DNA from: Asaia lannensis NBRC 102526
Lineage (GTDB): Bacteria; Pseudomonadota; Alphaproteobacteria; Acetobacterales; Acetobacteraceae
DNA: 57,281 bases
NCBI RefSeq assembly: GCF_024054035.1
Contig: NZ_JAMXQU010000014.1
Location: 1-57,281 of the forward strand
Direction: 5' to 3'
Of the stretch, positions 1-57,281 are shown piece after piece (position 1 is the stretch's first letter; each line of letters begins with the position of its first letter). The notes under the pieces are model-generated. The model was not told the DNA's origin. It did no database searches and worked only from the letters and a program-made list of their open reading frames with translations. The position numbers and the translations under genes were made by a program.

Positions 1-91
1 CTTGCGGGCAATCCCGGCCATTCGGGCCCTCTGCTCTGGTGTCCACATCCAGAGCTTGAATCACATCCGCTCCAACTTTCCAAACAGGCTC
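1..91 (-). mobile_element. IS5-family (IS1031-like) insertion sequence, 5' end only
   Basis: The first 91 bases are the reverse complement of the last 88 bases of the window, so an IS copy reads off the left edge. On the minus strand the element starts with GAGCCTGTTTGGAAAG (terminal inverted repeat). After a GGAGCGG ribosome binding site comes an ATG at 48-46 opening a transposase beginning MWTPEQRARMAGIARK, which runs out of the window. This N-terminus and end sequence fit IS5-family elements of the IS1031 group common in acetic acid bacteria; the family name is from memory, not a search. The element is truncated by the window, so its target duplication cannot be checked. Confidence 0.8.
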
Positions 92-213
92 CAAGGCGTA
101 TGGGATTGGACTGAGAACCATCCAGAGAATGGTGTACAAGACTGGAACATTCGACGGCGTCTAGCCTAGTCTATTGCCACGTTATATTGTTGGTCCGAAT
201 GATCCAAATATCA

Positions 214-588
214 TTAAAGCGACTCATTTGATTTTATGTAAGAATATATTCTTTTCATTGCCTCATCGAACACACAAGACTTGTAATCAATAAATATCTT
301 ATAAGTTTGATATAATCCAAGGCCCATCTCCCCATGGAGTATACAATTGTGTATTATATCCAGCTCATCTCGATTGAACGGGTCAACATACTCGTTCTTT
401 CCGAACTCTATACGTGAATGTATCTTCTTAGCCATATCCAATATATCGTTGGCGTCGAAATACCCAATGGTTTCCATTTCTATAGCGTCAAAAAACTCGA
501 AGACGGTCGCTATCAGAAAGCTCCGCAACGAAGCCATCTCATCATAAGAGAGTATCAACGCCTCCATTGTTGGTTCCCTTATCTCCAC
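214..588 (-). CDS. hypothetical protein in a low-G+C segment
   Basis: A 124-residue protein starting MEIREPTMEALILSYDEM; an internal Met at residue 8 is an alternative start. It has no signal peptide or membrane segment, is mildly acidic, and looks helical with many Ile, Asp and Glu residues. I do not recognise a family. The surrounding DNA is clearly poorer in G+C than the rest of the window, and the gene lies between the left IS end and the LysR operon, so it is probably horizontally acquired island cargo. Its reality is uncertain because a plus-strand open frame overlaps it, but the minus frame is the longer and reads like a protein. Confidence 0.45.
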   Translation of the reverse strand: MEIREPTMEALILSYDEMASLRSFLIATVFEFFDAIEMETIGYFDANDILDMAKKIHSRIEFGKNEYVDPFNRDELDIIHNCILHGEMGLGLYQTYKIFIDYKSCVFDEAMKRIYSYIKSNESL

Positions 589-1011
589 GGTTTCACGGTG
601 AGGTTCCCTAACCTATCACCCAACATTCAGCCCGAGGACCCGGCCTCGCCGAGATATGTTCATTACGATGCACGAGTATAGAAGTTCTGACCAGCAAAGA
701 TAACAACCTTCCCCACCCACGTTGTCGGAAAACATTTGGGCACCTCATACACAAGCATTGTTGCATACGGAGCTTCTGAGCTTGCCTTCGTGAATGATGT
801 GCCCCGACACGTAAACATACGTCCTTCTTAATCTTGAGAATGTAGCAAATTATACTACACTATCGTGCAACATCGCTTGAGAAGCATAGATGTTTTTCAG
901 TGCTTTATTGGGAGAGGATACGCTTCGAACCCGTAAGAGTCCGAGTCCTGCAGATACAGTGTGACAGAGGCGTGATGTGACAGAGGGCACAGGAGCGGCC
1001 AGTTTTTCCCG
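589..1011. other. intergenic region upstream of the LysR operon
   Basis: These 423 bases hold no convincing gene. The left part is low in G+C and belongs with the island-like DNA. Just before the LysR start is a direct repeat GTGACAGAGG at 961-970 and 977-986 (16-bp period), a possible activator or repressor site, followed by AGGAG at 991. I see no unambiguous -35/-10 pair. Confidence 0.4.
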
Positions 1012-1959
1012 ATGATGGACACGCTCGTATTTCGCCTCAAATTCAGGCAGCTCCTGTTGCTGCGTCAGATCAGTCTTGAGCCGTCACTGAACCGCGCGGC
1101 ACGGTCGCTCAACCTGTCGCAGCCTACGGCGTCGAAGCTGCTCCAGGATATGGAGACAGATCTGGGGGTGCAGCTTTTCGAGCGTCATGCGCATGGGTTG
1201 ACCCCGACACAGGCGGGACTGGTGGCGATACGCCATGCTGGTCAGATCCTGGCCGATCTCGGCCGGCTTCGGCATGATCTGCAGGCGGTCAGCAGAGGAT
1301 TGTCGGGCACGGTGAGCATCGGTGCCATAGGGGCAGCCTTGCATGACATTGTGACACCCGTTCTCGCCACGCTTGTCAGATCGCATCCCGATATCAGCGT
1401 GACACTGCAGGTCACCACAAGCGACGATCTGATGGAGATGCTCCAGTCGGGCCGGATCGATCTGGCTCTTGGCCGCCCGATGGACGGTATTGCCAGTGGT
1501 CTGCTGGATATCGAGGAGTTGTCGTCCGAGCCGCTTCTTGTCGTCGCGGGTGCGCGAAACGCGCTACACGACTCACCGGGACTGACGCTTGAGCAGCTCA
1601 GCCGGGAGCGCTGGATCGTACAGACAAGACCGAGCCCCATGCGGGTTGCACTTGAGCGCATATTCACATTGGCGCGACTTCCCGTGCCTGCTCACCCGAT
1701 TGAACTGTCTTCCATTCTCGCGACGATCGACCTGCTGACCCAGTCAGACATGCTCTCCGCCCTGCCGCGCTCGATCTATCGTCTTTTCGAACCGGCAGGA
1801 ATCATCAGGGAATTGCCGGTTTCTTTGCCCGATCTGATTGGTCCCTATCATCTGATGCGCATGCACGAGAGGGCGATGACCCCTGCCATCGCGTATCTTG
1901 CGAATGCGCTCAAACAGCAGGCTATCGGGTTATCCGATAACCCCATTCAGCAAGTCTGA
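1012..1959 (+). CDS. LysR-family transcriptional regulator
   Basis: 315 residues, the usual length for LysR regulators. The N-terminal winged helix-turn-helix spans about residues 20-75 (SLNRAARSLNLSQPTASKLL, then GVQLFERH and a TPTQAG turn). The rest is a periplasmic-binding-protein-like effector domain beginning near residue 95 (SGTVSIGAIGA). Two ATGs stand at 1012 and 1015; AGGAG at 991 is somewhat far upstream. The gene lies 68 bases upstream of the dehydrogenase-isomerase fusion in the same direction, unlike the common divergent LysR arrangement, so it may be the first gene of the operon and control its own transcript. The effector is probably the operon's sugar acid, sugar or a phosphorylated intermediate (inference). 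Confidence 0.9.
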   Translation: MMDTLVFRLKFRQLLLLRQISLEPSLNRAARSLNLSQPTASKLLQDMETDLGVQLFERHAHGLTPTQAGLVAIRHAGQILADLGRLRHDLQAVSRGLSGTVSIGAIGAALHDIVTPVLATLVRSHPDISVTLQVTTSDDLMEMLQSGRIDLALGRPMDGIASGLLDIEELSSEPLLVVAGARNALHDSPGLTLEQLSRERWIVQTRPSPMRVALERIFTLARLPVPAHPIELSSILATIDLLTQSDMLSALPRSIYRLFEPAGIIRELPVSLPDLIGPYHLMRMHERAMTPAIAYLANALKQQAIGLSDNPIQQV

Positions 1960-2027
1960 TCGACAAGCGCCCCAACGGATCCTTTTCTTGTCTGACCAAC
2001 AGGTAATGAGCAGGGTGACGCGTTATC

Positions 2028-4016
2028 ATGCATGTTCTCGTTCTAGGCGCGGCAGGGATGCTGGGCCGTAAACTGGCTGAGAGTTTTATGGGCGGACATG
2101 ATGGATCGTTTCCATCCATAGCCCGCCTTACCCTTGCCGATATCGTGGCGCCCCAGGTGCCACCCGGCGCCGATGGAGCGGTCTCAGGCGTTTCGGTCGA
2201 TCTTGCCATGGCCGGCGAGGCTGAACGGCTGATTGCGGAACGACCGGATATTATTTTCCATCTGGCAGCGATCGTCTCCGGGGCAGCAGAAAAGGATATG
2301 GCGCTCGGCTATCGCGTCAATCTCGATGCGACACGTGCATTGTTCGATGCCATCGCAAAAGCGCACGAGCAGGATGGCTACAAGCCAAGATTGGTGTTTG
2401 CTTCCTCTATCGGCGTCTTCGGTCGCCCGCTGCCTGACCTTATTCCCGACAGCCAGATCCCCACGCCCGAAAGCAGCTATGGCGTGCAGAAGGCGATGGT
2501 GGAGCTCCTGCTGACCGATTACGCGCGTCGGGGCATTTTCGATGGCGTGGCGCCGCGACTGCCCACGCTTTGCGTGCGTCCGGGTCGACCGAACGCAGCG
2601 GCATCCGGCTTCTTTTCCGGCATCATACGCGAACCGCTCAACGGTATGGAGGCCGTTCTGCCGGTGCCACGCAGCACGCGACACTGGCTGGCAAGCCCGC
2701 GTGCGGCGGTGCATGCCCTTCGTCATGCCGCAGTGCTCGATTACGAGAAGCTGCGCGGGCGTCCTGTTTTCACGCTGCCTGGCCTGAGTGTGACGGTTGA
2801 AGAGCAGATTGAGGCGTTGCGTGTCATTGCGGGCGATGGCGCCGTCTCCCTGATACGCGAGGAGCCCGATCCGTTCATCCAGCATTTTATTTCGAGCTGG
2901 CCCAAGGCATTCGATACGCACTGGGCCCTTTCTCTGGGTTTCGTCGCCGATCCCTCGTTCGCCGCCATGATCGAGGCCTATATCGAAGACGATCTGGATG
3001 GCCGACTGCCAGCGCATGAGGAGAGCAGGCCCGCACATGCGCAAAGCCAGCATGCGGTATTGCCGCAGACAGTCTCCCGACAGAGCCCGCCGAGATACAA
3101 CGCCAGGACCTGGCCGATTGCCGCTGCCATGATCCAGTATCCGGCCATCTTGCCAGATGGACGCTCGGTGCAGGATCAACCTGCCGAGGAATGGGCCGCA
3201 ACCCTGCGCGACGTCACAAGGGCCGGATTCACCGAGCTGGATCCGACAGATAGCTGGCTGCGCGTTGCCGATCTGAGCCCGGGGCGCCGTCGTGAATTCC
3301 TGTCCGTTTGCCGGGAAGCCGGACTGACGATACCAGCGATCTCGACATCACGCCGCTCGGTGATCGATCCGGACCCTGAAAAAGCCGATGCTTATCTCGC
3401 TTACATTCACCGTGTGATCGATACGGCGCCTGAATGCGGTGCCACCGAGATTGCCGTCGGTTTTGCCACGGCCCTCAATGACGCGCAGAAAAAGGCGCTC
3501 TGGTTCTGGACGGCGCAGGGCCATCGCGACCCTGATGACGCGAGCATCTGGAAAAAGGCTGTCTCCCGCATCCGGGAGCTTGCCGACCATGCGCAAAGTG
3601 TGGGCGTCACGCTCTCACTTGAAATGTATGAAGATACCTATCTCGGCACGGCTGAATCGAGCGTACGCTTCATAACGGATGTCGATCATCCTTCCTGTGG
3701 CATCAACGCGGATATAGGCAATCTCGTGCGTCTGCATCGTCCGGTCGAGCACTGGCACGGCATGATGAGCCAGCTCGCACCATTCCTGCGCTACTGGCAC
3801 GTCAAGAATTACCTGCGCACGGAGGACGCCACGACAGGGATGATCGTCACTGCGCCCGCCCCGATGGAACAAGGGGTGATCAGCTATCGCGCCGCGATCA
3901 ACATGGCGCTTGCCCACGGATACAACAGTCCTTTCCTCGTCGAGCATTATGGCGGTGACGGTCTGAGTGTGGCGGCCAGGAACCGGGACTATATCCGTGG
4001 AATCCTGCCGCTATGA
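2028..4016 (+). CDS. fusion: DenD-like sugar-acid dehydrogenase + xylose-isomerase-like TIM barrel
   Basis: A 662-residue two-domain protein. Residues 1-325 are an extended SDR/epimerase-fold dehydrogenase with an NAD site GAAGMLG (7-13) and a catalytic Y151-x3-K155 in SSYGVQKA. Segments around 180-215 (CVRPGRPNAAASGFFSGI, REPLNGMEAVLPV) match D-erythronate dehydrogenase DenD as I remember it. A hydrophilic linker (330-360) leads to a TIM barrel (365-662) of the xylose isomerase-like superfamily, with likely metal ligands E532 (LEMYED), D562 (NADIGN), H591 (YWHVKNY) and E639 (VEHYGGDG). DenD oxidises D-erythronate to 2-oxotetronate, which OtnI isomerises in known pathways; here a different isomerase-type domain is attached to the same chain. 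The barrel could instead act on a sugar or tetrulose phosphate. The stop overlaps the next start as ATGA. The domain calls are firm; the substrates are inferred. Confidence 0.85.
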   Translation: MHVLVLGAAGMLGRKLAESFMGGHDGSFPSIARLTLADIVAPQVPPGADGAVSGVSVDLAMAGEAERLIAERPDIIFHLAAIVSGAAEKDMALGYRVNLDATRALFDAIAKAHEQDGYKPRLVFASSIGVFGRPLPDLIPDSQIPTPESSYGVQKAMVELLLTDYARRGIFDGVAPRLPTLCVRPGRPNAAASGFFSGIIREPLNGMEAVLPVPRSTRHWLASPRAAVHALRHAAVLDYEKLRGRPVFTLPGLSVTVEEQIEALRVIAGDGAVSLIREEPDPFIQHFISSWPKAFDTHWALSLGFVADPSFAAMIEAYIEDDLDGRLPAHEESRPAHAQSQHAVLPQTVSRQSPPRYNARTWPIAAAMIQYPAILPDGRSVQDQPAEEWAATLRDVTRAGFTELDPTDSWLRVADLSPGRRREFLSVCREAGLTIPAISTSRRSVIDPDPEKADAYLAYIHRVIDTAPECGATEIAVGFATALNDAQKKALWFWTAQGHRDPDDASIWKKAVSRIRELADHAQSVGVTLSLEMYEDTYLGTAESSVRFITDVDHPSCGINADIGNLVRLHRPVEHWHGMMSQLAPFLRYWHVKNYLRTEDATTGMIVTAPAPMEQGVISYRAAINMALAHGYNSPFLVEHYGGDGLSVAARNRDYIRGILPL

Positions 4017-5023
4017 GTCCGCTGTCATCTCCCGGGGCTCCGCAGTCTGCAGTTACCCGCCTCACCCGTCTCGACACGAAACTCGCCAGAATGCGCGAGG
4101 GAAGAGACGAACCGACCGATTTCATACTGGCCGATGCCAAGGATGCAGATATGGCGGGCGGTCTTTCGGGGCTTGGTCGCAATCGTGAAACAGGGCGCCT
4201 CAACACGCTTGGCGAATTCGATAGCGCGATCCGCGCGATAATCCGTCAGGATGTTGTCGATATCGTTCTGACATCGGTGTCGACCTTGGGGCGACTTGCG
4301 CGGCAGGGCGTTTTCGATGCGGGGGCCATACGTCAGGCGGTCAGATTCAACGACACCAGCGATCTGTGGCGTATTCGTGGGGCAGATTACGGGCGGCAAA
4401 GCTCTGTTCCATTCGCTACGGCGCGTCTTGCGCTTTCCCCCACCGATCTCGGGCTTTATTCCATGACGTTCAGCGGAGAAGCCCGCGCAGATGCCGAAGC
4501 ACTTGAGCGGTATCGTGTGTTCCGTGAAGCGGCGCAGTCGCATGGGATCAGCCATTTTCTCGAGGTCTTCAATCCCGTCTCTTTGCATCTCGATCCGAGC
4601 GATTACGGATCTTTTCTCAACGATATGGTGAGCCGCGCCCTTTCCGGCATGGAAACGGGAGAGCGCCCCGTTTTTCTGAAGCTGGCTTTCAACGGGTGCG
4701 ATTCATTCGAGGAATTCTGTCGTTACGATCCATCTCTTGTCGTCGGGATCATGGGGGGCAGTAGCGGCACGACACGCGACTGTATGGAGCTGCTGCATCA
4801 GGCGCAGATGAGCGGCGCACGGGCTGCACTGTTCGGCCGCAAGATACTGGATGCAGAAGACCCCCCTACCATGGTCAGGGTCATGCGCGCTGTGACGGAC
4901 AGACGTCTGACGCCGAAGGAGGCCGTCTCGTTTTATCATGATCTGCTCGACGACGCCGGCGTGACGCCGGACAGACCCAGACAGGACGATCAGCAGATCA
5001 CACAGGAGATTCTGAGGCAGTGA
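4013..5023 (+). CDS. class-I-aldolase-like TIM-barrel protein (DeoC/LacD/FbaB type)
   Basis: 336 residues with the look of a Schiff-base aldolase barrel. FILADAKDADMA (37-48) resembles a first strand, FLKLAFNG (221-228) offers K223 as the lysine candidate, and GIMGGSSGTT (245-254) followed by ALFGRKI (272-278) resembles the phosphate-binding end of the DeoC, LacD and DhnA-type families. No signal peptide. It overlaps the fusion gene by four bases (ATGA), so the two are translationally coupled. Next to an isomerase domain and a ketose kinase, the simplest role is cleaving a ketose phosphate to a triose phosphate plus an aldehyde (inference). A hairpin with stem CTGGAAA at 5097-5103 lies in the 145-base gap before the kinase. 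The family is remote and I cannot name an exact orthologue. Confidence 0.7.
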   Translation: MSPLSSPGAPQSAVTRLTRLDTKLARMREGRDEPTDFILADAKDADMAGGLSGLGRNRETGRLNTLGEFDSAIRAIIRQDVVDIVLTSVSTLGRLARQGVFDAGAIRQAVRFNDTSDLWRIRGADYGRQSSVPFATARLALSPTDLGLYSMTFSGEARADAEALERYRVFREAAQSHGISHFLEVFNPVSLHLDPSDYGSFLNDMVSRALSGMETGERPVFLKLAFNGCDSFEEFCRYDPSLVVGIMGGSSGTTRDCMELLHQAQMSGARAALFGRKILDAEDPPTMVRVMRAVTDRRLTPKEAVSFYHDLLDDAGVTPDRPRQDDQQITQEILRQ

Positions 5024-5168
5024 CGATGCTGCCTCCCTTCTGCTGGGACACTGCCAGTTGCGCCGGTCGCGTGCTGGGAGAACCTGGCCCGCGGATCTGG
5101 AAACGAGGCTCTCCGCTCCGCTTTCCAGCCGTCCACGATACGCACAACGCTGAAACGGAATAGATGAT

Positions 5169-6896
5169 ATGGTCGATATTTGCGGCAATGAAGACGATTT
5201 CGCGACACATGGTTTGCGTGCCTTCAACCATATTTTTCAGGATATCGTGCGCCCTGTGCGCAGTGGGGCTCTAAGAGCGGATCCGGGTCCTGAAGGCAAG
5301 GTGACCGTGCTGGTGGGCGGCGGCTCGGGCCATTATCCGACCTTCTGCGGATTTGTCGGACCGGGATTTGCCGATGCTGTCGTTATGGGCGGTATCTTTG
5401 CATCGCCCTCCATACAGGCGGTGGCCGAAATAGGTCGGCTCGCCCATCGGGGGGGCGGTATTGTCATGGGCTTCGGCAACTATGCCGGTGACAATCTGAA
5501 TTTCGGCATTGCGGCAGAGCGTCTGCGTGCCGAGGGGATCGATACGCGCATCGTGGTGACCACAGATGATGTCGCGAGTGCGCCCCCCGAGGACCGCGCA
5601 CGCCGCCGCGGCGTTGCGGGCGATATCATCGTATTCAAGATCATGGGGGCGGCGGCCGATGCCGGCTACGATATCGACGCTGTCGAAGCCGTTTCGCGTA
5701 AGGCCAACGACCATACACGCTCTTTCGGAATCGCGTTCGACGGCTGTGCGTTGCCCGGGGAGGCCGAAAAGATCTTCAGCGTGCCGGAGGGACGCATGGC
5801 GCTCGGTCTGGGAATACACGGTGAACCGGGGATAGAAGAGCGTGCCCTAGCCACGCCTGACGCGATTGCTGCGGAGTTGTACCAGCGCGTCATGGCCGAG
5901 TGCCCGTCCCAGGCGCGACGTCTGGCCGTGCTTCTGAACGGTGCAGGAGCGACGGCGACAGAAGAACTCTTCGTGTTGTGGAACGAACTTGAGAGCCTTT
6001 TCGAGCGCGATGGGATCACCTTGATCGCTCCGCTCGTGGGCTCCTATGCGACCAGTCTCGATATGTATGGATGTTCCCTGACGATCACATGGCTCGACGA
6101 CGAGCTCGAACGTTTCTGGCGCGCGCCTGTGAATGCGCCTGTGCTGTGTCGTCATGCGGTCAAAGGCGACTGGGTCCCCGCGTCACGACAGGAAATTGCG
6201 GTTCGCCCGGTCGACTATGCCCCTGCCGGGACGCCTCTCGGCGCAAAATCCGGCAAATGCATTGCCCGCGCGATGGCGCGCCTGTCACATACGATGGCAG
6301 AGAACGAGGCAATGCTTGGCCGTATCGATGCGATTGCAGGCGATGGCGACCACGGACAGGGGATGGCGCGCGGGGCCCGCGCGGCTGCAAGAGCGGCAGA
6401 TCTCGCCATGGCGGCTGGTGGCGGCGCGCGAACCGTTATGGAAGCGGCCGCAGATGCATGGGGCGATCGCGCCGGGGGGACGTCGGGCGCGCTATGGGGC
6501 GAGGCACTTTTTGCGTTTGCCCGTCATCTGGATAATCACTCGGCCATCGATGCGCGTCAGGTCGTTGACGGCATTGTCGCTGCGGCGCAGCGCATCCGCG
6601 ACATCGGCAAGGCCGAGCCGGGCGACAAAACGCTGGTGGACGCCTTGGTGCCCTTTGTCGCCTGTCTGCAAGACCGCACCGAGGAAGATACGCCCGGCAC
6701 GAAAACGTTTGGACCGGTATGGCGAAAGGCCGTGGCCGAAGCGCATCGCGGCGCCGAGGCAACCAAGGCATTCGCTGCCAGAAAAGGTCGCGCGAAAACC
6801 CATGGCGATCACAGCATGGGCTACCCCGATCCGGGTGCGCTCTCATTCGCGCTCGCGATGGACTCACTGACCGAACTCGTCGGTGGGCTCGATTAA
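5169..6896 (+). CDS. DhaK-DhaL fusion kinase (dihydroxyacetone/erythrulose kinase family)
   Basis: 575 residues. The N-terminal DhaK domain (about 1-330) has VGGGSGHYP (49-57), the GNYAGD motif (103-108) and H217 in LGIHGEPG, the histidine that binds the ketone substrate as a hemiaminal. The C-terminal DhaL ATP domain (about 360-575) carries the magnesium-binding GDGDHGQG (391-398) and DRAGGTSGALWG. Single-chain ATP-dependent enzymes of this size include dihydroxyacetone kinases and the L- and D-erythrulose kinases (LerK, DerK) of tetritol pathways. The operon context points to a tetrulose or other short ketose rather than glycerol catabolism. A paralogue of the same layout lies at 13101-14822. 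Substrate is inferred; kinase family is certain. Confidence 0.9.
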   Translation: MVDICGNEDDFATHGLRAFNHIFQDIVRPVRSGALRADPGPEGKVTVLVGGGSGHYPTFCGFVGPGFADAVVMGGIFASPSIQAVAEIGRLAHRGGGIVMGFGNYAGDNLNFGIAAERLRAEGIDTRIVVTTDDVASAPPEDRARRRGVAGDIIVFKIMGAAADAGYDIDAVEAVSRKANDHTRSFGIAFDGCALPGEAEKIFSVPEGRMALGLGIHGEPGIEERALATPDAIAAELYQRVMAECPSQARRLAVLLNGAGATATEELFVLWNELESLFERDGITLIAPLVGSYATSLDMYGCSLTITWLDDELERFWRAPVNAPVLCRHAVKGDWVPASRQEIAVRPVDYAPAGTPLGAKSGKCIARAMARLSHTMAENEAMLGRIDAIAGDGDHGQGMARGARAAARAADLAMAAGGGARTVMEAAADAWGDRAGGTSGALWGEALFAFARHLDNHSAIDARQVVDGIVAAAQRIRDIGKAEPGDKTLVDALVPFVACLQDRTEEDTPGTKTFGPVWRKAVAEAHRGAEATKAFAARKGRAKTHGDHSMGYPDPGALSFALAMDSLTELVGGLD

Positions 6897-6959
6897 AGCA
6901 TGCGTCGTCACGTATCGGGCAAGTGGCGACGGAGATAACGGGGGAGCAAGGGAGAAATC

Positions 6960-7721
6960 ATGCTTCTTGAAGGAAAGATTTTCGCGATTACCGGCGGGGC
7001 ATCCGGCATAGGGAAGGCTGCAGCGCTTGAGGCCGCACGACAGGGGGCGGATGTGGCAATTACCGACCTCGTGTCAGCCGAGGCCGTGCAGCAACTCCTG
7101 CGGGAAATCGGGGATCTCGGTCGCCGATCGCTCTACTACCGCGGCGATGTTGCCTTGGCGGAGACCGCATTGGGTTTCATGGCTGCCATCGAAAGCCAAC
7201 TGGGCGGGCTGGATGTTTTTGTCAGCAATGCCGGAATCTGCCCGTTTCACGCCTTTCTCGACCTGCCGGCTGAAACGCTGCGTCAGACGGTGGAGGTCAA
7301 TCTGCTCGGGGCCTATTTCATGGTGCAGGAAGCCGCCAGATTTATGGTGAGGCAGGGGCGCGGCGGTGCGATTATTGCGGTCTCATCCATTTCGGCGCTC
7401 GTAGGCGGCGCCTATCAGACCCATTACACGCCCACCAAGGCCGGGGTTCATTCGCTCATGCAATCCACTGCAATCGCCCTTGGCCCTCACGGCATCAGGT
7501 GCAACTCGGTATTACCCGGCACCATACGCACCCCGATCAACGCCGACGATCTTGCCGATGAAACGAAGGCGCAGGGGTTGATCGATCGTATCCCGCTCGG
7601 CAGGCTGGGAGAGCCCGAAGATCTGGCTGGCCCGATCGTGTTTCTGGGCTCTTCCCTGGCCGGTTACGTGACTGGAGCCGCGTTGCTCGTCGATGGGGGT
7701 TGCTTCGTGAATCTTCAGTAG
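6960..7721 (+). CDS. SDR-family dehydrogenase resembling L-rhamnose 1-dehydrogenase
   Basis: 253 residues, classical short-chain dehydrogenase: cofactor site TGGASGIG (11-18), NAG (near 90), catalytic Ser in SSISALVG and Y-x3-K in HYTPTKAG. The stretches NAGICPFHAFLDLP and VTGAALLVDGGCFVNLQ strongly recall NAD(P)-dependent L-rhamnose 1-dehydrogenase as I remember it. No other rhamnose-pathway gene is in the window, so the enzyme may act on another aldose, a tetrose or the aldehyde left by the aldolase. GGGAGAAATC before the ATG is a good ribosome binding site. It is 63 bases after the kinase and is probably the last gene of the operon. Confidence 0.85.
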   Translation: MLLEGKIFAITGGASGIGKAAALEAARQGADVAITDLVSAEAVQQLLREIGDLGRRSLYYRGDVALAETALGFMAAIESQLGGLDVFVSNAGICPFHAFLDLPAETLRQTVEVNLLGAYFMVQEAARFMVRQGRGGAIIAVSSISALVGGAYQTHYTPTKAGVHSLMQSTAIALGPHGIRCNSVLPGTIRTPINADDLADETKAQGLIDRIPLGRLGEPEDLAGPIVFLGSSLAGYVTGAALLVDGGCFVNLQ

Positions 7722-7906
7722 AGCACCGGTTTTTACGCACAGGCGAATGGCTTCGACGGGATTATCTCGACGGCACGTTGTGCAACGCAACTGCGTTCAG
7801 GCAGCGTGCTGCCGGTTTTCGAACGATACTTGCCCCGTATTGCCTCTTTCAGGATACATGACGGGCAAATTGGCGTTTTTCTCCTGACCGTGGCACATGA
7901 TGCGCC

Positions 7907-8503
7907 ATGTCCGAAGGCGTCCCATTTCAGTCGAGTTCACTCTATCATCTTCTATCCGTTGCCGGTGCCGCCTGGTGGTCGAAGGGGCTTGCCGTCATCA
8001 TAGGAACGTTCATCCTCGAAGATGCCACGACCATGATTGCCGCGATGGCCGTCGACGAGGGGCGCATCAGCGCTGCGCTTGCTCTGGTCTCGCTCTATAT
8101 CGGCGTTGCGGTGGGTGATCTCGGGTTGTACGGGCTTGGTGCCCTTGGGGCGAGCTGGCCCCCTGCCCGGCGCTGGCTGACCCTGCCGCGACATGATCGC
8201 GGGCGTTCGTGGTTTCATCGCAATGTGGTGCGTACGGTCGTGATCAGCCGCTTCATTCCCGGTGCCAGATTGCCGCTCTATACGGCGTGCGGGTTCTTCA
8301 GGGCGCCTTTCGGGGCTTTTGCTGCGAGTGCAGTTGTCGCTACACTGATCTGGACATCGATCCTCTTCACCGTTTCGCTCCATGTCGGGGGATGGCTGTC
8401 CGTTCATATGGCAGGCTGGCGCTGGTTCGGCATTGCCGGGTTTATTCTGACCATCCTTTTCGTCGGGCGTCTCGTCGCCCGGTTCCAGAGTTTCAGTGAC
8501 TGA
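7907..8503 (+). CDS. DedA/VTT-family membrane protein
   Basis: 198 residues with four to five hydrophobic segments. It has the DedA-type features FILEDATTMIAA (acidic residues in a membrane-associated segment), VGDLGLYGLGA and SRFIPGARLPLYTACGFFRAPF (the conserved Arg-Phe-x-Pro-Gly-x-Arg motif). DedA proteins are inner-membrane proteins implicated in lipid carrier flipping and membrane homeostasis. The last 8 bases overlap the start of the ATP-grasp gene, so the two are coupled. Ribosome binding is weak at this ATG, and an upstream start is not excluded. Confidence 0.85.
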   Translation: MSEGVPFQSSSLYHLLSVAGAAWWSKGLAVIIGTFILEDATTMIAAMAVDEGRISAALALVSLYIGVAVGDLGLYGLGALGASWPPARRWLTLPRHDRGRSWFHRNVVRTVVISRFIPGARLPLYTACGFFRAPFGAFAASAVVATLIWTSILFTVSLHVGGWLSVHMAGWRWFGIAGFILTILFVGRLVARFQSFSD

Positions 8504-9713
8504 TCGCCCCATGCTCCAGAAAACGCATATCCCGTCAGATCTTGAACCCGAGGCCGTTACCGATCCTGATCACGTCATGTTACGTGCTGCGCCCTCGTCT
8601 GGCCCATCGACTGCGCCCCTCCAGGCAGCAGGACAGGAGGACGCGGCAGAAAAAACCCCTCATCCTCTCTCGCTCTTCGAATTCTGGCCCGGTTCGGTGT
8701 TCTACACACCCATCGTACTTTACTGGATTGCACTTGGGCTGCGTTACGGCGATTTCAGTGTGCCCAGCGCAGCCAACCCGCTTATCGAAACGGGCGGCCT
8801 TTGCGGCGAGAGCAAAAGCGGTATTCTAGATCTGGCCGGCCCTGTGGCGCGCAAATGGATTGCGCCTTATGTCACGCATATGCTGCGCAAGGGTCAGCGC
8901 GAGAGCGACGCCTCGATCATGATCGAGGCGATGCGTAAAAACGGGATTGGCTTTCCTGTCGTGATCAAGCCCGATATCGGCTGCAACGGGACGGGCGTCA
9001 AACTGGTGCAGACACCGCAGGCTCTGGTACCGGTGCTGAAAACCTTCCCCTCCAATGTGCGCATACTCGCTCAGGCACTGGCGACAGGACCTGTCGAGGC
9101 GGGCCTGTTCTATATTCGCGAGCCTGGCGCGCGCTCGGGAAAAATCACATCGATCACCTACAAGGAGGCACCCGTCCTTACAGGCGACGGTGTTGCGACG
9201 ATCAGAGAGCTCATCGCGCGCGATGAGAGAACCAACCTCCTGCCGGATATCTATCTGCCACGCCTACGTGAGAGGCTGGACACGGTTCCCGAGGCCGGTG
9301 AGGCCGTTCAGCTCGTTTTCACCGGCAATCACTGCAAGGGGTCGATTTTCCGCGATGGGTGCGCCGATGCGACCCCCGAATTGACGCGTCGTCTGGATGA
9401 AATTATTGGTGATATCACCGAATTTCATTTCGGGCGTATCGACGTGAAGGCGGCTTCGGTCGAAGCGCTGCGTCGGGGTGAGGATTTCGAGATCATCGAA
9501 CTCAACGGCGTCGGTTCGGAGGCGACCCATATCTGGGACTCTCGCACCACCCTGTGGGAGGCCTATCGCGCGCAGTTCTATCACTACCGCATGGCGTTCA
9601 GGGTGGGGGCGATGAACCGTGCGCGTGGATGGAAGACCTGTGGCGCCTATACGATGCTGCGCTACTGGCGCAAGCAGCGCCGTCTGCTGGCGCTTTATCC
9701 GCTGAACGACTGA
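8496..9713 (+). CDS. ATP-grasp enzyme (D-Ala-D-Ala ligase-like), function unknown
   Basis: 405 residues from a GTG at 8496; an ATG at 8511 is an alternative start. A Pro/Ala-rich N-terminus (1-60) precedes a segment rich in aromatic residues (FEFWPGSVFYTPIVLYWIAL, 61-80) that may sit at the membrane. The ATP-grasp core follows: FPVVIKPDIGCNGTGVKL (153-170, K158 as ATP lysine), the effector region around GDGVATIRELI, and a metal-binding IIELNGVGSEATH near 340. Such enzymes join a carboxylate to an amine or alcohol through an acyl phosphate. The substrate is unknown. Overlap with the DedA gene suggests a shared envelope or lipid-related job. Confidence 0.75.
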   Translation: MTDRPMLQKTHIPSDLEPEAVTDPDHVMLRAAPSSGPSTAPLQAAGQEDAAEKTPHPLSLFEFWPGSVFYTPIVLYWIALGLRYGDFSVPSAANPLIETGGLCGESKSGILDLAGPVARKWIAPYVTHMLRKGQRESDASIMIEAMRKNGIGFPVVIKPDIGCNGTGVKLVQTPQALVPVLKTFPSNVRILAQALATGPVEAGLFYIREPGARSGKITSITYKEAPVLTGDGVATIRELIARDERTNLLPDIYLPRLRERLDTVPEAGEAVQLVFTGNHCKGSIFRDGCADATPELTRRLDEIIGDITEFHFGRIDVKAASVEALRRGEDFEIIELNGVGSEATHIWDSRTTLWEAYRAQFYHYRMAFRVGAMNRARGWKTCGAYTMLRYWRKQRRLLALYPLND

Positions 9714-9773
9714 GCGATCGGGACCGGCTTTCGATCAAGGACGCAGAGTCGGTCGTGTCACGCGTCTTCGGGC

Positions 9774-10226
9774 TTACTGGATGCCCGAGCCGAAAATATA
9801 GTTGCTGACCTGCTGCTCCAGAGATGTAGGGGCTTCAGTGTTGGTGATGGTTCCGTCGGTCGGCAGACGCGCTCTGGATTTGCCTGGCTCGATCGCCAGT
9901 GCATTGTCAGAGGTCATGCTCGGTGCAGCGATGGTGAGAATGCTGTCAGCGGGAAGCGAGAGATGACGATCGATGGAAAAGTCGACCTGTGCCATCTGTG
10001 TGGCAGGGTCGAGCGCGATGTGTGAGACCGTGCCCACACGTACGCCAGCAAGCACCACGGCCGCACCTGCGTTCAGTCCATTGGCCGAGACAAAACGGGC
10101 ATGCAGCTTCTGCGTGTCGCCGCTGGGGCCATGCCATTGGGCGATTGCGAAGATCGTAAATCCGGCGGCCAGAGCGAGCACCATCGTGCTGGCCAGAATC
10201 GCGCCGCCCCGGTTCGTTGCTGCCAT
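9774..10226 (-). CDS. MlaD/MCE-domain outer-membrane lipid transport protein
   Basis: 150 residues: a short cytoplasmic start (MAATNRGG), one N-terminal membrane segment (about 9-30) and one MCE domain (KLHARFVSANGLNAGAAVVLAGVRVGTV), as in MlaD, the periplasmic subunit that binds phospholipid in the Mla pathway. An ATG at 10232 would add two residues. No mlaE, mlaF, mlaC or mlaB is in the window, so the gene is either an orphan or partners with distant genes. It is read divergently from uppP across a 186-base gap. Confidence 0.85.
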   Translation of the reverse strand: MAATNRGGAILASTMVLALAAGFTIFAIAQWHGPSGDTQKLHARFVSANGLNAGAAVVLAGVRVGTVSHIALDPATQMAQVDFSIDRHLSLPADSILTIAAPSMTSDNALAIEPGKSRARLPTDGTITNTEAPTSLEQQVSNYIFGSGIQ

Positions 10227-10412
10227 GACCACATCTACCCGACTGTTATAGGAGCGGAACTCTTCGCCCGAGACGGGATGCCGGTCAAGCGACGATGGGT
10301 GAAGAGCGCAAGGACCAGGAGCGAACGGCGGTGGAGCTATGTCAAGGGCGGGCTTGCGAAGCGGGCCGCACTCAGGCAGGAGGTAGAAACATTTATTTCA
10401 TACTGAGCTGAC

Positions 10413-11258
10413 ATGACGCTGCTGCAAGCACTGGTTCTGGCAATCGTCCAGGGACTGACCGAACTTTTTCCCGTGAGCAGTCTCGGACACGCGGTTCTGC
10501 TCCCTGCCCTGCTGCACTGGAATCTCGACGAGCGCAGCGAGCTGTTTCTGCCTTTCCTGACCATGCTGCATTTCGGCACGCTGGTCGCATTGTTCTGCTT
10601 TTTCTGGCGCGACTGGCTGGCCATCTTTACCGGAGCGTTCGGATTTTACGGGCCGGCGCGGCGCGAGGAAGCGATACGTATCCTCGTTCTGCTGGTTGTC
10701 GCGACCATTCCGCTGGTGATTTTCGGCGCGGCATTCGAGCACAAGCTCAAGATCATTTTCGGCACGCCTGCTGCGGTTGCGATCTTCCTGATCCTGAATG
10801 GCGTGATCCTGCTCGTGACCGAATGGATGCGCTCCTATAAGGGTCGCATGCCACAACGCGCCATTGCTGATATGTCGGCCAAGGATGCGCTTGTGATCGG
10901 CCTGTGGCAGTGTCTTGCCCTGTTTCCGGGTATTTCGCGCTCTGGCTCGACCATCAATGCAGGTCTCGTCTGCGGGCTCAACCATGAGACGGCGGCCAGA
11001 TTTTCCCTTCTCATGGCCCAACCTGCAGTGCTTGCCGCAACGGTGCACGAGGCATGGCAGCTGCGACATATGAGCGTCAGCCCCGAAATGATCCGCATTT
11101 CGGTAATCGCTGCGATCGTGTCAGGCATCACGGCCCTGATCAGCACGGCTGTTCTGCTGCGTTATTTCCGTAACCATGAACGCTGGGCTCTGTCGCCCTT
11201 CGCTTTTTATTGCATGGGCGCCGGTGTGGTATCGCTGATCGCGCTCGTTCTCTTTTGA
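10413..11258 (+). CDS. uppP: undecaprenyl-diphosphatase UppP (BacA family)
   Basis: 281 residues with about eight membrane helices. UppP removes a phosphate from undecaprenyl diphosphate so that the lipid carrier of peptidoglycan synthesis can be reused. The family signatures are present as QGLTELFPVSSLGH (13-26) and PGISRSGSTI. The usual first motif reads EGLTE-x2-PVSSTGH; here the first Glu is Gln (Q13) and the Thr is Leu, while E17, H26 and the Arg of the second motif are kept. An intrinsic terminator follows at 11284. Confidence 0.9.
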   Translation: MTLLQALVLAIVQGLTELFPVSSLGHAVLLPALLHWNLDERSELFLPFLTMLHFGTLVALFCFFWRDWLAIFTGAFGFYGPARREEAIRILVLLVVATIPLVIFGAAFEHKLKIIFGTPAAVAIFLILNGVILLVTEWMRSYKGRMPQRAIADMSAKDALVIGLWQCLALFPGISRSGSTINAGLVCGLNHETAARFSLLMAQPAVLAATVHEAWQLRHMSVSPEMIRISVIAAIVSGITALISTAVLLRYFRNHERWALSPFAFYCMGAGVVSLIALVLF

Positions 11259-11283
11259 TAACGAATTAAGTTCCACTTTGACC

Positions 11284-11307
11284 GCCGATCCGGCATGATC
11301 GGCTTTT
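11284..11307 (+). terminator. intrinsic terminator after uppP
   Basis: GCCGATC (11284-11290), a 6-base loop and GATCGGC (11297-11303), then TTTT. A 7-bp perfect stem with a short U tract, 25 bases after the uppP stop. Confidence 0.65.
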
Positions 11308-11396
11308 GACCATGGGCGATTTTCACCATTCCTGACCTGGCCGCATCTTCCTCTTCTCCTCCGCCCATCGGCAGCCGTCGCAAGACGCTTGAGCAG

Positions 11397-12869
11397 GTGA
11401 CTACCGATTATGAAACCAACGGCCTCAAGCGGTCGCTGACAGCGACCCAGCTTGTCATGCTCGGTGTGGGGTCCACGATCGGCGCAGGCATCTATGTCAT
11501 GACAGGGACAGCCGCCGCAGAATATGCCGGGCCGTCCATTCTTGTCTCGTTCGTGATTGCGGCACTTGCCTGTCTGTTCACGGCCTTTTCTTACGGCGAG
11601 TTGTCTTCCAGCCTGCCGGTATCGGGCTCTGCCTATTCCTACGCCTATGTCTCGATGGGTGAGCGGGCCGCCTGGACTGTGGGTTGGCTGCTTCTTCTTG
11701 AATACGGGATATCCTGCGCAGCCGTCGCTTCGGGCCTGTCCGGCTACGCCACAAGCCTGCTGTCCAGCTTCGGGTTTCACGTGCCGGCGGCCCTGAGTCA
11801 GGCGACGTTCCAGACAGTGCCGGGCAGCGGTGGCATGGCCATTACCTCCGGCTGGCGCTTCGACCTTGTTGCGACCCTCGCCATTGCAATCGTGACGGCC
11901 TGCCTTGTGCGGGGTGTGCAGGAATCGGCCAGGGTGAATACGGTGATCGTGTTCATCAAGGTCGGGGTGCTGTTTCTCTTCGTGGCATGTGGCCTGTTCG
12001 CGCTCCATCCGGCCTACTGGCATCCCTTCATTCCGGAATATCGCGGCGGGTTCCAGTACGGTATTCCCGGCATGTTTCGTGCCGCCTCGATCATTTTCTT
12101 TGCCTATGTCGGGTTCGAGGCCGTATCGACCGCCTCTGCCGAGGCGCGTAATCCAAGGCGCGATGTCCCCATCGGGATTATCGGCAGTCTGGTTATCTGC
12201 ACGTTCGTCTATGTCTGTGTGGCGTCCATTCTGATTGGCATCGTGCCATACCAGCAGCTCAACGTGGCCGATCCGCTCGCCATTGCGGTCAAGGCCATGA
12301 AGCAGCCCTGGCTTGCCCTGTTCGTCAATCTCGGCGCGACGATCGGTCTGTGCTCTGTACTGCTCGGCCTGCTTTACGGTCAGACGCGTATTTTCTTTGC
12401 CATGAGCCGCGACGGGCTTCTGCCTCCCGTGTTTTCATACGTGCACAAGCGCTATCACACGCCCTGGACCGGTACGATCCTGCTGGGGATTATCGTGGCG
12501 CTGGCCACGGCAACGCTGCCGATCGACGTGATCAGCGATCTCGTGAGCATCGGCACCGCTGCGGCCTTCGGTATCGTCTGTTTTACGGTCATCTGGCAGC
12601 GCAACATGCACCCCGATATGCCCAGAAGCTTCAGCGTGCCGCTGGGTGGTGTGCGTATCAGAGGATGGTGGATTGGTGTAACGCCCGTGCTGGGTATTCT
12701 GTTCTGCCTTGTCATGATCGCGCCGCTCTTCGCCGATATGGCGCGCGCCCTGATGCATGGAAATCCTGTGCCGGCCCTTCTGCTTCTCGCCTATGCAGGG
12801 CTCGGTTTCGTGACTTACTGGTTCTATTCGCGTCACAATTCACGTTTTGCCCGTCCTGATAAACCCTGA
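11397..12869 (+). CDS. APC-superfamily amino acid permease
   Basis: 490 residues from the GTG at 11397, with twelve or more hydrophobic segments. The first carries the family signature LGVGSTIGAGIYVMTG; NPRRDVPIGI and FFAMSRDGLLPP are typical of the cationic amino acid transporter branch. It imports an amino acid with protons or exchanges it. The frame is open upstream to 11310 and encodes SRRKTLEQ just before the GTG, a segment that belongs to the usual N-terminus of this family. The real start is therefore probably upstream at a non-ATG codon (CTG at 11337 or an ATT), or a frameshift separates it from the ATG at 11312. Confidence 0.88.
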   Translation: MTTDYETNGLKRSLTATQLVMLGVGSTIGAGIYVMTGTAAAEYAGPSILVSFVIAALACLFTAFSYGELSSSLPVSGSAYSYAYVSMGERAAWTVGWLLLLEYGISCAAVASGLSGYATSLLSSFGFHVPAALSQATFQTVPGSGGMAITSGWRFDLVATLAIAIVTACLVRGVQESARVNTVIVFIKVGVLFLFVACGLFALHPAYWHPFIPEYRGGFQYGIPGMFRAASIIFFAYVGFEAVSTASAEARNPRRDVPIGIIGSLVICTFVYVCVASILIGIVPYQQLNVADPLAIAVKAMKQPWLALFVNLGATIGLCSVLLGLLYGQTRIFFAMSRDGLLPPVFSYVHKRYHTPWTGTILLGIIVALATATLPIDVISDLVSIGTAAAFGIVCFTVIWQRNMHPDMPRSFSVPLGGVRIRGWWIGVTPVLGILFCLVMIAPLFADMARALMHGNPVPALLLLAYAGLGFVTYWFYSRHNSRFARPDKP

Positions 12870-13013
12870 GCATTCAGGGTTTCAAAACAGACGACAGGTC
12901 GAGGTTCTGGGCGCAGGCGCCCTGACCGAAGCACCTGGCCTGTCGTGGGTTACCCACAGATTTCGTGGATGCGTTCGTGGGCAATCCTGTGGATAAGCTG
13001 CGCGGGACTATGG

Positions 13014-13046
13014 AAAAAGGGGAGCAAACGCTCCCCTCATTTTTTC
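13014..13046. terminator. bidirectional intrinsic terminator
   Basis: GGGGAGC (13019-13025), loop AAAC, GCTCCCC (13030-13036), with AAAAA on the left and TCATTTTTT on the right. It lies between the convergent APC permease and the minus-strand kinase ending at 13101, and can stop transcription in both directions. Confidence 0.8.
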
Positions 13047-13100
13047 GGTGCGCGATCCCGGCATGTGCGCATCGAGCGGTCTTCAGCGCCGATGCGAAAG

Positions 13101-14822
13101 TTATTTGACCGATAGCGCTGAGAGCTGTTCGCCCACCACACGCGCGCACAGAGCCATGGAAATGGCCCCTGCATCCGGATGCCCCTTGCTTCTCTCGCCA
13201 TGCGTTCTGGCGCGCCCCAAACGTGGCAGAAGGTCTTTTGTCGCTTCTGCGGCAAGGGTCGCGTCCTGAGCGGCGTTCGTCCAGGCTTTTGCCACACTGT
13301 CTCCCCGTCTCAATCCGCTCTCGAAGCCTGCGACGAGCGGTGAAAGCGCGTCCATGAGTGTCTTGTCGCCGGGACGGGCCTTGCCGAGTGCCGTGATCTT
13401 GTCTTTCGCGCGCGTAAGACCGAGCAGAAGTCCCTGCGCGTCCGGCCTGGCTGAATCGTCGAAAGCAGTGCTGAACGCGAAGAGCCCCGCTCCCCAGAGT
13501 GCGCCGGATGTTCCGCCTGCACGGTCGGCCCAGGCATCGGCCGCAGCGGCAAGAACGCTTGCGGGGCCAGCCCCGGCTTCCACGGCGGCAAGCGCTGCAC
13601 GTGCTGCGGCAGCGGCACCACGGGCCATGCCCTGTCCGTGATCGCCATCCCCGGCATGAGCGTCGATCTGACCGAGTTCGGGTTCGGCCTTCGTAAGGGC
13701 TTCAGAGAGCTTGACCATGACATTCGCAACGCAACGTCCGCCCTGTCGGCCTGCTTCGGTCAGCGATTTCATATAGACAGCCTGAGCCTCATCCGGCACG
13801 GACAGGCTGTGGTCGACCGGGGCGTTCATAGCCCCACGGGTTATGGCCGCCGTCTCGACGGGGGCACACCAGAAGCGCTCCAGCTCCTCGTCGAGCCAGG
13901 TCAGGGTGAGAGAGCACCCTGCCATATCGAGACTGGTGATATATTCGCCAGCCAGCGGTGCCACGACCGTGTATCCGGCATTTTCGAGACAGGGGATAAT
14001 TGCTTCCCACAGAACGAAAAGCTCTTCGTATTTCGTGCAGCCCAGACCGTTCAGCAGCGCGGTGATACGCGACCCGCCATTGGCTGGCGCCTCTTTCAGC
14101 AGGCGCTCGCACAGTGTCGCGGCCAGTTCTTCGGGGCGCATGAGATCGCGCTCGTCGATGCCCTGTTCGCCATGTACGCCAAGACCGAGTGCGACGCGTT
14201 GATCGGGAACATGAAAAAGCTTTTCGTGTTCTCCGGGAAGGGTGCAGCCATCGAACGCAACACCGAAGGATCGTGTGCGGTCGTTTGCACGCCTTCCTAT
14301 CGCTTCGACTTCATCGAGCGTGAGCCCGGCCTCGGCAGCCGCACCGATGATCTTGAATACCGGCAGATCGCCAGCCGTGCCGCGTCGCCTCGATGCCTCA
14401 TCTGCAGGGGCACTTGCGATATCGTCCGTCGTGGCGATCATGCGCGTGTCGATCCCCTCCGCGCGCAGGCGCTCAGCTGCGATGCTGAAATTGAGGACGT
14501 CCCCGGCGTAGTTTCCGTAGCCCAGAATGACGCCACCCCCGAGATGCGCCTCGCGCGCAATGCGAAGGATGGCCTGCGTCGACGGCGAGGCGAAGACATC
14601 CCCTGCCACTGAAGCATCGGCAAAGCCGGAACCGACATAGCCGTTGAACGCGGGAAAATGACCCGAGCCACCGCCAACGACCAGTGTAACCTTGCCCTGC
14701 TTACCCGGTCGGCTGCGCAAGACGCCGCCTCTCACAGGCTGGACGATATGCCGGTACAGGCTTGCAAAACCACGCAGGGCTGAGGTTGCGAAATTCTCGG
14801 CATCGCCACAGATCTTGGTCAT
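13101..14822 (-). CDS. DhaK-DhaL fusion kinase, probable erythrulose kinase (LerK/DerK type)
   Basis: 573 residues from the ATG at 14822 (AAGGA eight bases upstream); a longer reading to 14987 would run back into the permease gene and adds a non-homologous Ser-rich tail. DhaK domain: VGGGSGHFP (49-57), GNYAGD (103-108) and substrate-binding H217 (LGVHGEQG). DhaL domain: GDGDHGQG (391-398). It has the same layout as the kinase at 5169. It is the last gene of the tetritol operon with a ribose-type ABC importer, an RpiB-type isomerase and a TIM-type isomerase. That set matches known L- and D-erythrulose pathways, in which this kinase family makes erythrulose phosphate. Kinase family is firm; substrate is inferred from neighbours. 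Confidence 0.9.
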   Translation of the reverse strand: MTKICGDAENFATSALRGFASLYRHIVQPVRGGVLRSRPGKQGKVTLVVGGGSGHFPAFNGYVGSGFADASVAGDVFASPSTQAILRIAREAHLGGGVILGYGNYAGDVLNFSIAAERLRAEGIDTRMIATTDDIASAPADEASRRRGTAGDLPVFKIIGAAAEAGLTLDEVEAIGRRANDRTRSFGVAFDGCTLPGEHEKLFHVPDQRVALGLGVHGEQGIDERDLMRPEELAATLCERLLKEAPANGGSRITALLNGLGCTKYEELFVLWEAIIPCLENAGYTVVAPLAGEYITSLDMAGCSLTLTWLDEELERFWCAPVETAAITRGAMNAPVDHSLSVPDEAQAVYMKSLTEAGRQGGRCVANVMVKLSEALTKAEPELGQIDAHAGDGDHGQGMARGAAAAARAALAAVEAGAGPASVLAAAADAWADRAGGTSGALWGAGLFAFSTAFDDSARPDAQGLLLGLTRAKDKITALGKARPGDKTLMDALSPLVAGFESGLRRGDSVAKAWTNAAQDATLAAEATKDLLPRLGRARTHGERSKGHPDAGAISMALCARVVGEQLSALSVK

Positions 14823-14883
14823 GGATAAGGGTCCTTGGTGGTTGCTGTCGGTCCGGAAAAAAGTCCCGGAAATGGGGAGTCCG

Positions 14884-15906
14884 TCAGGACTCCCGGTTGA
14901 AATAGCGTCGGGCGACTGAGTCGAATGAGATCGCTGCGACGACGATTGCGCCACTGACGATGGACTGCCAGTAGGGCGATATTCCAAAGAGCACGATGAC
15001 GTTCTCGATAATGCCGATGATCACCGCACCTAGCACGGCGCCAAACGGGCTGCCGAGACCGCCTGTCGTGGCGACGCCGCCGATCACTGCAGCGGCGATA
15101 GGGGCGAGCACCCAGGTATCGCCGATTGAAGGCTGCGCCGTACCAAGACGTGCGACCATGACGATACCGGCGAGAGCAGAGAGAAAGCCCGCCGTCGCAA
15201 AAGCGCAGACGCGGATGGCATCGACCCGGATGCCGAGCATACGGGCCGCCGCATTATTGCTGCCTATTGCATAGACGTAGCGTCCGAGCGGCGTGCGAAG
15301 CATGACGAACGATACGACCGCAAGACAGGCCAGAAGGATAATGAAAGGCACCGGCAGGCCCATCACCATGCCGCGCCCGAGAAAGGAAATGTCGCTCGGT
15401 ATGCCTGTAATGGCCACGCCCTTTGTCAGGACGAGATTGGCCCCTCCATAAACGCCCGCCATACCGATCGTGAGCACGAGCGAGTGCAGGCGCAGACGTG
15501 TAATGAGCAGACCATTGAGAAGACCGCACCCGGTGCCGAGAGCCAGGCACAGAATGAGGGAAAGCCATGGATTGAGCCCGACCTGTACCATCAGCAGGCC
15601 CCCGGCAACGCCTGCCAGACCGCCAATGGCGCCGACGGACAGATCGAGCTCGCCCAGGATCATCAGAATGGCCTGACCGATCGTTACCAGCCCGACGAAG
15701 GCCAGAGATCGCGCGATGATCTTCATGTTGAAGGCGGTGAGGAAGTGCGAGGAGAGCGAGCACGAGAGGATGAAGATCACTGCCAGTGCCACGATTACGC
15801 CGCATAGAGGATTGGCAGCGAGCGTTTTCAGGCGCTGTGCGACACCGGGCGCGGCCAGAGCGGCCGAACCGTCGGGTTGTACGGGAGGAAGCTGGTCATG
15901 CGACAT
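14884..15906 (-). CDS. ribose-type ABC importer permease
   Basis: 340 residues from the ATG at 15906 (MSHDQLPPV), eight to ten hydrophobic segments, and the family hallmarks GELDLSVGAIGGLAG and AIGSNNAAARMLGI found in RbsC-type permeases. A longer frame reaches 15966, but the chosen start overlaps the ATPase gene by 11 bases, which suits coupled translation. It forms the membrane channel of the importer with the ATPase at 15896 and the binding protein at 17419. Position and partners match the erythritol transporter EryEFG of Rhizobium leguminosarum as I recall it. Confidence 0.9.
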   Translation of the reverse strand: MSHDQLPPVQPDGSAALAAPGVAQRLKTLAANPLCGVIVALAVIFILSCSLSSHFLTAFNMKIIARSLAFVGLVTIGQAILMILGELDLSVGAIGGLAGVAGGLLMVQVGLNPWLSLILCLALGTGCGLLNGLLITRLRLHSLVLTIGMAGVYGGANLVLTKGVAITGIPSDISFLGRGMVMGLPVPFIILLACLAVVSFVMLRTPLGRYVYAIGSNNAAARMLGIRVDAIRVCAFATAGFLSALAGIVMVARLGTAQPSIGDTWVLAPIAAAVIGGVATTGGLGSPFGAVLGAVIIGIIENVIVLFGISPYWQSIVSGAIVVAAISFDSVARRYFNRES

Positions 15907-17401
15907 GTCTGGTCTCCGGTGAGCCGATGATCGAGGCGACCAGCGTGCTGACATCCGTCTTGTCATGATCGAAGGAGCCGTTGATGCGGCCGGAATAAAG
16001 GGTCACGATACGCGTCGCGCAGCGCTGCAACTCGTTCATCTCGGAAGAGACGAGAATTATCCCGACCCCTTCCTCGGCCAGCTGCTGCATGATCCGGTAG
16101 ATCTGGAATTTGGTGCCGATATCGATGCCCTTGGTGGGCTCGTCGAAAATGAGCAGACGCGGCTTTCTGGCCATGGCCCGACCGATGATCGCCTTCTGCT
16201 GGTTGCCGCCGGAGAGAAACATGATCTTTTTGGCGGCCGAGGACGTGCGTACATCGAACTGGCGTATGATGTTCTGCACGATCTCCCGCTCTCTGGCTGT
16301 GGAGATCATTCCCGCATGGCTTATGTCTTCCGTTACCGCCAGAGCGATATTCTCGCGCACGCTGAGCAGAGGGAAAATTCCGTGATGCTTGCGCTCCTCT
16401 GACAGATAGATCATTCCGGCTTTGACAGCCTTGTCCGGCCGGTTCGGCGGAATGATTTTGCCGTCCAGCGTGACGCGGCCTTCAACGGCTTTCCTGAACC
16501 CGAACATGGCCTGCATGATTTCAGACCGCCCTGCGCCGACAAGCCCTGCAAAGCCGAGAATTTCACCCCGTTTCAGCTCGAAGGAGATGTCGTTAAATCC
16601 GGCACCGGAGAGATGCTCGACGCTGAGGATCGTCTCGCCCGTGCGTGCTGACGCTGCTGGCTGGAACTGCTCATCGAGTTTGACCGTATTGCCCGACATG
16701 AGGCGTATCAGCTCGTTCTCCGTCATGTCCTGCATGGGGAAACTCCCCACGCTGCGTCCATTGCGCAACACGGTGACCGTATCGCCCAGCGAAAAGATTT
16801 CTTCCATCTTGTGCGAGACGAAAACGATGGCCACGCCCCTGTCGCGCAAATCATGCACGATACGAAAGAGCTGCTCGGTTTCCCGTGCAGTCAGGGAGGA
16901 TGTGGGTTCATCGAGAATCATGACCCCGAAATCCTCCTGCGTTGCGGCACGCGCAATCTGCAGGAGTTGCTGGTCGGGAACGCTAATCTCGGCCACCTTC
17001 TGGTCAGGCCGGGCTTGAATGCCAAAGCGGGCGATATAATCGCGTGCTTTTTGCTCCATGGCCTTTTCGGAGACCGTGATCGTGCCGAACCCGGAGCGGG
17101 CGAAGGGCATGAACATGTTCTCTGCGACGGTCAGATAGGGAAAGAGGTTGAGTTCCTGAGGCACGTACGCGACGCGGCGGAACAGCCGTTGGTCGTTCAG
17201 GGCGTCGAGGTCATCGATGACCAGCGATCCCTCATCGGGTTTGACCAGACCGGACAGGGTCTTGATCAGGGTAGATTTCCCTGCCCCGTTCTCCCCGGCA
17301 AGGATATGCACCTTGCCGGGTTCGAGGGTCAGGTCGATATGGTCGAGCGCCACGACGCCTGGATAGGTCTTTCGTATGCCCGTCGCCTTGAGAAGGACCA
17401 T
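15896..17401 (-). CDS. ribose-type ABC importer ATPase (two fused ABC domains)
   Basis: 501 residues from the ATG at 17401 (MVLLKATGIRKTYPG), the normal length for RbsA/MglA-type ATPases with two ABC domains in tandem. The first domain has Walker A GENGAGKST and Walker B VMILDEPTSSL, but its signature is the unusual ISVPDQQ (proline where glycine is usual). The second has a degenerate Walker A (GLVGAGRSE), as usual for the family, and an intact signature LSGGNQQ with LLIFDEPTKGID. It powers uptake with the permease (11-bp overlap) and starts 17 bases after the binding-protein stop. Confidence 0.92.
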   Translation of the reverse strand: MVLLKATGIRKTYPGVVALDHIDLTLEPGKVHILAGENGAGKSTLIKTLSGLVKPDEGSLVIDDLDALNDQRLFRRVAYVPQELNLFPYLTVAENMFMPFARSGFGTITVSEKAMEQKARDYIARFGIQARPDQKVAEISVPDQQLLQIARAATQEDFGVMILDEPTSSLTARETEQLFRIVHDLRDRGVAIVFVSHKMEEIFSLGDTVTVLRNGRSVGSFPMQDMTENELIRLMSGNTVKLDEQFQPAASARTGETILSVEHLSGAGFNDISFELKRGEILGFAGLVGAGRSEIMQAMFGFRKAVEGRVTLDGKIIPPNRPDKAVKAGMIYLSEERKHHGIFPLLSVRENIALAVTEDISHAGMISTAREREIVQNIIRQFDVRTSSAAKKIMFLSGGNQQKAIIGRAMARKPRLLIFDEPTKGIDIGTKFQIYRIMQQLAEEGVGIILVSSEMNELQRCATRIVTLYSGRINGSFDHDKTDVSTLVASIIGSPETRHVA

Positions 17402-17418
17402 CGCCCTGTTCCCATCGC

Positions 17419-18345
17419 TTATTTCGAAAGCGTTGCTTTCGTGATGATATCGATACCCGTGTCTATATTCTTGGGCGTCTGCTGCCCCAGGGCTTTTTGC
17501 CATGCAGCAATCACTGCCCAGTAGCCCTGCATCTCAGGGCGGCTGGATGCGGAGGAATCAACCACGCCATCCTTGATGAGCTGGAGCATGTCGCTGAGGT
17601 TGTCGAGCCCGACCTCCTGAACCTTGCCGACCTTGTCGCTTTCACGAATGGCCTGACCGATACCGACCGGGCCTGCGGCATCGCAGGCGACCCATCCACC
17701 CAGGTCGGGATGCGCCTGCATGATGGCCGAGGCCTGTTTCTGTGCCGTTTCGATGCTGTCGTTATCGATGCCGGTCGCCACGACCTTCATGTCGGGATAT
17801 TTGGCAAAGACCTTGAGTTCGCATCGCGCGCGCAGAGCATGATTGGGGGCTGTCGGCACACCCATCATGATAGCGACCTCACCTTTGTGGTTGAGCAGTT
17901 TCGCGAGCCTTTCGGCGGCGATGGTGCCCTGCTCGCAAAAATCAGCCCCGACCGCCGTGATATTCATTCCCTCGGGCGGGAGTGAATCGAACACCGTCAT
18001 GGGGATTTTCTCGTCGACGGCTTCCTGCATGGTCGAGCGATTGCCCTTCTCGTCGAGAAGGTCGAGAATCAGCCCGTCAGGGTGCGTGGCAATAGCCCGT
18101 TCGATGATATCGTTCTGGGTCGAGACGTCAGCCGTCTGGGGCGCGCGATACTCCACCGTGATGGAGCGGCCGGTTGCCTTGCTGAGAAGCTGGGCAGCAG
18201 CCTGTGCGCCATTATTGGCCTTGTCAAACCAGGGATGAACGGCTTTCGGGATCATGACAAACCGCATGGGCCCGTTATCCGCGGCCGCATGAGCGGTCAT
18301 CGGAGCCAGGAACAGGGCGGCAGTTGCGAGCAGAGCTTTTTTCAT
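17419..18345 (-). CDS. periplasmic sugar/polyol-binding protein of the ABC importer
   Basis: 308 residues with a clear signal peptide (MKKALLATAALFLAPMTAHA, cut after AHA). The mature part is a type I periplasmic binding protein like RbsB (FVMIPKAVHPWFDKANNGAQAAA; DGLILDLLDEKG; VACDAAGPVGIGQAI). It captures the substrate and delivers it to the permease; the surrounding genes point to erythritol or another tetritol. It follows the RpiB-type gene by 31 bases and precedes the ATPase, so it belongs to the same operon. Confidence 0.92.
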   Translation of the reverse strand: MKKALLATAALFLAPMTAHAAADNGPMRFVMIPKAVHPWFDKANNGAQAAAQLLSKATGRSITVEYRAPQTADVSTQNDIIERAIATHPDGLILDLLDEKGNRSTMQEAVDEKIPMTVFDSLPPEGMNITAVGADFCEQGTIAAERLAKLLNHKGEVAIMMGVPTAPNHALRARCELKVFAKYPDMKVVATGIDNDSIETAQKQASAIMQAHPDLGGWVACDAAGPVGIGQAIRESDKVGKVQEVGLDNLSDMLQLIKDGVVDSSASSRPEMQGYWAVIAAWQKALGQQTPKNIDTGIDIITKATLSK

Positions 18346-18376
18346 GAAGTCAGACCTTTATGGTCGTGTTGATCCA

Positions 18377-18844
18377 TTACTTGCAGGAATTGGGCGAGTA
18401 TTTGCGGTCGAGGGCGTTGATGCCGTCAACGTTCTTCGCCGAGGCGCTGGCCGGATCGAATTTCTTGGCCAGGAACGCGTCCACAATTGTCTTTGCCAGC
18501 TCGGAACCGACAACACGTGCGCCCAGCGTGATGATATGGGCGTTATTGGACAGCGCCGCGCGCTCGGCCGAATAGACGTCATGGGCCTGGGCCGCGCGGA
18601 TGCCCGGGATCTTGTTGGCTGAAATGGCAACGCCAATGCCCGTGCCGCAGCAGAGGATGCCACGCTCGTACTCACCCGATAGAATTGCGTGGCCGACGCG
18701 CTCGCTCAGTTCGGAATAGAGTTCGCTCTTGGCATCGACCGGGCGCGAAAGATCGACGGCATCGACACCTTTGGCCTTGAGGTGGGCCACGATCTGCTGG
18801 GCCAGACCTTCACCGGCGCTATCGCCACCAACTGCAATTTTCAT
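18377..18844 (-). CDS. eryI: RpiB-family isomerase, probable D-erythrose-4-phosphate isomerase EryI
   Basis: 155 residues, the RpiB/LacAB fold. Visible family residues: D8 (VGGDSAG), [14 protein letters not shown] (65-78) with the active-site cysteine, AHD (87-89) and SNNAH (99-103). RpiB itself interconverts ribose and ribulose 5-phosphates. The paralogue EryI/DerI in erythritol clusters turns D-erythrulose 4-phosphate into D-erythrose 4-phosphate, which enters the pentose phosphate pathway. The position between eryH, a DeoR gene and the importer supports that assignment. RpiB is the safer name if the context is ignored. Confidence 0.88.
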
Positions 18845-18877
18845 GATCTCTTCCTTTATTTTGATCAGGGATAGGGG

Positions 18878-19705
18878 TCAGAAAGGCGCGCGTTGCGCGG
18901 GAGGTTGCACGGTATCCAGTGTGGCTATGTGCAAATTGATCCCGGCATCGAGCATCCGGTTCTTCTGGCTGTCGGACACACCTGAATCGGTGATCACGAC
19001 ATCGAAGTCAGAAAGGTTGGCCAGGCGATTGAGCGCCGTGACATCGAATTTCTGACTGTCGATCATCAGGATACGACGATCGACGATCTCCATGAGTGCC
19101 ATCTTGCATTTGACGATCTCCTGCTCCTGATGAAAGGCGCCGAGATCGCGCACAGCCGAGACGGACATGAACAGGGTATTGGCACGCAGCGACTTGGTGC
19201 CCTGTTCGCAGAGGATACCCAGAAACGCATCGAAGCGCGGGTGGTATTTCCCGCCGAGGCAGATCAGGCTTATGTCGCGTGCTCCGGCAATCTGCGTGGC
19301 AATGCCCATGCTGTTTGTGAGCACGGTCAGTGGCATTCCCGAAGGCAGGTTTTCCGACAGCACGCGTGACGTCGTCGAGTCATCGAGCGCGATGATATCA
19401 CCTGCCTTGATGAATTCCGCAGCAACACGCGCAATCGCCTGCTTCTCACGCGAGGCGCGTCTCATGCGATGCACGACGCTCGTTTCCATGACGCCGCTGG
19501 CGAGCATGGTCACGCCACCATGGACCTTGCGCACCAGTCCCTGCTCGGAGAGTGCGTGCAGGTCGCGATGGATCGTCATGCGGCTTGTCGAGAAGCGATC
19601 GACCAGTTCCTCGATCTGCGCGCCGCCATTTTCGAGCACATAATCGAGGATCTCGCGGCGACGTGCCGAGACCGCCTTGCTCTCGACTCCGGTCGCGCCG
19701 CTCAT
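18878..19705 (-). CDS. DeoR-family transcriptional regulator (EryR-like)
   Basis: 275 residues from the ATG at 19705, which overlaps the eryH stop as ATGA. N-terminal winged helix-turn-helix (ARRREILDYVLENGG, then SRMTIHRDLHAL and KVHGG) followed by a sugar-phosphate isomerase-like sensor domain (ALDDSTTSRVL, SLICLGGKYHPRFDAFLG). DeoR regulators are usually repressors released by a phosphorylated sugar. In Rhizobium a DeoR gene (eryR) sits beside tpiB and rpiB, the same arrangement as here. The target is probably the operon itself through the palindrome at 20504. A second DeoR regulator lies at 24586. Confidence 0.9.
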   Translation of the reverse strand: MSGATGVESKAVSARRREILDYVLENGGAQIEELVDRFSTSRMTIHRDLHALSEQGLVRKVHGGVTMLASGVMETSVVHRMRRASREKQAIARVAAEFIKAGDIIALDDSTTSRVLSENLPSGMPLTVLTNSMGIATQIAGARDISLICLGGKYHPRFDAFLGILCEQGTKSLRANTLFMSVSAVRDLGAFHQEQEIVKCKMALMEIVDRRILMIDSQKFDVTALNRLANLSDFDVVITDSGVSDSQKNRMLDAGINLHIATLDTVQPPAQRAPF

Positions 19706-20466
19706 GATGCGACCGACCGGATGATGGCTTCCAGCCCTGCCGGATTCCATGCTGAACGACCGATAAACACGCCATCGACATCGCGCAGCGCGGTATAGGC
19801 GGCAGCGTTCGCCAGAGAAACGCTGCCGCCATAAAGCAGAGGCACACGCTTTGCTGCGTCTGTCCCGACCAGTTCGGCAAGGACCGCGCGCAGTCTCGTA
19901 TGGGCGATATCGACAAATTCGGGTTCTGCTGCCGTACCGTTTGAACCGATCGCCCAGACGGGCTCGTAAGCGATAAGAACCGTTGCGATTTCGGCCTCGT
20001 TCAGACCGTAAAGAGCCATTTTGGTCTGGCGTGCGAGTGTTTCATGTGTGACGCCGAACGCATATTCGTCCGCGCTGTCACCGATGCAGATGAGCGGACG
20101 CAGGCCGTAGCGGATTGCGGCGCGGACCTTCAGATTGACTGTGATATCCGTCTCGCTGAAATGCTCACGTCGTTCGGAATGCCCCAGTTCGATCAGATCG
20201 GCACCGCATTCGCGTACCATCTGCGGTGAGATTTCTCCGGTCCAGGCGCCCTCGTCCTCCCAGTGCATGTTCTGGGCGCCGACATGCCAGCGTGAGCCCT
20301 GTAACCGCGCCGCGACACTTTCCAGCGACGTGAAAGGCGGAATGATAAACGGTGTGATCGAAGCCGGAACGTCCATATCTGCAATCTGTGTGGCAGCATC
20401 GCGCGAGGCGCCCGGCCCCTTGTTCATCTTCCAGCTTGTTCCGACCCAGAGAGATTTTGAGGACAT
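19702..20466 (-). CDS. eryH: triosephosphate-isomerase-family enzyme, probable tetrulose-phosphate isomerase EryH
   Basis: 254 residues with the complete TIM active site: K13 (SWKMNK), H96 (GHSERR), E168 (AYEPVWAIG) and the phosphate-binding LLYGGSVS. Divergence from housekeeping TpiA and the location next to EryI, EryA and EryB indicate EryH (TpiA2/LerI), which moves the carbonyl of a phosphorylated tetrulose to give D-erythrulose 4-phosphate. It is the first gene of the eryH-deoR-eryI-importer-kinase operon. A true glycolytic TpiA cannot be fully excluded without a tree. Confidence 0.87.
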   Translation of the reverse strand: MSSKSLWVGTSWKMNKGPGASRDAATQIADMDVPASITPFIIPPFTSLESVAARLQGSRWHVGAQNMHWEDEGAWTGEISPQMVRECGADLIELGHSERREHFSETDITVNLKVRAAIRYGLRPLICIGDSADEYAFGVTHETLARQTKMALYGLNEAEIATVLIAYEPVWAIGSNGTAAEPEFVDIAHTRLRAVLAELVGTDAAKRVPLLYGGSVSLANAAAYTALRDVDGVFIGRSAWNPAGLEAIIRSVAS

Positions 20467-20503
20467 CGCTTTGTCTTTCTTCGCACTACCGGCACGTTCA
20501 TCA

Positions 20504-20519
20504 TAACGTATGAATGTTA
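20504..20519. promoter_or_regulatory. candidate operator upstream of eryH
   Basis: TAACGT-atga-ATGTTA, a 16-bp imperfect palindrome in an AT-rich region 38 bases upstream of the eryH start. Read on the minus strand it begins TAACATTCATACG; the divergent eryA promoter region has a similar TAACATTTACG (24286-24296). Binding by one of the two DeoR regulators is an inference. Confidence 0.4.
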
Positions 20520-20836
20520 CTATAGGCGGAGAGATAACATCGAGATAGATAAAATATCATATTGTCCGTTCACATTGATATGATTGATCGGGCTATGATA
20601 TTCAGAAAACTACTATATCACTGATAAACAACGATAATGTTTTTGGTGCAAGTGTTACGTTTTGTGGCGTGATAATGTGATGTCATGTTTTCCGTCCCTA
20701 CAGGCGGGAAATCCGGGTTAACCGGCTTTCACTGACATGCAGCAAGCGCATGGAGCATCATGGAACACCGATGACACCGGTGATCTCAACGCAGGTTTGT
20801 ATGGGCCTTTTGTTGTTTCAGCGCCGATAAGCCGCC
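20520..20836. other. AT-rich promoter region of the eryH operon
   Basis: No gene is seen in these 317 bases. The part next to eryH (20520-20660) is AT-rich, with several TATGAT-like words that could serve as a -10 box on the minus strand; I cannot choose one with confidence. The remainder has ordinary composition. Confidence 0.4.
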
Positions 20837-20908
20837 CCTGTTGCGCTCTGCTGGCCTGATAAGCCCGCAATGTCTGGGCCCGCGCAACAGGCCTCGCGCT
20901 GTTGCGGG
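20837..20908. repeat. inverted repeat cluster downstream of eryB
   Basis: CCTGTTGCGC (20837-20846) is matched by its exact complement GCGCAACAGG (20882-20891), which is followed after five bases by CGCTGTTGCGGG (20897-20908). Any two of the three copies can pair. The cluster lies just after the eryB stop on the minus strand and may act as a terminator, 3' RNA stabiliser or REP-like element; no U tract is present. Confidence 0.45.
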
Positions 20909-20938
20909 TTGCTCATGTCGCGCTCGCCGGGTCCGGTG

Positions 20939-22618
20939 TCACAATCCTTCGGGATCCTTAACGCCGTGAGTTGTTTGGGCCCGTTGCCAGCAGCGATCTA
21001 CCTGTTCGCTTCGTTTGGCATCCGACCAACCCAGCATTTCGGCCATGATGAGACTGATCTCAACGATCCTTGCGCGGGTCAGTAAACCGCGCAGGGCAAT
21101 GGGCGTGCGTCGGTAGACAATGTCATCAACCGTGCGAACCAGTTCTTCGTCCACGATATAGCGTATTTCGTTACGCGTATATTCGGCCAGGGTCTCAAGC
21201 GGCCGGTCGGGTGTGGCGCTGCAGGTGGCTGCAACACGTTCTGCCGTTGTGCCGTAGCGTTCGAATAACGCTTCGGCACGCGCCATATCGATGGCATTCT
21301 TTCTTGCAATCGTTTCGAGATAGGCCTTGCGCCCGCGTGTGCCGGGATAGCGCGCGCCGCCGCCAATGGGCCGCGTACGAGATGATGCGATACGTTTCCT
21401 GTGCAGCATCGCCAGGGTTTTGTCTGCCACCTCTTCCGCCAGTCCGCGAAAAGTCGTCCATTTACCGCCGACCAGCGAGAGCACAGGCGTGGTTCCCGCA
21501 TAATCCGTGTGAACAATATGATCGCGGCTGATCGCTCCGGGGTCGTCCGCATTGCTTGCAGGGAGCGGTCGCACGCCGCAATAGCGATAGAGCACATGCC
21601 GATCCGCGATCGCAAAGCCTGGGAAAAGCTCGCTCAGCATGTGCAGCATGTAATTCTGCTCCTCTTCGGAACAGGTGGCGGTGTCGGGATCCTTCACGGG
21701 AATATCGGTCGAGCCGACGAGAATATGCCCGAGGAAAGGATAGGCCAGACAGATACGCCCGTCCTTCGTGCCGAAATAGACCATCTGCCCATCGAGTTCG
21801 CGCAACAGGGCCTCGTGACGGAGGACGAGATGAGAGCCCTTCGTGCCGCCGATATAGCGGGTCTGAAGGCCGAGTTCCGCATTGATGCTGTCGATCCAGG
21901 CCCCACCGGCATTGATCACGAGATCGGTCTTCACATGGATGACCGTATCGGTCAGCGCATCGCGCAATGTGAGCACACCCTCATGAAAACCCTCGACGCG
22001 TGTATAGGTTTTGACCGCGCAACCGAGATTGAGACGCAGCGCATCCTCTACGCATTCGAAACCCAGCCTTTCCGGCTGTGAGATCGCTGCATCGTAATAG
22101 CGGCCCGTCGCGATTACCTTCCGGGTCATATGAGGCCACGCCCGTCGGACGGCCTTGCCAAGGCTGAGCCTGTGGCGCGGCATCACGCGTGCCCTCCGAC
22201 CGAGAAAATCATAGATCTGCATGCCGATTTCGGTGATCAGCACGCCGCGATCGGCAAGCTTGCTCCTGAATCCCAGAAAACGTCTGATCGAGGGAATAAT
22301 ACCGCCAAACCATGAATGGATCGGTATGACTGTCGGAAGCGGCGTTACCAGATGCGGCGCATTTCTGAGGAGCAGGTTACGCTCAAGCGTGGATTGCGCG
22401 ACAAGTCTGAATTCACCCGTTTCGAGATATTTGATTCCACCATGGATAAGACGTGACGGAGCCGCAGAGGCGCCTGCGCAGATATCCTCGCGCTCGATCA
22501 GGAGCACGTTGACGCCCTGAAGCGCGAGCTCCCTGAAAAGGCCGACGCCATTGATGCCGGCGCCGATGATCGTCACATCGAAATGGGTGGAATCGAGCTG
22601 TTCGGCGGAATGGGTCAT
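20939..22618 (-). CDS. eryB: GlpD-family FAD dehydrogenase, probable erythritol-phosphate dehydrogenase EryB
   Basis: 559 residues from the ATG at 22618 (MTHSAEQL); a TTG at 22651 would add 11 residues. The N-terminal FAD fingerprint IIGAGINGVGLFREL is followed by ASAAPSRLIHGGIKYLE, and the C-terminal GlpD-type domain begins around residue 400. Glycerol-3-phosphate dehydrogenases have this fold. With an EryA-type kinase 72 bases upstream, the fitting role is oxidation of L-erythritol 4-phosphate to L-3-tetrulose 4-phosphate (L-erythrulose 1-phosphate), passing electrons to the respiratory chain at the inner membrane. A glycerol-3-phosphate role remains possible, but the kinase is not GlpK-like. 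Confidence 0.87.
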   Translation of the reverse strand: MTHSAEQLDSTHFDVTIIGAGINGVGLFRELALQGVNVLLIEREDICAGASAAPSRLIHGGIKYLETGEFRLVAQSTLERNLLLRNAPHLVTPLPTVIPIHSWFGGIIPSIRRFLGFRSKLADRGVLITEIGMQIYDFLGRRARVMPRHRLSLGKAVRRAWPHMTRKVIATGRYYDAAISQPERLGFECVEDALRLNLGCAVKTYTRVEGFHEGVLTLRDALTDTVIHVKTDLVINAGGAWIDSINAELGLQTRYIGGTKGSHLVLRHEALLRELDGQMVYFGTKDGRICLAYPFLGHILVGSTDIPVKDPDTATCSEEEQNYMLHMLSELFPGFAIADRHVLYRYCGVRPLPASNADDPGAISRDHIVHTDYAGTTPVLSLVGGKWTTFRGLAEEVADKTLAMLHRKRIASSRTRPIGGGARYPGTRGRKAYLETIARKNAIDMARAEALFERYGTTAERVAATCSATPDRPLETLAEYTRNEIRYIVDEELVRTVDDIVYRRTPIALRGLLTRARIVEISLIMAEMLGWSDAKRSEQVDRCWQRAQTTHGVKDPEGL

Positions 22619-22690
22619 GTCAGTCTCGTGCTCATGCGTGTCATCGGACAAAGCCGAAATGGATGATGGTCAAATACAGGCGACGGGGTT

Positions 22691-24232
22691 TCAGGCATTC
22701 GGAAGCGAGTCGGTGAGGTAATCGTCACCCTGATCACTATGCAGGGCGGGCCAGAATGGCTCCAGTGCCTGGGCGACAGACTGATAACGCGCGTAAATTG
22801 AGTCGTAATACCGTTTCATGACAGCATCAGGTCCGAACTGACGGGGCTGAACATCGAGAGAGTCGACAGCATTTTCGAGACTCGTGGCCATGCCGCACGC
22901 CACCCCCGCAGTGAGCGCAGCGCCAAGCGCCCCGGCTTCACGTACGGGTGAAGTCATGACCGTATGTCCAAGAATATCGGCAAAAAGCTGGCCGATTTCC
23001 GGTCGCCTGCTACCTCCTCCCGATACGCCGATACGGACGACGCTCCCGGTCCGAAGCAGGTCCTCGACATGGTGGCGGTGATTGAAGATCGTTCCTTCGA
23101 TCATGGCACGAAAAAGGTCGGCGCGGTCATGCCAGGACTGCACCCCAAGAAAGGAGGCTGTTGCCGGTGTTTCGAACGGCGAGCCGAACAGATAGGGATG
23201 ATAGAGCGGGATCTGACGGTTCATGCGGCCCTCGCTGAATTTGCCTATCGCGGCATCGATCAGCTTTGCAGCGGAATCCGGATCTTCAGGGTCGATATAG
23301 CGGGCCATCCATTCGAGATTGCTTGCCGAGGCGGGCGAGATCGCCATGCAGTTCCACAGACCTTTGCGATATCCGGCGCGACAGGCCCATTCATTGCCTG
23401 TCACCGGACGGTCGCGGAGAACCTCATTGATCGAGAACGTGCCTGCGGTCACTGTCATATCGCCTGGCCGGATCTGTCCGAGCCCGACCGCTGCAGCGAT
23501 GACGTCATGCAGCCCTGCAGAAACGGGTGTGCCTGCCATGAGACCGGTCATACGGGCGGCCTCGGGAGTTACCCTGCCCGCGCAGTCGCAGGAATCGTGC
23601 ATGGGTGGCAGTGCCGGTGCGACTTCGCGCAGATCGAGGCAGTCGAGGATATCCGTGCTGTAGCATTGCCTATGCAGATCGGTGAATGCCGTACTCGCCT
23701 CGGTGAGATCGGTCGCCACCTCTCCTGTGAGGCAGTAGCGCAGCCAGTCCTTGGCAAAGAATGCCACGCCGATTGCGCTGTAGCGCTCTGGCTGGTGGCG
23801 CTTGATCCACGCGAGCAATGTGGTTGCGGAATAAGGATAGGGGCGCTGCCCGGCGAGCGGCATCATCCTGTCCAGGATGCCATCACGCTTCCACTGGTCG
23901 TGAAGACCATAGGCACGGCTGTCGAGCGACATGATTCCGTGCCCGAGCGGTCTGTTGCCCCTGTCGAGCAGGAATAAACCATCGCCATGTGCTGTCACCC
24001 CGACACCGGCAATGTCGGCACCGGTCAATCCAGCATCGGCAAGCGCATCCCGTATCGTGCCGGCCACGACAGACCAGCTTTTCTCCAGATCACGTTCCAC
24101 ATGGCGCGGCGTGTCCGAGATCTGCGCGATGCGCGCATGCCCTACTCCTGCAATCCGGCCGTCTGTGGCGAAAATCACAGTTTTGGCGCTGGACGATCCG
24201 CAGTCGATCCCGATCAGATATGCCGCACCCAT
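22691..24232 (-). CDS. eryA: FGGY-family carbohydrate kinase, probable erythritol kinase EryA
   Basis: 513 residues, the standard FGGY length. The N-terminal ATPase motif is IGIDCGSSSAKTVIF (8-22) and the C-terminal domain has GVSGGGSRRPEIGQLFADILG. GGAG lies seven bases before the ATG at 24232. EryA phosphorylates erythritol to L-erythritol 4-phosphate, the entry step of the pathway; EryB follows on the same transcript. The substrate is inferred from the EryB, EryH and EryI neighbours, since FGGY kinases also act on xylulose, ribulose, ribitol and glycerol. Confidence 0.87.
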   Translation of the reverse strand: MGAAYLIGIDCGSSSAKTVIFATDGRIAGVGHARIAQISDTPRHVERDLEKSWSVVAGTIRDALADAGLTGADIAGVGVTAHGDGLFLLDRGNRPLGHGIMSLDSRAYGLHDQWKRDGILDRMMPLAGQRPYPYSATTLLAWIKRHQPERYSAIGVAFFAKDWLRYCLTGEVATDLTEASTAFTDLHRQCYSTDILDCLDLREVAPALPPMHDSCDCAGRVTPEAARMTGLMAGTPVSAGLHDVIAAAVGLGQIRPGDMTVTAGTFSINEVLRDRPVTGNEWACRAGYRKGLWNCMAISPASASNLEWMARYIDPEDPDSAAKLIDAAIGKFSEGRMNRQIPLYHPYLFGSPFETPATASFLGVQSWHDRADLFRAMIEGTIFNHRHHVEDLLRTGSVVRIGVSGGGSRRPEIGQLFADILGHTVMTSPVREAGALGAALTAGVACGMATSLENAVDSLDVQPRQFGPDAVMKRYYDSIYARYQSVAQALEPFWPALHSDQGDDYLTDSLPNA

Positions 24233-24585
24233 GACTTGGCTCCATAATGACTTGAGGCCTAACCGTTCTCCCGCTGTAATATGAGCGTAAATGTTATGAA
24301 AATCACAATAAAGTGCTATATATGATACGTTGGGTGAGGTAATTTATCGCACGCTCCGGTGATCGCCGGTATCGATCAAGTTCTGTCTCTCGCGGGACAC
24401 GCACAGGTTTATTTCCGGTCAGGCGCTCACCCGCTCTTGAAGGGCATGACATGTTGTTTCCCTTAAGCAGATGTATGAGACTATCCCTTGCTGGCATGAG
24501 ATATTTGTGATATTTTTGTTATCAATCAATCGGTCTGCTTGGTCCACCGGAACAAAGCGAATTCTGTCAAAGGCAGTTCTTGAAT
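24233..24585. promoter_or_regulatory. divergent promoter region between eryA and the second deoR gene
   Basis: These 353 bases hold no gene. On the minus strand, TAACATTTACG (24296-24286) resembles the candidate operator upstream of eryH. AT-rich stretches at 24300-24325 and 24498-24530 (GATATTTTTGTTATCAATC) are likely promoter cores for the two directions. The exact boxes are not certain. Confidence 0.45.
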
Positions 24586-25401
24586 ATGAGTGATGACATC
24601 AGGTCAGCACCTCCCCTGGACGGTTTCTCGGGCGTGAAACGTCAGAATCTGAAGTCGCGTCAGCAGCAGATTCTCGATCTGCTGTTCGAGCAGGGTAACG
24701 CCAGCATCGAATTTCTTGCCGAGCATTTCGACGTCAGTCGCATGACGATTCACCGTGATGCCCATGCGCTTGCCAGTCAGGGGCTGATTGACAAGATCCA
24801 TGGTGGCATCACGCTCAAGAACCGGGCGCGTACCGAGAAAAATGTGGCCTATCGTCAACACCGGGCGGCCAATCTCAAAAAGGCGATCATTCAGCGCGCC
24901 GTATCGATGATCGAACCGGGTCAGGTCATCATCCTCGATGATTCGACGACGGTAGCCGAAATGCTGCCGCTCCTTCCGGCACGCGCACCGCTGACAGTGA
25001 TTACCAATGCTGTCGGTGTCGTGCAGGCGCTTGCGCCCTTCCCCGGTATCAAGATCATCTGTCTCGGGGGCGATTACAGCAATTCGCGCAACGCATTTTT
25101 CGGGCTTGTCTGTGAGCAGGCGGCGCGGTCTTTGCGCGGCAACATCATGTTTATGTCAACCTCGGTCATTTCTGGCGATACGGCGTTCCAGAACGATCAG
25201 GATGTGGTGAAGGTAAAACGTGCGCTGATGGCAATTGCCGATCGGTGCGTTCTGCTTGTGGACAGCACCAAGTTTCGCCAAGGCGGTTTGCATCGCCTGA
25301 CGTCGCTTCAGGAATTTGACCGTATTCTGACCGATGGGCAGATCAAGCCGGCAATCCTGTCCGATCTGGAAGCTTCAGGAATCCCCGTCGAAGTCTGCTA
25401 G
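24586..25401 (+). CDS. DeoR-family transcriptional regulator, second copy
   Basis: 271 residues from the ATG at 24586; a TTG at 24580 has better spacing to AAAGG (24570-24574), so the start may be two codons earlier. The winged helix-turn-helix (RQQQILDLLFEQGN, then SRMTIHRDAHAL and KIHGG) and sensor domain (ILDDSTTVAEML, IICLGGDYSNSRNAFFG) closely parallel the regulator at 18878, so the two look like paralogues. It is divergent from eryA-eryB and probably controls that promoter in response to a phosphorylated intermediate. Brucella instead uses the SorC-type EryD. A GC-rich hairpin follows the gene. Confidence 0.9.
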   Translation: MSDDIRSAPPLDGFSGVKRQNLKSRQQQILDLLFEQGNASIEFLAEHFDVSRMTIHRDAHALASQGLIDKIHGGITLKNRARTEKNVAYRQHRAANLKKAIIQRAVSMIEPGQVIILDDSTTVAEMLPLLPARAPLTVITNAVGVVQALAPFPGIKIICLGGDYSNSRNAFFGLVCEQAARSLRGNIMFMSTSVISGDTAFQNDQDVVKVKRALMAIADRCVLLVDSTKFRQGGLHRLTSLQEFDRILTDGQIKPAILSDLEASGIPVEVC

Positions 25402-25411
25402 GCGTTTTACA

Positions 25412-25440
25412 CGGGAGGCGCCCTTAACGGGCGCCTCCCG
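25412..25440. terminator. strong hairpin between convergent deoR and alcohol dehydrogenase genes
   Basis: CGGGAGGCGCCC and GGGCGCCTCCCG form a perfect 12-bp stem around the 5-base loop TTAAC. It lies between genes that end towards each other. There is no U tract, so it may be a bidirectional barrier rather than a classical terminator. Confidence 0.6.
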
Positions 25441-25458
25441 GATACCGTGAGAACGGTA

Positions 25459-26514
25459 TCAGGCTGCGTGATCGAGCGTGGCCATATCGATGACAAAACG
25501 GTATTTCACGTCCGATTTGAGCATGCGCGCATAAGCATGTTCGATCTCGTCCATGGCGATCATCTCGATATCGGCCGTGATGCCGTGTTCGCCGCAGAAA
25601 TCGAGCATTTCCTGTGTCTCGGCGATGCCGCCGATCAGCGAGCCCGCAAAGTTACGGCGCTTCATGATGAGGCTGAACACCGCAACGGGTAGTGGTTGTT
25701 CGGGGGCACCGACCTGAACCAGTGTGCCATCGCGCTTGAGCAGATTGAGATACGTATTGATATCGTGCTCTGCCGCAACGGCATCGAGAATGAAATCGAA
25801 CCGGCCGGCTTCACGGGCCATCGCGTCTGCATCTTTCGACAGCACGACCTCATGGGCGCCGAGACGAATACCGTCCGCAACCTTGTTCTGCGATGTGGTG
25901 AAGAGCACCACTTCCGCCCCGAAAGCGCGCGCGAATTTCACGGCCATATGGCCAAGTCCACCCAGGCCGACAACACCCACGCGCTGACCCGGCCCGACCT
26001 TCCAGTGCTTGAGCGGCGAATAGGTGGTGATGCCTGCGCACAGAAGCGGCGCTACCGCGGCGAGATCGAGGTTTTCAGGCACCTTGAGAACGAAAGCCTG
26101 ATCGACGACAACGGCTTTCGAATAGCCACCGAAGGTTATACCACGTCCCTGTCGATCTTCGCCGTTATAGGTGCCGACAAAGCCCTCTTCGCAATACTGC
26201 TCGAGACCTTCCTTGCAGCTCGGGCATTCGCGACAGGAATCGACCATACAGCCCACACCGACGAGATCGCCCACCTTGAAGCGGGACACCGAGGCGCCTG
26301 TTTCGCTTACGCGCCCCACGATTTCATGTCCGGGAACGCAGGGGTAAATCGTGTTGTGCCACTCGTTGCGTGCCTGATGGATGTCTGAATGGCACACGCC
26401 GCAATAGAGAATGTCGATTTTGACATCGTCCGGACCGGTATCGCGTCGTTCGAACTGGAATGGGGAAAGTTTGTCTGAAGCGCTCTGCGCGCCATATCCG
26501 ACACAGGATAGCAT
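25459..26514 (-). CDS. zinc-dependent NAD(P) alcohol dehydrogenase (YahK/CAD-like)
   Basis: 351 residues from the ATG at 26514 (MLSCVGYGAQ) with GGAGATCC upstream. MDR-family marks: catalytic zinc region YCGVCHSDIH (37-46) and PGHE (61-64), a structural zinc cysteine cluster (SCRECPSCKEGLEQYC), and nucleotide fold GVVGLGGLGHMAVKFA. This subgroup reduces aldehydes to alcohols with NADPH, typically with broad substrate range; the substrate here is unknown. It could act on an aldehyde related to the tetritol genes, but it has its own promoter region and no shared operon. Confidence 0.92.
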   Translation of the reverse strand: MLSCVGYGAQSASDKLSPFQFERRDTGPDDVKIDILYCGVCHSDIHQARNEWHNTIYPCVPGHEIVGRVSETGASVSRFKVGDLVGVGCMVDSCRECPSCKEGLEQYCEEGFVGTYNGEDRQGRGITFGGYSKAVVVDQAFVLKVPENLDLAAVAPLLCAGITTYSPLKHWKVGPGQRVGVVGLGGLGHMAVKFARAFGAEVVLFTTSQNKVADGIRLGAHEVVLSKDADAMAREAGRFDFILDAVAAEHDINTYLNLLKRDGTLVQVGAPEQPLPVAVFSLIMKRRNFAGSLIGGIAETQEMLDFCGEHGITADIEMIAMDEIEHAYARMLKSDVKYRFVIDMATLDHAA

Positions 26515-26551
26515 CGTGGATCTCCGTCTTGGCTTGCGGCGTTGAAACGGC

Positions 26552-26587
26552 AAATGCCGCAAGACCCTGTCGGTCATTGCGGCATTT
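26552..26587 (-). terminator. probable terminator of the czcCBA-type operon
   Basis: AAATGCCGCA (26552-26561) and TGCGGCATTT (26578-26587) are exact complements forming a 10-bp stem 43 bases after the efflux pump stop and upstream of the alcohol dehydrogenase start. The U tract is short, so strength is uncertain. Confidence 0.55.
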
Positions 26588-26630
26588 ATGTCGAAGCCTG
26601 TCAAATCAACGTCGTGATGCCGGGGTGGTT

Positions 26631-29600
26631 TCAGTCCTGCTGTGTCGCACCGACAGGACGCCGCGCTTTCTTCTCACGCCAAGCGGAGAGGCTGATATAG
26701 AGTGTGGGAAGTACGAGCAGCGTAAGCGCGGTGCACGAGATGAGCCCCCCGATAACGACTGTGGCCAGTGGTTTTTCGACTTCGGCGCCCTCGCTCATTG
26801 AAAATGCCATGGGAAAAAAGCCGAGACAGGCGACCGTCGCTGTGGCCATGACAGGGCGAAAGCGCTCGCGTGCCGAGGTAACGGCGGCTTTGATCGCATC
26901 GAGCCCGGCCAGGCGCTTGTCTCTGATATAGGCGATCAGAACGACGCCATTGAGCGTGGCTACGCCGAACAGGGCGATGAACCCGATCCCTGCCGAAATA
27001 CTGAATGGCATGCCGCGCACCCAGAGGGCGATGATCCCACCGGTTGCGGCAAAAGGCAGATTGACGAAGACGAGTGCCGCCAGCCAGACATCGCCAAGGG
27101 CGAGGATCAGCAGACAGAAGATCAGCACCAGTGTGATTGGCACGACGACCTCAAGTCGGGCCACCGCCGTCTGGAGATTGCGGAACTGCCCGCTCCATTC
27201 AATGCGATAGCCGGGCGGCAGCTTGATCTGTGTCTTGACGGCTTGCTGGGCTTCCTGAACGAACGAGCTCAGGTCGCGCCCGCGCACATTGGCCTGGACC
27301 ATCATGCGCCGCTCGCCCTGATTGCGCCGGATTGCCGCAGGACCATCGCGCAGGGTGATATCCGCGACCTGATCGAGACGTACCGTGTGATCGTCACGCG
27401 TGAGTACGGGAAGCAGTTTGATATCCGCCAGATCGTCCCGTGCCTCTGCCATGATGCGCACTTCGGTAGGGATGAGCGCGTCCTGCAACGAGACGGGCGG
27501 TCCGACATGGCCTCCAATGGACTCCACAACGTCCAGCACTTCAGACGTATCGACGTTCAGACGGGCGGCAGCCGTACGATCCACATCGATGTGAAGATAG
27601 GGGATCGTCCCGACATCCTGCGGCGCCACGTCTGCTGCACCGGGCACGCTATCGACCACACGTGCGGCATCTGCAGCAAGGCGCATGAGCGTGTCGATGT
27701 CCGGCCCGTAGATGCCAATCGCAATCTGCGAGCGCACGCCGGATTGCAGATCGTCCATACGCATCTGGATGGGCTGGCTCCACGAGTAGAGCGATCCGGG
27801 GTTGTTCTTGCGCAGTGCCGCGTCGAACGCCCTGATCAGCCCCTCCTGCGATGTAGCGGTTTTCCATTCCGAGCGCGGCTTGAGCAGAACATAGGTATCC
27901 GATTGCTCGCCGCCCTGGGGATCGGTGGGAATGGCTGACGTACCGCTGTTGCTGACCAGCATTCTGATATCGGGAAACTGCCTGAGTGTTTTCTCGATCT
28001 GCTGGATGGACCGTAGCGAGGCATCGAGCGAAATGCCCGGCAGACGGGTGGAGGTCACGATGAGATCGCCCTCCTGAAGCTGGGGAATGAATTCGCCACC
28101 GAGGTGCGTGGTCAGGCCCAGAGAAACGACAAGAATAACAAGGGCGATAGCGATCACCTTGCGCGTGTTGTCCATGCACCAGCGTGAAGCCGGAGCGAAG
28201 CCGCGCCTGAGAAACCTGATAAAGAACGTATCGTGTTCGGTGCCGGAAAGCGCGTTGTCCTGACCATGCTCGTCAGCACTCTGTTCTGCACCCTGCCCAT
28301 CGATCTTATTGCCTGCTGCCTCGCGCGCCGGTCCGTGCGCAACATGAGGTTTGATCTTCATGATCAGTGCCGAGAACGCCGGTACTGCAACCAGCGCATA
28401 GATCAGCGATGCGACGAGAGCGAGAATGACCGTCTGCGCCATGGGCCTGAACATGCGCCCTTCAACGCCCTCAAGCGTCAGTACCGGCAGATAGACCATG
28501 ATGATAATGAGAATGGCGAAAATGACCGGGCGCGCGACAGAGGCGACGGTATCGGCGATACGACGCGTCAGCGGCACATTGGCTGCTGCCTGACTGGACA
28601 GAACGCTTTCGACAATCACGAGGGCGCTATCGACCACCATGCCGAAATCGATTGCACCGAGGCTCAGCAGATTGGCTGAAATCCCGAGATGACGCATGCC
28701 AACCATGGCCGCAACCAGAGAAAACGGAATGACGGAGATAATGACCAGTGAGGCACGCCAGTCGCCTATTACGACCAGCAGAACGATCAAGACCAGCAGA
28801 GCGCCAAGAAGCAGGTTTTCCTTGACGGTGTGAATGGTGACATCGGTTAGTGTGGCGCGGCTGTAATAGGGTTCGAGGCTCACGCCTGCTGGCAGGGTCG
28901 AGACGATCTGAGGCAGGGCCTTCTCGATGCGCGCGAGCGTGGCTTTGGCATTGGCCCCCTGCTGAAGCAGGATCACGGCATTGACGATTTCGCCCTCGCC
29001 ATCACGCGTGACGCCGCCCAGACGGGGCAGTCGTCCTTCGCGCACGGTGCCGACATCGCGCACATGCACGACACCGCCATTGGGCATGCTGCGCACCTGA
29101 ACCTCGCCCAGCTCGTGCAGGCTGTCTATGAGCGAGCGGCCGACGATGATCTGCTGTTCGTCATTATGCTCGATCCATGCGCCACCCGCAGCCTCGTTGT
29201 CACGATCGACAGCGTTGAAGACATCCGAGACCGAGACCTGGAACTGCCTGAGCGCCATGGGGTTGAGGGCAACCTGATAGGTCTGCGACGCACCACCATT
29301 GATATTGACGTCGATCACCCCCGGAATGAGGCGCAGCTTCGGCACCACGTTCCATGTCATGATACGATTGAGCGACGCCAGAGACTGACCCTTGCCATGG
29401 ATCTGGATCTGCATGATCTCGCCCATGCCGGTTGCCATGGGGCCCATGCTGATGGCAATATTGCGTACCGATACAGCCGCCCGCGCCTGATCGAGACGCT
29501 GCGCCACCAGCTCGCGTGCCCTGTAGATGTCTGTTCCGTCGTCGAACTGGAGATAAAGCACTGAAACGCCCGTGCGCGACACCGAGCGCATGGAATCGAC

Positions 29601-29828
29601 ACCCACTATACCGGACATGACGGTTTCGATGGGGAAGGTCACCAGTCGCTCGACCTCTTCGGTCGGCAGACCGGGAGCCCGGACGCTGATAAGCACCTGA
29701 CGCGGCGATATATCCGGTACCGGTTCGACCGACAACGAGCGCAGGTCCGCAATCCCGGCGATCATGAGGAGCACGACCGCACCGAGTATGGCGGCGCGCC
29801 CCTTGAGAAGGGCGAGCATGAAACGCAT
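26631..29828 (-). CDS. heavy-metal efflux RND pump (CzcA/CusA type)
   Basis: 1065 residues, the inner-membrane pump of a tripartite metal efflux system. An N-terminal membrane helix, two large periplasmic loops and two groups of membrane segments are visible. The HME-class proton-relay motif is present as DFGMVVDSALVIVE, comparable to CzcA D402, D408 and E415. A hydrophilic linker rich in Gly, Gln and Asp (AAGNKIDGQGAEQSADEHG) separates the halves. It starts two bases after the fusion-protein stop. The metal (Co/Zn/Cd, Ni or Cu/Ag) cannot be decided from the sequence. Confidence 0.93.
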   Translation of the reverse strand: MRFMLALLKGRAAILGAVVLLMIAGIADLRSLSVEPVPDISPRQVLISVRAPGLPTEEVERLVTFPIETVMSGIVGVDSMRSVSRTGVSVLYLQFDDGTDIYRARELVAQRLDQARAAVSVRNIAISMGPMATGMGEIMQIQIHGKGQSLASLNRIMTWNVVPKLRLIPGVIDVNINGGASQTYQVALNPMALRQFQVSVSDVFNAVDRDNEAAGGAWIEHNDEQQIIVGRSLIDSLHELGEVQVRSMPNGGVVHVRDVGTVREGRLPRLGGVTRDGEGEIVNAVILLQQGANAKATLARIEKALPQIVSTLPAGVSLEPYYSRATLTDVTIHTVKENLLLGALLVLIVLLVVIGDWRASLVIISVIPFSLVAAMVGMRHLGISANLLSLGAIDFGMVVDSALVIVESVLSSQAAANVPLTRRIADTVASVARPVIFAILIIIMVYLPVLTLEGVEGRMFRPMAQTVILALVASLIYALVAVPAFSALIMKIKPHVAHGPAREAAGNKIDGQGAEQSADEHGQDNALSGTEHDTFFIRFLRRGFAPASRWCMDNTRKVIAIALVILVVSLGLTTHLGGEFIPQLQEGDLIVTSTRLPGISLDASLRSIQQIEKTLRQFPDIRMLVSNSGTSAIPTDPQGGEQSDTYVLLKPRSEWKTATSQEGLIRAFDAALRKNNPGSLYSWSQPIQMRMDDLQSGVRSQIAIGIYGPDIDTLMRLAADAARVVDSVPGAADVAPQDVGTIPYLHIDVDRTAAARLNVDTSEVLDVVESIGGHVGPPVSLQDALIPTEVRIMAEARDDLADIKLLPVLTRDDHTVRLDQVADITLRDGPAAIRRNQGERRMMVQANVRGRDLSSFVQEAQQAVKTQIKLPPGYRIEWSGQFRNLQTAVARLEVVVPITLVLIFCLLILALGDVWLAALVFVNLPFAATGGIIALWVRGMPFSISAGIGFIALFGVATLNGVVLIAYIRDKRLAGLDAIKAAVTSARERFRPVMATATVACLGFFPMAFSMSEGAEVEKPLATVVIGGLISCTALTLLVLPTLYISLSAWREKKARRPVGATQQD

Positions 29829-29830
29829 GA

Positions 29831-31042
29831 TTACTGGCCGCCCTCACCGTGATTGGGTTCGGGTGCGAGAAGTGCCTGGGATTTCAGCACGAAACTGCCA
29901 TCTGTCACGACAGTCTCCCCGGGTTTGAGCCCTTTGGTGACGATGATGGTCCCGTCGAGTTCCGGGCCAGTCGAGACCTTTCTGGCCTCGTAATGCGTAT
30001 CGTCGATACGAACGAAAACGCAGGGCTGGCTGCCGATTGTCTGGATTGCCGTCGCAGGCAGGCTCGTTCCGTGAACCAGTTCCGATGAAAAGAGCCTCGT
30101 CTTGACCAGCATGTCAGGCCTGAGCTGACGTTTTGCGTTCTCTACAAGGCTGCGCACCAGAACATGGCGCGTCATCGGGTCCACGCTGCCCTCGATCAGA
30201 TCGATACGCGATGCGATCGGCTGGGCATCGGGCGCGGGCCATGTCAGCTGTCGGCCGCCCCGACTCAAATGGGTCGCCTGTTGCTCACCGACCTGCGAAA
30301 CCACCCAGACATGGGAAAGATCGTCAATTTCAACGGCAGGGGCAGCACGTCCCGATACTTCCTCCCCCACGCCTACCGTTATCCTGTTTACGATCCCGTC
30401 GATGGGGGAAATAACGGAGGAATGAAGCCCCTCGGTTTTCTCTGACGATGAGGAAAAACGGGCGAGGCGCTCACGCTCGTTCTGGACAATCGCCTGGCTG
30501 CGTTTGACCGTGCCCTCGGCATCCTGCAATCGCGAACGCCGTCGCTGTGCTTCGCCCTGTGACACCGCGCCCCCCTGGAGGGAGCGCGCCCTGTCATAGG
30601 AGAGGCGTGCATCGTCACGCAGGGCCTTGGCCTGTTGCAGGGCGGCCTCGGCCGAGAGCAGGCGCTGATGCGCATCGCTGAGACTGAAATCGTCATAGGT
30701 GAACAACACCTGACCCTTGCTCACAACCTCACCCGGCGTGACCAGAACAGTCTGAACACGTCCCTGCCCTACCGGATGAATGCGTGCACTGCGTCTGTCA
30801 TCCTGATCGATATAGGCTGGAACATCGACATGGGGTGGCAGTGCGCCAGCTTTGGTGATGGCCGTGTGGATATTCTCATGCGAGAGCGCCTCGCGCGAAA
30901 TCACGATGGGCGCTTTCGGCCAGCTGCCGCCCATCTGGGCAAAAGCGGGACCAGGGAGAAAAACGCTTGAGGAGAGAACCGCACAGGCAAGCAGGGTTGC
31001 GATGTGTGCGGGCCGAGGCCTGAGGACAGAGCGATATATCAT
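29831..31042 (-). CDS. periplasmic adaptor of the metal efflux pump (HlyD/CzcB type)
   Basis: 403 residues from the ATG at 31042, which overlaps the outer-membrane gene stop as ATGA. Signal peptide or anchor near the N-terminus (ATLLACAVLSSSVFLPGPAFA), then a biotinyl-lipoyl-like segment, a helical coiled-coil hairpin (about 120-205: SAEAALQQAKALRDDARLSY and following) and beta-barrel domains. It connects the RND pump to the outer-membrane channel. No His-rich metal-binding tail is present. Confidence 0.9.
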   Translation of the reverse strand: MIYRSVLRPRPAHIATLLACAVLSSSVFLPGPAFAQMGGSWPKAPIVISREALSHENIHTAITKAGALPPHVDVPAYIDQDDRRSARIHPVGQGRVQTVLVTPGEVVSKGQVLFTYDDFSLSDAHQRLLSAEAALQQAKALRDDARLSYDRARSLQGGAVSQGEAQRRRSRLQDAEGTVKRSQAIVQNERERLARFSSSSEKTEGLHSSVISPIDGIVNRITVGVGEEVSGRAAPAVEIDDLSHVWVVSQVGEQQATHLSRGGRQLTWPAPDAQPIASRIDLIEGSVDPMTRHVLVRSLVENAKRQLRPDMLVKTRLFSSELVHGTSLPATAIQTIGSQPCVFVRIDDTHYEARKVSTGPELDGTIIVTKGLKPGETVVTDGSFVLKSQALLAPEPNHGEGGQ

Positions 31043-32325
31043 GGGTAGTTCCCGGCCATCAGGCTCATTCTTATCATTGCCGCGTGCCAAATGACGTCAG
31101 CTTCGGCGCTTCTCTGTCCGGCTTCGAGAGCCGCGCGCCGCGCACGCAGATATTCGATGACCGGTGTCTCGCCCACACTCCAGGCGTGTTCGAGGTCATG
31201 GGCGCGTGAATCGAGAGCGTGGCGGGCGGAGGACGCGCTACGGAGCATGGTCAGGGCGGAACTGAGACTGGCGCGTGTCTGACGATATTCGGTTTTGACC
31301 TTGCGCTGGGCGAGAATGGCGTCGCGCTCTGCGGCGCCCATGGCCTTGACCTCTTTCATGACGATAGGCGTGTTTCTGGCCTCGCTAGGGAGCGCCATGG
31401 AGAACTGCACACCGACCTGCGTGTCCCACGGACTGCCGTACTGCCCCTGTTTGACAACCTGCACACCGAGTTGGGGATTGGGCATGTAGGAATGGCGGGC
31501 GAGCGTATAGGCCGCCTTGGCACTGCGCGATACGGCAGCAGCCATTTCGATACGTGGATCGCGCGCCGGGTCGAGGCTCAGGTTCTGTGTTCGCAGCATG
31601 CGTCCGTCGAGTGAGAGGATATCCGGAATTTCATCCGTGCCCGTCAGGGCTTCCAGTTCGGCGCGGGCATTCTCGAGCGCCTGTTCGGACTGCGCGATCT
31701 GGGCATCGAAATCCGCTTTTTCGCCGACAACTGCATCGAAATCGGCTGCCGCGATTTCCCCGGCGCGCAGGCCCTGATGCGAGCTTTGAACAACGCGTTC
31801 GAGCAGATCGCTTGTCGCCCGCAGATTGCCGATTTTTTTTTGCAAAAGCGTGGCGCTGCTGGCCAGATCGAGCAGGCGTACGGCGCTGAGAAGGTGCTGG
31901 ACCTTGATGCGGGCTTTTGCCACTTCCTCGTCAGCGAGGGCATTCTTTACCGTCGCGGTACCCTGTCCCGGCAGCCACAGGGGCAGACTGATGCTGCCCT
32001 GATAGGTCGTGTAGCCAAGATTGGTGCCGATGAAATGATCGTCGAGATACTGTCCGGCGATGATCGGGCCTTCGGGGAACCACGACTGGGCGGCCCGCGC
32101 ATTTTTGTGTGAGGCCGTGGCATCGATGGAGTAGGATGTGTTGGCCGGATCGCGATCCCAGGCAAGCTGGATCGCCTCATGAAAACTCTCCGCGTGACCG
32201 GTCGGCATGAAACCGATTGTCGCGAGGAAGAGGAAAGCGCCTCGCCACAGGGGTATGGACCGGGTCGGACCATAAGGGGGCTTGCGGAGCGTTCGTGCCG
32301 CGATGGACCTGAGAATCTCTGACAT
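31039..32325 (-). CDS. outer-membrane efflux channel (CzcC/TolC family)
   Basis: 428 residues from the ATG at 32325 (MSEILRSIAARTL); longer readings to 32424 are possible. It has an export signal (LWRGAFLFLATIGFMPTGHAES) and two repeats of long amphipathic helices typical of TolC-family channels. It is the first gene of the czcCBA-type operon, coupled to the adaptor gene by a four-base overlap. The AT-rich stretch at 32380-32400 is the likely promoter area. Confidence 0.88.
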   Translation of the reverse strand: MSEILRSIAARTLRKPPYGPTRSIPLWRGAFLFLATIGFMPTGHAESFHEAIQLAWDRDPANTSYSIDATASHKNARAAQSWFPEGPIIAGQYLDDHFIGTNLGYTTYQGSISLPLWLPGQGTATVKNALADEEVAKARIKVQHLLSAVRLLDLASSATLLQKKIGNLRATSDLLERVVQSSHQGLRAGEIAAADFDAVVGEKADFDAQIAQSEQALENARAELEALTGTDEIPDILSLDGRMLRTQNLSLDPARDPRIEMAAAVSRSAKAAYTLARHSYMPNPQLGVQVVKQGQYGSPWDTQVGVQFSMALPSEARNTPIVMKEVKAMGAAERDAILAQRKVKTEYRQTRASLSSALTMLRSASSARHALDSRAHDLEHAWSVGETPVIEYLRARRAALEAGQRSAEADVIWHAAMIRMSLMAGNYP

Positions 32326-32462
32326 GGTGCGCAATATTAGGCGCTTAACACGCGCAGTCCGCGACAAAACTTGGCTGGACAATAAATTAAATAATAAACC
32401 CGACATCGAACGGAAAGCCTGCATTCGAAGGCTTCCTGCTCCATGACGGGTTACTGGTCCGT

Positions 32463-32804
32463 TCAGTCGTCCAGCGGCTGAACGTGCGAGACCTTGCCGT
32501 AGCGATCGTAATAGATGATCGCATTGCCACGACGCTGTGCGTAGCCATCCGGCGTGCCGTCCGGGCGCTTGAACAGAATGCGGTTGGCATCCGGCTGTTC
32601 GGTTACCTTGTCGCCAGCAGGACGATATTTGAACATCGAGAAATCGGCTTCGGCCTTCGGCAGGGCCGATGAGCGGGCAAGCTGATGCATATCCGGCTTC
32701 TTCTTGCCGTCATCATCATCCTGCGCAGCTGCGAGTACCGGGGTCATGACGACCCCGATCCCGAGAGCGCAGAACATGGAGCGGTATAGTATGGACTGTC
32801 TCAT
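32463..32804 (-). CDS. small exported protein of unknown function
   Basis: 113 residues from the ATG at 32804 (MRQSILYRSMF) with AGGAAACCACC upstream. The N-terminus is a signal peptide ending near VLAAA; the mature part begins with the acidic-basic run QDDDDGKKKPD and ends with YYDRYGKVSHVQPLDD. I do not recognise a family. It lies 16 bases after the NodT-type gene in the same direction, so it is probably the last gene of the multidrug efflux operon and works in the periplasm. Confidence 0.7.
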   Translation of the reverse strand: MRQSILYRSMFCALGIGVVMTPVLAAAQDDDDGKKKPDMHQLARSSALPKAEADFSMFKYRPAGDKVTEQPDANRILFKRPDGTPDGYAQRRGNAIIYYDRYGKVSHVQPLDD

Positions 32805-32820
32805 CCGGTGGTTTCCTGTG

Positions 32821-34305
32821 TCAGCCTTTTCCTGGGGTTGAAGGCAGAGCTGCACTTGCGGCGACATCCGACGCGCTCCAGCCGCCTCCAAGGGCCCGAT
32901 AGAGCGTTACCAGATTCTGGTAACGCGCCAATTGCACGACGATCAGGCTTTGTTGAGCGTCATAGAGGCTGCGCTGCTGGGTAAGCGTCGTGAGATAGGG
33001 ATCGATACCCGTATTGTAGCGCATCATGGCAAGGTCATAGGCCTGCTTCGACGACTGCACCAGACCCTTCATATGTGCATCCTGCGCGAGATAGGTCTCA
33101 CGCGCCGTCAGGGCATCCGACACTTCCTTGAACGCGGTCTGAACCGTTTTCTCATAAGTGGCGATTTGCGCCAGACGCCGTGCCTTGCTGACCTTGAGGT
33201 TCCCCTCATTCTGGCCCCAGGTGAAAATAGGCAGCTCGATATTGGGCGAAACCGACCATGTCTGCGCACCCGGCGTGAACAGATGCCTGAACTGGAGCGA
33301 GCTGACGCCTTCCTGCGCTGTGAGCGTTACCTTGGGGAAGAAAGCAGCGCGTGCGGCACCGATATTGGCATTGGCCCCCATCAGCTTATGCTCTTCGGTT
33401 TGGATATCCGGCCTTTGCGCAATCAGGTCCGACGGCAGACCAGCCGGCAGATCGCTCAGCAATGTCTGTGCGCCGAAGGGCTGCGGTGGAGGCAGGGTGT
33501 CGGGCAGAGGGACGCCGACCAGAAGCTGGAGCTGATGCTCGTCCTGCGCCATCTGGCGTTCGTACTGCGCCTTGTTGCTTGCTGCCTGTTCGACCTGGGT
33601 CTGGGTCTGGGCCAGCGTCAGGGCATCGGCCTCGCCGTGATCGTATTTCATCTGTGTCAGTCTGAGCGTATCGCTCTGCGACGTCAGGGTCTGATTGGTC
33701 ACGCGAACGAGTTCACGGTCGGCCAGCCATTGCAGATAGGTATTGGCAACCTGCGAGACCGTACTGATCAGAACGGATTGCGCATTCATACGCGACCCAA
33801 GCAGTTCTTCGGCCTGCTGGCGGGACAGATTGCGAATGCGGCCGAAGAGATCGACCTCATACGACGAGAACCCGATCCCTAAGCCATAGTATCGCAGCAT
33901 CGAGGTGCTTCGACCGAGACCCGGTGCGAAGGAGAAGCCGGCGGTTTCGGACGGAGCGAGAAACTGTCCCTGCCCCGATACGCCGATAGGCGGAAACAGC
34001 GAGGCATGCTGCACATCGTAGCTGCCCTGCGCTTCCATGATCGCTGCAGCCTGACTGCGCAGATCGCGGTTGTTCTTCAGTGCAAGCTCGATCAGCGCAC
34101 GCAGACGCGCGTCGGTGAAGAAATGCTTCCACCCTATATCCGCCGCGGCCTGACCCTTGAGGGGCTGCGTACGACCTGAATCTGCCGGATAGCTGTTCTG
34201 CACCGGCTGGGTGGGGCGCTCGTATTTCGGTGCAAGATTGCACGAGGCGAGCATGGTGAACGCCATGAGGGCGCTCACCGATCTGGACTTGGTCATGAGG
34301 CTCAT
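32821..34305 (-). CDS. outer-membrane efflux lipoprotein (NodT/OprM family)
   Basis: 494 residues starting MSLMTKSRSVSALMAFTMLASC, with lipobox LASC giving a lipid-anchored N-terminal cysteine. Two homologous halves rich in long helices match the NodT/OprM outer-membrane factors. Its start overlaps the RND pump stop (ATGA). It provides the exit duct for the pump at 34302-37457. Confidence 0.93.
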   Translation of the reverse strand: MSLMTKSRSVSALMAFTMLASCNLAPKYERPTQPVQNSYPADSGRTQPLKGQAAADIGWKHFFTDARLRALIELALKNNRDLRSQAAAIMEAQGSYDVQHASLFPPIGVSGQGQFLAPSETAGFSFAPGLGRSTSMLRYYGLGIGFSSYEVDLFGRIRNLSRQQAEELLGSRMNAQSVLISTVSQVANTYLQWLADRELVRVTNQTLTSQSDTLRLTQMKYDHGEADALTLAQTQTQVEQAASNKAQYERQMAQDEHQLQLLVGVPLPDTLPPPQPFGAQTLLSDLPAGLPSDLIAQRPDIQTEEHKLMGANANIGAARAAFFPKVTLTAQEGVSSLQFRHLFTPGAQTWSVSPNIELPIFTWGQNEGNLKVSKARRLAQIATYEKTVQTAFKEVSDALTARETYLAQDAHMKGLVQSSKQAYDLAMMRYNTGIDPYLTTLTQQRSLYDAQQSLIVVQLARYQNLVTLYRALGGGWSASDVAASAALPSTPGKG

Positions 34306-37300
34306 GCGCCCTCTCCCCGAGCGGCTTCATTGCGGTGTTCGTAGGGGTCAACGCGATCCTTCATGCGGGTTACCTTGAAGAGACGCAGGATCACAACAAA
34401 GAATACCGGGACGAAATACACGGCAAGCACGGTTGCCGAGAGCATGCCGCCAACCACGCAGGTACCGATCGCCACGCGTGCCGCCGATCCCGCGCCGGTC
34501 GCGATTGCCAGCGGGAACACGCCGCAGACGAAAGCGATGGACGTCATCAGGATCGGGCGCAGACGCTCACGACCTGCCTTGAGCACGGCGTCTTCGAGTG
34601 AATCGCCCTGTTCAAAGAACTCCTTGGCGAATTCCACGATCAGAATGGCGTTCTTGACCGACAGACCCACCGTGGTGAGCAGTCCGACCTGGAAATACAC
34701 GTCGTTATCGAGCCCGCGCCATAGCGTGGCGCCGATTGCACCGAGCACGCCGAGCGGAAGGACCATCAGCACCGAGAACGGAATTGCCCAGCTTTCATAC
34801 AGTGCCGCAAGGCAAAGCAGGATCACGATGGATGCGAGGGCGTAGAGAGGACCCGTCGAGCCGCTGGATGCGACCTGCTCATAGGAAATACCGGTCCATT
34901 CGTAACCGATCCCCTTGGGCAGATGGGACAGGATCTTCTCCATTTCCTGCATGGCCGCACCGGAGCTGGTGCCCGGAGCGCCCTGACCCTGAAGCTCGAA
35001 GGAGTTCAGACCGTTATAGTCTTCCACCTTCTGCGGTCCGACAATCCAGTTACCGGTGGCGAAGGCGTTGAATGGCACCATGTCTCCAGCGGTATTGCGG
35101 ACGTACCATTTATTGAGGTCTTCGGGCGTCATGCGCGCCCAGGCCTCGCCTTCGATATAGACCTGCTTCACACGGTCGCTACGCATGAACTGGTTGACGT
35201 AGATCGAGCCGAACGCCCCCTGGATGGTGGTGTTGATTTCGGCATTTGTCACGCCCTGCGCATTGGCGCGCTCGCGATCAATATCGAGATGGAACTGCGG
35301 CTGATCTTCCAGACCCATGGGGCGAACCGCCATAAGACGTGGGTTTTTCGCGGCTTCGCCCAGAACCTGATTACGGGCGTTCAGCAGGGCCTGATGGCCC
35401 AGATGGCCGTTATCCTCAAGCTCAAGATCGAAACCGGCCGCATTGCCGAGTTCCATCACGGCTGGCGGGTTGATGGCGAAGATCATCGCTTCCGGATCCA
35501 TCCAGAAATGCTTCATGATCGCGCCAGCAACGGACATGGTGGTATTCTTGTAGCCCGGACGCTCATCCCATGGCTTCAGACGGATGAAGAAGGCGCCTGC
35601 GCTCTGGCCCTGACCGGCGAAGTTGAAGCCGTTCATGGCAAAGACGGACTGCGCGATGTCACCGTACTGATGCATCACATAATCGGTGATCTTGCGATTG
35701 ACCGCGGCTGTCTGGGCATTATTTGCGCCCGGACGCATGGTCACCTGACCGAAGATGATTCCCTGATCTTCCTCAGGCAGGAAGCCTCCTGGCACGCGCA
35801 GGAACAGGAAGACCGCGCCGATAGCGAACACGGCGAAGATGAGCATGCTGACAAGACGGCTGCGGATGAGGAGCTTGACGCCGCGCAGATAGCCATTGGT
35901 CATACGATCGAAATTGCGGTTGAACCACGCAATCGGGCCCGTCTTGTGCTCCTTGTGCGTCGGCTTGAGCATGGAGCCGCAGAGTGCGGGCGTCATGACC
36001 GTTGCGACGAGGACCGACAGCCACATGGCGGCGACAATCGTGATGGAGAACTGGCGATAGATCACACCGGTCGAGCCGCTGAACGCCGCCATAGGCAGGA
36101 ACACGGCGGTCAGGACCAGCACGATGCCAACCAGAGCGCCCGTGATTTCATCCATGGACTGGCGGGACGCCTCTTTGGGAGAAAGCCCCTTCTCGCTCAT
36201 CACGCGTTCGACGTTTTCCACCACGACGATGGCATCATCGACGAGCAGACCGACGGCAAGCACCATGGCCAGCATGGTAAGCGTGTTGATCGAGAAACCG
36301 AGGGCCGCAAGCACGCCGAACGTACCCAGAAGCACAACGGGAACGGCAATCGTCGGAATGAGCGTTGCACGGAAATTCTGCAGGAAGATGAGCATGACCA
36401 CGAAGACGAGCGCGATAGCCTCGACCAGTGTGATCACCACTTCCTTGATCGACAGGGTAATGAAAGGCTCGGTATCCAGCGGATAAACCGTCTTCAGGCC
36501 CTGCGGATAGAACTTCTCCAGCTCGGCAATCTTTGCACGAACGGCCGTTTCGGTCGTCAGCTGGTTGGCGCCCGGCGCGAGCTTGAGCGCCATACCGACT
36601 GTCGGCAGATTGTTGTAGAACGACGTCAGATTGTAGTTCTGCGCACCGAGTTCGACGCGCGCCACATCGCTCAGATGAACCTGCGAGCCATCCTGCTGGA
36701 CCTTGAGCACGATCTTCTTGAACTGCTCGGGCTCGCTCAGGCGGGTCGGGCCGATGATGGTGGCGTCGAAGCCGATTTCCTTGGTCGCCGGCAGACCGCC
36801 AAGCTCACCGGAAGACACCTGGATATTCTGCTGCTGGATGGCAGTTTGCACATCGCTCACATTGAGCGCGTATTTGTACAGTTTATTGGGGTCCATCCAG
36901 ATACGCATGGCGTATTCGGAACCGAACAGCGTGTGATCGCCCACGCCGGACACGCGCGACAGCGGATCGGACACGTTCGATGCCACATAATCGGCGATAT
37001 CCTGACCGGACATGCTGCTATCGGTCGAGATGAAGGCGATCACGAGCATGAAGTTCTTCACGGCCTTCGTCACGCTCAGACCCTGATTGACGACTTCCGT
37101 CGGCAGGCGGGGCTGGGCGAGCTGAAGTTTGTTCTGCACCTGAACCTGCGCAATGTCAGGGTTCGTGCCCTGTGCGAAGGTCAGGTCGATTTCCATATGG
37201 CCGCTGCCATAGGAAGACGCCGAAAGATATTCGAGATGATCGAGGCCGAACATCTGCTGCAGGATCGGGCGGACAGTCGTGTTATTGACCGTTTCAGCCG

Positions 37301-37457
37301 ACGCACCGGGGTAGTCGACCGTGATCGCGATCTGCGGCGGTGCAATCGACGGGTATTGTGCAATCGGCATGCTGAAGATGGACACGCCACCCACAAGCAT
37401 GATGATCAGCCCGATGACCCAGGCAAAGATCGGTCTGTCGATGAAAAAACGGGACAT
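34302..37457 (-). CDS. multidrug efflux RND pump (AcrB/MexB, HAE-1 type)
   Basis: 1051 residues. N-terminus MSRFFIDRPIFAWVIGLIIMLVGG is diagnostic of HAE-1 pumps. The proton-relay Asp pair is in VGLLVDDAIVVVENVE, and two sets of six membrane segments surround two large periplasmic domains. It exports hydrophobic drugs or solvents from the inner membrane and periplasm with the adaptor at 37467 and the outer-membrane factor at 32821. The operon is transcribed away from the TetR gene. Confidence 0.95.
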   Translation of the reverse strand: MSRFFIDRPIFAWVIGLIIMLVGGVSIFSMPIAQYPSIAPPQIAITVDYPGASAETVNNTTVRPILQQMFGLDHLEYLSASSYGSGHMEIDLTFAQGTNPDIAQVQVQNKLQLAQPRLPTEVVNQGLSVTKAVKNFMLVIAFISTDSSMSGQDIADYVASNVSDPLSRVSGVGDHTLFGSEYAMRIWMDPNKLYKYALNVSDVQTAIQQQNIQVSSGELGGLPATKEIGFDATIIGPTRLSEPEQFKKIVLKVQQDGSQVHLSDVARVELGAQNYNLTSFYNNLPTVGMALKLAPGANQLTTETAVRAKIAELEKFYPQGLKTVYPLDTEPFITLSIKEVVITLVEAIALVFVVMLIFLQNFRATLIPTIAVPVVLLGTFGVLAALGFSINTLTMLAMVLAVGLLVDDAIVVVENVERVMSEKGLSPKEASRQSMDEITGALVGIVLVLTAVFLPMAAFSGSTGVIYRQFSITIVAAMWLSVLVATVMTPALCGSMLKPTHKEHKTGPIAWFNRNFDRMTNGYLRGVKLLIRSRLVSMLIFAVFAIGAVFLFLRVPGGFLPEEDQGIIFGQVTMRPGANNAQTAAVNRKITDYVMHQYGDIAQSVFAMNGFNFAGQGQSAGAFFIRLKPWDERPGYKNTTMSVAGAIMKHFWMDPEAMIFAINPPAVMELGNAAGFDLELEDNGHLGHQALLNARNQVLGEAAKNPRLMAVRPMGLEDQPQFHLDIDRERANAQGVTNAEINTTIQGAFGSIYVNQFMRSDRVKQVYIEGEAWARMTPEDLNKWYVRNTAGDMVPFNAFATGNWIVGPQKVEDYNGLNSFELQGQGAPGTSSGAAMQEMEKILSHLPKGIGYEWTGISYEQVASSGSTGPLYALASIVILLCLAALYESWAIPFSVLMVLPLGVLGAIGATLWRGLDNDVYFQVGLLTTVGLSVKNAILIVEFAKEFFEQGDSLEDAVLKAGRERLRPILMTSIAFVCGVFPLAIATGAGSAARVAIGTCVVGGMLSATVLAVYFVPVFFVVILRLFKVTRMKDRVDPYEHRNEAARGEGA

Positions 37458-37466
37458 GAAGAGCTC

Positions 37467-38687
37467 TTATCCTGCGTGCGCGGGCTGGGCGTTATCTGAC
37501 TTGCCGTCGGACGTTTTCTCGACAGGCTTCACGACGGCACCCGGGTGCGCTTTTTGCAGCCCTTCGACGATGATCCTGTCACCGTTGTTCAGGCCACCCA
37601 TAACGACCCAGTCGCCATCGAGCGCGCGATCGAGCTGCACGAAGCGCATCGTAACCTTGTTGTCGCCATCGAGTGCGTAGACGAAAGGATCGCCCTTGGA
37701 ATCGCGCTGCAAGGCAGGCTGCGGAATTGTGATGGCGTTGGGGTCGATCCCTTCAGCCACCTCGGCATGGACATACATGCCCGGCATGAGCAGACGGTCC
37801 GGATTGGGGAACTCGGCACGAACGACCATCGTCCCCGTGGCGGGGTCGACTGTGACTTCTGTCAGGCGAAGCTGACCGGATTTATCGTAATGGCTACCGT
37901 CTTCGAGTGTCAGCTCGACCGCAGCCGCGTTGCCAGAGACCTTTTCGAGCTTGCCGCTGGCAAACTCGCGACGCAGCCGCAACATGTCCGATGTGGCGAG
38001 ATTAACGTCGACATAAATCGGGTCCATACGCGTCACGGTTGCAATCGCGTTGGTCTGACCGGCGGTCACGAGCGTACCGGGCGTGACGAGCATACGGCCG
38101 ATGCGCCCGTCGATGGGCGAGCGAACCTGCGTCCAGTCCAGATTGACGGCAGCGCTGTCAACATTCGCCTTGGCCTGGGCAATGTCGGCTTCCGCCTGAC
38201 GGGCGGATGAAAGCGTATTGTCGTAGTCCTGTTTGCTGACAGCATGAGCCGCAGCAAGCGGGCGATAACGCTCCAGCTGGGCGCGGATGCTCAACGCAGC
38301 GGCCTGGGCATGCAGAAGCTGCGCCTTTGCCTGGTCGTAGGTTGCCTTGAACGGCGCCGGGTTGATCACGTACAGCAGCTGACCCGCCTTGACGTCCGTT
38401 CCCTGCTCGAAGGTGCGTTTGAGGATGACGCCACCGACCTGCGGGCGGACCTGTGCCTGCTCGAATGCCTCGACACGACCGGGGAGCGATGTGCTCGTCT
38501 TCAGCGGGTGAGGATGGACCGTATAGATGCCCACGGTCTGCGGCGGAGGCGTAGGCGCGGCACCCTTGTGCTTACAGCCTGACAGGTCGAGTGTCAGGAG
38601 AGCCAAAGGGATAAGGCGCAGGGAAAGGCTCGTCGTTGCCTTGAGGCTCCAAGGCGAACGGAACGAGTAGAACGAAGATGCTCGCAT
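37467..38687 (-). CDS. periplasmic adaptor lipoprotein (AcrA/MexA type)
   Basis: 406 residues from the ATG at 38687 (MRASSFYS); an in-frame ATG at 38786 also exists. The later start is preferred because the GGTTTC-type palindromes believed to be TetR operators (38723-38810) lie upstream of it. A lipoprotein-like signal ends at LLTLDLSGC. Typical AcrA order follows: GRVEAFEQAQVRPQVGG barrel-sandwich, helical hairpin (KAQLLHAQAAALSIRAQLER) and SPIDGRIGRMLVTPGTLV. It links pump and channel. It is the first gene of the operon. Confidence 0.92.
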   Translation of the reverse strand: MRASSFYSFRSPWSLKATTSLSLRLIPLALLTLDLSGCKHKGAAPTPPPQTVGIYTVHPHPLKTSTSLPGRVEAFEQAQVRPQVGGVILKRTFEQGTDVKAGQLLYVINPAPFKATYDQAKAQLLHAQAAALSIRAQLERYRPLAAAHAVSKQDYDNTLSSARQAEADIAQAKANVDSAAVNLDWTQVRSPIDGRIGRMLVTPGTLVTAGQTNAIATVTRMDPIYVDVNLATSDMLRLRREFASGKLEKVSGNAAAVELTLEDGSHYDKSGQLRLTEVTVDPATGTMVVRAEFPNPDRLLMPGMYVHAEVAEGIDPNAITIPQPALQRDSKGDPFVYALDGDNKVTMRFVQLDRALDGDWVVMGGLNNGDRIIVEGLQKAHPGAVVKPVEKTSDGKSDNAQPAHAG

Positions 38688-38722
38688 GCTGGCGCTATCC
38701 AAAATTACCGATGTGCAAGAAG

Positions 38723-38810
38723 GGTAACCGGAAACCTTGCGCTCGCGCCAAAAAAGGTTTCGGAAACCCTTGAGTTTCTCATGCATAGGGAACTATACGG
38801 TTTCCGAACC
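38723..38810. promoter_or_regulatory. candidate TetR operators in the divergent efflux promoter
   Basis: Three related palindromes: GGTAACCGGAAACC (38723-38736), GGTTTCGGAAACC (38756-38768, perfect around a central G) and GGTTTCCGAACC (38799-38810). They lie between the adaptor start and the TetR start. Repeated palindromes of one design next to a divergent tetR gene are the usual repressor-site layout; which protein binds is an inference. Confidence 0.65.
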
Positions 38811-38857
38811 CTGGTCAACGGACCTGAAGCAGCCCCGGAGCGGTTTTTCGCAACACG

Positions 38858-39550
38858 ATGTCAACAACACCCCCACCCCTCAGATCGTCTGTTTCTGACC
38901 GTGAACCTGCTCTGATGCGCAAGCATTGCGGGCGTCCACCCGTGCTGTGCGAGACCGAACGACGAGAAAGAATTTTCGACGCAGCAGAAATTGTTCTGCA
39001 GCAATATGGTTATTCGGGCGCTTCGATGGACCGTATCGCGCAATGCTCGAACATGTCGAAGAAGACGCTCTACCACATGTTTGCATCGAAACAGGAAATG
39101 GTCGAGCTTCTGCTTCGTGACAGATTATTGCTGTCGGGGATGCGCGATCTCGAACTTCTGGGTGACACGGTCGAGGACCGTCTGGTTTACGGGCTCGAAG
39201 CCCTGTCGGTCGCCATGATGGCGGAAAAACGTCTGAGCCTCATACGGGTGGTGATTGCCGAGGTCTCGCGTAATCCCGAAGTCAGCCGCTTCGTACGCGA
39301 ATTCTTTTCAAGTGCGGCCGGTCCGTTTCCCTTGCGCGTCTGGCTGGAACGCCTCGTTGAGGATGGCAGTCTTGTCATTGGCGATGTGGAGGAAGCATCG
39401 GACATGCTGTTTGGCAGCGCTCTGGCGACATCCGTGCTTTGCGAGCTGAGCCATTGCCGCACCAAGCAATACTGGGAAGGTCAGACGGAATATCTCCGCA
39501 AGGTCGTACGCATGTTTCTTGCGGGGCTGGAACGTGAAAACGGGGCCTGA
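38858..39550 (+). CDS. TetR-family repressor of the RND efflux operon
   Basis: 230 residues. The N-terminal helix-turn-helix spans about residues 33-80 (RERIFDAAEIVLQQYGYSGASMDRIAQ, then SKKTLYHMFASKQEM). The C-terminal half is the usual ligand-binding helical domain. It is divergent from the adaptor-pump-channel operon, with palindromic sites between, so it most likely represses that operon until a pump substrate binds. The TGA stop lies inside the terminator stem that follows. An ATG at 38915 is a possible alternative start. Confidence 0.92.
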   Translation: MSTTPPPLRSSVSDREPALMRKHCGRPPVLCETERRERIFDAAEIVLQQYGYSGASMDRIAQCSNMSKKTLYHMFASKQEMVELLLRDRLLLSGMRDLELLGDTVEDRLVYGLEALSVAMMAEKRLSLIRVVIAEVSRNPEVSRFVREFFSSAAGPFPLRVWLERLVEDGSLVIGDVEEASDMLFGSALATSVLCELSHCRTKQYWEGQTEYLRKVVRMFLAGLERENGA

Positions 39551-39565
39551 GAGGCCCCGTTTTCC
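39537..39565. terminator. bidirectional terminator between tetR and purF
   Basis: CGGGGCCT (39541-39548), loop GAG, AGGCCCCG (39552-39559), flanked by AAAA on the left and TTTT on the right. It can end the tetR transcript on the plus strand and purF on the minus strand; the tetR stop codon is part of the stem. Confidence 0.8.
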
Positions 39566-39567
39566 TA

Positions 39568-40998
39568 TCAGGCGACCAGTCGCCCTTCTTTATCGACCAG
39601 CTCGATCGGGTAATCACCGGTAAAGCAGGCATCGCAATAGCGGCCCTGCGCACCTGTCCGGTCGTCGTGGCCAAGCGCACGGTACAGACCGTCGAACGAG
39701 ATGAAAGCCAGGCTGTCCACGCCGATGGCTTCAGCCATTTCCTCGAGGCTGTGCGTTGCGGCAAGGAGCTGGCTCTCCTCGGGCGTGTCGATCCCGTAAA
39801 AACAGGGATGCTTCGTCGGTGGGCTGCTGATGCGCATATGCACCTCCGTCGCACCGGCTGCACGCACCATGTCGACGATCTTGCGCGAAGTTGTGCCGCG
39901 CACGATCGAGTCATCGACCAGAACGACGCGTTTGCCTTCCAGCACCGGTCTATTGGCCGAATGCTTCATACGTACGCCAAGATTGCGGATCTGGTCTGTC
40001 GGCTCGATGAATGTACGGCCGACATAATGATTGCGGATAATCCCCATTTCGAAAGGAATACCGCTCTCGACCGCAAAGCCCATTGCCGACGGCACGCCTG
40101 AATCGGGGACCGGCACGACCACGTCGGCTTCGACGCCGCTTTCGCGTGCGAGCTCGACACCGATCTGCTTGCGCGCTTCGTAGACGGAGTGATCCTCAAG
40201 GATCGAGTCAGGCCGGGCGAAGTAGATATACTCGAAAACGCAGAAGCGGGGCCTTGTCTGAGCGAAGGGACGCATGGAGCGTACGCCGTCATTATCGATG
40301 ATGACCAGCTCGCCCGGCTCGACATTACGCACGAACTCTGCCCCGACGATATCGAGTGCACAGGTCTCGCTGGCGAGCATCCATCCGCCATCGGCCAGGC
40401 GGCCAAGAATGAGCGGCCTGACCCCCAGCGGGTCGCGCAATCCGACCAGAAAGTCCGGTGTCAGGGCCACAACCGAATAGGCGCCCTTCACCTGCTTGGC
40501 CGCATCGACCAGACGTTCGAGAACTGTGGCGTATAGCGAAATGGCGATGAGGTGAACGAAGACCTCTGTATCGGTGGTCGACTGGAAAAGACAGCCGCGC
40601 TTGACCAGAGCCTGTCTGAGTGTGGCGGCATTCGTGAGGTTGCCGTTATGTGCCACGGCCAGGCCGCCGAATTCGAAATCGGCATAGAGGGGCTGGACAT
40701 TGCGAAGAAGCGTGCCGCCGGTGGTGGCATAACGGTTATGCCCGATGGCTCCGCTGCCCTTGAGCGTGTTCATGACCCGCGCATCACTGAAGACATCGCC
40801 CACAAGGCCCAAGCCCTTGTGCTGACAGAAACGTTCGCCGTCATGACTGACGATACCTGCGGCTTCCTGACCGCGATGCTGCAGTGCATGAAGGCCCAGT
40901 GCGGCAAGTGCGGCTGCGTCGGGAGCGCCCCAGATACCCACCACGCCGCATTCCTCGTAAGGGCGGTTCAAGGTGTCGAGTGTTTCGGGGTGCATCAT
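39568..40998 (-). CDS. purF: amidophosphoribosyltransferase PurF
   Basis: 476 residues from the ATG at 40998, chosen because GAGGAG lies about nine bases upstream; an ATG at 41034 lacks this. It catalyses the first step of purine synthesis, making 5-phosphoribosylamine from PRPP and glutamine. The propeptide MMHPETLDTLNRPYEE precedes C17 (CGVVGIWG), the N-terminal nucleophile of the glutaminase domain. The PRPP motif VVLVDDSIVRGTT is in the second half. It follows cvpA, the classical cvpA-purF arrangement. Confidence 0.97.
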   Translation of the reverse strand: MMHPETLDTLNRPYEECGVVGIWGAPDAAALAALGLHALQHRGQEAAGIVSHDGERFCQHKGLGLVGDVFSDARVMNTLKGSGAIGHNRYATTGGTLLRNVQPLYADFEFGGLAVAHNGNLTNAATLRQALVKRGCLFQSTTDTEVFVHLIAISLYATVLERLVDAAKQVKGAYSVVALTPDFLVGLRDPLGVRPLILGRLADGGWMLASETCALDIVGAEFVRNVEPGELVIIDNDGVRSMRPFAQTRPRFCVFEYIYFARPDSILEDHSVYEARKQIGVELARESGVEADVVVPVPDSGVPSAMGFAVESGIPFEMGIIRNHYVGRTFIEPTDQIRNLGVRMKHSANRPVLEGKRVVLVDDSIVRGTTSRKIVDMVRAAGATEVHMRISSPPTKHPCFYGIDTPEESQLLAATHSLEEMAEAIGVDSLAFISFDGLYRALGHDDRTGAQGRYCDACFTGDYPIELVDKEGRLVA

Positions 40999-41027
40999 CG
41001 GGCAGCGCTCCTCGGCGGGGTCACACA

Positions 41028-41081
41028 TGGACATTCGGTGTGGGACATTCGGTATGGGGCATTCGGAATAAGGCGTTCGAG
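41028..41081. repeat. short degenerate tandem repeat between purF and cvpA
   Basis: Four decaying copies of a unit around GG(A/G)CATTCGG-T-TGG: GGACATTCGGTGT, GGGACATTCGGTAT, GGGGCATTCGGAATAA and GGCGTTCGAGG. The array overlaps the longer alternative purF start and separates cvpA from purF. Confidence 0.6.
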
Positions 41082-41090
41082 GCGGGTCGA

Positions 41091-41618
41091 TCAGAAGGCA
41101 GCCTCATGGCCTGTTGCGGGCGGCATGGCAAGATGAAGTTGCGGGAAATATGGCATAAGTTCCTGCACCATGTGCACGCCTGTCAGGATGTAGGGACCCG
41201 AACGGCTCCCTGCAATGAGCGATTGTGCAATTGTTGCGCCAGCAAGCGACATACAGACGAGATAAAGCACAACAACCAGGATGTATCCGCGCGCGATGCC
41301 GAAGCAGCAACCAAGTATCCTGTCAGTACCTCCAACAAGAAGCGTGCGCAGTGTGGCAGCGAAGCGCTGCGCAACTGTCGAGAGCAGCAGGACCAGCACG
41401 ATGAACGCGAGGATATAGGCGAGCGCCGAGGCGGCAAGCGGATCGGTAACCTTCTGCGCAAGCCAGGGCAGGATCAGCGGGGCGATGCGTGCGGCCAGTA
41501 CGAAGCTGCCGATCCAGGCCGCAAGACTGAAAACCTCTTTGGCGAAGCCTCGCGTGGCACCCCATAGCGCCGAGAGGAAAAGGACGAACAGGACGGCAAT
41601 ATCGGCTGAGTTTTCCAT
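41091..41618 (-). CDS. cvpA: CvpA-family membrane protein
   Basis: 175 residues with four hydrophobic helices (ADIAVLFVLFLSALWGATRGF at the start is the family signature) and a polar C-terminus. CvpA is an inner-membrane protein needed for colicin V production and linked to envelope stress; its molecular job is unclear. It sits directly upstream of purF, as in many proteobacteria. Confidence 0.92.
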   Translation of the reverse strand: MENSADIAVLFVLFLSALWGATRGFAKEVFSLAAWIGSFVLAARIAPLILPWLAQKVTDPLAASALAYILAFIVLVLLLSTVAQRFAATLRTLLVGGTDRILGCCFGIARGYILVVVLYLVCMSLAGATIAQSLIAGSRSGPYILTGVHMVQELMPYFPQLHLAMPPATGHEAAF

Positions 41619-41688
41619 GATGTATCGTTGGATAAGTCCTGTTATGCCAAAATTCTGGCAAAGAGCATGCCGGTGCGCGAGCTAACGG

Positions 41689-42168
41689 TCAGGGCAGCTT
41701 GGTAGAGGATGGACGCCAATATTTGCGCGTCGTCTCAGCTTCGATCGGCGTATGGCGATTAAGGCGGTTCAGCAGATTGCCAAGTTGCACCCGATGATCG
41801 ATCTCGCGCCATACAGCCTCCGGATCGATACCGCGCGCTGCCCATAACCTGCCGAGCGCATCGAGAAATGCAGCACTCTGTTCGATCAGATCTTCGGGCA
41901 TGTCGAGCATATAGAAGCTCGTACATCGCACCATGGCACGCGCGAGATCTTTTTTCAGGAGCGCTTCCAGATGAGGTTCGCTTACGAGTGGGGCTGCCTG
42001 GGTCGCTTTCTTCGCACGCTTTTTCGTTTTGATGGCCACAGGTGGCAGCGTTCCGGCGTTCTCCGCGCGATATTTGGACGCGTCTGCGCGATGTCTTGAT
42101 GTGAGCGTATCGAGGATATGGGGTTCGACCATGGGCGCCTTCATTGCTCTGGCATAAGAACCTGCCAT
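41689..42168 (-). CDS. hypothetical protein with a lysine-rich segment
   Basis: 159 residues from the ATG at 42168 (MAGSYARAMKAP); a TTG at 42180 and an ATG at 42144 are alternatives. A basic stretch (KTKKRAKKATQ) is followed by a helical domain (MPEDLIEQSAAFLDALGRLWAARGIDPEAVWREIDHR). No signal or membrane segment. The family is not recognised. It is monocistronic, between an SMR transporter gene and cvpA. Confidence 0.7.
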   Translation of the reverse strand: MAGSYARAMKAPMVEPHILDTLTSRHRADASKYRAENAGTLPPVAIKTKKRAKKATQAAPLVSEPHLEALLKKDLARAMVRCTSFYMLDMPEDLIEQSAAFLDALGRLWAARGIDPEAVWREIDHRVQLGNLLNRLNRHTPIEAETTRKYWRPSSTKLP

Positions 42169-42222
42169 GGCAATCGTCAATTAAATGCGTGGAAACGTCG
42201 TTAAATTCACGCCGTTTAACCG

Positions 42223-42552
42223 TTAATGCATGACTGAGCGCGAAAACACGTTCACGATCACCACACCGACGATGATCAGGGCAAGCCCGATCAGAGCGGG
42301 AAGATCGAGTGCCTGCTTGAACTTGACCCAGCTTATTGCTGAAATCAGGACGATCCCCACGCCGGACCAGATGGCATAGGCGATGCCCGTCGGCATGACG
42401 CGCAGCGTAAATGACAGGGCATAAAACGAGATGCAGTAACCCAGAACGCTCAGCATTCCGGGAACGGGCCGCGTAAAACTGTCCGACATCTTGAGCATGG
42501 TCGTTGCGAAGACTTCGGAGCAGATGGCGATCATTAGGTAAAGATAGGTCAT
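42223..42552 (-). CDS. small multidrug resistance transporter (EmrE/QacE type)
   Basis: 109 residues from the ATG at 42552 (MTYLYLMIAICSEV), four membrane helices. The essential membrane glutamate is E13 (AICSEVFATTMLKMSDSF), and AYAIWSGVGIVLI is the conserved second signature. SMR proteins work as antiparallel dimers exchanging protons for quaternary ammonium compounds. As a single gene with no SMR partner beside it, it is likely a homodimer. Confidence 0.93.
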   Translation of the reverse strand: MTYLYLMIAICSEVFATTMLKMSDSFTRPVPGMLSVLGYCISFYALSFTLRVMPTGIAYAIWSGVGIVLISAISWVKFKQALDLPALIGLALIIVGVVIVNVFSRSVMH

Positions 42553-42669
42553 GACAATCCGGATGCGTGATCGGCGCATCCGTCTATCGTAGCACCGGCA
42601 CCTTGTCACGATCACGCATCCGTGCGGCGCACGGCTGTTATCAAGTAGTCAGGTAAGAGCGGGCGAAGT

Positions 42670-42706
42670 GCCGGCCCCTCTCCCCGCCGCAGGAAGAGGG
42701 ACCGGC
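42670..42706 (-). terminator. hairpin after thiC
   Basis: GCCGGCCCCTCTCC and GGAAGAGGGACCGGC pair with one or two mismatches around a short GC-rich loop, 14 bases after the thiC stop. There is no clear U tract. Confidence 0.5.
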
Positions 42707-42719
42707 GGACAGTGCCAGA

Positions 42720-44657
<1,938 letters not shown>

Positions 44658-44715
44658 TTATGTCCGACAGCGCAAGAGCAGAGTGAATGGACGTCACGAA
44701 AGGAGATCGGTCCGC

Positions 44716-44843
44716 TCACACCAATCCCTACGCCGGTACGAACCGGATCAGGTTCTTCGCCCACATGCCGGGGCGAAAGGGTCGCTGCGCTGCGGTTATC
44801 CCGCGATCAGCCTCTCAGCCTCTTGTCGAGGCCCCCCCTGGTA
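44716..44843 (-). promoter_or_regulatory. TPP riboswitch (THI element) upstream of thiC
   Basis: Read on the minus strand, the leader has the conserved CTGAGAGG and the later GAACCTGATCCGGTTCGTACC followed by GGCGTAGGGATTGGTG, which form the two sensor arms of the thiamine pyrophosphate aptamer. It lies about 80 bases upstream of thiC and should reduce thiC expression when TPP is abundant. Confidence 0.93.
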
Positions 44844-45017
44844 TGGGCGTGAGTGTTGCGTCCTTGTAAGGTTTCTGTCAACCGAATTAGCGCGTGGTTT
44901 GAGCCGGTCTTTCCTGGGGTTGTGTGGCAGACCGGCCATCACGCGTCTGACGATCATGCGTCTTACGCGGGCAGTTCCCGGCGCATTCCATGAATTGAAG
45001 CCAAGATGGCAGAGGGA

Positions 45018-45266
45018 TCAGAAACGGATGTGCGAGGCACGCCCTGACATGGGCTTGAGCTGTCCGATTTCCTGATCGTGTCGGCTCATCCCGGCGGGGG
45101 TTATGTGAAAGCGCCCGTCATCGCCTACGAACACGAACCCCATGGCCTGCAGGCGCTCCAGGCAGGGTTGGTCGCGCAGCCCTTGAGGCCGGCCTATGCC
45201 TTCGCAGAGCAGGACCCTGTGGAGCGTCGAACGACAGCAGGTCTCCAGATAGGGCTCGTCCCACAT
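45018..45266 (-). CDS. small hypothetical protein, possible winged-helix fold
   Basis: 82 residues, MWDEPYLETCCRSTLHRVLLCEGIG at the N-terminus and FVGDDGRFHITPAGMSRHDQEI later, the latter reading like the wing of a small winged-helix domain (inference). GGAG lies about ten bases before the ATG at 45266. No signal or membrane segment. It stands alone between the thiC leader and pyrD. Confidence 0.65.
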   Translation of the reverse strand: MWDEPYLETCCRSTLHRVLLCEGIGRPQGLRDQPCLERLQAMGFVFVGDDGRFHITPAGMSRHDQEIGQLKPMSGRASHIRF

Positions 45267-45547
45267 GATGCTGTCTCCACTCTATGCGATTGCGCCGGGC
45301 AGGTCCGCAGCGTGCGTCCCCTCATTCCATGTTTACGGGTTGGTGAGCAACAGCGCCCGACGGGAATTCGTGTTGAAAGGGCGAGCTGTGTTGCTCTTTC
45401 CGGATCCGGGCCCGCACCACTCGCTGCACGCGATCGTGCCGGCACGCGCAGGCAAGCTGCGTGGCGATGCGATGGCCGCAAGAGGGGTCGACCCGAGCAG
45501 GCAGAGCGTTATAGAGAGGCGCATCGATCTTCTGTGCAGGATGTTTC
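45267..45547. other. intergenic region upstream of pyrD
   Basis: Several overlapping open frames exist on both strands in this GC-rich stretch, but none has a good ribosome binding site or a recognisable product. The longest plus-strand frame (45265-45618) would overlap pyrD by 71 bases. The pyrD promoter is probably here. Confidence 0.4.
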
Positions 45548-46621
45548 ATGGCCCATTCATTCCTCTCGACCCTGGGCACAAAGCTGTTCCATGGTCTCGA
45601 TCCCGAGACTGCCCATGAGGCCGCTATCGAGGCGCTCTCCCTCGGTTTGGGGCCTAGCGCGCCGAAAGACGTGCCTGCTCTGAGCACGCGATGCATGGGG
45701 CTCAGATTTCCCAATCCTGTCGGGCTGGCCGCTGGCTTCGACAAGAATGCGAAGGCCCCGCTCGCGCTTGCGCGCATGGGGTTCGGTCACGTCGAATGCG
45801 GCACGGTTACGCCAAGACCCCAGGAGGGTAACCCCAAGCCGCGCCTGTTCCGCTTGACGGAAGATCGGGCGATCATCAATCGCATGGGGTTCAACGGCGA
45901 CGGAATTGAGGCTTTCACGCGGCGTCTCGACCGGTTTCGCACCCTTCAGGCGGGGCGCAATGCATCGATCAGAGCCGTACCCGTTGGAGCCAATCTCGGT
46001 ATCAACAAGATCGGTGCGAAACCGCTCGAGGATTACCCCGCTCTCGCCGCACGTGTGGCGCCGCTGGCAGACTACATCACGATCAATCTGTCGTCGCCCA
46101 ATACGCCGGGATTGCGGGATCTGCAGAGCGCCAGCAGTCTGCTCGATATTCTGCAGGCCGTCACCCGACAGAATGACTCCCTGCCACCCCTGGTTGTAAA
46201 GCTCGCGCCCGACCTCGATCCGGACGCCCTGCCCGACATCGTCGAGGCTGCCATCGAAGGTGGCGCGTCGGGGATTATCGTCAATAATACGACGATCAGC
46301 CGCCCCTATTCGCTTCGCTCCCCTCTGGCCAGCGAGGCGGGTGGCCTCTCGGGACGTCCTCTGGCTCAGCTTGCCGTTCACATGCTCGGTCGTATCGTCC
46401 CGCTGGTGCGCAAGCGCATTGCCGTAATTTCCTGCGGTGGTATCGAAAGCGGCTTCGATGTGTTCGAACGTCTCAAATCGGGCGCGGACATGGTCCAGAT
46501 CTATTCCGCCCTGATCTATCACGGGCCGGGCCTGGTTCAGCGCATCAAGAAAGAGCTGCTGAGCGAGCTTTATCGCGAGGGATATGAGTCCATCGGGGAT
46601 CTCAAATCGAGGTCGATCTGA
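45548..46621 (+). CDS. pyrD: dihydroorotate dehydrogenase (quinone), class 2
   Basis: 357 residues. PyrD oxidises dihydroorotate to orotate in pyrimidine synthesis and passes electrons to ubiquinone at the inner membrane. The N-terminal helix (MAHSFLSTLGTKLFHGLDPETAHE) is the class 2 membrane-attachment segment. FMN-barrel marks: PVGLAAGFDKNA, NRMGFNGDG, catalytic serine in INLSSPNTPGLRDLQ, and SCGGIESG. A hairpin lies between this gene and the channel gene that follows. Confidence 0.96.
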   Translation: MAHSFLSTLGTKLFHGLDPETAHEAAIEALSLGLGPSAPKDVPALSTRCMGLRFPNPVGLAAGFDKNAKAPLALARMGFGHVECGTVTPRPQEGNPKPRLFRLTEDRAIINRMGFNGDGIEAFTRRLDRFRTLQAGRNASIRAVPVGANLGINKIGAKPLEDYPALAARVAPLADYITINLSSPNTPGLRDLQSASSLLDILQAVTRQNDSLPPLVVKLAPDLDPDALPDIVEAAIEGGASGIIVNNTTISRPYSLRSPLASEAGGLSGRPLAQLAVHMLGRIVPLVRKRIAVISCGGIESGFDVFERLKSGADMVQIYSALIYHGPGLVQRIKKELLSELYREGYESIGDLKSRSI

Positions 46622-46719
46622 ACCGGCGCGGAAGGCGCGGAACGAACGCAAGGCGTTTTACGCCGTTCCTAACGACACGATACGATTATTAACGGGAGGC
46701 AATCATCGATAGCTCAGCC

Positions 46720-49089
46720 ATGACGAGGCGGCCCGCCTTGAAACTTCTCCATGGGCTTTTCCTCATCCTTGCCCTGTCGATGTCGCCAGTTCCGGCCGTG
46801 GCGGCGCAAGGGAATGCCCAGCCCTCTGCAGCGCCGCCTGCCGCGCCTCTGGCACCCTCGGCAGCCGACGGTTATGGCTGGACCACCGTCTCTGCCACAC
46901 TGAACAAGCAGATCAGCTCGGCTCAGGGGCGGCTCAAGTATATCTACGGGCAACTGAACCGCACGGATATCGTGCTGGGTAGCGAAACGCTGTCGGATCT
47001 TTCGGATCAGGTGGACTCCGTGGCCTCGGTAGCGCAGTCCATCCAGACCCAGGCTGCGTCTTATCAGACCGTCTATCAGAGCTATCTGGAGATTATCGGG
47101 GACAAGGCCGAGGGCGAAAGCCCGGCGATTGTCGCACAGCGCACGCATCTGCAATCCGTGTTGCAGGATATCAAGTCGACCGTCACGCAGGGCAAGCTCC
47201 TCGGCCTTCAGGCCAAGCAGGTTCAGCTTGAAGTGCAGCGCCGCGGTGCGGTGAGTCAGCAGGCGCTTCTTTCCGAACGGATCGCCTCACCTCTCACGCT
47301 GGGGTTCTGGCGCGACCTGATCCAGGAAGGGCCAGAACTCAGGCTGACCTTCGCTCCGCCCGTCAATAACGGTTACGCCGGGGTGCTTTACAACTGGCCG
47401 GTCATGCTCGGCGCGCTTATCGGCGTCTTTGCATTGACTATCCTTGTTGCACGCCCGGTATATCGCATGTTCCGCGTTGCCGAGAGCAATATCGCGCAGC
47501 GTTTTACCGGCGAACCATTACCTGAGACGCACCAGTCCTTCATCCCCGTGGCGCTTTGCGGCCTTGCCTGCGGCGTTCTCATGCTCATTTTCTGGGAAAT
47601 CGTCTCGGGAGTTCTCTCTCTGAGTGTCGGGCGCAGCCCTCTCATCATGGAGGGCATTGCAGGCATCATGCCTCTTTGCGGCTTTATTCTGGGTGCCGGT
47701 CTGCCGGCCCTGAGTCGCGCAACCGCAGTTGACGGTGTGACCCAGAATGTGACGCGTGCCCTTTGGGGTGTGGACTGGATCGTGGCTGTCTTCGTCCTGC
47801 TGCAGACGCTGTTCGTGATCGTCGGTCAGGAGAACGCGTTTCCGGTGACATCGAGGCGTCTTGTCGAAGCGGTCTTTACCATTGCCGTTTCCCTCCTTTT
47901 CGTCGGGCTCTGTCGTCGTCTTACAGGGCGAACCGATGCACGCATGGCCCCGGCATTTTACGGGCTTGCATGGCTGGTTCTGGTCATCAGCTGGTTCGCT
48001 ATTGCCATCGGGTATCTCGCCTTCGCTTTTGCCGTGGCTGTCTGGGCGGTCACGCTGACCGTCAGCCTCTCCACCCTGCTTCTGCTTTCCATCGCGATGA
48101 AGGAATTCACCGCGCGTACGTTCTCGGTCGGCTCGGTTATTTCCCGCCGCCTGTCACGGCTTGGCGTTCATTCCAATCGCGTGGCCCAGTTCGGCGTGGT
48201 GCTCTCGGGGGTCTTCAACGTTGGTCTGATTATTGTTTTCGTTGCGATCTGCCTCTCTGGCGGAAAGCTCGATATTCCCGTTGTGGCCGATGCCGTGCGG
48301 GGACTCTTCGTCGGACAAACGATCAACGGCGTTCAGTTTTCGCTCAATACCGCGGTTCTGTGCATCGTTATACTGATCGTCGCCTATTATGCGATCGGGG
48401 CGTTCACGCAGTGGCTGCAAACGCGTCTTTTCCCGACGACCAATCTCGATATCGGTGCGCGTACCTCGATCCTCAACATTTTCAAATATGTTGCGTGGAT
48501 CGCCGTGTTCCTCATGGTGCTGTCAGAGGCTGGCGTTACGGTCAAGAACCTGACCTGGGTGGTCAGTGCGCTCTCTGTCGGTATCGGTTTCGGACTTCAG
48601 GCGATCGTCCAGAATTTCGTATCGGGTATCATTCTTCTGGCTGAGCGGCCGATACGTGTGGGCGATCTGATCGAGCTCGGTTCGATCAAGGGGGATGTGA
48701 AGCGTATCAGTGTGCGCTCGACGGAAATCGGGCTTGGAGACGGCTCGACCATGATCGTGCCCAACTCGCAGTTCATTACCTCAGCCGTGCGCAATGCCAC
48801 ACTCGGTACATCGCTCAGTGCAGCTTCGGCAACCGTGACGATTTCACCGCGTGCCGATGCGATGAAGGCGCAGGAAGTCCTGCTGGCGATGATGAAAAGC
48901 CGCACGGACATCCTTCAGGATCCGGCGCCGGGCGTAGCGATTTCGGCTATTACCGATACGGGCGTAACGCTGGCCCTGTCGGCCAAGGTATCGTCGGTAC
49001 GTGACGTTGGTGCAGTGACCAATGCCATCATGCTCGATGCCTATCGCGCGTTGCAGGATGCCGGGCTGGAGCTGGGAAAACCCGCCTGA
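46720..49089 (+). CDS. large mechanosensitive channel (MscS superfamily, DUF3772 type)
   Basis: 789 residues. Signal peptide (LLHGLFLILALSMSPVPAVAAQ), a periplasmic domain rich in Ala and Gln (about 30-200), about ten membrane helices, then the MscS pore and beta domain (VGIGFGLQAIVQNFVSGIILLAERPIRVGDLIELG; RSTEIGLGDGSTMIVPNSQFIT). It should open under membrane tension to release solutes after osmotic downshock. The nearest GGAGG lies 20 bases upstream, so the start is not certain. A clear terminator follows. Confidence 0.93.
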   Translation: MTRRPALKLLHGLFLILALSMSPVPAVAAQGNAQPSAAPPAAPLAPSAADGYGWTTVSATLNKQISSAQGRLKYIYGQLNRTDIVLGSETLSDLSDQVDSVASVAQSIQTQAASYQTVYQSYLEIIGDKAEGESPAIVAQRTHLQSVLQDIKSTVTQGKLLGLQAKQVQLEVQRRGAVSQQALLSERIASPLTLGFWRDLIQEGPELRLTFAPPVNNGYAGVLYNWPVMLGALIGVFALTILVARPVYRMFRVAESNIAQRFTGEPLPETHQSFIPVALCGLACGVLMLIFWEIVSGVLSLSVGRSPLIMEGIAGIMPLCGFILGAGLPALSRATAVDGVTQNVTRALWGVDWIVAVFVLLQTLFVIVGQENAFPVTSRRLVEAVFTIAVSLLFVGLCRRLTGRTDARMAPAFYGLAWLVLVISWFAIAIGYLAFAFAVAVWAVTLTVSLSTLLLLSIAMKEFTARTFSVGSVISRRLSRLGVHSNRVAQFGVVLSGVFNVGLIIVFVAICLSGGKLDIPVVADAVRGLFVGQTINGVQFSLNTAVLCIVILIVAYYAIGAFTQWLQTRLFPTTNLDIGARTSILNIFKYVAWIAVFLMVLSEAGVTVKNLTWVVSALSVGIGFGLQAIVQNFVSGIILLAERPIRVGDLIELGSIKGDVKRISVRSTEIGLGDGSTMIVPNSQFITSAVRNATLGTSLSAASATVTISPRADAMKAQEVLLAMMKSRTDILQDPAPGVAISAITDTGVTLALSAKVSSVRDVGAVTNAIMLDAYRALQDAGLELGKPA

Positions 49090-49108
49090 TTTGAGGCGCT
49101 GAACACAG

Positions 49109-49149
49109 AAAAGGCGGGCGAGAGAAATCATCTCTCACCCGCCTTTTTT
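49109..49149 (+). terminator. intrinsic terminator after the mechanosensitive channel gene
   Basis: AAAGGCGGGCGAGAGA and TCTCTCACCCGCCTTT pair almost completely around a short AATCA loop, followed by a run of T. It can also serve the convergent ubiM-like gene. Confidence 0.9.
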
Positions 49150-49204
49150 GTTGGTTCGGTACCGTCTCAAAGACCCCACGCGGACAGGATCACCTATCGG
49201 GCAT

Positions 49205-50428
49205 TCATCCAGCCTTGCGACGATCCATCAGGAATCCGGTTACGGCAGATTTGAGCGGTGTCAGTCGCTGTGCGACCGCAAGTCCTGCACGGCGCAGGGT
49301 CAGGCTTGGCAAGGCGTCATGCGTGTAGAGCGTGGCGATGCCGTTTGTCGCTGCAAAAAGTGGCGCGGTTGCGCGCCTGTGACGTCGCTCGAAACGCCGC
49401 AGTACCGCCGGGGCACCCGGATCGCCATCTCCCTGCGCGATTTCCTCATTCAGTATCGATTGCCCGGTCAGCCCCAGATTGAATCCATGGGCGGTGATAG
49501 GATGCATGCCCACGGCTGCATCGCCAATCAAAGCCAGTCTGGTCGTCTGGAATCGATGAGCGAACACGGTTTTAAGCGGATAGGTGCAGCGCCCGCTCTC
49601 AACACTCATCGGTCCGAGACGGCCCTGCGTGCGACGGGTGATCTCGGCGTCGAAGGCTGTCTTGTCCAGGCCGCGCAGACGGGCAATTTCATCCGGATCG
49701 AGCGTCAATACGAGAGACGAAAGATGGCCGGGTTGCTCATCGTCGGCGACCGGGAGGAGCGCGATCGTCTGCCCCTTGTCGAACCACTGCAGGGCTACGC
49801 CATCATGCGGCTGGGGATGGCGCATACGACACACCATGATTTCCTTGCCGAAATCATGCACGATTGCGCCAATCCCCCTCGCCTGACGGATGCGGGAGAA
49901 CCGCCCATCGGCGGCAATCAGAAGTGCGCTCTCGATCAGCGTGCCGTCTTCCAGCAGCACCATGGCCCTGTCGGCATTGCCGGAACTCCGGCTTACCTTC
50001 CTGCCTGCAAGAATCGTCACGCGTCCCTGCTCGCGTACCGCATGATGGAGTGCGGACCGGATCAGGTGGTTTGCGACAAGATAGCCCAGCGCGTCAGCAG
50101 AGCCAGGTGGCGCCTGAAATAGGAGCGCTCCGGAAGGATGATCGGGAGCTTCCTGTCCTGACTCGATGCGGGCAGTACGCAACGGCGAGACGATGTGCGC
50201 GGGGATAAGTTTCCATACACCATTCGTTTCCAGCCAGTCGCGCGAATGATGGGTCAGGGCGATTTCGCGCCCGTCAAAGGAAGGTGCCGCGAGCACGGCT
50301 TCCGGTGTGGGATCGATGACGGCAACGCGCCATCCCTGTTCGGCAAGCGACAGGGCGCAGGCGAGACCCGCCGGCCCTGCCCCGGCGATCGTGATATCGT
50401 ACGATAGAGAAGACGCTCTTGTGCTCAC
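49205..50428 (-). CDS. FAD-dependent ubiquinone hydroxylase (UbiH/UbiM family)
   Basis: 407 residues from a GTG at 50428 that overlaps the nitroreductase stop (GTGA). FAD site IAGAGPAGLACALSLAEQGW (14-33), the DG motif SALLIAADGRFSRIR, and the second FAD motif LALIGDAAVGMHPITAHGFNLGL. This family hydroxylates the ubiquinone ring; the sequence resembles UbiM (5-demethoxyubiquinol 5-hydroxylase), found in some alphaproteobacteria. The exact ring position needs a family tree. Confidence 0.9.
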   Translation of the reverse strand: MSTRASSLSYDITIAGAGPAGLACALSLAEQGWRVAVIDPTPEAVLAAPSFDGREIALTHHSRDWLETNGVWKLIPAHIVSPLRTARIESGQEAPDHPSGALLFQAPPGSADALGYLVANHLIRSALHHAVREQGRVTILAGRKVSRSSGNADRAMVLLEDGTLIESALLIAADGRFSRIRQARGIGAIVHDFGKEIMVCRMRHPQPHDGVALQWFDKGQTIALLPVADDEQPGHLSSLVLTLDPDEIARLRGLDKTAFDAEITRRTQGRLGPMSVESGRCTYPLKTVFAHRFQTTRLALIGDAAVGMHPITAHGFNLGLTGQSILNEEIAQGDGDPGAPAVLRRFERRHRRATAPLFAATNGIATLYTHDALPSLTLRRAGLAVAQRLTPLKSAVTGFLMDRRKAG

Positions 50429-51033
50429 TTGTCCGCCCCGAACGAAACAGGCTCACCTTTCCAGACGGCCATATAATCAGCGATATCGGGACGTTTCGCG
50501 CCATGAACGGGCTTGTCGGGTGTGCCGACGAAAAGGAAACCCGCGAGGCTCTGCGTGCCTGTCAGTCCGAGTGCCTCGCGAAAGCAGGGCTGGTCTGCAA
50601 AATCGCTCGAAACCCAGAAACCACCGAAGCCCTCGGCATGGAGGGCATTGAGCACATTCATCGTGGCGGCGCCGACCGAAAGCTCCTGTTCGAGCACGGG
50701 AATCTTTCCGTCTGGTTCAAGCGCCATCACCAGTGCCACGATCATGGGCATTTCAGAGAAGCGCTGTCTGCGCTTTTCGATCTTTTTCTGCGGCACGTCC
50801 GGATCGAGCGCGACCATGGCCTTGACGACCTGTTCGGCAAATTCGGCGCGGTGCTTGCCCTTGATCACAATATAGCGCCAAGGCCTGATTTTCCCGTGAT
50901 CGGGCGCACGTAGCCCCGCGGAAAGAATGCGGGCGATCTGCTCCTTGTCCGGGGCGGGCGCGCTCAGATGATCGGTAGATGCCCTCGATAGCAGGACATC
51001 TAAAGCGGGGGATGATGCGGGTGCACTGCTCAT
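50425..51033 (-). CDS. nitroreductase-family FMN protein
   Basis: 202 residues from the ATG at 51033 (MSSAPASSPALDVLLSRAS). Longer readings to 51315 run antisense into hisB and are rejected. Family marks: LLSRASTDHLSAPAPDKEQI, LRAPDHGKIRPWRYIVI and GFGGFWVSSDFADQP. Such proteins reduce nitro groups, quinones or flavins with NAD(P)H as FMN dimers. The closest known relative by look is YdjA. It is coupled to the ubiM-like gene and divergent from hisB across 78 bases. Confidence 0.92.
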   Translation of the reverse strand: MSSAPASSPALDVLLSRASTDHLSAPAPDKEQIARILSAGLRAPDHGKIRPWRYIVIKGKHRAEFAEQVVKAMVALDPDVPQKKIEKRRQRFSEMPMIVALVMALEPDGKIPVLEQELSVGAATMNVLNALHAEGFGGFWVSSDFADQPCFREALGLTGTQSLAGFLFVGTPDKPVHGAKRPDIADYMAVWKGEPVSFGADK

Positions 51034-51111
51034 GCACGATAGATGGCAAGTTCCCGCAGGCTCGCCAAGAGGCCATCGCCTATTCGCGACGAATAGTTTA
51101 TGCTTGGCATC

Positions 51112-51708
51112 ATGACAGACGCCAGACAGTCCCGCATTATCCGCAAGACGGGTGAGACCGATATCTCCGTTGCGATCAACCTCGACGGAAGCGGTCAAGC
51201 CGACCTCAATAGCGGCATAGGTTTTTTCGACCATATGCTGACGGCACTCGCGAAGCATGGTGGCTTCGACCTTGAGGTGCGCTGTCATGGCGATCTGCAC
51301 GTCGACGGTCATCATACGGTCGAGGATATCGGGATTGCGCTGGGCAAGGCTTTCGCGCAGGCGCTAGGCGACAAGAAGGGGATTACCCGCTTCGGCCATG
51401 CCCTCGTGCCGCTCGATGAGGCTCTGACCGAGGTTGTGGTCGATATTTCCGGCAGGCCTTATCTGGCATGGAATGTCAGTTTCGTTCGCGAACGTATTGG
51501 CGAGATGGATACGGATCTGTTCGAGGAATTCTACCGCGCTTTTGCCATGGCATCCTCGATCGCGCTTCATGTAACCTGCAAAGCGGGGCGCAATGCCCAT
51601 CATATCGCGGAAAGCGGGTTCAAGGCGTTCGCGCGTGCTCTGCGTATGGCAGTGGCACCCGATCCGCGCGCTGCCGGCGTTATCCCGTCGACGAAGGGGG
51701 TTTTGTGA
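51112..51708 (+). CDS. hisB: imidazoleglycerol-phosphate dehydratase HisB
   Basis: 198 residues from the ATG at 51112 (MTDARQSR); an ATG four codons earlier is possible. It catalyses the sixth step of histidine synthesis. The metal-binding repeats are visible: [29 protein letters not shown] and the second-half [15 protein letters not shown]. This is the single-domain form without the phosphatase. Its stop overlaps the next start (GTGA), and it opens the his operon in this window. Confidence 0.97.
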
Positions 51709-52052
51709 AGAGCTATCTCGCTTACCGAACCGGTTCGCAGCCTGAGCCGGTGATGATCAAGCAGGGCTTCCACTGGAGGCTCTGGTTCTTCGGTGCTCTG
51801 GGCTTTCTTGCATCGCGCTGCTGGATCTGTTTCTGCCTTGCCGCTTGCGCATCCCTGCTGATCCTGCGCGCCGCGGGGGCATATGGCTTGCCGCTTCTCG
51901 TGCTGATCAATTTAAGTCTTGCGTGTTTCGGGGCTGAGCTTTCCGGTTGGGAAGCGCGTCTGAAGGGCGGGGTTGTGGACGGTATCTGGCTTGGGCGCAA
52001 CGCAGCCGATGCCAGACTGCGTTTCTTCGATCGCGAGGTCGTCGCGTCATGA
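51705..52052 (+). CDS. small membrane protein (DUF2628-like) inside the his operon
   Basis: 115 residues from a GTG at 51705 overlapping hisB. After [26 protein letters not shown] come two hydrophobic segments ([24 protein letters not shown] and [22 protein letters not shown]) and a soluble tail ([25 protein letters not shown]). It resembles DUF2628 proteins, often found between hisB and hisH in alphaproteobacteria. No histidine-pathway activity is expected; its role is unknown. The stop overlaps hisH as ATGA. Confidence 0.85.
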
Positions 52053-52690
52053 GGCGGGTGGTGGTGATCGATTACGACGGCGGCAATCTGGCTTCGGCAG
52101 CACAGACCGCACGCCACGTAGTGAACGAGAACGGCCTTGATGCCGAGGTTGTCATTTCAGGCGATCCTGAGACGGTTCTTGCCGCCGACCACATCATCCT
52201 GCCCGGTCAGGGGGCGTTTGCCCATTGCGCTTCGGGACTGGACGGAGGGTTGCGCGAGGCCCTTATCGAGGCGACCGACAGGGGTACGCCTTTCCTCGGA
52301 ATCTGCGTCGGGATGCAGCTGATGGCCGAATGGGGGCTGGAGCATGGCCGTACTGCTGGCCTCGGCTGGATCAGGGGCAGTATTGCCAAGATGACCCACG
52401 CACTCGATGCCGGGCTGCGCCTGCCCCATATGGGATGGAATGTTCTGGAATTCGAACCCGGAGCGCACAGACTGACAGACGGCCTGTCTCCTGGCGATCA
52501 TGGTTATTTCGTGCATTCCTATGCCCTGACGGACTGGGATCCGGCGGATATCGTGGCAACGGCTGCCTATGGTGATGCGGTCCCGGCAATCGTTGCACGT
52601 GACAACAGATGCGGTACGCAGTTTCATGTGGAGAAAAGCCAGAAGACCGGGCTTACGATCATGGGTAATTTTCTGAGCTGGAAGCCGTGA
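52049..52690 (+). CDS. hisH: imidazole glycerol phosphate synthase glutaminase subunit HisH
   Basis: 213 residues. Class I glutamine amidotransferase: nucleophile C86 (GICVGMQL), H193 and E195 (QFHVEKSQ). It supplies ammonia to HisF through a protein tunnel. The gene overlaps both neighbours by four bases, giving a tightly coupled hisB-DUF-hisH-GNAT chain. Confidence 0.97.
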
Positions 52691-54033
52691 TCCGCTCTGC
52701 CGAACGCCTGACGCGCATTGACGAAAGCGATATGGCTGCGTTGTGCGAGATCACGACGGCGGCGATACTCGATGGCGGTGGTCTGGGGTGGTTGACCCCA
52801 CCGGGAAGGGCCGTCCTCGAGCGCTATTTCAATGGCCTGCTCCTGGTTCCCGAGACGCGCTTTTTTGTCGTGCGCGACGAGACCGGCCAGATACAGGGAT
52901 GCGCGCAGCTTGTCCGACCCTCGCGCAATAACGAAGCTCAGGCTCAGACCGCGCAGATACGCGGTTATTTTGTTGCACCTTATATTCGTGGTCAGGGCTA
53001 TGGCTATGTGCTGGCTGAAGCAGTCATCCGCGCCGCCCGTGCCCTGGGGTGTCGTGTCCTGAATTGTGAGGTGCCGGAAACCCAGGCATCGGCCCTTTCC
53101 ATGTTTCTCTCCTTCGGGTTCGAGCCCTGGGGGACGCATCCTTTCTACGCCCGCAATCATGACGGCGTCGTGCGCGGCGTTCATATGACCATGCGTCTCG
53201 ACCCCGAGGCGAACCGCTCTTCCTCCAGACATACATCCCGAAAGGATCACTCCGTGGCCAGTACGGACGGCACCCTGCACCGCTCCCTCACCCTTTATCC
53301 GGCGATCGACCTCAAGGATGGAGCCTGTGTGCGGCTGAGACGCGGTGAGATGGACGATGCAACCGTTTACTCGGATAATCCTGCCGCACAGGCGCGGGAG
53401 TTTGCGCATGCCGGATGCTCGCACCTCCATGTTGTCGATCTGAATGGAGCGTTTGCCGGACGCTCGGCAAACGGTGCTGCTGTAGAGGCCATTATTGGCG
53501 CTACAGACCTGCCGGTTCAGCTTGGCGGCGGCATTCGCGACATGGCCGGTATCGCGCGCTGGCTCGATGCCGGACTGAGCCGCGTCATTCTGGGCTCAGT
53601 GGCGGTCAAGGATCCCGAACTTGTGCGCGAAGCCTGCAAGGCCTTCCCGGGAAGGATCGTTGCCGGGATCGATGCGCGTCAGGGGCGTGTGGCGACTGAA
53701 GGGTGGGCCGAGGTATCGGAGCTCAACGCACGGGACCTCGCTCTTCGCATGCAGGACGCGGGCGTGGCTGCTGTGATTTTCACTGAAATCACGCGGGATG
53801 GCATGCTCGAAGGGTTGGACCTCGATCAGACTGCCGATCTTGCACGTGCGCTCTCCATTCCCGTTATCGCGAGCGGCGGTGTCGGTTCAGCGCAGCATCT
53901 GCGCGATTTCAGACAGATTGCGCAGGAGGTGCCGGGGCTTGAAGGCGTAATCGTGGGGCGTGCGCTCTATGACGGCCGTATTTCCCTCAAGGAAGCGCTT
54001 GAGATTGTCGAGGGGGCTGCATGCTCAAGCTGA
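52687..54033 (+). CDS. GNAT acetyltransferase-HisA fusion ORF
   Basis: 448 residues from a GTG at 52687 overlapping hisH (GTGA). Residues 1-175 form a GNAT domain: [18 protein letters not shown] strands, the acetyl-CoA loop [19 protein letters not shown], and [13 protein letters not shown] Ser/Arg/Lys-rich linker ([13 protein letters not shown]) leads without any stop into HisA. So either a bifunctional protein is made, or the linker is translated while HisA is also started internally at GTG 53254, where AAAGGA is seven bases upstream. The GNAT substrate is unknown. Confidence 0.8.
53254..54033 (+). CDS. hisA: ProFAR isomerase HisA, from the internal start of the fusion ORF
   Basis: 259 residues from the GTG at 53254 with AAAGGA seven bases upstream. 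HisA carries out the Amadori rearrangement of ProFAR in histidine synthesis. The half-barrel motifs are clear: YPAIDLKDG with the first catalytic Asp, [17 protein letters not shown] with the second Asp, and VIASGGVGS phosphate binding. The same frame continues upstream into the GNAT domain with no stop, so this entry is nested in the 52687 ORF. HisA ends 13 bases inside hisF. Confidence 0.93.
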
Positions 54034-54782
54034 GAGTTATTCCGTGTCTCGACGTAAAGGATGGCCGTGTGGTGAAAGGCGTCAATTTCGTCTCACTGCG
54101 CGACGCAGGCGACCCTGTCGAGCAGGCGATCGTTTATGACGCAGCGGGTGCCGATGAGCTGACCTTTCTCGACATTACCGCGAGTGTCGAAAACCGTGAG
54201 ACGATTTACGACGTGGTGCGTCGCACAGCGGAGCGCGTTTTTCTTCCGCTGACCGTTGGTGGTGGCGTGAAGGCGCCGGAAGACATGCGCAAACTCCTGC
54301 TTGCAGGCGCTGACAAATGCGCGGTGAACTCGGCTGCTGTCTATAATCCAGACCTTATTAACCAGTCGGCCAATCGGTTTGGCAGCCAGTGCGTTGTTGT
54401 GGCGATCGATGCCCGCTCCGATGGGAATGGCGGTTGGGAGGTCTATACCAAAGGCGGCCGCGAGCCGACAGGGATCGATGCCGTGGCCTGGGCACAGGAG
54501 GCACAGGCGCGCGGTGCCGGTGAGATCCTTCTGACCAGCATGGATCGGGATGGCACCGGCAAGGGGTTCGATCTCGATCTGCTGCGTACGGTGTGCGGCA
54601 AGATCACGATCCCTGTTGTCGCATCGGGGGGCGTCGGGTCGTTGCAGCATTTTGTGGAGGGTGCGCAGGCGGGGGCGAGTGGTCTTCTTGCAGCAAGTGT
54701 CTTTCATTTCGGCACATTCGGCATTGCAGGCGTCAAGGCTGCCCTCGAAACTGCGGGTCTTCCTGTGAGACCCGCAAACTGA
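54021..54782 (+). CDS. hisF: imidazole glycerol phosphate synthase cyclase subunit HisF
   Basis: 253 residues. HisF joins PRFAR with ammonia from HisH to give imidazole glycerol phosphate and AICAR. Catalytic D11 is in PCLDVKDG; the second Asp is in [10 protein letters not shown]; phosphate sites are [10 protein letters not shown] and [11 protein letters not shown]. It overlaps hisA by 13 bases. Confidence 0.98.
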
Positions 54783-54821
54783 CAATTCGATTTTCTTTCT
54801 GACTATAGACGGATCTGCATC

Positions 54822-55304
54822 ATGGCGCTTGCCACCAAACGTACCACACGCAAAACCGAAGGAAGCGCTGGCAAGAAGGGCGATAAGGCTGCCGGCCCGA
54901 AAGGAGCATCGGTAAAAAAACCGCGTGGCAAGAAAAACAGCCCGAAGCCCGTCGTGGAAGATATGTCGCCTGTCGATGCTCAGGTGCTCGACCGCCTGTT
55001 CGAAACCGTGCAGTCGAGACGCGGTACCGATCCGGCATTGAGTCATTCAGCAAGGCTGATGGCACGCGGACGTAAGAAGATTGCCCAGAAATTCGGTGAG
55101 GAAGCTGTGGAATGCCTTATCGAAGCCGTTGCGGGCAAGACATCCGAGCTTGTGAGTGAGAGCGCTGACGTTCTCTACCATCTGATCGTCATGTGGGTGG
55201 ATGCTGGCGTAACGCCAGATGCAGTCTGGCACGAGCTCCGCCGACGCGAGGCGATGAGCGGCGTTGAGGAAAAAGCTTCCCGCCCGCGTGAAGGAAAGGA
55301 ATGA
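54822..55304 (+). CDS. hisE: phosphoribosyl-ATP pyrophosphatase HisE with a basic N-terminal extension
   Basis: 160 residues; the usual HisE is about 90-110. The catalytic domain starts near residue 52 ([18 protein letters not shown]) with the [18 protein letters not shown] and [14 protein letters not shown] helices that bind magnesium. The first 50 residues are Lys, Gly and Ser rich ([20 protein letters not shown]), probably disordered and able to bind nucleic acid or phosphates (inference). HisE removes pyrophosphate from phosphoribosyl-ATP in the second step of the pathway. Confidence 0.95.
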
Positions 55305-55307
55305 GTC

Positions 55308-55697
55308 ATGGCTGTCGATCTTGCCCTCCCCTACGATCCAGCGAACGTCTTTGCAAAAATCCTCCGCAGGGAGATCCCGGTCGCGGTTTTCTACGAAGAC
55401 GACCACGCTCTTGCCTTTCCTGACATATCGCCCCAAGCGCCAATCCATATGCTCATCATTCCAAAGGGAGCCTATGTTTCCTCGGCTGATTTCGCCTTGA
55501 AAGCGTCTGACGCGGAGATTGCTGGATTTGCCCGTGCAGTTGCACAGGTTGCCGAGAAGCTCGGCCTTACGACCCTGGGCTATCGTCTGATCAGCAATAC
55601 GGGCCCCGATGCTGGGCAAGAAGTCCCGCATTATCACGTGCACTTACTGGCTGGAGAAAAGCTGAGCGCAAAATTAATCAAGGAAAATACAAAATAA
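55308..55697 (+). CDS. HIT-family nucleotide hydrolase
   Basis: 129 residues. Histidine-triad motif H108-x-H110-x-H112 (PHYHVHLLAG) and the upstream FAKILRREIPVAVFYEDD typical of the Hint branch. These enzymes hydrolyse AMP-N-acyl or AMP-lysine-type linkages. It starts 3 bases after hisE, so it is cotranscribed with the his genes, a neighbourhood also seen in other alphaproteobacteria. Confidence 0.95.
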   Translation: MAVDLALPYDPANVFAKILRREIPVAVFYEDDHALAFPDISPQAPIHMLIIPKGAYVSSADFALKASDAEIAGFARAVAQVAEKLGLTTLGYRLISNTGPDAGQEVPHYHVHLLAGEKLSAKLIKENTK

Positions 55698-55742
55698 CCC
55701 CTTGGCAGGTTCGTTCTTATCGCATAGAACGCACCTCGCCTC

Positions 55743-55818
55743 GTCCCATTCGTCTAGAGGCCTAGGACACCGCCCTCTCACGGCGGCAACAGGGGTTCGA
55801 ATCCCCTATGGGACGCCA
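55743..55818 (+). tRNA. tRNA-Glu (anticodon CTC)
   Basis: A full cloverleaf: acceptor GTCCCAT with ATGGGAC, D arm, anticodon stem CCGCC/GGCGG around loop CTCTCAC (anticodon CTC), T arm AGGGG-TTCGAAT-CCCCT and an encoded CCA end. It is nearly identical in plan to other bacterial tRNA-Glu genes. Its 3' side carries an integrase remnant, as expected for a genomic-island insertion site. Confidence 0.97.
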
Positions 55819-55853
55819 TTTCTTCCTGAAAACCGCAGTAATCCGCCATTTTT

Positions 55854-55887
55854 GAGCGAAGTTTTACAGTTTTCCGGACTCATTTTA
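55854..55887. repeat. 34-bp direct repeat, left copy
   Basis: A stretch starting GAGCGAAGTTTTACAG and ending CATTTTA is repeated without a mismatch at 57160-57193. In this copy it covers the 3' end and stop codon of the integrase remnant. The diverged similarity extends about 25 bases to its left (CTGAAAA-CCG words in both). Confidence 0.9.
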
Positions 55888-56115
55888 CAATTTGATCCTT
55901 TCGCTCGCCGAGCGGGCCAGTTTTTCCTGATCTACAGCGCGCGTGTATCGCTCGACTTCTGCGAGAGTCGCATGGCCCGTGATGGTCGCTATTTGGTCAG
56001 TTGTGCAGCCCATCTCCGCCAGCCTTCTGGCGGCCTTTCGCAGTCCGTGTAGGTGCAGGCCATCTGCGCTATTCCTATCGCACCTAACTACACCGATATG
56101 ATTGTCGGGGTGCAA
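55885..56115 (-). pseudogene. tyrosine recombinase (phage/island integrase), C-terminal remnant
   Basis: About 76 residues are left. They carry the end of the catalytic domain: HGLRKAARRLAEMG with the HxxR pair, ITGHATLAEVERYTRAV with the second His and the tyrosine nucleophile. The N-terminal domain and the first catalytic Arg are missing; an in-frame stop lies about 60 bases upstream of the listed TTG start. The remnant reads towards the tRNA-Glu, the usual orientation of an island integrase. It is not expected to be active. Confidence 0.85.
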
Positions 56116-56279
56116 GACTTCCGGTGTGGTATGACCGGTCAGTAAAAACGAACCTCATCATAGATTTCGTATAATTTATATGACGAAAAATATGATGTAT
56201 ACATTCTCTTTCTAAAACTTATGTCATTGCCTATAAATTACGTACGATAATTTTCTACGATTTCATGAGAATTTCTGTT

Positions 56280-57017
56280 TCATTTAGTTTGTATCTTCGT
56301 CAGAAATATATACTTCATGAATGACAGGTCTTTATCTTTCCGAAGAACTTCCTCTAATTCCTTTGAGCTACTCGATTCCAGCTTGACTATCAAATTTGGG
56401 AAATATGACCATTTTATAAACCCATTTTTCAGGATAAAAGAGACTTTCTCCTCATCGCCAATTTTATAATCTATAGCGTATAGTGCGTCTTTTGGCACAA
56501 CTACACCGTTATGCTTAAACACAAACTTACCGCCAGCCTCTATGGCTTTTCGTTCGAAATGATTGAGTTCTGAGTTTTGATAGTCGGGATAAGAACGATA
56601 AATTTTTTTGCTGGTTTTCAGATATATGCCAATGCTCTCATCTCCATTATTTGCCAAATAATAACTCATGTTAAATGGCTTATTATTCCTCGTATAATAT
56701 GTGACGTCATCTGGATAGACTGTACATGAACCGTTTGCGGGCAACACTATAGGCGTTTCGAGCGTAGCGTAGGTAAAGTATGTGTTGTTTATTGTAAAAT
56801 ATATTGCATACAATACCTCTGTCTTGTCTTTCTTGTTGATTAAAATCATCTCCGATATTTTCGGACTTTCTCCTTTCGAGCATGATATTGTCAGTTTATG
56901 CGATATCTTCGTACCTAGCTTCTGCCAATAAAAATAATAAGATAGGAGCGCTGCAGGTGTAGTCAGAAGAAGAAACTTCAGTGTGGCTACAGGATCTATT
57001 TCTATTTGGAGAGACAC
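56280..57017 (-). CDS. hypothetical protein, low-G+C island cargo
   Basis: 245 residues from a GTG at 57017 with AAGGA upstream. One N-terminal membrane segment (TLKFLLLTTPAALLSYYFYW, about 12-31) is followed by a soluble domain rich in Tyr, Lys and Asn with a beta-strand look (EVLYAIYFTINNTYFTY; FVFKHNGVVVPKDALYAIDYKIG). I do not recognise a family. Codon use is far more AT-rich than in the core genes, so the gene is foreign. It lies between the two copies of the 34-bp repeat. Confidence 0.65.
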   Translation of the reverse strand: MSLQIEIDPVATLKFLLLTTPAALLSYYFYWQKLGTKISHKLTISCSKGESPKISEMILINKKDKTEVLYAIYFTINNTYFTYATLETPIVLPANGSCTVYPDDVTYYTRNNKPFNMSYYLANNGDESIGIYLKTSKKIYRSYPDYQNSELNHFERKAIEAGGKFVFKHNGVVVPKDALYAIDYKIGDEEKVSFILKNGFIKWSYFPNLIVKLESSSSKELEEVLRKDKDLSFMKYIFLTKIQTK

Positions 57018-57159
57018 TAAGCAATATCCTTCATGGAAAATCCATTCACACGTCGAGCATTTCAGTGAACATCGCTCCTCAAACGCCTCTACGGAACCAG
57101 TCGACTATATCTTTCTATAATTAGGTTCTCTGAAAAAACCGTATCAATCTTGTATTTTC

Positions 57160-57193
57160 GAGCGAAGTTTTACAGTTTTCCGGACTCATTTTA
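57160..57193. repeat. 34-bp direct repeat, right copy
   Basis: Identical to 55854-55887. It ends with TTA, the complement of the stop codon seen in the integrase remnant, and the IS element starts at the next base, so whatever preceded (a second integrase 3' end) has been cut off by the IS. Confidence 0.9.
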
Positions 57194-57281
57194 GAGCCTG
57201 TTTGGAAAGTTGGAGCGGATGTGATTCAAGCTCTGGATGTGGACACCAGAGCAGAGGGCCCGAATGGCCGGGATTGCCCGC
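57194..57281 (+). mobile_element. IS5-family (IS1031-like) insertion sequence, 5' end only
   Basis: Begins GAGCCTGTTTGGAAAG with the same terminal sequence as the left-edge element, in the opposite orientation. The transposase starts at 57237 (MWTPEQRARMAGIAR) and runs off the right edge. The TTA just before the terminus would fit the 3-bp TNA target duplication reported for IS1031-type elements; the other side is outside the window. Confidence 0.8.

Follow-up and report, generated by a model that had tools for sequence, protein, structure and literature searches.

The operon and its recurrence in Asaia

The DNA analysed here, the 57,281-nucleotide stretch of Asaia lannensis NBRC 102526 at positions 1-57,281 of the forward strand of contig NZ_JAMXQU010000014.1 (GCF_024054035.1; hereafter the window), carries an operon of five genes with the following features:

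1012..1959, + strand: LysR-type regulator, first gene of the operon (315 aa; Pfam HTH_1 and LysR_substrate)
2028..4016, + strand: DenD-TIM fusion gene (662 aa)
2028..3011, + strand: DenD-like NAD-dependent dehydrogenase half of the fusion, residues about 1-328 (NF043036; PDB 2hrz)
3078..4016, + strand: TIM-barrel half of the fusion (Pfam AP_endonuc_2; PDB 5tnv, E 1.7e-93)
4013..5023, + strand: aldolase-like protein, designated ALD (336 aa; predicted fold)
4679..4681, + strand: codon of ALD Lys223, candidate Schiff-base lysine (invariant; aligned with LsrF K203)
5169..6896, + strand: DhaK-DhaL-type single-chain ketose kinase (575 aa; Dak1 and Dak2; PRK14479)
6960..7721, + strand: SDR of the L-rhamnose 1-dehydrogenase family (253 aa; NF053807; best PDB match 7b81)

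The earlier note had described five same-strand genes with an ATGA overlap and short gaps, and all five open reading frames lie on the + strand where it placed them. The LysR and fusion genes are separated by 68 bp, the fusion and ALD genes overlap by 4 bp (ATGA), and the remaining gaps are 145 bp (ALD to DhaK) and 63 bp (DhaK to SDR).

The genome-neighbourhood comparison proposed at that time was carried out, and the gene set was found to recur; the refuting outcome named in the earlier note, a lack of co-occurrence in other genomes, did not arise. The order LysR, DenD, TIM, ALD, DhaK, SDR, followed by DedA and an ATP-grasp-like gene, is identical in six of nine genomes of the genus, and the arrangement is therefore not a matter of chance. 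The five operon genes are real and their arrangement is conserved. The DenD-TIM frame is unbroken in four of the six operon-bearing genomes, and broken in the drafts G582 and G583. In three of the six operons, though not in that of the window, a gene for an amidohydrolase-type lactonase (fuconolactonase-like, 93-101 bits against a cut-off of 400) lies between the kinase and SDR genes. A LysR gene upstream of DenD was also found in other acetic acid bacteria.

ALD and the neighbouring polyol cluster

The new element in the operon is the aldolase-like gene ALD. Its family is annotated as 'hypothetical protein' in all eight annotated stretches viewed. The protein has no Pfam match at E 0.001, and gives only weak DhnA/LsrF-type matches among the NCBIfam models (best 29.3 bits, cut-off 241). 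A Foldseek search with its AlphaFold2 model (pLDDT 92.8) returned LsrF (E 3.2e-11; TM 0.61 by query), DHAP-bound ADH synthase (E 3.7e-10) and archaeal class I FBA, and the predicted fold is that of a DHAP-binding class I aldolase. Lys223, which is K212 in the numbering of alignments A1 and A2, is aligned with K203 of LsrF, which we take to be the catalytic lysine of that enzyme; it is invariant in the ALD-family sequences of the two alignments (19/19 and 41/41) and lies on beta 6 (strand 211-213) of the predicted model. ALD is thereby like the LsrF/DhnA class I aldolases in predicted fold, beta 6 lysine and aligned GG and GR motifs, but differs from them in that the sequence similarity is confined to the C-terminal third and no family model scores above its cut-off.

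The ALD family includes at least 578 related stretches in one scan, and a tree of 55 sequences spans four phyla. Among 80 relatives fetched, 74 have a kinase gene (PfkB, FGGY or DhaK) within 6.5 kb and six have none found nearby; PfkB lies directly downstream of ALD in 56, and an FGGY-GlpD-ALD set is present in 15. Further arrangements include ALD-DhaK-DhaL in Lichenicola, GlpD-ALD-aldehyde dehydrogenase on a Vibrio plasmid, and one relative beside a divergent ADP-dependent glucokinase/phosphofructokinase gene. As most relatives accompany PfkB kinases, the specificity of the family as a whole cannot be for tetroses alone. This variety of neighbouring kinases, the ADP-dependent type included, is in keeping with ALD being a general ketose-1-phosphate aldolase in Asaia, in which case the C4-C6 sugars considered here would not include the true substrate of the operon; that explanation is quite improbable, and it leaves the alternation of ALD with a polyol cluster, described below, unaccounted for.

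The earlier note was sound on the operon genes but did not extend to the polyol cluster found at 13-25 kb of the window, 5 kb from the operon. It is this cluster that gives the best indication of how long the carbon chain is. Its features are:

13101..14906, - strand: second DhaK-DhaL-type kinase, at the cluster end (Dak1 and Dak2; 54% identical to the operon kinase)
14884..18345, - strand: sugar ABC transporter, with permease, ATPase and binding protein (Pfam BPD_transp_2, ABC_tran, Peripla_BP_4)
18377..18844, - strand: RpiB-family isomerase, close to D-erythrulose-4-phosphate isomerase (NF051858; Pfam LacAB_rpiB)
18878..19750, - strand: DeoR-type regulator (Pfam DeoRC and HTH_DeoR)
19702..20466, - strand: triose-phosphate-isomerase (TPI) paralogue, the second copy in the genome (other PF00121 copy at G000:C3)
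20467..20938, - strand: gap, occupied by the ALD gene in relatives (no ALD remnant by tblastn)
20939..22651, - strand: GlpD-like polyol-phosphate dehydrogenase (29% to rhizobial EryB)
22691..24232, - strand: FGGY kinase (29% to rhizobial EryA)
24580..25401, + strand: second DeoR-type regulator, divergent from the cluster

At 29% identity each, the FGGY and GlpD-like proteins are not taken as orthologues of EryA and EryB, and the polyol itself is therefore putative. DerI (NF051858) is the highest-scoring model for the RpiB protein, though at 233.4 bits the score falls below the cut-off of 240. Operons of the eryDABC type occur alongside the FGGY-GlpD pair in three genomes (G022, G048 and G079).

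In acetic acid bacteria, ALD is also found within this polyol cluster, together with FGGY, GlpD-like, TPI, RpiB and DhaK genes. Exactly one ALD copy is present in eight of the nine Asaia genomes, and the ninth has none. The single copy is in the operon in six genomes, none of which has a cluster copy, and in the polyol cluster in two, which retain only LysR-TIM-SDR of the operon. The presence of one ALD per genome, in either the operon or the cluster, suggests that the two share a substrate. ALD is not obligatory with the FGGY-GlpD pair: of the 14 acetic acid bacteria outside Asaia that carry the pair, five have no ALD.

In the cluster, ALD has the GlpD-like gene on one side and the TPI paralogue on the other, the position held by the TIM-barrel protein EryC in Rhizobium johnstonii pRL12; EryC is missing from 11 of the 12 acetic acid bacteria examined for it. 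ALD might on these grounds be an erythrulose-1-phosphate 3-epimerase, a non-homologous replacement of EryC with no lyase activity. Against this, FGGY-GlpD-ALD occurs with neither TPI nor RpiB in the stretches viewed of Shinella (L125), Agrobacterium (L122) and Carnimonas (L091), an aldehyde dehydrogenase gene comes after one GlpD-ALD set, the stretches of G008 and G041 contain FGGY-GlpD-TPI-RpiB but lack ALD as well as EryC, and G022 carries both ALD and EryC. An epimerase role is accordingly regarded as very unlikely.

A candidate route through erythrulose-1-phosphate

The dehydrogenase half of the fusion passes the NCBIfam model for D-erythronate dehydrogenase (NF043036; 349.2 bits, cut-off 325). 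The TIM-barrel half has no BLASTP match at E 1e-3 to either E. coli OtnI (YgbM) or R. johnstonii EryC, and the NCBIfam model that exists for OtnI is not among its seven NCBIfam matches up to E 1. It is a candidate 3-oxo-acid decarboxylase or isomerase yielding a ketose. Stand-alone homologues of this domain often adjoin DhaK kinases, some with TPI/RpiB paralogues; TIM, DhaK and RpiB and/or TPI paralogues are found together at four of 14 further TIM loci (L164, L167, L168, L169), and a DenD-TIM-DhaK set is present in Sinorhizobium BG8. The operon kinase, with Dak1 and Dak2 in one chain, passes PRK14479 (645, cut-off 492) and falls below the cut-off for ATP-dependent glycerone kinase (TIGR02361; 337.1 against 574.95 bits). 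The SDR passes the L-rhamnose 1-dehydrogenase model Lra1 (NF053807; 415.5 bits, cut-off 400) and is a candidate aldose 1-dehydrogenase.

From the genes, their order, the predicted fold, the conserved lysine and the co-occurrence, we infer the reactions and the substrate as follows. The SDR would oxidise an aldose at C1, with the lactonase acting next in some Asaia, and the DenD domain would oxidise the aldonate at C2. Rearrangement or isomerisation and decarboxylation by the TIM-barrel domain would give erythrulose, which the DhaK-type kinase would convert to erythrulose-1-phosphate and ALD, as a class I aldolase, would cleave to DHAP and formaldehyde. Alternatively, the TPI and RpiB paralogues of the cluster may convert erythrulose-1-phosphate to D-erythrose-4-phosphate. 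On stereochemical grounds, D-apionate or L-lyxonate would be the best candidate among the C5 acids. The operon would thus serve the catabolism of a C5 sugar or sugar acid, with erythrulose-1-phosphate as the point of entry into central metabolism, a tentative assignment to which we give somewhat less than an even chance.

The earlier note had offered two readings. In the first, an isomerase makes a ketose that is phosphorylated and then cleaved by the aldolase to triose phosphate and an aldehyde; the ALD fold, the conserved lysine and the kinase neighbourhood agree with it, but the isomerase is putative: the TIM domain could not be matched by sequence to OtnI or EryC and may be a decarboxylase. 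In the second, 3-oxotetronate is decarboxylated to dihydroxyacetone; the DenD match agrees with it, but ALD is left without a task and the alternation with the cluster without an explanation. The first reading is the better, with the substrate putative.

In its fuller form, the second reading is a tetronate route lacking OtnK, in which the fusion would convert D-erythronate through 3-oxotetronate to CO2 and dihydroxyacetone, the kinase would form DHAP, and ALD would be a passenger or serve another ketose. The earlier statement that OtnK is lacking in the gene set extends to whole genomes, as PF07005 (DUF1537, OtnK) was found in none of four Asaia genomes searched while G123 and the E. coli control were positive. 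Dihydroxyacetone is accepted by kinases of the DhaK family. This route is nevertheless unlikely, as it gives no role to ALD despite the 4 bp overlap with the fusion, the TIM half of the fusion has no BLASTP match to OtnI, and TIM-DhaK occurs together with TPI and RpiB paralogues.

The SDR match and the fuconolactonase-like gene would also suit L-rhamnose, in which case the SDR and lactonase would yield L-rhamnonate, DenD and TIM a 5-deoxypentulose, and the kinase, acting at C1, the substrate for cleavage by ALD to DHAP and acetaldehyde, which acetic acid bacteria handle easily. No L-rhamnonate dehydratase is among the operon genes by their Pfam and NCBIfam assignments. Against an L-rhamnose route stand the TPI/RpiB-type clusters with which TIM and ALD co-occur, and the two Asaia with a reduced operon, which keep TIM and SDR while their sole ALD and a DhaK belong to the polyol cluster. 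Such a route is thus unlikely.

Several points also count against the route through erythrulose-1-phosphate. Among those given above are the FGGY-GlpD pairs without ALD, the low identity of the cluster proteins to EryA and EryB, and the ALD relatives that accompany PfkB kinases or have no kinase found nearby. Cleavage by ALD would release toxic formaldehyde and run in the retro-aldol direction, the harder of the two. The SDR and DenD also fit L-rhamnonate or erythronate, and in the two Asaia whose ALD is in the cluster the reduced operon has no DenD to feed TIM. A PdxA-type enzyme is used in three of four rhizobial and Paracoccus TIM-DhaK loci viewed. Finally, the cluster RpiB scores under the DerI cut-off, and the RpiB proteins of L164 and L169 score higher with the actinobacterial-type RpiB model than with DerI.

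Relation to known systems

The D-apionate pathway proceeds via 3-oxoisoapionate and L-erythrulose with ApnO, OiaC and LerK. By description, not by sequence, the operon resembles it in the putative steps of oxidation and TIM-barrel decarboxylation to L-erythrulose and in the DhaK-type kinase, but differs in that its dehydrogenase is of the DenD type and forms one protein with the TIM barrel, and in having ALD. With the D-erythronate/L-threonate pathway (DenD or LtnD, OtnI, OtnK, OtnC), it shares the DenD-family dehydrogenase, but the genome is without OtnK, the TIM half is not OtnI-like, and a DhaK kinase and an aldolase are present instead. The cluster is like the rhizobial erythritol locus (eryABC, tpiB, rpiB; R. 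johnstonii pRL12) in its FGGY, GlpD-like, TPI and RpiB genes and their similar order, but differs in the low identity to EryA/EryB, the added DhaK, and the ALD of relatives in the place of EryC.

A variant for D-apiose that is phosphorylative appears, with EC names, in a passage of PMC11747546, and tetrose uptake and kinase proteins are called unreported in a passage of PMC12780249. The EuMP cycle, as outlined in parts of PMC10733421, was engineered in E. coli with promiscuous FucA or RhaD, and combines an erythrulose-1-phosphate aldolase with isomerases of the LerI and DerI types. We propose that ALD and the TPI/RpiB paralogues have these activities; in their case the cluster is natural and the aldolase family has a predicted class I fold. 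The authors ask in the same source whether such an aldolase co-occurs naturally with LerI and DerI isomerases, and the route proposed for Asaia, if true, bears on this printed question. The further idea that ALD is a dedicated erythrulose-1-phosphate aldolase, forming with the cluster TPI and RpiB a natural counterpart of the EuMP module that in some acetic acid bacteria even runs from formaldehyde and DHAP to D-erythrose-4-phosphate, is highly improbable.

ALD belongs to a family with no assigned function and may fill the place of a gene still missing for a reaction that has long been known: should it split erythrulose-1-phosphate, EC 4.1.2.2 would have a gene in a physiological setting. The family is widespread, and knowing what one member does would shed light on many loci. 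For Asaia, whose members are known from flowers and insects, the operon would, if the proposal is true, represent a new sugar-acid route.

Organisation and conservation of the operon in Asaia

The five ORFs between 1012 and 7721 were found at the positions and on the single strand reported in the earlier note, with intergenic distances of 68, -4, 145 and 63 bp. The observation of an operon is thus confirmed, and in a stronger form than first reported. Scans for promoters and terminators gave nothing above chance level. The genes, in order, are as follows.

1012-7721, forward strand, operon of five genes
Gene 1: LysR regulator
Gene 2: 662-residue fusion of a D-erythronate-dehydrogenase-like domain (DenD) and an AP_endonuc_2 TIM barrel (TIM)
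Gene 3, 4013-5023: aldolase-like protein of 336 residues (ALD) without a Pfam match
Gene 4: single-chain DhaK-DhaL kinase
Gene 5: SDR of the L-rhamnose 1-dehydrogenase family

Among the matches listed, the nearest named relatives of ALD were those of Asaia sp. W19 and A. prunellae. A search of nine same-genus genomes with ALD (comparison genomes carry G numbers, fetched loci L numbers) found a single copy in eight; G580, which is 88% complete, had neither ALD nor a GlpD-like match at E 1e-100. Loci L038 and L039 were taken to be those of G584 and G583 and counted once; among other such pairs, L043, L049, L058 and L060 probably correspond to G603, G638, G607 and G009. ALD lies within the operon in six of the eight ALD-bearing Asaia (this genome, G149, G477, G582, G583 and G584), which share the order LysR-DenD-TIM-ALD-DhaK-SDR-DedA-ATP-grasp. 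DenD and TIM are joined in frame in four of the six, and three (G477, G582 and G584) include a gene for an amidohydrolase lactonase between the kinase and the SDR. In G085 and G581, only LysR-TIM-SDR remains of the operon, and ALD is found instead in the nearby polyol cluster.

The operon is followed at 7907-9713 by genes for a DedA/VTT membrane protein and an ATP-grasp-like protein, which overlap by 8 bp in the window; the pair was present in all eight Asaia stretches viewed, including those with the reduced operon. The end of the window beside the operon (1-1000) has 46% GC and a minus-strand ORF of 124 residues without a Pfam match. At the other end (55743-57281), GC content falls to 38% after a tRNA-Glu gene, against ~59% in most of the window; this stretch includes an ORF without a Pfam match and is possibly a tRNA-linked island. 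In the his gene cluster, one ORF (52687-54033, forward strand) encodes both a GNAT acetyltransferase (residues 48-145) and HisA (203-432), and looks like a gene fusion.

The polyol cluster as the second location of ALD

The polyol cluster encodes the following proteins.

13.1-25.4 kb, mostly on the strand opposite to the operon
Second DhaK-DhaL kinase
Sugar ABC transporter
RpiB-family isomerase, with D-erythrulose-4-phosphate isomerase (DerI) as best model at 233.4 bits, below the cut-off of 240
DeoR regulator
Triose-phosphate-isomerase (TPI) paralogue, with another copy elsewhere in the genome
GlpD-like dehydrogenase
FGGY kinase
Second DeoR regulator, encoded divergently

In G085 and G581, ALD is flanked by the GlpD-like gene and the TPI paralogue; it was absent from that position in all six Asaia with ALD in the operon. 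A decayed copy in the gap at 20467-20938 was rejected, as tblastn detected no remnant.

The GlpD-like protein had matches in 19 of 299 family genomes at E 1e-150, five of them Asaia. ALD is part of the cluster in nine of the 14 others (G009, G022, G060, G135, G474, G603, G607, G638 and G662). The remaining five (G008, G012, G041, G048 and G079) had no ALD in the fetched stretch and none genome-wide at E 1e-10, G012 and G041 being drafts of 86-90% completeness. Hence, ALD is not obligatory for the polyol cluster, and the ALD-free clusters count against a reading with a single route. Of 13 named loci of the FGGY-GlpD-ALD-TPI type, nine have RpiB within 6.5 kb, and the four from Gluconobacter (L040-L043) had none in the stretch; conversely, G008 and G041 carry FGGY-GlpD-TPI-RpiB without ALD. 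ALD and the isomerases could therefore serve as alternatives for the further conversion of one ketose phosphate, yet most clusters carry both. A search of 385 class genomes with the RpiB family was of no help in placing the cluster, with only four genomes matched at E 1e-45.

The erythritol (ery) locus of R. johnstonii has the order FGGY-GlpD-TIM barrel (EryC)-regulators-TPI-RpiB. The Asaia RpiB and TPI are 59% and 47% identical to their counterparts there. As FGGY and GlpD are each just 29% identical to the rhizobial EryA and EryB, identity of the polyol cluster with the ery locus was rejected. The names used for R. johnstonii follow general knowledge of the locus and the gene order in PMC3599248. 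Three acetic acid bacteria (G022, G048 and G079) have both the FGGY-GlpD pair and an operon of the eryDABC type. EryC was missing from 11 of the 12 acetic acid bacteria tested and present in G022 alone, in a search that recovered the positive control record. Replacement of EryC by ALD was attractive at first, ALD occupying the EryC position, and was set aside as the main reading; it is weakened by genomes with neither protein in the cluster and by one with both.

Predicted fold, gene neighbourhoods and phylogeny of ALD

ALD was modelled as a TIM barrel with a mean pLDDT of 92.8 (AlphaFold2, 41 sequences). The Foldseek matches of the model, at 11-16% identity, included LsrF, an archaeal DHAP-bound ADH synthase, an archaeal class I FBA and tagatose-bisphosphate aldolase. 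A profile search with ALD also recovered LsrF, over the C-terminal part only. The invariant K212 of the ALD alignment (Lys223 of the ORF) was aligned by hhalign (probability 84%) with LsrF K203, which we take to be the catalytic residue.

Gene neighbourhoods were compared for the best 80 of at least 578 relatives, drawn from named genomes. A PfkB, FGGY or DhaK kinase gene lies within 6.5 kb of ALD in 74 of these, on the same strand in 73, and a PfkB gene is directly downstream in 56; no kinase gene was found within this distance in six (L096, L100, L101, L102, L114 and L115). A GlpD-like gene is nearby in 15. The annotated plasmids viewed label ALD a 'hypothetical protein', and place it beside PfkB, in GlpD-FGGY-transporter sets, beside DhaK and DhaL, or between GlpD and an aldehyde dehydrogenase; in two annotated plasmid stretches, it had no co-directional partner. 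A set of ABC transporter, ALD and PfkB kinase recurs in Alphaproteobacteria (L053, L063, L121, L123 and others). ALD is quite probably a class I ketose-phosphate aldolase. Among the best-ranked literature matches, no functional assignment of the family was found.

In a tree of 55 ALD sequences, the polyol-cluster and operon copies of acetic acid bacteria, together with Carnimonas, form one clade of 20 rows (100/99), with the PfkB-linked copies and two GlpD-FGGY-linked rhizobial copies on the opposite side. The copies from Asaia operons group together (100/98), with Carnimonas, and not the polyol-cluster copies of Asaia, as their sister. As judged by this placement, the alternation of ALD between operon and cluster looks like differential gain and loss and not a simple move.

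The TIM half and a candidate pathway

The TIM half of the fusion is close to PDB 5tnv; assignment as OtnI or EryC was rejected, as it had no BLASTP hit to either at E 1e-3. Among 289 class genomes, this genome alone matched at E 1e-50. Relatives were found in 93 plasmid records and in 17 of 200 family genomes at 23 places, of which 19 were looked at. Besides the fusion, this genome encodes DenD-MFS-TIM as a second, unfused set, and the Ameyamaea-like G009 (L022) has LysR-DenD-MFS-TIM-ALD-DhaK. Excluding L022 and the Asaia operons, DenD is upstream of TIM in nine of 14 stretches (L157-L170). In four of the 14, a DhaK kinase adjoins TIM, accompanied by a TPI and/or RpiB paralogue and by a 3HCDH-type dehydrogenase of ~321 residues, located as follows.

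L164, 13759-14730
L167, 6431-7396
L168, 5999-6964
L169, 6522-7487

This dehydrogenase may be the D-apionate oxidoisomerase, an identity that would fix the substrate of these loci. The RpiB proteins of L164 and L169 scored higher as TIGR02133 RpiB than as DerI. Two ORFs beside TIM in L168, of 593 and 332 residues, had no match and are probably spurious. A DhaK kinase also comes after TIM in each of four plasmid stretches that were viewed; three of these encode a PdxA-like enzyme and a tripartite tricarboxylate transporter, and one has DenD. Such a PdxA-like/transporter/TIM/DhaK set is found on Sinorhizobium, Shinella and Paracoccus plasmids (L118 at 4666-11683, L119 and L244), and is a sugar-acid pathway that has no name in those annotations. 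That DhaK, TPI and RpiB paralogues accompany TIM repeatedly suggests a four-carbon ketose, short of proof.

In one reading of the earlier note, an isomerase forms a ketose, which is phosphorylated by the DhaK-type kinase and cleaved by the aldolase. This reading is supported in part: the predicted fold, the lysine and the neighbouring kinase genes favour the aldolase step, and no support was found for the isomerase step, the TIM half being unlike OtnI and EryC and possibly a decarboxylase. In the pathway preferred here, the SDR, with the lactonase where present, would form an aldonate, DenD would oxidise it at C2, and the TIM domain would yield a ketose with one carbon fewer. This ketose would be phosphorylated by the DhaK kinase, and the ketose-1-phosphate cleaved by ALD. 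Were the ketose erythrulose, this cleavage would give DHAP and formaldehyde (EC 4.1.2.2). A glutathione-type formaldehyde dehydrogenase scored over the cut-off in 7 of 7 acetic acid bacteria tested versus 3 of 14 control genomes, which is compatible with this model but not specific to it. By our reasoning, DenD and the SDR would meet one and the same configuration at C2 and C3 in L-lyxonate, D-apionate, L-rhamnonate and D-erythronate, so the sequence does not decide the substrate. The erythrulose model as a whole is offered as a possibility that we consider somewhat doubtful.

Among the matches listed for EC 4.1.2.2 by name, the relevant one was PMC10733421. According to this paper, the activity was described in the 1950s, a part in the breakdown of erythritol was proposed for it in Propionibacterium pentosaceum and Sinorhizobium meliloti, and its co-occurrence with the isomerases is of interest. 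PMC4437456 states that an erythritol pathway could not be pieced together for P. freudenreichii.

The chief new point is the aldolase family itself, together with the alternation of its one copy between two nearby clusters in Asaia.
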